The position numbers were made by a program, and so were the translations under genes. From NCBI GenBank assembly GCA_016781085.1, contig JADDQZ010000028.1, positions 27,112 through 62,747 of the forward strand: DNA of 35,636 nt. The letters run 5' to 3'. This document shows positions 1 through 35,636 of this stretch, piece after piece; the stretch's first letter is position 1; every line of letters starts with the position of its first letter. This stretch comes from Actinomycetota bacterium (GTDB lineage Bacteria > Actinomycetota > Thermoleophilia > Solirubrobacterales > Solirubrobacteraceae). Under the pieces are notes generated by a model, which made no database searches, was not told the DNA's origin, and was given only the letters and a program-made list of their open reading frames with translations.

Positions 1-18
1 GCGCCGCTCCAGTTGGCC

Positions 19-1458
19 TCAGGAAGCCAGGTGCAGGGGTGGGATCGCGGTGTGCAGTGCCACGTCACCCACCCCCCCGCCCGCGGGCGCTGGCCCTGGG
101 GGAGCCATCGCCAGGGGTGCGGTCGGTTGACCGACGCTGCTGCCGAGAGCAGCCAGCGCGGCCAGCCCGGCGTCAGCGTCTTCGGTCGTCGACAACTCGT
201 ACGGGCCCTGTCGCAGGTAGCCCTCGATATGCGGACGCGCGACGATCGCAGCGTCGGTCAACGGATCAGCACCATGCTGATAGGCGCCGATGGCAATCAG
301 ATCCTGCTTTTCGCGATAAGCCGACATCAAGCGTCGGACGTCGTTGCCGTCCTGGCGTGTTCGTGGCGTGACGATCTCGCCGACGAGGCGGGACACGCTG
401 GCCAGGACGTCGATCGCCGGGTAGTGACCGGAGTGCGCCAGCTCGCGCGAGAGCACAACATGGCCGTCGAGGATCGAGCGAACCGCGTCGGCGATCGGCT
501 CGTTCATGTCATCGCCGTCGACCAGCACGGTGTAAAGGCCCGTGATCGAGCCTTCCGGTGAGGTGCCGGAGCGCTCCAGCAGCTTGGGCAGCAGCGCGAA
601 CACGCTCGGCGTGTAGCCGCGCGTGGCCGGCGGCTCGCCGATCGCCAGGCCGACTTCGCGCTGGGCCATGGCAAAGCGCGTGACGGAGTCCATCATCAAT
701 ACGACGTCACGGCCCTGGTCGCGGAAGTATTCGGCGATCGTCGTCGCGGTCAAGGCGGCTTTGATGCGAACAAGCGCGGGCTGGTCCGACGTAGCGCAGA
801 CGACGACCGATCGAGCCAGGCCCTCGGGTCCGAGGTCGCGTTCGATGAACTCGCGCACCTCTCGCCCACGCTCGCCGACGAGGCAGATGACGTTGATCTC
901 AGCGGAAGTCGAACGCGCGATCATGCCTAGCAGGGACGACTTGCCGACACCGGAGCCGGCGAAGATCCCCAGGCGCTGACCGCGACCGCACGGCACGAGC
1001 GCATCCATCGCCCGCACGCCGAGCCTGACGCGGTCTTCGATCCTCGGCCGCTGCAACGGGTCCGGCGGGGCCGCCGCGACGGTACGCGGGATACCGCGCG
1101 GCAACGGGCCGACACCGTCCATCGGGCGCCCAAGCCCGTCGAGCGCGCGACCGAGCAGGCCATCGGAGACTTCGACGTGCATCGGGCGCCCCGTCGCCAA
1201 GACGGGGGCTCCCGGGCCGATGCCCTCAGGGTCGCCAAGCGCCATCAACAGGGTCCGCCCAGCGCGGAAGCCCACGACTTCACCCGGAACGGGCATGCGG
1301 CCGCGGCCTGTTTCGATGTGGCAGACCTCCCCGAGCTCGGCTTCCAGGCCGCTGACCTCGACGATCAAGCCGATCAAGTCACAGACGCGACCATGACGGC
1401 GATGTAGGTCCGAAGCCCGCAGGGCTTCGTCGGCCCGCTGAAGCAGCGACGAGCTCAC
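19..1458 (-). CDS. fliI: Flagellum-specific ATPase FliI
   Basis: FliI is the hexameric ATPase that energises and orders export of flagellar subunits, working with FliH and FliJ at the base of the export gate. The 479-residue product has the F1-beta-like Walker A loop GSGVGKSS near residues 168-175, a Walker B strand VVLMMD near 252-257, and the RFAMAQREVGLAIGEPPATR block typical of FliI/SctN ATPases. The reading frame is open further upstream, but the GTG at 1458 is chosen because it overlaps the fliH stop by four bases (GTGA) and gives the usual family length; the upstream extension is arginine-rich and unlike FliI. It is the last complete gene of the flgB-to-fliI operon here; fliJ would be expected just off the left edge. 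Confidence 0.96.
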   Translation of the reverse strand: MSSSLLQRADEALRASDLHRRHGRVCDLIGLIVEVSGLEAELGEVCHIETGRGRMPVPGEVVGFRAGRTLLMALGDPEGIGPGAPVLATGRPMHVEVSDGLLGRALDGLGRPMDGVGPLPRGIPRTVAAAPPDPLQRPRIEDRVRLGVRAMDALVPCGRGQRLGIFAGSGVGKSSLLGMIARSTSAEINVICLVGERGREVREFIERDLGPEGLARSVVVCATSDQPALVRIKAALTATTIAEYFRDQGRDVVLMMDSVTRFAMAQREVGLAIGEPPATRGYTPSVFALLPKLLERSGTSPEGSITGLYTVLVDGDDMNEPIADAVRSILDGHVVLSRELAHSGHYPAIDVLASVSRLVGEIVTPRTRQDGNDVRRLMSAYREKQDLIAIGAYQHGADPLTDAAIVARPHIEGYLRQGPYELSTTEDADAGLAALAALGSSVGQPTAPLAMAPPGPAPAGGGVGDVALHTAIPPLHLAS

Positions 1459-2102
1459 GTCGACTCCGTTAGAGCCGTTTCGACGACTTCTCGCGCCCGC
1501 TGAAATTTCGTCTCGAGTTGAGCGTCGACGTCTCCGAGCGCGTGGCGGACGACGGCACCACCGCGGTCGACCCGGCGCTCGGCCTGCACTTCCCAATGGT
1601 CGATGCCGCCCATCTCCGCTTTCAGCCGGCTCATCGCTTCGGAAACGAAAGCGAGATCGTCGGGATGCACGAGCACCGTGATGCGGCCGCGCTCGACGAT
1701 GCCCCGCAACGCATGGCGGACCGCGTCGAGCACGAGCGCCGGACGAACGGCGAGCGCGCTGGCGACAATCTTCTCGGCCAGCGTCAGCCCGAAGTCGACG
1801 GCTTGAGCTTCGAGGCGTTCGCTGATCGATAGCGCTTCCGTCTGCATGGCCGAAGCCACACCGGCAAGCATTTGCATCTGCGCAGCCGCCATGGCACTCG
1901 CCTCGGCCTGTCCGGCGGCAAAGCCCTCGGCGTGCGCCATCGCGCGGATCTGGTCGGCTTCGGCGTGCGCGGCGGCGATCAGATCAGCCGGCGAGGGACC
2001 GGTCTCGACGTGCTGGGCACCTGCCTGGCTCGCGGGACCTGCCGGAGACGCCACTGGCTGAGGCAGGGCTTCAAGGTTTTCGAAGGAGAACTCGAAGGCC
2101 AT
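1455..2102 (-). CDS. fliH: Flagellar assembly protein FliH
   Basis: FliH regulates the FliI ATPase and tethers it to the C-ring/export apparatus. The 215-residue product has an Ala/Gly/Gln-rich middle (AHAEADQIRAMAHAEGFAAG), as in the FliH coiled segment with small-residue repeats, and a C-terminal half resembling the V/F-ATPase E/delta-like domain (LAEKIVASALAVRP, VLVHPDDL). Sequence identity in this family is always low, so the call rests on this architecture plus position between fliG and fliI. The ATG at 2102 lies two bases after the fliG stop, and its own stop overlaps the fliI GTG, so translation is probably coupled along the operon. Confidence 0.88.
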   Translation of the reverse strand: MAFEFSFENLEALPQPVASPAGPASQAGAQHVETGPSPADLIAAAHAEADQIRAMAHAEGFAAGQAEASAMAAAQMQMLAGVASAMQTEALSISERLEAQAVDFGLTLAEKIVASALAVRPALVLDAVRHALRGIVERGRITVLVHPDDLAFVSEAMSRLKAEMGGIDHWEVQAERRVDRGGAVVRHALGDVDAQLETKFQRAREVVETALTEST

Positions 2103-2104
2103 CG

Positions 2105-3166
2105 CTACATGAGCTCGTCGTCGCCGCCACCGGAGCCGCGGGAGATGACCACGGCGCCCGATTCCTCGAGTCGGCGCACGATGGCGACGATCCGGCCCTG
2201 TGCTTCTTCGACCACACGCCGGCGCTGAGGCGGCTGAAACTCGATTTCCTCGCGCAACAGCTCGGCACCGCGCTCGGACATGTTGGCGAACATGCGCGAC
2301 TGAACGTCGGCGCCGACGCCGCGCAAGGCGATCGCCAGATCCTTCTGGTCGACTTCCTTGAGCACCATCTGGATCGAGCGGTCGTCCAGCTTGGCGACGT
2401 CTTCGAAGGTGAACAGCAGCAGCCGGATCTCTTCGGCCAGATCCGCGTTGGTTTCGGCGAGCTTGTTGAGGACGTTTCGCTCGGTCGTGCGGTCGGCGTT
2501 GTTAAGGATGTCGGCCAGCGGCTTGACACCACCGGCGGCGGCGAACTCATGGGCGACGACCGTCGAGAGCTTCGCGCGCACGATCGCCTCGATCTTTTCG
2601 ACGACGTCCGGGCGGCACTCCCCCATGCGAGCGACGCGCTTGGCGACTTCGGCTTGCTCGTCCGGCGGCAGCTCGCATAGGACTTCGGCCGCCAGAGTGG
2701 CGTGGAGGTTGGCGATCACCAGCGCCATCGTCTGCGGTGACTCGTTACGCAGGAAGGTGACGATCTGGTCGGCGGGCGTGCGCCGCAGGAACTCGAACGG
2801 ACGGCGCTCGATCGTCGCGGCGAGGCGGCCGATGATCTCGGCGGCATGCTCCGCGCCGAGCGAGCGCTCGAGCACCGAGCGAGCGTAATCGACGCCGCCC
2901 TCGGCCATGAACTCCTGGGCGTTGACGTTCTCGACCGCTTCATTGAGCACCGCCTTGCAGACTTCAGACGGAACGCGCCCTGCCTTCGCGATCTCCAGCG
3001 AAAGCATCTCGGCTTCCTGCGGGTCGAGCAGCGAGACGATCTTCGACGCCTGTTCCTCGCCGAGCGCGACCAGCAGCACCGCGGCCTTGGCCATGCCCGG
3101 CATGCGGTCGACGTAGGCTTCAGCGGACGAGCCCGTCTTCGCCAGAGCTGATGATGAGCTGCTCAT
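2105..3166 (-). CDS. fliG: Flagellar motor switch protein FliG
   Basis: FliG is the rotor protein that links the MS ring to the C-ring and takes torque from the stator. The 353-residue protein is of usual length. The N-terminal domain begins GMAKAAVLLVALGEEQASKI; the middle contains the EHPQ-region equivalent (NESPQTMALVIANL); the C-terminal domain carries the charged torque helix DDRSIQMVLKEVDQKDLAIALRG written here as two adjoining motifs, DDRSIQMVLKEV and DQKDLAIALRG, near residues 265-290. The start ATG overlaps the fliF stop (ATGA, 3163-3166). Nothing unusual is seen. Confidence 0.97.
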   Translation of the reverse strand: MSSSSSALAKTGSSAEAYVDRMPGMAKAAVLLVALGEEQASKIVSLLDPQEAEMLSLEIAKAGRVPSEVCKAVLNEAVENVNAQEFMAEGGVDYARSVLERSLGAEHAAEIIGRLAATIERRPFEFLRRTPADQIVTFLRNESPQTMALVIANLHATLAAEVLCELPPDEQAEVAKRVARMGECRPDVVEKIEAIVRAKLSTVVAHEFAAAGGVKPLADILNNADRTTERNVLNKLAETNADLAEEIRLLLFTFEDVAKLDDRSIQMVLKEVDQKDLAIALRGVGADVQSRMFANMSERGAELLREEIEFQPPQRRRVVEEAQGRIVAIVRRLEESGAVVISRGSGGGDDELM

Positions 3167-4710
3167 CGGTCGTCAGACATCCAGGCCTTGACTTGCTGCG
3201 CGACGCGCTCGGGCTCGCGCTCCATGACCTGCTCCATCGCTTGCAACTGGAAGTTCGGCTCGCGCTCGGGCAGCACCATCGTCTGCTGCTCGAGGGCGGG
3301 CTGGGTTCCGGCTTCCAGCGCGCTCAGCGGAGTGGGCGTCTGGATCTGCGTCAGCCACTCGGGATGCGGCAACGCCGCGGTCTCGCGCTTGCGCAGGTTG
3401 CGCCACATCAGGAAGAGGAAGATCAGGGCGGCGACGCCGAGACCTGCCCACTTCAGCGGGGCGATGAAGGCGACGGGCACAGGACCGGCCTTGGGCTCCT
3501 CGGCCGGCTTGGGGAAGACCATTTCCGTGCCTTCGATCACGTCACCGCGCTCCTCATCGACGCCGGCGGCGCGGGCGACCATCGCCTGCACGTCTTCGAG
3601 CGTGACCTTGGCGGCGGCCAGCGCGGCCGGCGAGACGGCCAGGGCGACCGACTGGCGGTTGACGCCGCCGGTGGCGACCTTCGACCGTTCGATGTTCTTG
3701 TCGAGCGCCACCTTGGTCGTGCTCGACTCGCGCCGGTAGTTGGAGTTGCCGGCGGCGCGGACAGCTCCGCCGTAAGTGGGAGGCATGTTGCCCGCGGTGC
3801 CGGCACGGCCGCCGCCGACGACGCCGCCGCCCCTGAGCCGCTCGGATTCCTCCTGGACCTCCATCGGGACGCCCTTCTTGGCGTAAGTCAGCGTCTCCCG
3901 CGTGGTTTCGTCCAAGTTGAGATCGGCCTTGACCTGCACTTCGGCGGCGTTGGGTCCGAGCGTGCGGGTGAGCATCGCGTTGAGCTCGGCTTCGAGCTGG
4001 CGTTCGTAGCGCCCCTCGGCGCCCTGCTGGGTCGAGCCCAGCGCGCCGCCCGTGTCGCCGTCACCCTGTGGCCACAGCATCCGGCCGCTGGAATCGGTGA
4101 TCGTCACGTTGGCGGGCTTGAGGCTCTTGACCGACGACGACACGAGCTGCGCGATGCCGCGCACGGAATCGGCTTCGAGGTTGTCGGTGGCGCCTTCGAG
4201 CATCACGGCGGCGGTGGCCGGCGTCTCGGTGTCGGCGAAAAGCTCTTCCTCGGGCATCACGAGCTGGACCTTGGCCCCGGTGACGCCGTCCACGCTGGTC
4301 ACCGCGTTGGAGATCTCGCCTTCCAGCGCACGCTGCAAGGCGATCTTCTGCTCGAATTCCGATTGCCCGAGCTTGGACTCGTCGAAGAGCTCAAAACCCT
4401 TCTCGCCGCCGGCTCCGGCGTTGACGCCGGCCGTCGCCATCGCGATGCGCGCCTTGGCCACCGAAGACTTCTCGACGGCCACGGCGGTGCCGTTGGCTTG
4501 CAGCTCGTAGTCAATGCCTTGCTCGTCGAGCGCCGCTGTCACCTTGCCGGTGGTCGACGGCTCGAGTCCCGACGCCAGCGTGGCGTAGGACGGCGCGCTT
4601 GCCAATTGCAGCATGAACAAGACGATCGCCACGATGGCGACCGCGGCGACCGCGAAGGCGGCCTTGCTGCGCGCGGGCAGGCTCTTGAGGGTTTCGACGA
4701 AGGGCGGCAT
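3163..4710 (-). CDS. fliF: Flagellar MS-ring protein FliF
   Basis: FliF forms the membrane-embedded MS ring on which the rotor and export gate assemble. The 515-residue protein has one N-terminal transmembrane helix (about residues 19-37), periplasmic-side ring-building domains (YATLASGLEPSTTGKVTAAL, then GFELFDESKLGQSEFEQKIA, a well-conserved FliF stretch), a second helix near residues 425-443, and a cytoplasmic FliG-binding tail (QVKAWMSDDR). The middle loop is Gly/Ala-rich and less conserved, as usual. It starts 14 bases after fliE without a clear Shine-Dalgarno site, and overlaps fliG by four bases. Confidence 0.96.
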   Translation of the reverse strand: MPPFVETLKSLPARSKAAFAVAAVAIVAIVLFMLQLASAPSYATLASGLEPSTTGKVTAALDEQGIDYELQANGTAVAVEKSSVAKARIAMATAGVNAGAGGEKGFELFDESKLGQSEFEQKIALQRALEGEISNAVTSVDGVTGAKVQLVMPEEELFADTETPATAAVMLEGATDNLEADSVRGIAQLVSSSVKSLKPANVTITDSSGRMLWPQGDGDTGGALGSTQQGAEGRYERQLEAELNAMLTRTLGPNAAEVQVKADLNLDETTRETLTYAKKGVPMEVQEESERLRGGGVVGGGRAGTAGNMPPTYGGAVRAAGNSNYRRESSTTKVALDKNIERSKVATGGVNRQSVALAVSPAALAAAKVTLEDVQAMVARAAGVDEERGDVIEGTEMVFPKPAEEPKAGPVPVAFIAPLKWAGLGVAALIFLFLMWRNLRKRETAALPHPEWLTQIQTPTPLSALEAGTQPALEQQTMVLPEREPNFQLQAMEQVMEREPERVAQQVKAWMSDDR

Positions 4711-4724
4711 CTAAGGGAGAGGAG

Positions 4725-5051
4725 TCAGACCTGGGTGTGGAAGATGTCTTGCATGGCTTCGACGGACTTGGTGCGGATCTGCGATGCGAGTTGCATGGAA
4801 AGCTGGGCACGCTCGACGGCCATGACAACGGCCGTGGGATCGGCCGCCTGTCCGGAAGCGAGGGCTTGAGCGGCCGACGCCGCTTCGTCCTGGGTGCGCG
4901 AAAGCGAGCCGACGGCGTCCGACAGAGCCGATTGAAATCCGGTGGAGGCCTCGCCGGGCGTCGAGCCCGGCGTCTCCGCGGGCAAACTCAGGTCCAGCGG
5001 CGCAATCGACCACTCGGGCCCGGCGCCGATCGCAACAGGCGGGATAGCCAT
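4725..5051 (-). CDS. fliE: Flagellar hook-basal body protein FliE
   Basis: FliE is the small rod-base adaptor connecting the MS ring/export gate to the rod. The 108-residue product has a variable Pro-rich N-terminus and the conserved C-terminal helix pattern (AVERAQLSMQLASQIRTKSV ending EAMQDIF) typical of FliE. It shares one base with the flgC stop (TGATG at 5051), supporting translational coupling. Position flgC-fliE-fliF is the standard order. Confidence 0.94.
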   Translation of the reverse strand: MAIPPVAIGAGPEWSIAPLDLSLPAETPGSTPGEASTGFQSALSDAVGSLSRTQDEAASAAQALASGQAADPTAVVMAVERAQLSMQLASQIRTKSVEAMQDIFHTQV

Positions 5052-5497
5052 CAGCGCAGCAGCTCGAGCGTCTTGGAAAACATCTGCTTGGCCGACTGCA
5101 TCGCCGTGACGTTGGCCTCATAGCCGCGCGATGCAGTGATGAGATCAACCATCTCGGCCACCGTGTCGACGTTGGGAAGCGTCACGTAGCCCTGCGGATC
5201 GGCATCGGGATGAGTTGGGTCGTAGGTCCGGCGCGGCGGCGTGGGGTCTTCGGCGATACCGGCGACGCGCACGCCACCCGAAGAAGGCGAAGGGCCCGTC
5301 ATGGCAGTGCGCAACTGAGCGCCGAAGCCGCTTGCGCCGGGGGCTTGCTCCAAGATGACCTCCTTGCGGCGGTACGGGCCTCCGTTGGCAGCCCGCGTGG
5401 TCTGCGCGTTGGCCAGGTTCTCGGCCGCGACATCCATGCGCAGGCGCTCGGCCGTGAGCGCCGAGGCGGAGACGTTGAGGGAGTCGAACATTCCCAT
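5051..5497 (-). CDS. flgC: Flagellar basal-body rod protein FlgC
   Basis: FlgC is a proximal rod protein. The 148-residue sequence shows the N-terminal rod/hook family signature (LNVSASALTAERLRMDVAAE with NLANAQTT just after) and the C-terminal helix (MVDLITASRGYEANVTAMQS) found in FlgB/C/G rod proteins; length matches the family. The Pro-rich linker at about residues 84-112 (TPPRRTYDPTHPDAD) corresponds to the typical FlgC region before YVTLPNVD. The ATG follows the flgB stop after a single base; a second in-frame ATG two codons later is a possible alternative start. Confidence 0.96.
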   Translation of the reverse strand: MGMFDSLNVSASALTAERLRMDVAAENLANAQTTRAANGGPYRRKEVILEQAPGASGFGAQLRTAMTGPSPSSGGVRVAGIAEDPTPPRRTYDPTHPDADPQGYVTLPNVDTVAEMVDLITASRGYEANVTAMQSAKQMFSKTLELLR

Positions 5498-5498
5498 C

Positions 5499-5852
5499 TC
5501 ACTTGGCTCCCATGGCGATTTGCATGATGCTGGTGCGTGTGGCGGCGATGGTCACCGCCGCTTGGTGCTCGAGCGCGTTGGCCGCGAGCATGGCCGACTC
5601 GGCGTCGACGTCGACGGTGGAGCCGTCGGCGCGAGTCACCACCGCGCCGGCGTCGGTGGCCGGCGTAAAGGTCGTGTGCTCCAGCATCTCGCGGTCACCC
5701 ATGGCGGCCGACAGTGCCCCGTGGAAATCGACGTCGACGCGCTGATAACCGGGGGTGTTGGCGTTCGCCAGATTCGACGAAAGCGCGACTTGGCGCTGGG
5801 AAGCGCCTTGGATGGCGCGTTCGAGGGCGAGTTGAGTGGTGTCGAAAAGCAC
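5499..5852 (-). CDS. flgB: Flagellar basal-body rod protein FlgB
   Basis: FlgB is the rod protein nearest the MS ring. With the GTG at 5852 the product is 117 residues and starts in the usual way (LFDTTQLALERAIQGASQRQ, then the rod signature LSSNLANANTPGY). A Shine-Dalgarno AAAGGA (5861-5866) lies 8 bases upstream of this GTG; the frame stays open for 48 more codons but that stretch is unlike FlgB and contains the predicted promoter region. First gene of the minus-strand rod/MS-ring/export operon, with a sigma-28-like promoter about 75 bases upstream. Confidence 0.94.
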   Translation of the reverse strand: MLFDTTQLALERAIQGASQRQVALSSNLANANTPGYQRVDVDFHGALSAAMGDREMLEHTTFTPATDAGAVVTRADGSTVDVDAESAMLAANALEHQAAVTIAATRTSIMQIAMGAK

Positions 5853-5925
5853 GGGACGGATCCTTTGAAAGCTCGTCCGTCCTTGGACTTTTGACTCCGG
5901 CGGACTTCCTTGTCCGACAGGGACA

Positions 5926-5953
5926 ACATCGGCGGCGCGGGCGCCGCACTTGA
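5926..5953 (-). promoter_or_regulatory. Sigma-28-type promoter for flgB operon
   Basis: On the minus strand TCAA (5950-5953), 16 bases, then GCCGATGT (5926-5933), against the FliA/WhiG consensus TAAA-N15/16-GCCGATAA. The start site would be near 5919, leaving a leader of roughly 65 bases before the flgB GTG. The first six bases of the -10 box are perfect. It lies between the FliT-like gene and flgB. Confidence 0.65.
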
Positions 5954-6005
5954 GGATTGAAGGTGCGTCGGGCGGCGCGCACCTGCGCCAGGGCATGGCT
6001 CGGCT

Positions 6006-6326
6006 TCAGGCGGTGCTGTACACGGACCCGCTGTCGAGCGGACCTCCGCCCTGATATCCCCGCACGGCGCCGCGGCCCCGTCGCAGGGCGGCGAGCTCAT
6101 TGCCGGCGAGCGAGCGCGCCACACGCAGCCGCGCGTCGAGCTGGCGCTGAACCTGCGCGAGCCGCACGAGGACGTCGCGTGCCGGACGGGGCGGGGTCGC
6201 CGGCAACGACGCCGTGGCGCGAATGCGCTCATCCATCGCGGCCGGCAGCTCTTCCCACCGGCCGGCGTCGGCCAGGGCCAGCTCGTGCTCAGCCATGGCC
6301 AACAAGTGCTCGTACGGCGTCCTCAT
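6006..6326 (-). CDS. FliT-like flagellar chaperone (putative)
   Basis: A 106-residue, largely helical, charged protein immediately downstream of fliS. Its opening (MRTPYEHLLAMAEHELALAD then AGRWEEL) resembles small FliT-type export chaperones, which often follow fliS and hold FliD before export; similarity is too weak to be certain. The ATG at 6326 is chosen because the protein then starts at the helical domain, 14 bases after the fliS stop; the frame is open for 20 more codons but these overlap the end of fliS. The C-terminus is Gly/Arg-rich and probably disordered. No strong Shine-Dalgarno site is visible, so translation may depend on fliS. Confidence 0.6.
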   Translation of the reverse strand: MRTPYEHLLAMAEHELALADAGRWEELPAAMDERIRATASLPATPPRPARDVLVRLAQVQRQLDARLRVARSLAGNELAALRRGRGAVRGYQGGGPLDSGSVYSTA

Positions 6327-6340
6327 GCGGGCGAAGGTGA

Positions 6341-6742
6341 TCAGACGGCCGCCGGCTGTGCCGCGCCCGCCGCGATCTGAGCCCAAGATTCGCGCAGCTC
6401 AGCAAGCTGGTCGCGCACCCATTCGATCTTGTGAAAGTCCTGCTCAAACAGGGCTTCTGTGAGCTGGCGCTTGCAGTAGACGTAGATGGAGTGCAAGGAC
6501 ACAGCGATCTCGCCGGCCTCGAGGTTGAGCGTACACAGCAGCTCATCGATGATGTCCTCGCCGCGGCGCATGCGCTCACGGGCCTTGGCCATGTCGCCCT
6601 CACGCATCGCGTAGGCAGCCTGAGTGAGAAAACGGTGGATGCCGTCATAGAGCATCACGACCAAGCGCTCCGGCGGCGCGGTGAGAACGGCCTGCTGCTG
6701 GTACGCGGCGGTAGAAGCAGCGGCGGGGGCGTATGGCGTCAA
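6341..6742 (-). CDS. fliS: Flagellin export chaperone FliS
   Basis: FliS binds flagellin C-termini in the cytoplasm and delivers them for export. The signature is clear: AYQQQAVLTAPPERLVVMLY followed by DGIHRFL, and helices with MREGDMAKARERMRRGEDII. The start is set at a TTG (6742): a Shine-Dalgarno AGGAG (6751-6755) lies 8 bases upstream and the protein then begins TPYAPAAASTAAYQQQ, as other FliS proteins do, giving 133 residues. The GTG at 6790 would add a Pro-rich 16-residue leader and has no good ribosome site. A sigma-28-like promoter sits about 70 bases upstream. Flagellin itself is not in the window. Confidence 0.93.
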   Translation of the reverse strand: MTPYAPAAASTAAYQQQAVLTAPPERLVVMLYDGIHRFLTQAAYAMREGDMAKARERMRRGEDIIDELLCTLNLEAGEIAVSLHSIYVYCKRQLTEALFEQDFHKIEWVRDQLAELRESWAQIAAGAAQPAAV

Positions 6743-6812
6743 TTCGACGTCTCCTGAAGGCTCGACGGCGACCGGGGGAAGCGGCGCCACGTAAAGGGAC
6801 TGGCTTCCTTGG

Positions 6813-6839
6813 TGATCGACCGACTTGCGTCGCGATTGA
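6813..6839 (-). promoter_or_regulatory. Sigma-28-type promoter for fliS
   Basis: Minus strand TCAA (6836-6839), 15 bases, GTCGATCA (6813-6820; six of eight match GCCGATAA). The expected start site is near 6806, giving a leader of about 63 bases up to the TTG of fliS. It lies in the 156-base gap between fliD and fliS. Confidence 0.5.
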
Positions 6840-6898
6840 GCGCGAATCTGCCCTGAGCGAGAGTTCCTCTAAGTACCACCGCGGCGCCCGAGAACCGC

Positions 6899-8257
6899 TT
6901 AGCGGTCGAGGCTTGCGATCTGCGCCCCGAGCCAGCCCTGCTGGGTCTGGGAGCGGTTCAACGCGGTTTCCATCGCCGCGAATTGAGCGCGCAGCCGCTT
7001 TTCCTTGGCGACGATGCGCTCCTCGGTCGTCGTCATCTGCTGCTGCAAGCGCTTGACCCGAGCATCCGAAACTTTCAGCCGCTCGTCGAAAGTCCTGTTC
7101 GGCCCCACCTGGCTGTCGATCTGCGCTTCAAGCTTCTGCGCGAAGCCATCCGCTCCGCCGGTGCCGCTGAACAGCGCCCGGACCTTGGCAGGATCCGACA
7201 GCGCAGCCGTCAGCTTCGCCTCGTCGAGGGAAAGCTTGCCCATCCTGGCGTCTGCGGAGGACGCCCCTCCGCTCCCCTTGCCGGTCGATATACCGACCTC
7301 GAGCAATTCGTTCATCGAGGCGTCAAGCCCGCTTACCTCGTCGCTCATCGTGCGGCGAAGCTGTCCAAGCATCGAGGTGAGGCCGGTGTCACCGAACAAC
7401 TGGCCCTTGGTGGACTCGGACAGGTTGGCGCCGGTGGGCGCTTTCTCGTCGAGCTTGCCGCGCGTCACGCCGACGACGTCGTTGTAGGCGGTGATGAACG
7501 CCTTGACCTTCTCCTTGACCGCCTCCGGATCGACGCCGGCGACGCCGACACTGATGCTCACCGGAGCGCTGGTGACACCCTTCAAAGTGGCCTTGACGCC
7601 CACGACGAGGTTTTCGATCACGTTGGAGGAAGACGTGTTCCAAGTCCCCCCGCCGTCGACCGAGTACTCCGCGTCGGATGCCGCCCGCGACAGCGCGGGA
7701 TCGGCCGTGAGCTGGGTGCTGGTGACGTCGAAGGCGTTCGCGGTGCCGGGCTTGCGCGCCGAGAACACGATCGTGTCGTCGTCGAGCGCGGTGGCGAACA
7801 CGGAGAGCTCGGAATTGCCGTTGATGGAAGCCGCGAGATCGGCCGACGAGGCGTCCGGGTTGATGGTCACCGTCTTGCCGCCGACCGTCAAAGACCCGGA
7901 GACTGATGACTTGGTGTACGTGAAGCCTTCCTGCTCGGCCGCCGCCAGCTTGCGCACCTCCAGCGAGTAGCTGCCGGCCGGAGCCATCCCGGTCAGCGAC
8001 ACGCCCACACGTGCGGGGTCGGTTGAGTCGATCGTCTGCTTGTTCGCCCACAGCCCGGGCGAGCGCAGGTCCTGGGCGGCCGTCTTGAGCGCCTTGAGCT
8101 TCGATTGGACGTCCTTGAGGCCGGCCTGCTCGGCTTGTATGCCCCGCTGCTGTTTCTGAAAGCGGGTGATGCTCTGGCGCTCGAGCGCCATCAAACGCGT
8201 GACGATGCCGTCGGTGTCCACACCCGACGCCAATCCGCTGAGACCAATCCCGGCCAT
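6899..8257 (-). CDS. fliD: Flagellar filament cap protein FliD
   Basis: FliD caps the growing filament and folds flagellin subunits into place. The 452-residue protein starts with the typical GLSGLASGVDTDGIVTRLMA signature, has a coiled-coil segment (RFQKQQRGIQAEQAGLKDVQ), an insertion-rich outer region, and a C-terminal coiled coil rich in Gln/Arg (DARVKRLQQQMTTTEERIVA) ending in the FliD-C pattern (QFAAMETALNRSQTQQGWLG). Length is on the short side of normal. The ATG at 8257 is two bases after the flaG stop, so it is co-transcribed with flaG. Confidence 0.95.
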   Translation of the reverse strand: MAGIGLSGLASGVDTDGIVTRLMALERQSITRFQKQQRGIQAEQAGLKDVQSKLKALKTAAQDLRSPGLWANKQTIDSTDPARVGVSLTGMAPAGSYSLEVRKLAAAEQEGFTYTKSSVSGSLTVGGKTVTINPDASSADLAASINGNSELSVFATALDDDTIVFSARKPGTANAFDVTSTQLTADPALSRAASDAEYSVDGGGTWNTSSSNVIENLVVGVKATLKGVTSAPVSISVGVAGVDPEAVKEKVKAFITAYNDVVGVTRGKLDEKAPTGANLSESTKGQLFGDTGLTSMLGQLRRTMSDEVSGLDASMNELLEVGISTGKGSGGASSADARMGKLSLDEAKLTAALSDPAKVRALFSGTGGADGFAQKLEAQIDSQVGPNRTFDERLKVSDARVKRLQQQMTTTEERIVAKEKRLRAQFAAMETALNRSQTQQGWLGAQIASLDR

Positions 8258-8259
8258 GG

Positions 8260-8634
8260 CTAAAGCGCTCCGTTCTCGGTCAAGACCTGCAGCGCCTTAG
8301 AGGGCGGGATGGTCCGCAGGACCGTGCCCTCCAAGTCACGCACCTGGATGATCACGCGCCCCGACCCCTTGTCGAGCTCGAAGTGCAGCTCGCGGTCCTG
8401 TTCGGCGAGCTTCTCAGCCGATCCGGCGGCCGCACTGACGGCGGCGAGGGCGTCAGGAGGAACGGTTGCGGGGATCGCCAGCTCGACGCTGTCGACGGCG
8501 AGCCGACTTGGATGGAGCGAAGAGGACTCGGCCGGCGCCAAGGGGCCCGGGGGCACGTAGCCGCGGGCGGGCGGCGCAATCGCCGGCCGGTGCGTCGTGG
8601 CGAAGAAGCCGAGGTCATTGAACTCAGAGCCCAT
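8260..8634 (-). CDS. flaG: FlaG family flagellar protein
   Basis: Small protein that precedes fliD in many bacteria and influences filament length; exact role unsettled. The C-terminal part carries the FlaG pattern: LHFELDKGSGRVIIQVRDLE then GTVLRTIPPSKAL. The N-terminal 50 residues are Pro/Ala-rich. The start is set at ATG 8634 (124 residues) because a sigma-28-like -10 box ends 8 bases before it, which would make the message leaderless. A GTG at 8655 with AAAGG 8 bases upstream is the alternative start (131 residues); it would lie inside the promoter. No Shine-Dalgarno precedes 8634. Confidence 0.82.
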   Translation of the reverse strand: MGSEFNDLGFFATTHRPAIAPPARGYVPPGPLAPAESSSLHPSRLAVDSVELAIPATVPPDALAAVSAAAGSAEKLAEQDRELHFELDKGSGRVIIQVRDLEGTVLRTIPPSKALQVLTENGAL

Positions 8635-8642
8635 TTGTCCGG

Positions 8643-8669
8643 TGTTCGGCGCCACGCCGACGACCTTTA
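8643..8669 (-). promoter_or_regulatory. Sigma-28-type promoter for flaG-fliD
   Basis: Minus strand TAAA (8666-8669, within TAAAGGTC), 15 bases, GCCGAACA (8643-8650). Eight bases separate the -10 box from the ATG at 8634, so transcription should begin at or within a base or two of the start codon. Same geometry as flgF and flgG in this window. Confidence 0.55.
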
Positions 8670-8685
8670 GGCGGAGGCAACGGGA

Positions 8686-8701
8686 TGGGGTCTAGACCCC
8701 A
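8686..8701. promoter_or_regulatory. 16-bp perfect palindrome upstream of flaG promoter
   Basis: TGGGGTCTAGACCCCA reads the same on both strands. It lies 16 bases past the end of the sigma-factor gene and about 17 bases upstream of the flaG -35 box. It could be an operator for a dimeric regulator or a short hairpin ending the sigma-factor message; there is no T-run, and neither role can be shown from sequence. Confidence 0.35.
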
Positions 8702-8717
8702 CCATCGTCCTCGGTTG

Positions 8718-9530
8718 TCAGCCGACCGCCGAGAACAACATGCCGTCGGTGGCCAGCTCCGACTTGAGGGTCCGCTTGAGCTGCGAGTGGATCTGGCAGA
8801 CGCGGCTCTCGGACACTCCGAGGATCTCACCGATCTCGCGCAGCGTCAGGTTCTTCACGTACAGCAGCACTGCGACTTCTCGCTCACGCTGCGGCAGCTT
8901 CTCAAAGGCGCGCCGGAACTTCTCCTTGCCCTCGGTGACCGACGCGGCCTGCTCGGGATCGAGGCGGGGATCAGAGGAGGCGAGCGTGTCCATGCGCTCG
9001 ACGGTCGTCTCGTCGTCGGAGATCACCAGCGTGTTGAGCGAGGTGACGTCGGAAACCGAGATGTCGTCCTGGCGGCGGCGCAGGTCTTCGACCGAGATGG
9101 CAAGCGCATCGGCGAGCTCTTCCCGCGTGGGACGGCGGCCGTGCAGGCCGCTGAACTGCTCGCGAGCCCGCGTGATGTCACGTTCCCAGCGCCGTAGCGA
9201 ACGCGGAGCCCAGTCCTGGCGGCGAAGCTCGTCGAGAACGGCGCCGTGGATGCGCGTCCAAGCGAACTGTTCGAGCGTGGCGCCCTTTTCGGGGTCGTAG
9301 CGCTCGATCGAGGCGATCAGAGCCTCGAGTCCGCATGAGATGAAGTCCTCGACCTCACAGCGCGCCGGCAATTCGCGCACCTTCTTGAAGACGATGTACT
9401 TGACGAGCGGCGCATAGGTCATGACGAGCCGGTTGCGCAGCTTGATGTCGCCCGTGCGCTTGTACTCGCGCCAAAGGCGGAGAGACTCTTCGGAAGAGAT
9501 CCGCCGCCGGCTCTCGGTCGGGGTCTTCAT
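8718..9530 (-). CDS. fliA: FliA/WhiG-family RNA polymerase sigma factor
   Basis: Group 3 sigma factor expected to read the sigma-28-type promoters seen around it. The 270-residue product has region 2 (YAPLVKYIVFKKVRELPARC, VEDFISCGLEALIASIERYD, FAWTRIHGAVLDELRRQDW), region 3 (RRPTREELADALAISVEDLR) and a helix-turn-helix region 4 (LTLREIGEILGVSESRVCQI). ATG 9530 is chosen: the sequence before it does not match sigma factors, and AAGGAG (9544-9549) lies upstream, although 13 bases away, longer than usual. Its anti-sigma partner FlgM is not visible nearby. FliA and WhiG cannot be told apart by sequence alone, but the flagellar setting favours FliA. Confidence 0.93.
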   Translation of the reverse strand: MKTPTESRRRISSEESLRLWREYKRTGDIKLRNRLVMTYAPLVKYIVFKKVRELPARCEVEDFISCGLEALIASIERYDPEKGATLEQFAWTRIHGAVLDELRRQDWAPRSLRRWERDITRAREQFSGLHGRRPTREELADALAISVEDLRRRQDDISVSDVTSLNTLVISDDETTVERMDTLASSDPRLDPEQAASVTEGKEKFRRAFEKLPQREREVAVLLYVKNLTLREIGEILGVSESRVCQIHSQLKRTLKSELATDGMLFSAVG

Positions 9531-9607
9531 GAGGTTCGGGCTGCTCCTTGGGGGAAGATGTCGAACTGCTGACCTGGCTGTTATCGACAGCTCACCGGGC
9601 GACCACA

Positions 9608-9886
9608 TCACCTGTTTGGGGTATTCGCCTTCCCGTCGAGCTCGTAAGCCCAGGCCAGAACACGCGCCACGGCGATCCACAACTCCTCCGGAACCTCCTG
9701 CCCGAGCGCCAAGGAAGCCAGTGTTTCGGCAAGGTCGGCGTCCTCATGAACCGGCACTCCCGCTGCGCGCGCGTGCGTGAGGATCGACTCGGCCACGTGC
9801 CCCCGGCCGGCCGCGATCACCTGCGGAGCGCCCGTGCCGGTGTAGCGCAGGGCGGCGGCGCGATTGGGGCGCGGAGCGTCAGGCAT
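9608..9886 (-). CDS. Stand-alone FlhB C-terminal-like protein (FhlB type)
   Basis: A 92-residue protein equivalent to the cytoplasmic domain of FlhB/YscU export switch proteins without the membrane part. It follows the family pattern: AALRYTGTGAPQVIAAGRGH, VPVHEDADLAETLASLALGQ, then EVPEELWIAVARVLAWAY. The NPTH autocleavage motif is absent, as in other free-standing FlhB-C homologues (FhlB/YlqH). Such proteins can substitute for or modulate FlhB-C during substrate switching. The ATG at 9886 overlaps the upstream FliK-like gene by 8 bases, so the two are probably translated together; FliK is the partner of FlhB-C in hook-length control, which fits. Confidence 0.82.
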   Translation of the reverse strand: MPDAPRPNRAAALRYTGTGAPQVIAAGRGHVAESILTHARAAGVPVHEDADLAETLASLALGQEVPEELWIAVARVLAWAYELDGKANTPNR

Positions 9887-10454
9887 AGAGATCCAACGGC
9901 TCACGGCGCGGCTTTATGGAAACCGACGCGCGCCCGCCGACCTGCTGCTCGAGGGCGTCTTTGAGCTCGGGCGCCGCCGTGGACGCGAGCTCAAGCGCCT
10001 GGCCCGGGGGTGTCTCGACTTCGACCGAGACCCCGCTTGTTCCCACGTCGACCCGCAGATCCAGCCGGCCGAGCGCCGCCGAGACAAAAGACAACGTCAC
10101 ACCGGCGCTGCCCTCGTCGCTGCCGCGATTGCGGCGCGGCGGCTCACCGACCGCGACATGCGGGGGTGGCGGTGCAGGAGCGGCGCCCACCACACCGGGA
10201 TCCACAACAGCCGGCGGCTCCATCCGCATGGTGACGCGCTCGGCCGTCACTTCCGTAACTCTGAGCCGAAGCGTGTCGCCGGCGGCGACCTCGTCGGGAA
10301 GCTGGGCGGTGAGCGGCACGCCCGCGAGTACGAGCACACCGTGCTGCTCGGCCCGAGCGGCCACGCGGGCCACCAGGCTGGCGCCGGGACGCAACGTGAG
10401 CTCCGGGAGCTGCGTGCGCAGCAGTAGCGCGTCGACGGCAATCGGATCGATCAC
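9879..10454 (-). CDS. FliK-like hook-length control protein (short form)
   Basis: A 191-residue protein. The N-terminal half (LRPGASLVARVAARAEQHGV, LAGVPLTAQLPDEVAAGDTL) looks like the small beta domain found in actinobacterial and clostridial FliK-type proteins; the C-terminal half (LGRLDLRVDVGTSGVSVEVE then ELKDALEQQVGG) resembles the Flg_hook domain of FliK. A Pro/Ala-rich linker (about residues 90-115) joins them. Full FliK proteins are usually 350-600 residues with a long ruler region; here the ruler is almost missing. Start is a GTG at 10454; no clear Shine-Dalgarno. It diverges from flgF with only a short shared intergenic region. Confidence 0.62.
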   Translation of the reverse strand: MIDPIAVDALLLRTQLPELTLRPGASLVARVAARAEQHGVLVLAGVPLTAQLPDEVAAGDTLRLRVTEVTAERVTMRMEPPAVVDPGVVGAAPAPPPPHVAVGEPPRRNRGSDEGSAGVTLSFVSAALGRLDLRVDVGTSGVSVEVETPPGQALELASTAAPELKDALEQQVGGRASVSIKPRREPLDLYA

Positions 10455-10463
10455 AAGTCACAT

Positions 10464-10490
10464 TCAAGCGCCCGGCCGGGCATCCGATGA
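10464..10490 (+). promoter_or_regulatory. Sigma-28-type promoter for flgF
   Basis: TCAA (10464-10467), 15 bases, TCCGATGA (10483-10490; six of eight match GCCGATAA). The -10 box ends 8 bases before the ATG at 10499, so the message would be leaderless. It overlaps the upstream side of the divergent FliK-like gene. Confidence 0.55.
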
Positions 10491-10498
10491 TTTGGCCA

Positions 10499-11182
10499 AT
10501 GGACCGCGGTCTCTACATCGCAGCTTCGGGGATGCTCACGGAGCAGCTCCGTCAAGAGCAAATCGCCAACGATCTCGCCAACGCCTCCACCCCGGGCTAC
10601 AAGGCCGACCGCACGGCACAGCAATCTTTCGGGCAGCTTCTGCTCGCCAACAGCGCGACGGGCGCGCTTGTCGGCGAGGGCGGAATCGGCGTACGCGTGT
10701 CGGACATCGTCACCGACTTCACGCCGCAGCCGGCCCGCGACACCGGGGAACCGCTCGACTTCGCCATCGTCGGCGAGGGCTTCTTCACTGTGCAAACGAA
10801 CCGCGGCATTCGCTACACCCGCAACGGCCAGTTCACCGTGGCACCGCAGGGCACGCTGGCCACCGCCCAAGGCAATCAGGTCCTCGGACGCAACGGTCAG
10901 CCGATCCAGGTCGCCGGCGGTCGCGTCGATCCGGCGCAGATCGGGATCGCCATGCTGCGCAACCCGCGCAAAGAAGGCGAGAACCTCGTCACGGGCGCGC
11001 CCGGCGCGCCCGGCCAGGCGGGACAGGTTCGGACGGGCGCGCTTGAGGGCTCGGGCGCCGACGCGGCGCGGGCGATGGTGGACATGATCGCTTCGATGCG
11101 TGCCTTCGAGGCCGGCCAGCGCGTGTTGACGACTATCGACGCGACGCTCGACAAAGCCGCTAATCGCGTCGGCTCGCTCTAG
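10499..11182 (+). CDS. flgF: Flagellar basal-body rod protein FlgF
   Basis: Distal/proximal rod protein of the FlgF/FlgG family (B. subtilis FlhO type). The 227-residue product has the N-terminal signature DRGLYIAASGMLTEQLRQEQ, IANDLANASTPGYK, the conserved DFAIVGEGFFTV segment, and the C-terminal helix AMVDMIASMRAFEAGQRVLT. ATG 10499 is preferred over the in-frame ATG at 10487 because rod proteins begin close to this point and because the predicted -10 box would overlap 10487. The next gene, flgG, is its paralogue; this one lacks the longer FlgG insert and is assigned flgF by gene order. Confidence 0.9.
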   Translation: MDRGLYIAASGMLTEQLRQEQIANDLANASTPGYKADRTAQQSFGQLLLANSATGALVGEGGIGVRVSDIVTDFTPQPARDTGEPLDFAIVGEGFFTVQTNRGIRYTRNGQFTVAPQGTLATAQGNQVLGRNGQPIQVAGGRVDPAQIGIAMLRNPRKEGENLVTGAPGAPGQAGQVRTGALEGSGADAARAMVDMIASMRAFEAGQRVLTTIDATLDKAANRVGSL

Positions 11183-11230
11183 GGCTACGGCCTAGCGACG
11201 CGGACGGCGTCCAGCAACTCTCGGCAACCC

Positions 11231-11258
11231 TCAAGTCCCCGCCCGCAAAAGCCGACAA
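11231..11258 (+). promoter_or_regulatory. Sigma-28-type promoter for flgG
   Basis: TCAA (11231-11234, in TCAAGTCC), 16 bases, GCCGACAA (11251-11258; seven of eight match). The ATG of flgG lies 9 bases after the -10 box with no Shine-Dalgarno between, so the message is predicted to be leaderless or to have a leader of only a few bases. Best -10 match in the window. Confidence 0.7.
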
Positions 11259-11267
11259 AACCTGTAC

Positions 11268-12008
11268 ATGCTGGAGGGACTCAATACCGCCGCCGCTGGT
11301 ATGGCCGCACAACGGCAGAGGCTCGATGCCATTGCCAACGACTTGGCCAACGCGAACACGACCGGCTACAAGCACGTCCGGGTCGGGTTCCGCGATCTCG
11401 TGTACTCACAAGCGGGTCGCCCCGGCGCCGACGGCGTGCGGACAGGCGCCGGCAGCGCCGCGGTCTTCGCGGGCCGCTCCATGGCCCAAGGCAGCCTCCA
11501 GCGCACCGACCGCCCGCTCGACGTCGCTCTGCAGGGCGAAGGTTTCCTGCGCGTCACGATGCCCGACGGGCGTGACGCCCTCACCCGCGACGGCTCCTTG
11601 CACGTCAACGGCAACGGCGTCCTGACGACCAGCACGGGCAGCGTGGTCACTCCGCGCATCACCTTTCCCCCCGGCACCGGCGAGAAGGACATCGAGATCG
11701 GCGGCGACGGCGCGATTTCGGTGCGCGGCCAGCGCGTCGGCGAACTGCAGATGCTCACCGTGCGCTCGCCCGAGCGGATGGATCCGGTCGGCGACAACGC
11801 TTTCGTTCCCACCGCCCAGTCGGGCGCCGTGGTCGCCGCTCCGCGGGCCACCACGCTCGCTCAGGGCGCGCTGGAGGCTTCCAACGTCGACATGTCGGAA
11901 GCGATGGTCAGCATGATCGAGGCTCAGCGCTCCTTCGAGCTCGCGTCCAAGGCGATCAACACCGCCGACCAGATGATGGAAATCGCCAACGGGATCAAGC
12001 GCGGATGA
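11268..12008 (+). CDS. flgG: Flagellar basal-body rod protein FlgG
   Basis: Distal rod protein. The 246-residue product carries MLEGLNTAAAGMAAQRQRLD, IANDLANANTTGYKHVRVGF, the core PLDVALQGEGFLRV and the C-terminal helix SMIEAQRSFELASKAINTAD characteristic of FlgG (B. subtilis FlhP). Length is a little short of the usual ~260. It has its own sigma-28-like promoter even though flgF lies only 85 bases upstream on the same strand. Its stop overlaps flgJ by four bases (ATGA). Confidence 0.95.
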   Translation: MLEGLNTAAAGMAAQRQRLDAIANDLANANTTGYKHVRVGFRDLVYSQAGRPGADGVRTGAGSAAVFAGRSMAQGSLQRTDRPLDVALQGEGFLRVTMPDGRDALTRDGSLHVNGNGVLTTSTGSVVTPRITFPPGTGEKDIEIGGDGAISVRGQRVGELQMLTVRSPERMDPVGDNAFVPTAQSGAVVAAPRATTLAQGALEASNVDMSEAMVSMIEAQRSFELASKAINTADQMMEIANGIKRG

Positions 12009-12283
12009 ACCCTCTGTCCTCGCTTCCGCCCGTTCCGGAGAGCGCGCTACCCCGCTCGGTGCGTCAGGGCACGCCCGAAGACCGAAAGGCCTATCAGGCC
12101 GCGCTCGGCTTCGAGCGCGTGATGGTCGAGCAGATGCTCAAGACGATGACTTCCAGCGGCCCGCTGCACGAAGGCCCGCAGGCGCCGGCCATCCAAGGCG
12201 CTTTCGCCGACTCGCTGCTGATGGCGGGAGGCCTTGGTCTCGCCGCCCACCTGCATCCGCAGATCCGGGAGTCGATGCGATGA
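12005..12283 (+). CDS. flgJ: FlgJ-type rod-binding protein (N-terminal domain only)
   Basis: A 92-residue protein with the FlgJ rod-binding pattern: AALGFERVMVEQMLKTMTSS followed by AIQGAFADSLLMAGGLGLAA. It matches the N-terminal rod-scaffold/cap domain of proteobacterial FlgJ; the muramidase domain is absent, so wall opening for the rod must be done by another enzyme. It overlaps flgG and flgN by four bases each (ATGA at both ends). Confidence 0.85.
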   Translation: MNPLSSLPPVPESALPRSVRQGTPEDRKAYQAALGFERVMVEQMLKTMTSSGPLHEGPQAPAIQGAFADSLLMAGGLGLAAHLHPQIRESMR

Positions 12284-12798
12284 GCTACAGCATGCTCGAA
12301 GCGGAGCTGCTCGCGCACCTCGACACGCAGATCAACTCCGCTCGCCGGCTGCTTGGACTGGTCCTCGAGCAGGGCTCGTCCGTGCGCGCCCGCGACGTCG
12401 ACGGCGTACTCGCCGGCTTGGCCGCCATTCAAAGCGAAATGGGCCGCCGCGGACAACTCGAGCAAGAACGTATGCGCCTCCTGGCTACGGCCGGACAGGC
12501 CCTAAACACGGCGCCATCTCAAGTGACGCTTGAAAGCCTCTGCGCCCTGGTGTCCCCGGCGGCCGCCCAATCGGCCCGCGAGCGCTCGGCCGAGTTGCGA
12601 GGACTACTCGCCGAAATCGCCCGCGAGCACGGCATCAACCGCGCCTTGATGCGGCAAGAACTCGCCTTCCTCTCACACCTCGTCCGGATGGTCGGCAACG
12701 AGCACGAGGGCGGCTACCGCCCGACCGGCGAGTCCCCGCACGCACCCACCGTTTCCCCGGCCCACCGCGCCTACTCCGCCCTGGATCTGCAGGCCTGA
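12280..12798 (+). CDS. flgN: FlgN-family export chaperone
   Basis: FlgN chaperones the hook-filament junction proteins FlgK and FlgL, whose genes follow directly. The 172-residue protein is mostly helical and charged (LLAHLDTQINSARRLLGLVL, ARDVDGVLAGLAAIQSEMGR, LRGLLAEIAREHGINRALMR) and follows the FlgN length and heptad-like layout; primary sequence is weakly conserved, so context weighs heavily. The tail after residue 145 is Pro/Ser-rich. Start overlaps the flgJ stop; flgK starts three bases after its stop. Confidence 0.82.
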   Translation: MSYSMLEAELLAHLDTQINSARRLLGLVLEQGSSVRARDVDGVLAGLAAIQSEMGRRGQLEQERMRLLATAGQALNTAPSQVTLESLCALVSPAAAQSARERSAELRGLLAEIAREHGINRALMRQELAFLSHLVRMVGNEHEGGYRPTGESPHAPTVSPAHRAYSALDLQA

Positions 12799-12801
12799 CC
12801 C

Positions 12802-14172
12802 GTGCCCATCTCCTCCTTCTACGGCCTCCAGACGAGCCTGCGCGGCCTGCTCGCCCAGCAGCGCGCGCTCGACACGACCGGCCACAACATCTCCAACGCC
12901 TCCACAGCGGGCTATTCCCGTCAGGAAGCCGTCATGGCGGCTTCGGCCCCGCTGACCATCCCGGCCGGCGGCATTCAGAGCGGCGCGGGCGCACACCTCG
13001 GCACGGGCGTCGAAGTAGAGGACTACCGACGGGTGCGCGACCAGTTCCTCGACTTGCAGTTCCGCTCGCAGAGCATGCGGCTCGGCTACGAGTCGACGCG
13101 CACGCAGCAGCTCGAGCGAGCTGAGCTGGCGCTCTCGGAGCCCAGCGACAACGGCATCGGCCAGCAGCTGACCGACTACTGGGACGCCTGGTCGGATTTC
13201 GCCAAGAACCCGACCGACACCGCGGCCCGCGAGGCATTGATCGGCCAGGCGCGAACCCTCACCGACGCCTTCGCCACCGTCGACGCCCAGTTCAAGCTGG
13301 TCAGCGACCAGGCCCGTGCCCAGTACGACGCGATCACGGGCCCGGGCGGCGAGATTGCCGGCATCGCCAACGACATCGCCAACCTCAACACGGCGATCCG
13401 CGGGTTCGTGTCGTCCGGCGAGTCGCCTAACGACTTGATGGACCGCCGCGACGAGTTGTTGGACCGCTTGTCGCAGTACGGCCAGGTCACCACGACCGAC
13501 GAAGGCGGTGCGGTGACCGTCCGCTTCGGCGGCGCTCAGGCAGCACTCGTCGACGGCAGCAAGGCCAACCCGACCGAAGCGGTCGCTTGGCCCCAAGCCG
13601 ACTTCACGCCCGGCGACGGGATGCTGGGTGCCCTGCACGGGATTTCCAAACCGGGCGGGACGATCGACACCTACCGCACCGAACTGCACAGGGTCGCCGA
13701 GCAGCTTGCGAGCTCGGTCAACGGCCTCCACAACGGCCCGGGCGTCGCGGGTGGAAACGACTTCTTCACCTTCGAACCCAACCCGAACGACCCGGACCCG
13801 CGCTTCTCGCTACTCAAGGTGCAGGCGACACCCGCCAGCCTGCTTGCCTCGACGGACGGCACTCCCGGTGGTACCGACCTGGCGATCAAGATCGCTGCGC
13901 TCCAAGGTGGCGCCGCGGACACCTCCTATCGCGGCTTCGTGGCGAAGGTGGGCATCGACGTGCGCGAGGCACGCCGCATGGAAGCCAACGCCGAAGCTCT
14001 TTCCAATGCCGTCGACGACCATCGTCAGAGCATTTCCGGCGTCGCCCTCGACGAGGAGATGACGAACCTGGTCCGCTTCCAGCGCAGCTATCAGGCGTCA
14101 GCGCGCGCGATGTCGACGATGGACGAGATGCTCGATGTCTTGATCAACCGCACGGGACGCGTGGGACTGTGA
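12802..14172 (+). CDS. flgK: Flagellar hook-associated protein 1 FlgK
   Basis: FlgK forms the first junction ring between hook and filament. The 456-residue product starts PISSFYGLQTSLRGLLAQQR and has the rod/hook signature GHNISNASTAGYSRQEAVM, a long helical D1 region (ELALSEPSDNGIGQQLTDYW), and the C-terminal helix LVRFQRSYQASARAMSTMDE. Start is GTG at 12802. Length is near the lower end for FlgK, with a short outer domain. Spacing of three bases from flgN indicates one operon. Confidence 0.96.
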   Translation: MPISSFYGLQTSLRGLLAQQRALDTTGHNISNASTAGYSRQEAVMAASAPLTIPAGGIQSGAGAHLGTGVEVEDYRRVRDQFLDLQFRSQSMRLGYESTRTQQLERAELALSEPSDNGIGQQLTDYWDAWSDFAKNPTDTAAREALIGQARTLTDAFATVDAQFKLVSDQARAQYDAITGPGGEIAGIANDIANLNTAIRGFVSSGESPNDLMDRRDELLDRLSQYGQVTTTDEGGAVTVRFGGAQAALVDGSKANPTEAVAWPQADFTPGDGMLGALHGISKPGGTIDTYRTELHRVAEQLASSVNGLHNGPGVAGGNDFFTFEPNPNDPDPRFSLLKVQATPASLLASTDGTPGGTDLAIKIAALQGGAADTSYRGFVAKVGIDVREARRMEANAEALSNAVDDHRQSISGVALDEEMTNLVRFQRSYQASARAMSTMDEMLDVLINRTGRVGL

Positions 14173-14212
14173 CTTCTCTAGCGCTCGCGCCGCAAGAGGG
14201 GGTGCGCTGACC

Positions 14213-15121
14213 GTGCGCATCACCTCCGGAATGATCCAGCGCCGCGTGATGGCGGACCTCAACAACGTGTCCGAGCGGCTCACGAACACCCAGACGAAGA
14301 TCGCTTCCAACAAGGAGCTCACGCGGCCGTCCGACGATCCGTTCGCCGTGGCTCGTGCCCTCTCGCTGCGGCAGGACCTGGGCGGCATCCATCGCTACCA
14401 GAGCACCGCCGAAGACGCTTTGGGCTGGCAGGAGTCGACCGAAACGTCGCTGGCGCGCATGACCGAAGCCGTGCAAAGGGCTCGTGAGCTGACCATCCAC
14501 GGTGGCTCCGACACCTCGGATTCCACTGCCCGTCAGGCGCTGGCCACCGAGATCGACGCGCTGATCGCCGGCGTCAAGGAAAACGCCAACGCCACGTACC
14601 GCGGCCAATACCTCTTCGCGGGCACGGAGACGAGCACTCCGCCCTACGACCTCGCCAACGAGCCGCCGGGGGTTCCCGACGACGGCTACCGCGGCAACGG
14701 CGGCACGGTGGCGCGCGAGATCGGGCCCGGCGTGTCGATCCAAGTCAACTTGACCGGAGCGGAGCTGCTGGGTAGCGGCGGGGACGGCAAGCTGCTGCAC
14801 GCCCTGCGCGACATCGCGCAGCATCTGCGCGAGGGCAACGCCACCGAGCTGCGCGGCAACGACTTGAAGAAGCTCGACGCCTCTTTGAACGGCTTGCTCG
14901 ACTCCCGCGCCCTCAACGGCGCCCGGGCCAACCGCGTCGAAGCCGCCACCACGCGCCTCGGCCAGTTGGAGGAGACGACGATCACCCAGCTCTCCGAAAC
15001 CGAAGACGCCGACATAGCCAAGCAGCTCATCGACTTCAGCTCCCAGCAGGCCGCCTACCAGTCGGCGCTGAAGGCCGGCGCGAACATCGTTCAATCGTCG
15101 CTCATGGATTTCCTGCGCTGA
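14213..15121 (+). CDS. flgL: Flagellar hook-associated protein 3 FlgL
   Basis: FlgL forms the second junction ring on which the filament grows; it is a flagellin homologue. The 302-residue product starts MRITSGMIQRRVMADLNNVS, has the flagellin-like N-terminal helix with RPSDDPFAVARALSLRQDL, and a C-terminal flagellin-type helix (LIDFSSQQAAYQSALKAGAN). A GGGGG-type ribosome site lies about 12 bases upstream of the GTG start. It is not the filament flagellin: the family pattern and position after flgK fit FlgL. Confidence 0.94.
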   Translation: MRITSGMIQRRVMADLNNVSERLTNTQTKIASNKELTRPSDDPFAVARALSLRQDLGGIHRYQSTAEDALGWQESTETSLARMTEAVQRARELTIHGGSDTSDSTARQALATEIDALIAGVKENANATYRGQYLFAGTETSTPPYDLANEPPGVPDDGYRGNGGTVAREIGPGVSIQVNLTGAELLGSGGDGKLLHALRDIAQHLREGNATELRGNDLKKLDASLNGLLDSRALNGARANRVEAATTRLGQLEETTITQLSETEDADIAKQLIDFSSQQAAYQSALKAGANIVQSSLMDFLR

Positions 15122-15161
15122 GCCGATGAGTAATTCCGAAGTGCGATCCCCCAGGAGCGAG

Positions 15162-15608
15162 ATGTCCACCATGGTCCAGCACGAGAGCACCCGCTTCGGC
15201 TTGCTCGAAGTCGATGAGAATGCTGTCCTCGAGTTTCCGGCCGGTCTCATCGGCCTGCCGAGCACTCGCTGGACCCTGGTGACCGTCGATCCCGACTCCG
15301 TCTTCCTGTGGTTGCAGTCGCTCGAAGACCCAGCGCTGGCGCTGCCGGTCACCAACCCGTGGCTGTTCTTTCCCGACTTCTCGGTCGAGCTGCCCAACAG
15401 CGACGTAGAGCGCGTCGGCACCGACGATCCTTCTCAGGTACAGGTGCTGGTGACGGTTCGCGCCTCGAGCGAGAAGTCGGAGATGTCAGCGAACCTGCGC
15501 GCCCCGATTGTCATCTACGGCGGACGCGGTCACCAGATCATCAGCGAGGACAAAGACGCGCCCGTGCGCGCGCCGCTGTTTCCCCAGTTGGCCGCAGAAG
15601 CGGCCTGA
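15162..15608 (+). CDS. fliW: Flagellar assembly factor FliW
   Basis: FliW binds CsrA or flagellin and so ties flagellin translation to its export. The conserved start of the domain is TRFGLLEVDENAVLEFPAGL followed by IGLPSTRW, with the later blocks VTNPWLFFPDF and NLRAPIVIYGGRG. The ATG at 15162 (148 residues) follows AGGAG (15153-15157) by only four bases; an earlier ATG at 15126 (160 residues) lies four bases after flgL but has no ribosome site, and ATG 15171 is also possible. Next gene is csrA, its known antagonist partner. Confidence 0.92.
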   Translation: MSTMVQHESTRFGLLEVDENAVLEFPAGLIGLPSTRWTLVTVDPDSVFLWLQSLEDPALALPVTNPWLFFPDFSVELPNSDVERVGTDDPSQVQVLVTVRASSEKSEMSANLRAPIVIYGGRGHQIISEDKDAPVRAPLFPQLAAEAA

Positions 15609-15655
15609 CACTCATCTCGTAGCACCCGGACGACCATTCCAAGGAGGAAGGCACC

Positions 15656-15886
15656 GTGCTCATCATCACCCGTAAAGCCGGCGAGAAGATCATGTTCGGC
15701 GACGACGTCGTCGTCGAGATCATGGAAGTCGTCGGCAACCAAGTCCGCGTAGGCATCCAGGCGCCGCGCTCGGTCCGCGTCTACCGCGAAGAGCTGTGGG
15801 AAGCGGTCAAGCGCGAGAACCTCGCCGCCGTCGGGGCGGCTCCCGCGGACCTGCCCGAACCTAGCCGCGCGCCTAGCGTCACCTGA
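15656..15886 (+). CDS. csrA: Carbon storage/translational regulator CsrA
   Basis: CsrA is a small dimeric RNA-binding protein that blocks translation at GGA-containing leaders; in flagellated Gram-positives its main target is flagellin mRNA and FliW is its antagonist. The 76-residue protein shows LIITRKAGEKIMFGDDVVVE and IQAPRSVRVYREELWEAV, including the basic strand and the arginine before EEL needed for RNA binding. The last ~18 residues are a Pro/Ala-rich tail. GTG start with a very strong Shine-Dalgarno AAGGAGG (15641-15647) eight bases upstream. Last gene of the flgF/flgG operon. Confidence 0.96.
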   Translation: MLIITRKAGEKIMFGDDVVVEIMEVVGNQVRVGIQAPRSVRVYREELWEAVKRENLAAVGAAPADLPEPSRAPSVT

Positions 15887-15964
15887 TCCCTGCCTGCGTT
15901 AGCCGCTCGCGTTGCCGGGTAGCTCTTCTGATTCCGAGACCTTTCAGGAGGAGCTGCGTAAACG

Positions 15965-16897
15965 ATGCCCAGGCCAGGATCCATACGTCGATCGACCTCA
16001 CAGCGCCGTAACCGCAGTCGCCGTAAGCCGCTGGCAATCGCGGGAGTGCTTACCGCGGCGGCGGCGGCTGCTTTCTCCAAGCGCGAAGCTGTCGTCCGGC
16101 TGATCCGTTCCAACGCGGGCGGGCTGCTGCCGGACGCGGTCGCCGGCGCTCGAGCCGAGGTTCAAGCCGAGCCTTCCGCGGCCCTCCAGGCCGACGCTCC
16201 CGTCGCCGACCCCTCCGTCGCCGACGCCTCTGTCGCCGCCCGCAACGATGCCCCCACCGACGACACCCCGGCGGGCGTCTATGCCGAGGTCTTCGTCGAC
16301 CCAGCCGACGTGCAGCCTGGCACTGCCACCGGCCCCTCCGATGACGTGGGAACCGGCGCCGCCAGCAGCGCGGAAACCTCCGAGTTGACCAACTACGACC
16401 TTTCAGGTCCGGCCGAGAACACCGCCACGCCGCTTCCGGTCGCGCCACCGGCTACCGCGGAGTTCGACGAGCAAGCCGAGATCGCCGCGGCCGCTGCCGA
16501 AGCCGCCGCCATCGGCGGCACGGTGGCGCCTTACTCCTCCAGCGATCTCGAGGGCTTCGCCGCCGACGCCGAGCGTCCGCTCGCAGAATCCGGCGAAGGG
16601 GTGTCAGAGGGCTTCGAGCAAGCGGAAGCAGAGCTCGTCGACGCCGCCACTCCTTACGACACCGCGAGCCCCTATCAGCGCCAGATCGATGAGGTCATCG
16701 ACCTTCAAGACAACCCGTACGCGGGCGAGCGCGCGGAAGCACTGGAGTACACCGACCAACTGACCGACGTAGACCAGCCGGGCGACGACCTCGGCGCCAG
16801 CGCGACCGGGGCCTCCTCCCGGTTCGGGCAGGAGGAGGACACCCCCGGCGGCGAGGACGAGCAGAGCGGCGAAAGGTGGTCCGAGCACCACCCGTAG
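15965..16897 (+). CDS. Acidic low-complexity protein, single N-terminal helix
   Basis: Not recognised. The 310-residue product begins with a very basic stretch (residues 1-22, RRSTSQRRNRSRRK), then a weak hydrophobic segment (LAIAGVLTAAAAAAF, about 23-37) that could be a signal anchor, followed by some 270 residues rich in Ala, Asp, Glu, Pro, Ser and Thr with almost no basic residues and no obvious globular domain. A DSAYQRQ-like patch near the end (PYQRQIDEVIDLQDNPYAGE) is the only stretch with ordered character. AGGAGGAG (15946-15953) lies 11 bases upstream. GC at third positions looks like its neighbours, so it is probably expressed. It may be a membrane-anchored, disordered surface or scaffold protein; its place between csrA and uvsE gives no firm clue. 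Confidence 0.65.
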   Translation: MPRPGSIRRSTSQRRNRSRRKPLAIAGVLTAAAAAAFSKREAVVRLIRSNAGGLLPDAVAGARAEVQAEPSAALQADAPVADPSVADASVAARNDAPTDDTPAGVYAEVFVDPADVQPGTATGPSDDVGTGAASSAETSELTNYDLSGPAENTATPLPVAPPATAEFDEQAEIAAAAAEAAAIGGTVAPYSSSDLEGFAADAERPLAESGEGVSEGFEQAEAELVDAATPYDTASPYQRQIDEVIDLQDNPYAGERAEALEYTDQLTDVDQPGDDLGASATGASSRFGQEEDTPGGEDEQSGERWSEHHP

Positions 16898-16910
16898 CCG
16901 TATCACCGGC

Positions 16911-17903
16911 ATGAGGCTCGGTTTTGCCGTAAAGGTCCTGGGCAGCGGAGGACTGCCAACGCACGACGCGCGGCGTTGGCAGTCCGGCCCCCATCTGCGC
17001 TGGTCGCTTGAAGCCATGCACGGGGTCCTCGACTACCTCGAGGCCCAAGACGTCGACATGTACCGGATGACTGCGTCGCTGGCGCCGTACGCCACCCATC
17101 CCGACATGCCGCAATTCCATAATCAGGTCGAAGAAGCCCGCGCGGAGCTCGAAGAGCTCGGCGCACGAGCACGGCGCCTGGACCTGCGCCTTTCCAGCCA
17201 CCCGAGTCAGTACATCGTCCTCAACTCCGAAGACCCCGCCATCCGTGCCGCGGCGATTCGCGACATGGAATTGCAAACTCAACTCTTCGATGCGATGGGC
17301 TTAGGCCCCGAGGCTGTCATCGTGCTGCACGTCGGAGGAGCCGCCGGCGGCTTCGATGCTGGACTGGACCGCTGGGAAGCCGGCTGGGAGGGGTTGTCAG
17401 ACCGCGCTCGTGACCGGCTCGTGGTCGAGAACGACGACCGCACCTACGGCCTTGCCCACGTCATGGAGCTGCACCGTCGCACTGGCGTGAAGGTGGTCTG
17501 GGACATCCTGCATCACCACTGCAACGATCCGGACGACATCGCCGACCGCGAAGCGCTCGAGCTCGCCTTGTCGACGTGGCCGGCAGGCGTGACGCCGAAA
17601 ATCCACTACTCGACGCCCAAGACGGCGATGGAGGAGCGAAAGCGCAAGGTTGGGCGCCGGGTGGAGAAGACGTGGGTGCTGCCGCAGTTGCGCGCGCACG
17701 CCGACGTCATCGACCCGATCGCCTTTGAGCAGTTCTTGCGCGAAACCGCCGCGGGATTGGACTTCGACGTCATGCTGGAAGCCAAGGCCAAGGACCTCGC
17801 GCTACTGCGACTGCGTGACCAGATGGCCGAACGCGGCATCGATTTGTCGCCTGGAGCGAGGCAAGCCACGCGCGCCGCCGCCGCTCAAACGACCGCTGCG
17901 TAA
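16911..17903 (+). CDS. uvsE: UV damage endonuclease UvsE/UvdE
   Basis: UvsE cleaves DNA 5' of UV photoproducts in an excision-repair route independent of UvrABC, using metals in a TIM-barrel. Signatures seen in order: MRLGFAVKVLG, SSHPSQYIVLNSEDPAIRAA, AVIVLHVGGAAGG, RLVVENDDRTYG, VVWDILHHHCND and TPKIHYSTPK, which include the His, Glu and Asp metal ligands expected for the family. Length 330 is normal. It starts 13 bases after the preceding gene with no clear ribosome site. The C-terminal 25 residues are an Ala/Arg/Thr tail. Confidence 0.94.
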   Translation: MRLGFAVKVLGSGGLPTHDARRWQSGPHLRWSLEAMHGVLDYLEAQDVDMYRMTASLAPYATHPDMPQFHNQVEEARAELEELGARARRLDLRLSSHPSQYIVLNSEDPAIRAAAIRDMELQTQLFDAMGLGPEAVIVLHVGGAAGGFDAGLDRWEAGWEGLSDRARDRLVVENDDRTYGLAHVMELHRRTGVKVVWDILHHHCNDPDDIADREALELALSTWPAGVTPKIHYSTPKTAMEERKRKVGRRVEKTWVLPQLRAHADVIDPIAFEQFLRETAAGLDFDVMLEAKAKDLALLRLRDQMAERGIDLSPGARQATRAAAAQTTAA

Positions 17904-17998
17904 GCCCTGTCACTGAAGGCCATCGGTCCACGCCCGAGACGGTCCAACGGCGAGCGTAAGAGCGCCGGAAGATGAAATAGTCTCTGCACGGCTGCGCT

Positions 17999-18015
17999 TG
18001 CCCCCATTTGGGGCA
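17999..18015. promoter_or_regulatory. Inverted repeat before Ser/Thr kinase
   Basis: TGCCCC, five bases, GGGGCA, directly overlapping a possible -10 hexamer CACAAT (18014-18019). It ends 16 bases before the chosen kinase ATG, so a protein bound here would block transcription start. Role is inferred from position only. Confidence 0.3.
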
Positions 18016-18031
18016 CAATATGTGCGCAACC

Positions 18032-19555
18032 ATGAGCACGCTCGTAGGGATCCAGCTCAACGGGCGTTACCGCCTCGAGGCGCAGATCGGCGCCGGTGGC
18101 ATGTCCACGGTCTATCGAGCGATCGACACCGTGCTCGAGCGGTCTGTAGCGGTGAAGATCATGCACCGCGAATTCGCGCACGACTCCGACCAGCTGGAGC
18201 GCTTCCGGCGCGAAGCCCGGGCCGTCGCGCAGCTGTCTCACGCGCACATCGTGACCGTCATCGATGCGGGCGAAGACGCGGGGCATCCCTACATCGTCTT
18301 CGAATACGTCGACGGCGAGACCCTGAAAGAGCGCATCCGCCGGCTCGGCCGGCTGCCGGTCGACCAGGCGCTGGCCTATACGATCGAGATCGCTCGCGCC
18401 CTGCGCTGTGCGCACCAGCGCGGGATCGTGCATCGCGACATCAAGCCACAAAACGTCCTCATCGACAGTGAGGGCTCGGCCAAGGTCACCGACTTCGGCA
18501 TCGCGCGCTCACTCGACGAAGAAGGGCTCACGGTTGACGGCCGCGTGCTCGGAACGACGGATTACGTCTCGCCTGAGCAAGCCCTCGGCCAGGTAGTCAA
18601 CGGTCAGACGGATATCTACTCGCTTGGTGTCGTGCTCTACGAGATGCTGACCGGCGACGTTCCGTTTCACGCCGAGAATCAGGTCGCGGTGGCGATGAAG
18701 CACGTGCGCGAAGACTTGCCCGACGTGCGCGAGCGCCGACCCGAGGTCTCCGCGACGGTTGCTCGTGTCATCGACCGCATGACTGCGACGGAGCTTGCCG
18801 TTCGCTACCCCGACTCCGACGCGCTGATAGCCGACCTCGAGGATGCGCTGGCGCTCGAAGCGGCACGTACCCGGCAGTCCACGGGCGAGGCCACGGCAGT
18901 ACTGCGCACTCTGTCCGAGCCCGCCAAGAAGCGGCTTCCGCTGCGCATGCGCTGGCACCCGCCAGTCGTGGCCAGCCTGTTGGTCGGGCTGCTGAGCATC
19001 GGTGTGCTGGGCTTCGCCGCCAAGGAGCTGATCGACCGCACTGAGCGCGGCACCGGCAAGGGCAATCTGGAGGAGACCAAGGACCGCAAGATCGTGTCGG
19101 TCAAGCGCGGATCTGCCAAGGCGTACGACCCGTTCGGCGACGACGGCAGAGAGCACGACGAAGAGGCCTTCCGGGCAGTCGACCGGGTTCCTGGAACGGT
19201 GTGGAAGACCGAGGGCTACAGCGGCAACACGCTCAACAACAAGCCTGGCGTCGGCATCTACGTCGACGCGGTGCCAGGAGTCGAAGCCGTAGAAGCCGTC
19301 ATCAGGACGCCCGTGCCCGATTGGAAGGCCGAGATCTACGGTGCCCGCGGCCCTCTCCCAGAGGCCGGCGAAGGCCGCTCGATCAAGGCCGCGGGCTGGA
19401 AGAAGCTCGCGGGCGGAACGGTCAAGGCCAAGCAGACGATCTTCCCGCTGCGGCCGACCGCCCGCTATCGGTACTACCTGGTCTGGATCACCGCTCTGCC
19501 GCCGAATGACCCCCGCGTGCAAATCGACGAGATCGGTCTGCGCAAGGTTGCCTGA
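18032..19555 (+). CDS. Ser/Thr protein kinase with extracellular discoidin-like domain
   Basis: Membrane kinase of 507 residues. The cytoplasmic Hanks-type domain is complete: Gly loop IGAGGMSTVY (about 19-28), Lys42, HRDIKPQN (134-141), DFG (154-156) and SPEQ. A transmembrane helix spans about 311-331. The outside part (about 360-507) shows AYDPFGDDGREHDEEAFRAV, GTVWKTEGY, KPGVGIYV and a terminal VQIDEIGL, a beta-rich F5/8-type C (discoidin)/carbohydrate-binding-like layout of the kind at the C-terminus of actinobacterial MviN (Rv3910), rather than PASTA repeats. ATG 18032 is preferred; ATG 18020 and TTG 18008 are in frame upstream. A -10-like CACAAT lies 12 bases upstream, and no Shine-Dalgarno is seen. 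Likely senses a wall polymer or sugar. Confidence 0.85.
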   Translation: MSTLVGIQLNGRYRLEAQIGAGGMSTVYRAIDTVLERSVAVKIMHREFAHDSDQLERFRREARAVAQLSHAHIVTVIDAGEDAGHPYIVFEYVDGETLKERIRRLGRLPVDQALAYTIEIARALRCAHQRGIVHRDIKPQNVLIDSEGSAKVTDFGIARSLDEEGLTVDGRVLGTTDYVSPEQALGQVVNGQTDIYSLGVVLYEMLTGDVPFHAENQVAVAMKHVREDLPDVRERRPEVSATVARVIDRMTATELAVRYPDSDALIADLEDALALEAARTRQSTGEATAVLRTLSEPAKKRLPLRMRWHPPVVASLLVGLLSIGVLGFAAKELIDRTERGTGKGNLEETKDRKIVSVKRGSAKAYDPFGDDGREHDEEAFRAVDRVPGTVWKTEGYSGNTLNNKPGVGIYVDAVPGVEAVEAVIRTPVPDWKAEIYGARGPLPEAGEGRSIKAAGWKKLAGGTVKAKQTIFPLRPTARYRYYLVWITALPPNDPRVQIDEIGLRKVA

Positions 19556-19592
19556 ACCCGCTCAACGCTGAGCCGGTTGCAAGGGCGCAGCC

Positions 19593-20579
19593 TCAAGCGT
19601 GCGCGGCGCGCTCGCGGCGGTGACGCTCCAGCGCGTAGTTCAACAGGCGGTCGCACAGCTGCGGGAAAGGCAGGCCGGTGGCGTCCCACAGCTTCGGATA
19701 CACACTTGTAAGGGTGAAGCCGGGCATGGTGTTGAGCTCGTTGACGAGCACTGAGTCGCCTTCGACGAAGAAGTCGACGCGGCCCAAACCAGCGCAGCCC
19801 ACGCGCGCGAACGTCTCTGCCGCCAGGCGCCGTATCTCCGCGGCTGCCTTCTCCGACACGCGCGCCGGGACCACGAGCTCCATCGCTCCGGGCGTGTACT
19901 TGGCCTCGTAGTCGTACCAATCGGCGCCGGAAAGCTTGATCTCCCCGGGAAGGGAGACTTCGGGACAGTCGAGCCCCAGCACGGAGCATTCGACTTCTGA
20001 CCCCGTCGAAGCGGCTTCCACGATCGCGACCACGTCGTGAGCGAAAGCAGTATCGAGCGCCTCACGCAGCTGCGAGGTGCGGGTGACCTTGCCGATTCCC
20101 ACGGACGAGCCCGCGCGCGCCGGTTTGACGAACACCGGCCAGCCCAACACGGCCAGCTTGGCGTAGACACGATCGGGGTCGTCGCTGAACTCGTGCCGGC
20201 GCACCGCGGCGTAAGCCACCTGAGGCACGCCCGCCGCCGCAAGCAGATCCTTGAACAAGACCTTGTCCATGCACAGAGCCGAGGCGAGCACGCCTGCTCC
20301 GACGTAGGGAACGTCGAGCAACTCCAGCAGCCCTTGGACTGTTCCGTCCTCGCCGAACGTACCGTGTAGGACGGGAAAGACGACGTCGGCGTCCAGCAAT
20401 CCTTGCCCCGGCGTCAACGCGAGCGGTTCTCCCGCGCTGCACCAGGCCCCATCGCGGTCGAGCGTGATCTCGATCACCTCGTGGCCAGCTGCCGCGATCC
20501 CTTCCGCTACCGCGGCCGCTGACTTCAGCGAGACCTGGTGCTCGGATGAGCGTCCACCGCCAAGAACAACGACGCGCAT
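19593..20579 (-). CDS. ddl: D-alanine--D-alanine ligase
   Basis: Cytosolic ATP-grasp enzyme joining two D-Ala for the peptidoglycan stem peptide. The 328-residue protein has VLGGGRSSEHQVSLKSA at the N-terminus, HGTFGEDGTVQGLLELLDVP, VGAGVLASALCMDK, the ATP loop VKPARAGSSVGIGKV, the Tyr-bearing loop YDYEAKYTPG that favours D-Ala over D-lactate as second substrate, and the metal-binding block VNELNTMPGF. The ATG shares one base with the stop of pknB (TGATG), so it is the last gene of the cell-wall kinase operon. It converges with the kinase gene ending at 19555; a short imperfect hairpin lies between them. Confidence 0.95.
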   Translation of the reverse strand: MRVVVLGGGRSSEHQVSLKSAAAVAEGIAAAGHEVIEITLDRDGAWCSAGEPLALTPGQGLLDADVVFPVLHGTFGEDGTVQGLLELLDVPYVGAGVLASALCMDKVLFKDLLAAAGVPQVAYAAVRRHEFSDDPDRVYAKLAVLGWPVFVKPARAGSSVGIGKVTRTSQLREALDTAFAHDVVAIVEAASTGSEVECSVLGLDCPEVSLPGEIKLSGADWYDYEAKYTPGAMELVVPARVSEKAAAEIRRLAAETFARVGCAGLGRVDFFVEGDSVLVNELNTMPGFTLTSVYPKLWDATGLPFPQLCDRLLNYALERHRRERAAHA

Positions 20580-22621
20580 CAGGGAACGACTCCTTCAGCG
20601 CCGGCACCGCCGGTGCCCTCGCCGCCTGCACCGCCGGTGCCCTCGTCGCCCGCACCACGAGTGGCTTCGTCGCCGGCACCACGAGTGGCTTCGTCGTCGA
20701 GCGGAGGAATCGCGCCCGGAGGATCGGCCGTAGGATCGGGATTGAGCGCAGGATCGAAACGGCCGATCACCAACGTCACTTCCGAGCCCCGGCGGACCTC
20801 TTGACCGGCTTGCGGCGACTGCTGGAGCACCACTCCGTCTTCGTCGGGCGTCTCGACAGCCTCTTCCTCACGGCTCACCGCCAAGCCGGCCTGCCGCAAC
20901 TGCGACATCGCGTCGTCCTCACGCAAACCCTCCAGCGCCGGTACGGGTACGCGCGGGGGCGCCGTGGCGACGACGACCTGCACGGTGTCGCCCTGCTTGG
21001 CTTCGCTGCCGGCGCCCGGAGATTGTTCGAGCACCTGGCCGGCAGCTTCCTCCTCAGTCTCGCGTTCTGACACTTCAGCCGAAAGTCCCGCGTTCTCGAG
21101 CGCACGGACTGCGCTGTCACGGTCCATCGCCGTCACGTCGGGGACGGGGACGGGCCTGACGCCACGCGACACGATCAGAGTCACGGCGCTTCCCTTCCGC
21201 ACTTGTTGTCCTGCGGAGGGGGATGAATCGACAACCGTGCCGGCGGCGACCGTATTCGAGTACTTGCGGCGCTCTCGCGCATCCAACCCCGCTTGGCGCA
21301 ATGCGGTCCTGGCTTGCTCGCGCGGCAAGCCGCTCACGTCGGGAACCGCCACTTCGCCCGGGCCGGTCGAGACCGTTAGGGCGACGATGCCTCCGACGGC
21401 TTCCTCGGTTCCCCCGGCCGGATCCTGCGCGATCACGAGACCGCGCTTGACGTCATCGGAGGCGACTCGCTGGCGCGTCACCTCAAAGCCTCGCCGCTCA
21501 AGCAAGCGCTCGGCGCGGGCGGCATCGCGGCCGACGACGCTGGGAACCTGGGCGCGGTCTTCTTTCAACAGCACGTAGGCCGCCGCCGCGAGCGCGGCCA
21601 GAATCAGCAAAGACGCCACCCACCAGACCCATGAGCGCGATGCTTCCCGCTGCTCTTCGTACGGCTCTTCGGGAAGCAGATAAGCCGTCGCAGGTCGAAC
21701 GACGCCGGTTGGCGGTCCGGCGACACGCGTCGCTGTCGTGGCCGTGGCCGCCGTCACGGCCGCCGCTGGAAGCACGACGGTCGCATCCGTAGCGGGGGGC
21801 TCACTGACCGCACCGCCTTGCAACGCAGCGATGAACTGTTCCGCGTCGCTGAAACGCTGCGAGGGATCCTTGGCGAGCGCGCGCAGGACGACGGCGTCGA
21901 GCTCCGGGGACACCGCCGGGTTCAGCGACGAAGGCACCGGCGCAGGCTCGGACACGTGCTTGAGGGCAATGGTCACGGGCGACTCGCCGTCGAACGGCAT
22001 CCGGCCGGTGAGCAGCTCGAAAAGCATCACACCGATGGAATAGAGATCCGAGGCGGGCGTCACGTGCTGGCCCTGGGCCTGCTCGGGTGAGAGGTACTGC
22101 GCCGTTCCCATGATCGAGCCCGTTTCGGTCATTTCGCTCGCTCCCGCGCGTGCGATGCCGAAGTCGGTGACCTTGATTCGGCGTTCCTCGTCGAAGATGA
22201 CGTTGTGCGGCTTGAAGTCGCGGTGCACGAGGCCGCGCCGGTGCGCGAACCCAGCGGCCTTGAGGACTTCGACAATGATCTCCGCCGCGCGTGCGGGAGC
22301 GAGCGGACCACGGCGGACGAGATCCTTGAGCGTCTCGCCGCGCAAGTACTCCATGGCGATGTAGTAGGTCCCGCCCCACTCGCCACGGTCGTAGACCTGC
22401 ACGACGTTGGGGTGCTGCAAGCCGGCGGCGGCAGAAGCCTCGCGACGAAAGCGCTCGACGAAGTCCGGATCCGCCGCCAAGCGATCATGCAGCAGCTTCA
22501 GTGCAACGGTACGGCCGAGCTCGAGGTCTTCGGCCGACCACACCTCGGCCATACCACCGGCGCCCAGCCGGCCGATCAGCTTGTAGCGGCCATCGATGAC
22601 GGCGTCCTTGGTCAGCTCCAT
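20579..22621 (-). CDS. pknB: PASTA-domain Ser/Thr protein kinase PknB
   Basis: Transmembrane kinase that senses muropeptides/lipid II and controls wall growth. 680 residues: kinase domain 1-270 with IGRLGAGGMAEVW, Lys42, HRDFKPHN (133-140), DFG (153-155) and SPEQ; Ala/Thr-rich juxtamembrane segment; helix about 331-352; four PASTA repeats about 357-421, 424-489, 490-556 and 558-625 (VPSVVGRDAARAERLLERRG, VPDVSGLPREQARTALRQAG and so on). The tail contains a Gly/Glu-rich octapeptide repeated four times. It starts 11 bases after pbpA and shares one base with ddl. The usual second kinase PknA is not between them; the kinase at the head of the operon may take that role. Confidence 0.95.
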   Translation of the reverse strand: MELTKDAVIDGRYKLIGRLGAGGMAEVWSAEDLELGRTVALKLLHDRLAADPDFVERFRREASAAAGLQHPNVVQVYDRGEWGGTYYIAMEYLRGETLKDLVRRGPLAPARAAEIIVEVLKAAGFAHRRGLVHRDFKPHNVIFDEERRIKVTDFGIARAGASEMTETGSIMGTAQYLSPEQAQGQHVTPASDLYSIGVMLFELLTGRMPFDGESPVTIALKHVSEPAPVPSSLNPAVSPELDAVVLRALAKDPSQRFSDAEQFIAALQGGAVSEPPATDATVVLPAAAVTAATATTATRVAGPPTGVVRPATAYLLPEEPYEEQREASRSWVWWVASLLILAALAAAAYVLLKEDRAQVPSVVGRDAARAERLLERRGFEVTRQRVASDDVKRGLVIAQDPAGGTEEAVGGIVALTVSTGPGEVAVPDVSGLPREQARTALRQAGLDARERRKYSNTVAAGTVVDSSPSAGQQVRKGSAVTLIVSRGVRPVPVPDVTAMDRDSAVRALENAGLSAEVSERETEEEAAGQVLEQSPGAGSEAKQGDTVQVVVATAPPRVPVPALEGLREDDAMSQLRQAGLAVSREEEAVETPDEDGVVLQQSPQAGQEVRRGSEVTLVIGRFDPALNPDPTADPPGAIPPLDDEATRGAGDEATRGAGDEGTGGAGGEGTGGAGAEGVVP
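20604..20699. repeat. Four 24-bp tandem repeats in the 3' end of pknB
   Basis: Four head-to-tail copies of a 24-base unit starting GCACC, two of type GCACCGCCGGTGCCCTCG and two of type GCACCACGAGTGGCTTCG, each followed by TCGCC-like bases. They encode an octapeptide repeat (D/G)E(A/G)T(R/G)GAG at the extracellular C-terminus of the kinase. The repeat is in frame, so copy number can change without breaking the gene. Confidence 0.85.
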
Positions 22622-22632
22622 CTCAGCCGGTT

Positions 22633-24054
22633 CTATTCGCCCAGCGCTTCAAAAACGCTCTTGGCTATCGGCGCCGCCATCTCGCCGCCCGTTCCGCCTT
22701 GCACGGCTTCGATCGTCACGGCGACCGCATGCTTCGGCGTGAAGCCGATGAACCACGGCTGATTGAGGTCGCTCTGGTTGAGCTCGGCGGTGCCGGTCTT
22801 GCCTGCCACTTGCACGCCTTGCATTGCGGCGGCCGTGCCTGTTCCCTCTCGCACGACGTTGCGCATCATCTGGGTGAGCTGGCCGGCGCTTTCCTCCGAC
22901 ATCACGCGCTCGACCTCTTCCGGCTCGGCTTTCTCGACCGTGCGTCCGTCGGAGTCGATGACGCGCTCGCGCAGATAGGGCTTCATACGTACACCACCGT
23001 TGGCGACGGTTTGCGCGACAGTCGCCAACTGCAACGCGCTGGCCTCGAGCCGGCCCTGGCCGATCGACATGCGCCCCACGTCTACTTCCTCGTTATCCGG
23101 ATGCAGCAAGCGACCGCCACCGCCGCCCGGGCGCACACCGCTGGGAAGCATCTGGTCGTCGGGATAATCGAGCGGCGGGTCCGCATAGAAGCCGAAACGC
23201 TCCATGTAGTCGTTCATCGTCTCACCGCCGAGCTCCTCCCCGACCGACGCCCAAGCCGTGTTGACGGAGTAGGTGAGCGCCGTGGTCAAGTCGATGCGTC
23301 CCCAGTCCTTGCCACCGAAGTTCTGTAGCGGCACGCCGGAGATTCTCTTGCCGTTTTCCCCGTCGACCATCGAGGTCGGTGTGTACCGGCCGGAATCGAG
23401 CGCCGCGGCGGCCGTCACGACCTTGAAAGTGGAGCCGGGCGGATAGCGGCCTTGGGTGGCGCGATTGATCTGCGGCGACCCGGGGGCTTGGTCGAGGTTG
23501 GCGCCGGCCGGATCGTCGACGGCGTTGGGGTCATAGCTGGGAGCTGAGACCATGGCGCGGATCGCTCCCGTCGACACGTCCATGGCCACCACCGCACCGC
23601 GGCGACCCCCCAGCCCCTGCACCGCGGCCTGTTGCGCAGCGGTGGACAGCGTCGTCTGCATGTCGTTGCCGACGCGGCGCTCGCCGAGAATCGAATCGAC
23701 GGCGCTGACCAACTCGGTGCGCTGGCCGCTCAACGGCTCGTTGTAGTAACGCTCGAGCCCTGAGCGGCCGCGGACCAAGAACGAGTAGCCAATGGGATGG
23801 GCGAACAGCGCGCCGGTCGGATAGCGGCGCTTGAAGCGCTTGCGGTCGAGCTTCTTGCTGCCCGCGAGGACTTGCCCGTCGCTGGTAGTGATGCGCCCGC
23901 GCCGAACTCGCTCTTCCTCGAGCAGCGTGCGGCTGTTGGCCGTGTGGTTGCGCAGCGCCTGCGCCTCGAAGACAGTCCAGCGCGACGTGTAGGCGACGAG
24001 CAGCGCGAACAAGACGATCACCAGCGCGAACAAACGGACGATCGGCGGATTCAC
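22633..24054 (-). CDS. pbpA: Penicillin-binding protein PbpA (class B transpeptidase)
   Basis: Class B PBP that cross-links peptidoglycan with its SEDS partner RodA. With the GTG at 24054, overlapping the rodA stop by four bases, the protein has 473 residues: an N-terminal membrane anchor (about 5-22), a short pedestal domain, and a transpeptidase domain with STFK (Ser208, Lys211), SVN (263-265) and KTG (419-421). The frame is open for 179 codons upstream but that stretch is an arginine-rich shadow of rodA. Order rodA-pbpA-pknB is the actinobacterial arrangement. Confidence 0.95.
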   Translation of the reverse strand: MNPPIVRLFALVIVLFALLVAYTSRWTVFEAQALRNHTANSRTLLEEERVRRGRITTSDGQVLAGSKKLDRKRFKRRYPTGALFAHPIGYSFLVRGRSGLERYYNEPLSGQRTELVSAVDSILGERRVGNDMQTTLSTAAQQAAVQGLGGRRGAVVAMDVSTGAIRAMVSAPSYDPNAVDDPAGANLDQAPGSPQINRATQGRYPPGSTFKVVTAAAALDSGRYTPTSMVDGENGKRISGVPLQNFGGKDWGRIDLTTALTYSVNTAWASVGEELGGETMNDYMERFGFYADPPLDYPDDQMLPSGVRPGGGGGRLLHPDNEEVDVGRMSIGQGRLEASALQLATVAQTVANGGVRMKPYLRERVIDSDGRTVEKAEPEEVERVMSEESAGQLTQMMRNVVREGTGTAAAMQGVQVAGKTGTAELNQSDLNQPWFIGFTPKHAVAVTIEAVQGGTGGEMAAPIAKSVFEALGE

Positions 24055-25358
24055 GGCGTCATCCCGACTGCCGTGCGACGCGCGCGGTCTGAGACGAGCA
24101 GCAGAAGCGCCAGCAGCACGAAGTTCGCGACGATCGACGACCCGCCATAGGACACGAACGGCAAGGTCACGCCGGTGAGCGGGATGAGTTTGATCACGCC
24201 ACCGACGATCACGAACACCTGCAACGCGAAGACCGCGGTCAGGCCGGTGGCCAGCAGCTTGGAAAAGGAGTCCTGCCCGAGCATGGCGATGCGCAACCCG
24301 CGTTCGACGAACAGCAGGTAGACAAGCAGCAGGGCGCATGCTCCGACGAGGCCGAGCTCGTTGACGATGACCGCGTAGATGAAGTCGGTGTCGGGTGTCG
24401 GCAGGATCGACTGCTTCGGTGTTCCCAGCAGCGCCTGCGCAAAGCCCTTGCCGAACAAGCCTCCGTCTGCTTGGGCGAACAACGATTGAGCGAGTTGGTA
24501 GCCGGCTCCCTGAACGACGTCCGGCGCGAAGGGGTCGCGCCAGATCGTCAAGCGTTCCCGGACGTGCGAGACGTTGGTGGCGATGAGCCACGATCCGGCG
24601 AAGAACGCCGTCATGCCCGCCACCACGAACGAGAAGCGGTTGGTGGCGACATAGAGCAGGGCGAGAAACCCGCCGAAGAACATCAGCGACGAACCGAGGT
24701 CGCGGATGAAGATCAGCATCAGCATCGCGAGCCCCCAGATCACGAGCAGGGGTCCGAATTGCTTGAGCGGAGGGATCGTCAGGCCAAGAAAGCGCTTCGC
24801 GCCCTGAACGAGGACTTGACGGTTGTCGCGCAGATAGGCGGCCAGGAAGATCACGATCGCGATCTTCGAGAACTCCGCCGGTTGAAAGGAGATCGGCCCG
24901 ACTTTGACACCAAGGTAGGCGCCGTTGACCTGCTGGCCGATGAACGGCAACCGCGGAGCGGCGAGGAGCAGCAATCCGGCCACGGCGATCGTGTAGCGGT
25001 AGCGCTCGAGCACGCGGAAGTCCTGGCGTAGAAAGAAGATCGTGGCCGTGAAGAGCGCGAGGGCGATCACGAACCAGCGTGCCTGTATGAGCGCCTTGTC
25101 TGGATTGAGCCGGTAGATGACCACAAGCCCGAAGCAGACGAGCACCGCCGCAAGCGGAAACAGGTACGGGTCGGCGTGCGGGAGCAAGAACCGCAGCACC
25201 ACGTGGCCCGTCAGGCAGAGCGCGAGAAACATCGCGCCGTAGGAGAGCGACACGTTCGACAGCTCAGCCGCGCGTTCGATGAAGATTGCCGCGAAGCCGA
25301 ACGAGACGAGCAGCGAGGCCGGAATCAACGCGAGCAGCTCGCGATTGCGCGCGCTCAC
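24051..25358 (-). CDS. rodA: SEDS glycosyltransferase RodA/FtsW
   Basis: Polytopic membrane peptidoglycan polymerase, partner of PbpA. The 435-residue product has about twelve hydrophobic segments and SEDS motifs: VKVGPISFQPAEFSKIAIVI, IRDLGSSLMFFGGFLALLYV, and near the C-terminus PLTGVTLPFVSYGGSSIVAN. The GTG at 25358 overlaps the pstP stop (GTGA) and gives the start SARNRELLALIPASLLVSF; the upstream extension is an arginine-rich shadow. Assigned RodA because of the operon (pstP-rodA-pbpA) although RodA and FtsW are hard to tell apart by sequence. Confidence 0.94.
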   Translation of the reverse strand: MSARNRELLALIPASLLVSFGFAAIFIERAAELSNVSLSYGAMFLALCLTGHVVLRFLLPHADPYLFPLAAVLVCFGLVVIYRLNPDKALIQARWFVIALALFTATIFFLRQDFRVLERYRYTIAVAGLLLLAAPRLPFIGQQVNGAYLGVKVGPISFQPAEFSKIAIVIFLAAYLRDNRQVLVQGAKRFLGLTIPPLKQFGPLLVIWGLAMLMLIFIRDLGSSLMFFGGFLALLYVATNRFSFVVAGMTAFFAGSWLIATNVSHVRERLTIWRDPFAPDVVQGAGYQLAQSLFAQADGGLFGKGFAQALLGTPKQSILPTPDTDFIYAVIVNELGLVGACALLLVYLLFVERGLRIAMLGQDSFSKLLATGLTAVFALQVFVIVGGVIKLIPLTGVTLPFVSYGGSSIVANFVLLALLLLVSDRARRTAVGMTP

Positions 25359-26707
25359 TGGTTGAGCTCCCCTCGCTCGATCTGCAACACCAGATCTTCG
25401 ACGTCTTCGCGTGAGCGCAGCTGGTGATCGAGCAAAGTGCGTCGGCGGCTGGCCGGCAGCATGTAAGCGGTCACACCCGAGGTGTAGAAGCGCTCGTAGA
25501 GGCGGACTCCGCCCGGCAGCTCGTACGGCACGCCGCGGTAGATCGTCAGCTGCTGCGCGGGCGTCGGCGAGGCGCCGACGAAGTAGACGAGCCGGCTCGA
25601 CAGCCACGCCCCCGCCACCAGCGGAAACACGAACAGCAGCAGGACCGCGAGCACCCGCAGCGGCCGGCGGCGGCGCCGGGGTGCGGCGGGCTCGCGAGGA
25701 CTCGCATGCTGATCATCTCCGTTGGGGCTGCGCACGCGCCCGGACGCAACGGCGCGACCACCGGCGACAGAAGCCGCGCCGGACTTCGGCGAACCGTCGT
25801 GCGGCGAGACAGCTGGCAAGACGACCGTGTCGCCGCGGCGCGACTCGCGGTTCTGCACTCGGGTCGCGGCAACCGCTGGCTGCTCGCCGGTGTCGGCCTC
25901 GACTACCGCCGTCTCGCGTGTCGGTTGACCAGCATCGCCATGAACGGCCGTCAACCCGGCTTCGGAGTCATTCGGAACCGGTGTGGCGGATTGAACTTCC
26001 TCCAGCCGGAAAAGGATGACGGTGATGTTGTCGCGGCCACCGGCGTGATTGGCCGCTGCGATCAACTCGCGTCCCGCCTGCTCGAGCGCCGGACGGTCCA
26101 GGAGGATCTGCTTGATCTGCCCTTCGGGAATCATCGAAGTGAGGCCATCGGAACACAGCAGGAAGACGTCGTTGGGCTTGGCTGCGAAGACGTCGACGTC
26201 GACCTGGACTTCGGGCTCCGGTCCGAGCGCTCGGGTGATCACCGACCGCTGCGGGTGACTCTCGGCTTGGGCTTCGGTCAACTTGCCGCGTGCCACCAAC
26301 TCGCCGACCAGCGAGTGGTCGTGGGTCAAGCGGACGAGGTCGCCGTCGCGCAGCAGGTAACAGCGGGAATCGCCCACGTGAGCGACCACGACCTCGTCGT
26401 CGCGACTGACGTAGGCGGCCGTCAGCGTGGTGCCCATACCCGCGCGCCGGCGATCAGACCGCGACTGCTCGTTGATCTGCTGATTGGCCGTCTTGACGGT
26501 TTCCACCAGGCTTTGCGCCGGAGCAGCGTCGTCGACGCCGGACTCAAAGCAGCGCACAGCGATGTCGGACGCGACTTCGCCGGCTTCGGCACCGCCCATG
26601 CCGTCGGCCACCGCGAACAACGGCGACCGTGCGAACAGCGAATCCTCGTTGCCTTGGCGCTGGCGCCCGACATCGGAGTCGTGGAACTGCTCAGAGACGC
26701 GTAGCAT
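25355..26707 (-). CDS. pstP: PP2C-family Ser/Thr phosphatase PstP
   Basis: Membrane-anchored metal-dependent phosphatase that reverses PknB-type phosphorylation. 450 residues: catalytic domain 1-237 with NED (20-22), VADGMGG (Asp35), GMGTTLTAAYV, AHVGDSRCYLLRDG, LLCSDGLTSM (Asp187) and GGRDNITVILFRL (Asp226), all metal ligands present. A variable Ala/Pro/Gly segment leads to an Arg-rich patch and a membrane helix about 351-376, followed by about 75 extracellular residues as in mycobacterial PstP. It starts five bases after fhaB and overlaps rodA. Confidence 0.95.
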   Translation of the reverse strand: MLRVSEQFHDSDVGRQRQGNEDSLFARSPLFAVADGMGGAEAGEVASDIAVRCFESGVDDAAPAQSLVETVKTANQQINEQSRSDRRRAGMGTTLTAAYVSRDDEVVVAHVGDSRCYLLRDGDLVRLTHDHSLVGELVARGKLTEAQAESHPQRSVITRALGPEPEVQVDVDVFAAKPNDVFLLCSDGLTSMIPEGQIKQILLDRPALEQAGRELIAAANHAGGRDNITVILFRLEEVQSATPVPNDSEAGLTAVHGDAGQPTRETAVVEADTGEQPAVAATRVQNRESRRGDTVVLPAVSPHDGSPKSGAASVAGGRAVASGRVRSPNGDDQHASPREPAAPRRRRRPLRVLAVLLLFVFPLVAGAWLSSRLVYFVGASPTPAQQLTIYRGVPYELPGGVRLYERFYTSGVTAYMLPASRRRTLLDHQLRSREDVEDLVLQIERGELNQ

Positions 26708-26712
26708 CGCGG

Positions 26713-27213
26713 TCAGCGCTCGAAGCGGAATTCGGAGTCGCCGATTTGGATCGCGTCACCCGCGTGCAGGGGCTGGGGCCCGGCCAGAACTTCGCCGTTG
26801 AACCGGGTGCCATTCGTGGATCCAAGGTCTTCGAGCACGATCACATCTCCCTGAGGAACCAGCCGGGCGTGACGCGATGACGCGAACGCGTCTTGTAACC
26901 GGATGTCGGCTTCGTCGCCACGACCGAGGGTCGCTCCTTCGGAAAGATCGTAGGCGTCGCCGCTGCGAAGCCCTGGGGCCGACACCACCCGTAGCCGCGG
27001 CGGCGCCTGCGCCGGAGAAGTCGCGAGACCCGACACCGCAGCCTGCATTCCGGTCGCTTGATCGTAGTCAGAGCCAGGACTCGTGCCCGGACCAGCACGC
27101 CCTCCGACCGCCCGGCCCAAGTCCTTCAGAGCCGAGCGGGCCATCCAGATGAGAAACAGATACAGCACAGCCAGGAACGCGAACTTGAGGATCACCGCCA
27201 TGGGTTCGAGCAT
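26713..27213 (-). CDS. fhaB: FHA-domain membrane protein FhaB (FipA-like)
   Basis: 166 residues: an N-terminal membrane helix (about 8-24, VILKFAFLAVLYLFLIW), a flexible linker, then an FHA domain (about 74-166) with the phosphothreonine-binding residues GRG (97-99), SRH (113-115) and STNG (132-135). In actinobacteria this protein reads phosphothreonines made by PknA/PknB and links them to division/wall proteins. Start ATG 27213; ATG 27201 four codons on is the alternative. Lies three bases after fhaA. Confidence 0.92.
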   Translation of the reverse strand: MLEPMAVILKFAFLAVLYLFLIWMARSALKDLGRAVGGRAGPGTSPGSDYDQATGMQAAVSGLATSPAQAPPRLRVVSAPGLRSGDAYDLSEGATLGRGDEADIRLQDAFASSRHARLVPQGDVIVLEDLGSTNGTRFNGEVLAGPQPLHAGDAIQIGDSEFRFER

Positions 27214-27216
27214 CCG

Positions 27217-27993
27217 TCACCCAACCTCGAACGCCAGGCGAGATGTTCCAAGATCTAGCGTGTCGCCGTGATTGAGGCGCTCCGGTCCCGAAATCTTTCG
27301 GCCACTGACCTTGACGCCGTTGGTCGAGCCGAGATCGACCACTACCCAGGAGCCGCCCGACGGGCGTACCTCGGCGTGGTGGCGGGAGACGTTGGCGTCG
27401 TCGAGCACGATGTCGCAATCGCGCGAGCGGCCGATCACCACACCGCTCGAAGTAAGGATCTCCGTGCGTCCGTTGAACAGCAGCTTGGCCCTGCCGCGAT
27501 TCGGGTTCGGCGCCTGAAGGGGGTCCGACAGCCGCTCGGAGACCGAGTAGACCATGGTGTGCCCGTGCTCACCCTGCCGCGGCTCCGCGCTCTCGGCGGA
27601 TTCCGCGGAATCGACCATCCGGGCCTGGATGCCGAATTCTCCCAGGCGCAGGCGCTCATCGGTGCGGAACTCGATCGACGGCCGGGTGATCAGCGACATT
27701 CCTTCGGCGCGAGCATGTTCGAGCAGGTATCCCGACAACTCGTCGCGCAGGTCCGCCTCGTAGGCCGAGAACTGCTCTCGATCTTGCGGCGAAAGCCAGA
27801 CGACGTACTCGTTGGGGACGTACGCGCGCGACAGCGAGACGACTTTGTGCTCGTCCATCTCCCGCACCAGCTTGCGCGCGATCTCCACCGGGCGCACTTC
27901 TGATTTGAAGGCCCGCGCGAAGGCTCCCTCGACTACACCGGCGATCTTGGCTTCCAAGGTCCGTAACACGTTCATGCGCGCGTACCCGGACAT
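27217..27993 (-). CDS. fhaA: FHA-domain protein FhaA (DUF3662 + FHA)
   Basis: 258 residues: an N-terminal DUF3662 domain (about 7-128; VEGAFARAFKSEVRPVEIAR, LVREMDEHKVVSLSRAYVPN, EYVVWLSPQDREQF), an Ala/Glu/Ser-rich linker, and a C-terminal FHA domain with VIGRSRDCDIVLDD, SRHH (203-206) and STNG (223-226). FhaA in mycobacteria binds the phosphorylated MviN pseudokinase and restrains wall synthesis. ATG 27993 gives a leaderless-type start; ATG 27975 (MNVLRTLEAKI) fits the usual protein start better but lacks a ribosome site too. Confidence 0.93.
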   Translation of the reverse strand: MSGYARMNVLRTLEAKIAGVVEGAFARAFKSEVRPVEIARKLVREMDEHKVVSLSRAYVPNEYVVWLSPQDREQFSAYEADLRDELSGYLLEHARAEGMSLITRPSIEFRTDERLRLGEFGIQARMVDSAESAESAEPRQGEHGHTMVYSVSERLSDPLQAPNPNRGRAKLLFNGRTEILTSSGVVIGRSRDCDIVLDDANVSRHHAEVRPSGGSWVVVDLGSTNGVKVSGRKISGPERLNHGDTLDLGTSRLAFEVG

Positions 27994-28027
27994 CCGGTGA
28001 TTTGAGCGTTCCGGTTCACGCCAGGGA

Positions 28028-29770
28028 TTATCCCGCTTGCGCCCGCGGCCATATCGCCGCGATCGTCGCGACTACGCCGCCGATGACCAGTTCATGCCAT
28101 TCCGGGTATCCAGCCGGCGTGCTTGCAGCGGTGGCGACGAGCCACGTGCCCACCGCCAGCGCACCCGACCACGCAGCGGCCCGCAGCAGCGCCGCCGCTC
28201 CGCTCGCCCCTCGCAAAACCCAAGGAAGGACGAGGGCGGCAACGCCCCAGACGACGGCAAGGAGAAAGGCGCCAGTCGTCACGAGATCGCCGACAGCGCG
28301 CTGCGCCGTTTGCGCGCTCGGCGCGATTCCTGGACCCGCGGACGTCAGCGCCACCGGCTCAAAGAGCAGTTCGGCGTCAAGTATCAGCTCGGTCAGAAGC
28401 AGCCACCAAGCGCCGGCCGCTCCCGCAGCGATGCGCGTCTGCCACCGCCGCGACCGCCCGCAAGCCGAGACGAACAGCAGCGCAACCGACAGCGCCGCGG
28501 ACATGGGAGCCAAAGCGAGCAGTGCCCATAGGCGGCCGTCGCGCGCCAGCAGGACGATCGGTGCAACGGCCGCTGCCACGACGAGCACAGCCAGCCCGTT
28601 TTGACCTGAGATGACGAGGGCAGCAAGGCCCACCGCCGAGGCCGCAAGGAAGCCGCCGCGTGGGTAGAGGACGGCCATCGCGGCGACGGCCGTGCCCACT
28701 GGGACGGGTTCGAGCAGCGCCCCGGCTCCAGCGAAACCGGAATCTCCGAGCGCCGTAGCTCCCGCCGCGAGCGCCCCACTGCAGAGTGCTCCCGCGGCTC
28801 GCACGACCCATGCCGGCAACAGTGCCCGCGGCACCTCGCTGGAAAGCGGCAACAACCGGCCGCCGGCGTCGGAGACCGCGTTGAGAGCCGACGCCATCGC
28901 CTCCTGCAGATCGCCAAGCGTCCCGCGCTCGTCCGGATCGGGGGCCAGACAGGAATCGATGGCCTCGAGAAGCTCTTCCGGGAGATCCGGGCGGGACTCT
29001 TTGAGCGGCGGCAGCACGGTTCCGACGCGGCGAGCGGTCGCCGCCGGAGTACCAGCCCGAACGGGATTACAACCCGCCAGCGCTTCGTAGAGCACGAGTG
29101 CGAGGGCGTAGACGTCGACGCGTTCGTCGATCAGCTCTCCCGATGCTTGTTCAGGAGCCATGTAGGCCAGCGTGCCGACGATGTCTCCTGTCTGCGTCAG
29201 ACCCTCGTCTCCGGCGAGCCATGCCACGCCAAAGTCCGCGAGCTTCGCCGCCGGTGCCCACTCGTCGCCGTCTTTGAGAGCGGCGTCCGGGACCATGACG
29301 TTTTGTGGCTTGACGTCGCGATGAATGACTCCGCGCGCGTGCGCGTGGAGAAGCGCCACGACGAGCGCGAGACCGACCCGCAGGACATCGCGATCGGAGA
29401 GCTCATCGTCGGCCTCCAGTTCCGCCAGCGTGCGCCCGATGACGAGCTCGGACACCAGGAAGCGGGTGTTTCCCACCTCTCCGGCGTCGTAGACGGCGAC
29501 CACGGCCGGGTGGTCGAGGCGGGCGGCTGCGGTGGCCTCGCGGCGCGCTCGCTGCGGCGAGCCAGCCGGCCCGTCGATGAGCTTGACCGCGACGGGGCGG
29601 CGCAGCCGCTCGTCGTACCCCTCGTACACGGCGCCGAAGCCCCCGGCCCCGAGTCGTCGGCCCACCCGGTAGCGACCGACCAGCAGGTGCTCGGCCAGCG
29701 CGGGAGCCGGCCGGAAAGGACTGTCCCCCATGGCGACGGTGTGATCGTCGCTGGCTGGTCTGCCGATCAT
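28028..29770 (-). CDS. Ser/Thr protein kinase fused to a multi-helix membrane domain
   Basis: 580 residues with ATG 29770 (AAGG four bases upstream); ATG 29731 and ATG 29911 are alternatives. The kinase domain has RLGAGGFGAVYEG (about 39-51), Lys63, HRDVKPQN (150-157), DFG (179-181) and APEQASGE, so it should be active. Instead of one helix and an external sensor, the C-terminal 240 residues contain about eight hydrophobic segments (WVVRAAGALCSGALAAGATA, LAVLVVAAAVAPIVLL, LWALLALAPMSAALSVALLF and others) with short loops. It stands at the head of the fhaA-fhaB-pstP-rodA-pbpA-pknB-ddl gene string, 34 bases before fhaA, where pknA is missing. Substrate and signal cannot be read from sequence. 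Confidence 0.87.
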   Translation of the reverse strand: MIGRPASDDHTVAMGDSPFRPAPALAEHLLVGRYRVGRRLGAGGFGAVYEGYDERLRRPVAVKLIDGPAGSPQRARREATAAARLDHPAVVAVYDAGEVGNTRFLVSELVIGRTLAELEADDELSDRDVLRVGLALVVALLHAHARGVIHRDVKPQNVMVPDAALKDGDEWAPAAKLADFGVAWLAGDEGLTQTGDIVGTLAYMAPEQASGELIDERVDVYALALVLYEALAGCNPVRAGTPAATARRVGTVLPPLKESRPDLPEELLEAIDSCLAPDPDERGTLGDLQEAMASALNAVSDAGGRLLPLSSEVPRALLPAWVVRAAGALCSGALAAGATALGDSGFAGAGALLEPVPVGTAVAAMAVLYPRGGFLAASAVGLAALVISGQNGLAVLVVAAAVAPIVLLARDGRLWALLALAPMSAALSVALLFVSACGRSRRWQTRIAAGAAGAWWLLLTELILDAELLFEPVALTSAGPGIAPSAQTAQRAVGDLVTTGAFLLAVVWGVAALVLPWVLRGASGAAALLRAAAWSGALAVGTWLVATAASTPAGYPEWHELVIGGVVATIAAIWPRAQAG

Positions 29771-29797
29771 CGGGCCTTCTGCCCAGGGTTCAACGTC

Positions 29798-29855
29798 GGG
29801 GCGGGACTTCCTGCCCGACGACTCAGCGAGCACCGGGGCGCGACTTTCCTGCCCC
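29798..29855. repeat. Two imperfect GGGGC-GACTT-CCTGCCC repeats in divergent region
   Basis: GGGGCGGGACTTCCTGCCC (29798-29816) and GGGGCGCGACTTTCCTGCCCC (29835-29855) lie 37 bases apart and each has complementary ends (GGGGC/GCCCC-like). A shorter relative, GGGCCTTCTGCCC, is at 29772-29784. They are in the space between the divergently read kinase gene and the gene starting at 29992, where operators would be expected. If the kinase starts at 29911 they would instead be coding. Confidence 0.4.
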
Positions 29856-29991
29856 GCTGGCTGCGCAATTGGCACGCGAGCCGCAGCACAATCGTCCGCG
29901 CAGCCCTTCATACTGGGGACGCCACTTCAAGAGTGCCAAAGGAGGCAGGTCGCGGCACGTCGTCAAAGACGATTGCCGCCCGCAGATTCCC

Positions 29992-31107
29992 GTGTCCTTC
30001 TTCGAGGACGACGAACCCCGCACCACTCCAGTCCGGCCCCGGAGGGCCGCAGGGACCCCTGCGGCCGGAGCCGGCGCGCTCGATCCCAGTGCCGTCAGAC
30101 GCCGGCGGGCGATCTTTGCCGTTGTCGTCGTCCTGCTCTTGATCCTCCTCGCGCTGTTGCTGCGTGGCTGTCTCGATACGCGCAGCGACAACGCACTCAA
30201 GGACTACAACCGTGAGATGAAGACCATCGTCGAGGACTCCGATGTCCAGGTCGGCGAGCAGTTCTTTCAGTTGCTCAGCGACGACACCACCGAATCAGCC
30301 CAGGACCTGCAGACGGGAATCTCGGCTTATCGGGTCTCCGCGCAACAGCAACTGGAGCGCGCGCGCGACATGGATGTGCCGGCAGACGTACGCGACGCAC
30401 ACCAGTCCGCCCTCATCGCGCTGGAGCTGCGTCGCGACGGGCTGTCGGCCATTGCGGAAGAGATCCGTCCGGCGCTCGGAGACGAAGGCGAGACCGCCGA
30501 CACGGCAATCGCAGGGATCGCGCAACAGATGGGCGCGTTCCTCGCTTCAGATGTGCTTTGGCAGTCACGTGTGACGCCGCTGGTCCGTGATGCCTTCAAG
30601 CGCGAGGAGATCACCGGAGAGCGCGCCGCGACGACGAGCAATTTCCTCGAAGGCACCGAGTGGCTAGATCCGGAGACGGTCGCCGAACGGCTCGGACAGA
30701 ACCTCACCGACGGAGAGACCGAGGACGGTGAGGCGGCACCAGGACTGCACGGAACCGGGATCGACGCCGTGTCGGCCGGCACGTTGACGCTCCAGCCTGG
30801 AGACGTCGTCAACCGCATCCCCGCCGACACAGAGTCCTTCATCGTCACGTTCACGAATCAAGGGGAGAATGACGAGGCGGACGTTCAGGTCACCCTTACC
30901 ATCGAAGGCACCGAGGGCGATCCGATCCGTGCCGTGCGGACCATCGACACGGTGGCTCGCGGGCAAACCGTGCCGGCTTCACTCTCGGTCGACGAGACGC
31001 TGCCGACGCAGCAGGCAGTAACGATCACCGCGGAAGTCAAGCCGGTGCGCGGAGAACAGAAGACCGACAACAACAAGCTGGTGTTCCAGGCCCTCTTCAC
31101 CCCGTGA
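29992..31107 (+). CDS. Membrane-anchored protein with CARDB-like C-terminal domain
   Basis: Function not recognised. With the GTG at 29992 the product has 371 residues and starts SFFEDDEPRTTPVRP, a short cytoplasmic part, then a transmembrane helix (about 41-60, IFAVVVVLLLILLALLL). The outside has a helical region (residues 65-210, with many Gln/Asp/Glu) and a C-terminal beta domain (about 255-371: GDVVNRIPADTESFIVTFTN, NDEADVQVTLTIEG, TDNNKLVFQ) typical of CARDB/cell-adhesion-related modules. A TTG at 29869 would add 41 residues. AAAGGAGG near 29937 has no start codon at proper distance. It diverges from the membrane kinase. Confidence 0.75.
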   Translation: MSFFEDDEPRTTPVRPRRAAGTPAAGAGALDPSAVRRRRAIFAVVVVLLLILLALLLRGCLDTRSDNALKDYNREMKTIVEDSDVQVGEQFFQLLSDDTTESAQDLQTGISAYRVSAQQQLERARDMDVPADVRDAHQSALIALELRRDGLSAIAEEIRPALGDEGETADTAIAGIAQQMGAFLASDVLWQSRVTPLVRDAFKREEITGERAATTSNFLEGTEWLDPETVAERLGQNLTDGETEDGEAAPGLHGTGIDAVSAGTLTLQPGDVVNRIPADTESFIVTFTNQGENDEADVQVTLTIEGTEGDPIRAVRTIDTVARGQTVPASLSVDETLPTQQAVTITAEVKPVRGEQKTDNNKLVFQALFTP

Positions 31108-31133
31108 CGGGCCGTCGGCGCGACGCCTATCCT
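31104..31133 (+). promoter_or_regulatory. Predicted sigma-70-type promoter for DUF4446 gene
   Basis: GTGACG (31104-31109), 18 bases, TATCCT (31128-31133). The -10 box ends eight bases before the GTG at 31142, so the message would be leaderless. The -35 box overlaps the stop codon of the preceding gene. Confidence 0.4.
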
Positions 31134-31141
31134 CGGTGCCG

Positions 31142-31672
31142 GTGGCGGAGCTGAGCCAACCGGTCGGCATCGCGGCGCTGGCGGGCGTAGGCCTCGCCGT
31201 CGTGTGCTTGCTCGTCAGCGCGGTGCTTTCGGTCAAGCTGCGGCGGTTGCGCGCGGACCAGGCCGTGATCCTGGGCGGCAATGGCCGCGAGGACCTGGCG
31301 TCCCACGCGGCGGATCTGGAGCGCTCGTTTCTGGGTCTGCGCGACCGCGTGGACGCCAGCGCTGAACAACTCGAGGCGCGGATGGCCGCGGTCGAAGCGC
31401 GCCTCGACGGCGCCGTCTACCACCGGGCGCTCGTGCGTTACGACGCTTACGGTGAGATGGCCGGCAAGCAGTCCATCTCGCTCGCCTTGCTGGACGCCGG
31501 CGGCAACGGCGTGGTGCTTTCGTCGATCGCGCACCGGGAGACGGCGCGCTTGTATTGCAAGCTGGTCCGCGACGGTGATGGCGAGCAGCCGCTGTCGCCG
31601 GAAGAACGCGAGGCGATCAGGCTCTCGCTGGCGGGCGAGACGCGATCCGTGTCGCTTGACCTCAAGCCATGA
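31142..31672 (+). CDS. DUF4446 family protein
   Basis: 176 residues: an N-terminal membrane helix (about 9-28, GIAALAGVGLAVVCLLVSAV), a coiled-coil stretch (ASHAADLERSFLGLRDRVDA, EQLEARMAAVEARL), then the DUF4446 core RALVRYDAYGEMAGKQSISL, LLDAGGNGVVLSSIAHRETA and LSPEEREAIRLSL. The family is common in Firmicutes and Actinobacteria, function unknown. GTG 31142 is chosen from the promoter spacing; GTG 31136 would add two residues. Its stop overlaps the pheA ATG by four bases (ATGA), so the two are co-translated. Confidence 0.86.
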   Translation: MAELSQPVGIAALAGVGLAVVCLLVSAVLSVKLRRLRADQAVILGGNGREDLASHAADLERSFLGLRDRVDASAEQLEARMAAVEARLDGAVYHRALVRYDAYGEMAGKQSISLALLDAGGNGVVLSSIAHRETARLYCKLVRDGDGEQPLSPEEREAIRLSLAGETRSVSLDLKP

Positions 31673-32652
31673 GAGTCGGTTACCTGGGGCCGCCCGGAAC
31701 GCACACCGAGGAAGCTGTGAAGTCGTCGCCTGAAAGTGCTTGCTTTGAGCTGATGCCGCTTGAGACGGTCTACGACACCGTGCTCGCTGTGCAGGAAGGC
31801 GCCGTGGAGCGCGCGCTTGTCCCGATCGAGAACTCCACGGAAGGATCGGTCAACGCCACGCTCGACGCCTTGGCGCTCGAGACCACCGACGTGGTCATCA
31901 CCGGAGAAGTGGTCCACGCCATCGACCACTGCCTCGTGGCGAGGACGCAAGTGCCACTCGAGACGATCACGACCGTCGTCTCGCATCCACAGGCAACCGC
32001 GCAATGCGCACACTTTCTGCGCGCCAAGCTGCCGCGAGCGACCGTTCTGCCCGCTTCCTCGACGGCCGACGCCGTCAGGCGACTCGCGCAGTCTGAGCGC
32101 GGTGATAGCCCGACGGAGAACAGCCAACCGCCCGACGGTCGCGAGTCAGCTCGGGGAGAGCCAGGTCGGGCGACGTCGGGTCGGGGGAGCGAGTCAAGTC
32201 GAACAGCGGGATGCGCATGGGCGGCGCTCGGCAACCGGTCGGCAGCGGAGCGCTACGGGTGTGTGGTGTTGCGCGAGTCAGTGCAGGATCGTGCCGACAA
32301 CGAGACACGGTTCGTATGGCTGGCCCGCAGAGGGGCGCCGCATATCGAGGACGTAGTCGATCAGCCGTCCGGCATTTCCGGTCCGCAGGCCTGGAAGTCT
32401 TCCCTGGTCTTCTGGGGGGTCGGCGCGGATACTCCCGGATGGCTAGTCAGGTGCTTGTCGGAATTCGCCTTTCGCGGCGTGAACTTGACGCGCATCGAAT
32501 CGCGCCCGCGCAAGCGCGGACTTGGCGCTTACATGTTTTTTGCCGACGTCGAGGGATCCGCCGCTGACCCAACGGTGGCTGAAGCAATCGAAGCACTGCG
32601 CGGACAAGCGCAGGAAGTCAGGGTGCTCGGGTCCTATCCGGCGGCAGGATGA
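31669..32652 (+). CDS. pheA: Prephenate dehydratase PheA with ACT domain
   Basis: Converts prephenate to phenylpyruvate in phenylalanine synthesis, cytosolic, inhibited by phenylalanine through the ACT domain. 327 residues: catalytic part begins RVGYLGPPGTHTEEA, VPIENSTEGSVNATLDAL, TTVVSHPQATAQC, and the essential TRF motif in DNETRFVWLAR; ACT domain at about 240-325 with DTPGWLVRCLSEFAFRGVNL and ESRPRK. About 40 residues (142-182; Gly/Arg/Ser/Pro/Glu-rich) are inserted between TADAVRRLAQ and WAALGNRSAAERYG, which are normally separated by a short loop. The insert (32092-32214) uses more A-ending codons than the rest. Confidence 0.94.
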   Translation: MRVGYLGPPGTHTEEAVKSSPESACFELMPLETVYDTVLAVQEGAVERALVPIENSTEGSVNATLDALALETTDVVITGEVVHAIDHCLVARTQVPLETITTVVSHPQATAQCAHFLRAKLPRATVLPASSTADAVRRLAQSERGDSPTENSQPPDGRESARGEPGRATSGRGSESSRTAGCAWAALGNRSAAERYGCVVLRESVQDRADNETRFVWLARRGAPHIEDVVDQPSGISGPQAWKSSLVFWGVGADTPGWLVRCLSEFAFRGVNLTRIESRPRKRGLGAYMFFADVEGSAADPTVAEAIEALRGQAQEVRVLGSYPAAG

Positions 32653-32729
32653 CGTCGCGAAGCGCGATGTGAGGCAGGAACGCGCGAAAATGGCGCCCAT
32701 CGCCCGTTCCTGGCGGCGTGTAGCTGGTC

Positions 32730-32735
32730 TAGAAT
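32730..32735 (+). promoter_or_regulatory. Predicted -10 box for HNH gene
   Basis: TAGAAT ends ten bases before the ATG at 32746, so the leader would be only a few bases long and no Shine-Dalgarno is present. No convincing -35 hexamer is seen at the right distance. Confidence 0.35.
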
Positions 32736-32745
32736 TCGTCGTGGC

Positions 32746-33339
32746 ATGACGACTGCCGTACCCCCAGGCACACTGGGGGCCGCGCTCGACGACGACCCTC
32801 AGCGCGGTCCTGAAACCACCGGTGATGTCCGGTGGTCGGGCGGTCGTGTGCTGGTGCTCAACGCGACGTACGAGCCGATCAACGTCTGCACGGTGCGCCG
32901 TGCCACGGTTCTCTTGTTGAAGGAAAAAGCCGAAGTCCTGGAGCACGCTCGGACGGAGGTGCGCTGGGCGAGCGGTTCGCTCCCTAGACCGGTCGTGATC
33001 CGTCTCGTGACTTACGTCAAAGTCCCGCGCGACTCGCACAAGCGCAAGATCACCCGCCGCGCCGTCTTCGCCCGCGACGACTGGCAATGCCAATACTGCG
33101 GCGCCCGTACGACGCTGACCGTCGATCACGTGATCCCGAAGTCCAAAGGCGGCGGGTCTGGTTGGGACAATATCGTCGCTTCCTGCGCGCCCTGTAACCG
33201 CCGCAAGGGCGATCGCTTGCCCCACCAGATCGACATGCATCCAAGGCAACGGCCGCGCACGCCGAGTCCACAGCTGTTCATTCAGCTCGCGTCACCCACA
33301 ATCCCAGCGACCTGGCGTCAATACCTCGCCAAGCACTGA
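32746..33339 (+). CDS. HNH endonuclease family protein
   Basis: 197 residues. The N-terminal part (VLVLNATYEPINVCTVRRAT then LLLKEKAEVLEH) is the conserved leader of a widespread chromosomal HNH family; the nuclease fold follows with CQYCG (Cys pair), LTVDHVIPKSKGGGSGWDNI (His, Asn catalytic region) and CAPCNRRKGDRLP (second Cys pair). Such proteins are typical housekeeping genes of unproven role, not homing endonucleases, and there is no intron or mobile element around it. The last 40 residues are Pro/Arg-rich. A strong hairpin follows the stop. Confidence 0.92.
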   Translation: MTTAVPPGTLGAALDDDPQRGPETTGDVRWSGGRVLVLNATYEPINVCTVRRATVLLLKEKAEVLEHARTEVRWASGSLPRPVVIRLVTYVKVPRDSHKRKITRRAVFARDDWQCQYCGARTTLTVDHVIPKSKGGGSGWDNIVASCAPCNRRKGDRLPHQIDMHPRQRPRTPSPQLFIQLASPTIPATWRQYLAKH

Positions 33340-33340
33340 A

Positions 33341-33369
33341 GGGCGGCGGCGTACCGACTGCCGCTGCCC
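33341..33369 (+). terminator. Hairpin after HNH gene (U-tract-free)
   Basis: GGGCGGCGGC (33341-33350), nine-base loop, GCCGCTGCCC (33360-33369): a ten-pair stem with one G-U pair that begins two bases after the stop. No T-run follows; I-shaped terminators of this type are common in GC-rich actinobacteria. Confidence 0.5.
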
Positions 33370-33419
33370 GTGACCGCCGGGCCACGAGCATGGTCGGTTG
33401 ACCAGCTAGGCTGGAGCGT

Positions 33420-33635
33420 ATGTCGCATCGAGCGATCGCTTCGAACCTGTTCAAGCTGGCGCTTCTCGTCATAGCTCTACTCGGCGTCCCGAAGCCCATC
33501 CAGCTCCTATGCCTGGTTGGCATAGGAGTATCCCTCGTGGTCGACTACGTGTTCTATCGACGAGAGCAGCAGCAATTCGCTGGGGATTCCGCTGACGCTG
33601 ACCGGCACGTGCCGCTCCCGCCTAATCGTCGTTAG
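33420..33635 (+). CDS. Small two-helix membrane protein
   Basis: Not recognised. 71 residues: a short basic start (MSHRAIASNL), two hydrophobic helices (about 10-22, LFKLALLVIALLG, and 26-45, IQLLCLVGIGVSLVVDYVFY) with a Pro-containing turn between, and a charged tail (RREQQQFAGDSADADRH). A -10-like TAGGCT (33407-33412) ends seven bases before the ATG, and there is a weak GGAG. It stands alone between the HNH gene hairpin and the gap before gyrA. Composition and layout suggest a real small membrane protein. Confidence 0.55.
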   Translation: MSHRAIASNLFKLALLVIALLGVPKPIQLLCLVGIGVSLVVDYVFYRREQQQFAGDSADADRHVPLPPNRR

Positions 33636-33758
33636 CGGCAGGTAAACGAGCCACTGAGGGTCGACTTCGGCACGTAGGTGTCGCCGCGGCTCGCGCTCGA
33701 GGTCCATCCGTAGTCCCCACTGCCTGGTAGGTCCGGACAGACAGGCACGGCCTTAAAA

Positions 33759-33792
33759 GCGGAGGGCGCCTGTCGACACAGGCGCCCTCCGT
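33759..33792 (-). terminator. Rho-independent terminator (minus strand)
   Basis: GGAGGGCGCCTGT, loop CGAC, ACAGGCGCCCTCC: a perfect 13-pair stem (33761-33790), extendable by a C-G and a G-U pair. Read on the minus strand it is followed by GCTTTTAAGG, a short T-run, and it begins right after the TAGTAA double stop of a small ORF. It would end the small transcript here and any read-through from gyrA; on the plus strand no T-run follows, but the stem may work both ways. Confidence 0.75.
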
Positions 33793-33794
33793 TA

Positions 33795-33908
33795 CTACTC
33801 GCTGGAATTCTTCTCCGCCGTCGAACTGTCTACGCGGCCGGGGGGACTAGTACCGGCATCGACGATGGCGGTGCCACGGTTGGTTTTCCGCTCCAGCGGG
33901 TCCAGCAC
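33795..33908 (-). CDS. Possible 37-residue small protein
   Basis: Tentative. GTG at 33908, stop TAG followed directly by TAA (33792-33797), then the terminator. The product is hydrophilic and charged: VLDPLERKTNRGTAIVDAG, then TSPPGRVDSSTAEKNSSE. The third codon position is GC-rich like real genes here. The GTG has no ribosome site of its own, but lies eight bases after the stop of a 14-codon ORF that does have one, one frame away; a single-base shift would fuse both into about 54 residues. Not recognised as any family. Confidence 0.33.
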   Translation of the reverse strand: MLDPLERKTNRGTAIVDAGTSPPGRVDSSTAEKNSSE

Positions 33909-33916
33909 CGGCTCAA

Positions 33917-33961
33917 CTAGCGGCCGGGCACCTCCAGAGTCCCGTAAGAACTGTCACTCAA
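33917..33961 (-). CDS. Possible 14-codon leader ORF
   Basis: Tentative. TTG at 33961 with a purine-rich ribosome site (AAAGGGGG, ending about ten bases upstream), encoding SDSSYGTLEVPGR after the start, stop TAG at 33917-33919. It follows a predicted promoter by a leader of about 25 bases. It may be a leader peptide, or the true N-terminus of the small protein if a frameshift or base error separates them. Confidence 0.28.
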   Translation of the reverse strand: MSDSSYGTLEVPGR

Positions 33962-33993
33962 GTTAGGACCACCCCCTTTCTCTGGTGCACCGC

Positions 33994-34022
33994 AGCTTAG
34001 CGGGCAAAGACGCGTCCGTCGA
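33994..34022 (-). promoter_or_regulatory. Predicted sigma-70-type promoter for small transcript
   Basis: Minus strand TCGACG (34017-34022), 17 bases, TAAGCT (33994-33999). Start site expected near 33987; with the terminator at 33759-33792 this predicts a transcript of about 230 bases. Confidence 0.42.
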
Positions 34023-34091
34023 CCCTTGCTGTTTTTCTGACGCGAATCTCCGCTCGAAGGGCCGGACCGCGGATGCCGCCGTCGGGCAACC

Positions 34092-35636
34092 TCAGGACGG
34101 CGTGTCTTCCTCGTCTTCCTCGAGTTCGGGCGGCAGCAGCAGCGAGTCCTCTTCGGCGTCGACCGCTATCACCCCCTCAATTGGGTCGTCCTCGCCGATC
34201 AACGTGGGATCGTCGGTCTCCGGTGCCGAAACGATCACCGCTTCGACCGCCGCCGGATCGTCCGCCGCATCGATCGGTTCGGCCGACACTTCAGACGCAA
34301 GCGCTGCTTGGTCCACGACCGTCGGTGGCGACTCCGGCTCCACGACCACGGCGACCGCCGACACGACGTCGTCGCCGCGTAGGTTCATGAGCCGGACGCC
34401 CTGCGAAGAACGACCGTAGCGATTGATTCCGCGTGCGCTCGTGCGCTGGACCATGCCGTCACGAGAAATGAAGACGAGGTCGTGGTACTCGCGGACCACC
34501 AGTGCACCGCCGAGGGCACCCTTGCTCTCGTTCTGCTGAATCGTTTTGACGCCCTTCGCCCCGCGACTTGTCTTGCGGTACTCGCGGACCTGTGTGCGCT
34601 TGCCGTAGCCGTTTTCGGTGACGACGAGCAAGTCGTAGTCGTCACGCGCGACGTCCATGGCGATGACCTCGCCGGCCGCGCCGACATCCATGCCACGGAC
34701 GCCGCTGGTGTCGCGCCCCATCGCACGCGCCTCGCTTTCGGAGAAGCGGACGGTCAAACCGGCCCGCGAGACCATCAGGATCTCGTCGTTCTCCTCCACC
34801 CGCCGGACGGCCACGAGCTCATCCTCGTCGCGAATGTTGATTGCGATGATCCCGTCGGCCTTGATCGGCGTGTTGTAGGCCCCGAGCTCGGTCTTCTTCA
34901 CAATCCCGTTACGCGTCGCGAAGATCACGTAGGGCGCTTCAGCGAAGTCGCGGGTGGCGAGTACGGACTGCACGCGCTCGGCTTCTCGCAACGGCAGCAC
35001 ATTGCCGAGATAGCGGCCCTTGGCCGTGCGGCTGGCTTCGGGCAGCTCGTAGACCTTGGAGCGATAGACCTTGCCGCGATTGGTGAAGAAGAGAAGGTAG
35101 TCGTGCGTCGAGCACACGAAGAGGTGTTCGATGTAGTCCTCTTCCTTCATGTCCATGCCGGTCACCCCAACACCTCCGCGCCGTTGCTGGCGGTAGGTGT
35201 CGAGCGCCAAGCGCTTGATGTAGCCGCTCTTGGTGATGGCGATGACCATCTGCTGGTCGGCAATCAGGTCTTCGATGTCGAGCTCGTCTTCGGCGAAGGA
35301 GATCTGCGTGCGTCGCTCGTCCCCGTAGCGCTCGGCGATCTCGCTCATCTCTTCCTTGATCAAAGCCAGGACCGCGCTTTCGTCGCCGAGCAGCGTGCGC
35401 AGCTCTTCGATGCGATCGACGATCTGCGCGTGCTCGCGCCGGATCGAATCGGCTTCCAGCGCGGTGAGCTGGGACAAGCGGAGCTCGAGGATCGCCTGCG
35501 CCTGAATCATCGATAGACCGAATCGCTCGATCAACCCTGCGCGAGCGGACTCGCGATCCTGTGACGACCGGATCAGCGCGATCACGTCGTCGAGGTGGTC
35601 CAGCGCGATGAGCTGGCCCTCGAGGATGTGCTTGCG
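34092..35636 (-). CDS. gyrA: DNA gyrase subunit A, 3' part (5' end outside window)
   Basis: The visible 514 residues are the C-terminal half: end of the coiled-coil/tower region (RKHILEGQLIALDHLDDVIA, LSMIQAQAILELRLSQLTAL), a short linker, and the beta-pinwheel wrapping domain. The GyrA box QRRGGVGV is present, which assigns it to gyrase rather than topoisomerase IV, along with blade repeats such as DYLLFFTNRGKVY, YVIFATRNGIVKKTEL and DLLVVTENGYGKRT. The tail after the last blade is a long acidic segment (about 70 residues ending ELEEDEEDTPS) that is probably disordered. The catalytic Tyr and quinolone region lie beyond the right edge. gyrB would be expected further right. Confidence 0.97.
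   Translation of the reverse strand, partial: RKHILEGQLIALDHLDDVIALIRSSQDRESARAGLIERFGLSMIQAQAILELRLSQLTALEADSIRREHAQIVDRIEELRTLLGDESAVLALIKEEMSEIAERYGDERRTQISFAEDELDIEDLIADQQMVIAITKSGYIKRLALDTYRQQRRGGVGVTGMDMKEEDYIEHLFVCSTHDYLLFFTNRGKVYRSKVYELPEASRTAKGRYLGNVLPLREAERVQSVLATRDFAEAPYVIFATRNGIVKKTELGAYNTPIKADGIIAINIRDEDELVAVRRVEENDEILMVSRAGLTVRFSESEARAMGRDTSGVRGMDVGAAGEVIAMDVARDDYDLLVVTENGYGKRTQVREYRKTSRGAKGVKTIQQNESKGALGGALVVREYHDLVFISRDGMVQRTSARGINRYGRSSQGVRLMNLRGDDVVSAVAVVVEPESPPTVVDQAALASEVSAEPIDAADDPAAVEAVIVSAPETDDPTLIGEDDPIEGVIAVDAEEDSLLLPPELEEDEEDTPS

Follow-up and report, generated by a model that had tools for sequence, protein, structure and literature searches.

Results

The flagellar locus and its sigma-28 promoters

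The window, by which we mean the whole stretch of 35,636 nucleotides that was analysed, is part of a 60-kb contig (C60) in a 2.3-Mb draft genome whose nearest named relatives, judged by FlgG, are Solirubrobacter species (~60% identity), with Patulibacter next, which places it in the order Solirubrobacterales (Thermoleophilia, Actinomycetota). On the minus strand the region encodes fliI-fliH-fliG-fliF-fliE-flgC-flgB, a FliT-like ORF, fliS, fliD, flaG, a sigma factor gene, an ORF resembling the C-terminal part of FlhB, and fliK, and on the plus strand flgF, flgG, flgN, flgK, flgL, fliW and csrA, the last two adjoining the regulon at 15126-15886 (Table 1). Names in the fliI-flgC block were assigned from gene order and sequence, without a family search. 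A FliA/WhiG sigma factor was expected in the locus, and the sigma gene product does belong to that family, scoring 213.5 bits against TIGR02479 (cut-off 189.6). Relatives were gathered by a FlgG search of 151 related genomes, 57 of them positive, together with class- and phylum-wide samples, and their loci were then compared.

Table 1. Features of the flagellar locus (positions in the window)
Feature	Position	Strand	Remarks
flgB	5499..5852	-	GTG start, SD AAAGGAT; Pfam PF00460, NCBIfam TIGR01396
Predicted CsrA-type hairpin 2, flgB leader	5875..5888	-	gtccAAGGACggac; conserved in relatives, weaker covariation
Predicted CsrA-type hairpin 1, flgB leader	5901..5916	-	cggacAAGGAAgtccg; covarying stem in relatives
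Sigma-28 type promoter of flgB	5926..5953	-	TCAA-N16-GCCGATGT; leadered; relatives also keep the box ahead of flgB
fliS	6341..6742	-	Pfam PF02561; probable TTG start after AGGAG, by inspection
Sigma-28 type promoter of fliS	6813..6839	-	TCAA-N15-GTCGATCA; leadered, without CsrA hairpin
fliD (filament cap)	6899..8257	-	Immediately 3' of flaG; Pfam
flaG, predicted leaderless	8260..8634	-	Pfam PF03646
Sigma-28 type promoter of flaG	8643..8669	-	TAAA-N15-GCCGAACA; gap 8 to ATG (8634)
FliA/WhiG-family sigma factor gene	8718..9530	-	NCBIfam TIGR02479 above cut-off
Sigma-28 type promoter of flgF	10464..10490	+	TCAA-N15-TCCGATGA; gap 8 to ATG (10499)
flgF, predicted leaderless	10499..11182	+	
Sigma-28 type promoter of flgG	11231..11258	+	TCAA-N16-GCCGACAA; gap 9 to ATG (11268)
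flgG, predicted leaderless	11268..12008	+	Structured leader at same place in relatives
fliW (CsrA antagonist)	15126..15608	+	Pfam PF02623, NCBIfam
csrA	15656..15886	+	GTG start, SD AAGGAGG, R44 kept; NCBIfam TIGR00202 above cut-off

The original prediction placed five sites of the form TAAA/TCAA-N15/16-GCCGATAA before flgB, fliS, flaG, flgF and flgG. All five sites are present, but the exact GCCGATAA occurs nowhere in the window, each site departing from it at one or two positions, and the actual consensus is yTMAAG-N14/15-GyCGA. Upstream of flagellar operons a -35 TMAA(G) and a -10 GCCGA, spaced by 14-16 nt, are conserved. When the 60-kb contig was scored with a simple consensus, blind to its genes, the top sites preceded flagellar genes: flgG, flaG, fliC, flgB, the fliN/fliO interval, one site 3' of fliC, and flgF, with fliS tenth. 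The placement of the promoter boxes is thus beyond chance. Further likely sigma-28 sites lie beyond the window, such as the flagellin promoter (C60:10696-10669), which is located ~72 nt from the fliC ATG, with a ribosome site present. For fliS, the correct start is probably TTG 6742, which follows AGGAG, rather than GTG 6790. Definition of a genome-wide regulon by pattern search proved too noisy and was set aside (143 matches in the window's own genome vs 65 in a reversed control). The leaderless pattern occurs at 2.0 per Mb in flagellated and 1.2 per Mb in non-flagellated relatives (p ~8e-10, Mann-Whitney, uncorrected for kinship).

Leaderless layout of flgF, flgG and flaG

As had been read originally from the window, the ATGs of flaG, flgF and flgG lack a Shine-Dalgarno (SD) sequence and are separated from the end of the -10 box by 8, 8 and 9 nt; the FlgF and FlgG start codons are fixed by the conserved rod-protein N-terminus. 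Leaderlessness had been proposed for rod, cap and FlaG genes, which is borne out for flgF, flgG and flaG, but not for the cap gene fliD, which follows flaG and is not preceded by its own leaderless promoter. By textbook sigma-28 promoter geometry, transcription would start 6-8 nt after the -10 box, and the three messages would be literally leaderless. That transcription and translation start at the same position is consistent with a box abutting the ATG, but among relatives the gap takes values of 7-11 nt, so that short leaders of 1-5 nt may occur in some cases, and "leaderless or few-nt leader" is the safer description.

How far does this spacing extend among relatives? Before flgF, the sequence TMAA-N14/16-nCCGA or a near variant lies 7-11 nt from the start codon in 55/55 loci of the order, a set spanning three families and genomes of 1.6 to 9.3 Mb. 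Their start codons are ATG in 51 and GTG in four, and an SD-like tetramer is absent from 51 of the 55. Every one of these flgF loci scored 10 or more out of 12 for a box at a gap of 7-11 nt, compared with 0/53 for flgK, 0/30 for fliD and 0/19 for flgN. The box-to-ATG gaps peak at 8-10 nt, and in the flgF alignment conservation is concentrated in the -35 and -10 columns (1-2.6 bits), most columns of the spacer and the gap having drifted. In neighbouring orders and other families of the class, one family (f5) in particular, flgF has this same promoter ~30-40 nt ahead of the start codon, in most cases together with an SD sequence. On the tree of FlgF and FlgG, leaderless flgF corresponds to two changes (one for the order and one for a distant genome, L209), and leaderless flgG to a single change uniting the window with Solirubrobacter (support 99), the only place elsewhere in which the leaderless flgG layout of the window is found. 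The flaG gap is 8 nt in the window and 11 nt in Solirubrobacter. The predicted conservation of spacing is thus order-wide for flgF only; leaderless flgG and (near-)leaderless flaG are lineage-specific. Because the flgF box is kept across the order and those of flgG and flaG more narrowly, the spacing appears to be selected for flgF and more recent for flgG and flaG.

CsrA-type hairpins in the flgB and flagellin leaders

The leaders of flgB contain a pair of hairpins whose loops read ANGGA(N); in most leaders, that of the window among them, the two are spaced by 22-28 nt. Both are upstream of the SD sequence, with no SD overlap seen. Covariation of hairpin 1 is 0.478 vs 0.147 in shuffled alignments, with 0/500 shuffles as high; that of hairpin 2 is modest, 15/500 shuffles being as high. 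Flagellin leaders of the order also share two hairpins. The first, ~35-45 nt before the start, has an ANGGA loop and a stem such as GGCGAC/GUCGCC, and the second, AUC-AAGGA-GAU, covers the SD. The first fliC stem is paired in 86% of cases vs 72% when shuffled, and its covariation (0.416 vs 0.166, 0/500) also exceeds that of slid controls. All pair counts refer to sequence segments selected for their ANGGA loop, irrespective of the stem. Counting only stems of at least 4 bp, there are 1.08 CsrA-type hairpins per flgB leader and 1.18 per fliC leader, whereas shuffled leaders give 0.005-0.007 and hairpins with other loops 0-0.05; by the same count there are none in the regions before flgK, fliD, flgL and flgN. 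The fliS leaders (n=11) likewise have none, and some flagellin leaders lack recognizable hairpins (for example L250, L254 and L261). Among the leadered flgF genes of other orders we found just two candidate CsrA hairpins, with 3-4 bp stems. A hairpin model run over the cluster loci retrieved flagellin leaders and one flgB leader (L115), most of the other inspected matches falling in coding sequence.

The csrA gene is present in 53/58 genomes of all kinds and in almost every flagellated member of the class, those whose flgF keeps its leader among them. This rules out that leaderless flgF tracks the presence of csrA.

A structured leader before flgG in relatives

Across most genera of the order, a separate sigma-28 promoter serves flgG, and the ~75-115 nt of leader behind it contain a conserved element, GGC-UGGA-CCGC...GCGG-AR-GCC, which is often enclosed by an outer helix. 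Other families of the class and phylum have versions of it too, and its outer stem shows covariation (0.283 vs 0.136 shuffled, 0/500). A comparison with Rfam 15 gave no gathering matches in 119 kb and, for two leaders, none up to an E-value of 5, and we rejected the idea that the element is a known riboswitch. A covariance model found it in 23/151 relatives, once per genome and directly before flgG, recovered loci outside its building set (L112, L120, L143 and L217) and identified members outside the order; it found none in flgG-region loci of other phyla, nor in the window's own genome or the Solirubrobacter genomes. In the latter two the flgG leader is gone and the promoter abuts the ATG. 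One genome, G199, has a second match at C1:151958 with no clear gene behind it.

Discussion

How might a single sigma factor give rise to flagellar messages that are translated under different rules? In the model that we favour, and judge to be probable, the FliA/WhiG sigma factor would drive several flagellar operons through one promoter type, and how far each promoter lies from its start codon would set the translational class of the message. In class 1 (flgF, flgG and flaG-fliD) the -10 box abuts the ATG and the message would be leaderless or have a leader of a few nucleotides, needing no SD. Class 2 would comprise the flgB operon and flagellin, whose ~65-70-nt leaders would carry two ANGGA(N)-loop hairpins, the second one in flagellin lying over the SD; CsrA, antagonized by FliW, would bind these hairpins and prevent translation in the manner known from Bacillus subtilis hag. 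A plain SD leader would characterize class 3, to which fliS and others belong. Sequence and conservation establish the components of this model, namely promoters, gaps and hairpins together with the csrA and fliW genes; CsrA binding to the flgB and fliC hairpins, and escape of class 1 from CsrA, are predicted from them. A leaderless message has no room for the hairpins, and therefore the predicted CsrA partition exists on paper. Since csrA is near-universal, also where flgF has a leader, and the fliS leader is free of hairpins, we treat escape from CsrA as a hypothesis and as a consequence of leaderlessness rather than as its demonstrated cause. The original view that one flagellar regulon splits into leaderless and leadered genes agrees well with the sequences. 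Its corollary, a split between genes that CsrA could and could not bind, is consistent with the CsrA-type hairpins of leadered flgB and fliC, but not with fliS and the flgG of most relatives, which are leadered without them. Against a simple model, fliS shows that a leader need not mean CsrA control.

Could the leaderless genes be ordinary ones, whichever sigma factor serves them, and the product of intergenic compaction without regulatory meaning? The background is high: leaderless genes average 19% in Actinobacteria (PMC3160421), and in Mycobacterium tuberculosis 26% of the genes with a primary transcription start site are leaderless (PMC3898074). The genome of the window is small, fliS and the flgG of relatives have leaders without CsrA hairpins, and the single change to leaderless flgG took place in a lineage that had simply lost the leader. 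However, flgF is leaderless in all 55 loci irrespective of a nearly sixfold range of genome size, and flgB and fliC mostly keep leaders with CsrA hairpins, a pattern too regular for drift alone, so that we regard compaction as possible but doubtful. A bolder reading, to which we would give similarly tentative credence, is that leader loss was a selected regulatory move: the sigma-28 promoter would have slid to the ATG of flgF first, then of flaG and flgG, taking them out of control by leader RNA, of which the CsrA hairpins of flgB and fliC and the flgG leader element would be the examples, and one sigma factor would thereby produce CsrA-gated and ungated parts in fixed proportion or order. The flgG element would then represent a cis-regulatory RNA family not described before, belonging to flagellated Actinomycetota.

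It is quite unlikely that the ANGGA hairpins serve a factor other than CsrA, such as another RNA-binding protein, in which case the split between leadered and leaderless genes would be right and the CsrA partition wrong. A second CsrA gene is frequent in the order, which leaves some room for this, but the loop, the closing C-G pair, the twin layout, the overlap with the flagellin SD and the nearby fliW-csrA pair are all as expected of CsrA targets, and the SELEX consensus with its hairpin loop, the two-site hag leader (PMC7652899) and the AAGGA loops of Campylobacter jejuni (PMC4894983) agree with the motif. Least probable of all, and only a slight prospect, is that the sigma-28 boxes are real but that transcripts start elsewhere, the ATGs being translated from a read-through leader belonging to an upstream promoter. 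Being just 3' of flgF, flgG could be co-read; flgF, on the other hand, is head-to-head with the minus-strand fliK operon and has no adjacent co-directional gene upstream, nearly all relatives lack an SD, and the boxes stay at 7-11 nt while their surroundings diverge.

The individual parts of the favoured model are ordinary: actinobacterial leaderless genes, sigma-28 promoters and CsrA-FliW control are all known. The arrangement is reminiscent of the B. subtilis CsrA-FliW-Hag system, in which the flagellin leader has two CsrA sites, one over the SD (PMC7652899), and fliW and csrA are beside late flagellar genes. The flagellin leader described here has the same hag-type composition, two GGA hairpin sites with one over the SD, in a genome encoding csrA and fliW. 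Unlike hag, the leader of the flgB (rod/basal body) operon here also has a twin predicted hairpin, and the leadered flgB and flagellin share their sigma factor with leaderless genes. The C. jejuni CsrA-FliW regulon likewise has AAGGA in hairpin loops of flagellar leaders, but there flaA, flgI and flgH were enriched and flgB was not (1.6x; PMC4894983). Promoters directly before an ATG or GTG, without an SD, are typical of the leaderless transcripts of mycobacteria and other Actinobacteria, although those sets were mapped genome-wide and ours is predicted. The WhiG/FliA regulon of Rubrobacter radiotolerans and Actinoplanes involves the same sigma family and the promoter TAAA/GCCGATAA, but the targets mapped there belong to type IV pili and c-di-GMP enzymes, and leader length is not discussed (PMC8325347); Rubrobacter has no flagella. 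In the open-licence literature we found no conserved leaderless sigma-28 flagellar gene, which is weak evidence of novelty, and no report of CsrA targets in Actinomycetota; neither that literature nor the families searched contained the conserved combination, the twin hairpin of flgB or the flgG element.

The flgB operon and flagellin are accordingly offered as predicted CsrA targets in Actinomycetota, and the unnamed structured leader before flgG marks flagellated relatives. Cultured strains of Solirubrobacter and Patulibacter exist, making these predictions directly testable. Our analysis suggests that the position of the promoter is by itself enough to divide the flagellar genes of Solirubrobacter-related soil actinobacteria into two classes of control. 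Here, in a case both concrete and conserved, the placement of promoters would on its own determine the reach of an RNA-binding regulator within one regulon.

The flgG leader element in relatives

Flagellated Actinomycetota have an uncatalogued structured RNA element immediately before flgG, in which a UGGA bulge sits above a CCGC/GCGG stem and the outer helix covaries. The tabulated loci are examples and further loci have it; one genus carries tandem copies (L114, L134, L140), and the element is absent from the window genome. In members outside the Solirubrobacterales the element is followed by a second hairpin, for example GCGCCGAAUGACCGAGGCGC, and the related genome G199 holds a second copy of the pair (C1:151958), which is not followed by any clear gene.

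Other features in and outside the flagellar cluster

The predicted leaderless gene of L135 adjoins flagellin in G143, and an ORF beside fliC in the window genome (C60:9653 site) has a similar N-terminus, with a short Shine-Dalgarno leader and an N-masked stretch. Neither tabulated ORF has a Pfam match, and the larger overlaps the end of flhA on the opposite strand. Two csrA copies are found in many members of the order, and one in members of other orders. The neighbouring cell-wall cluster, of the usual actinobacterial type, encodes a PASTA kinase, PBP, FtsW/RodA, a PP2C phosphatase and FHA proteins.

Features in the window genome (G000; contigs C60, C64) and related loci (L)
Feature	Position	Strand	Remark
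flgG element	L127:9797-9859	-	
flgG element	L106:2651-2714	+	
flgG element	L185:6163-6223	-	
flgG element	L190:9225-9284	-	
Second hairpin	L190, L187, L184, L216, L293		just 3' of flgG element
Predicted leaderless sigma-28 gene	L135:2054	+	MSLETTLARISAIEAAL..., gap from -10 box to start codon 8
92 aa ORF	window 12005-12283	+	in or beside flagellar cluster
768 aa ORF	G000:C60:11210-13516	+	in or beside flagellar cluster
Second csrA	G000:C64:14635-14790	-	away from flagellar cluster
GGDEF gene (diguanylate cyclase)	G000:C60:21539-22603	+	within flagellar cluster
Cell-wall cluster	window 20579-30000		adjoins flagellar genes

The c-di-GMP-dependent RsiG reportedly holds the WhiG sigma factors of this class, which makes the GGDEF gene of interest in this setting.
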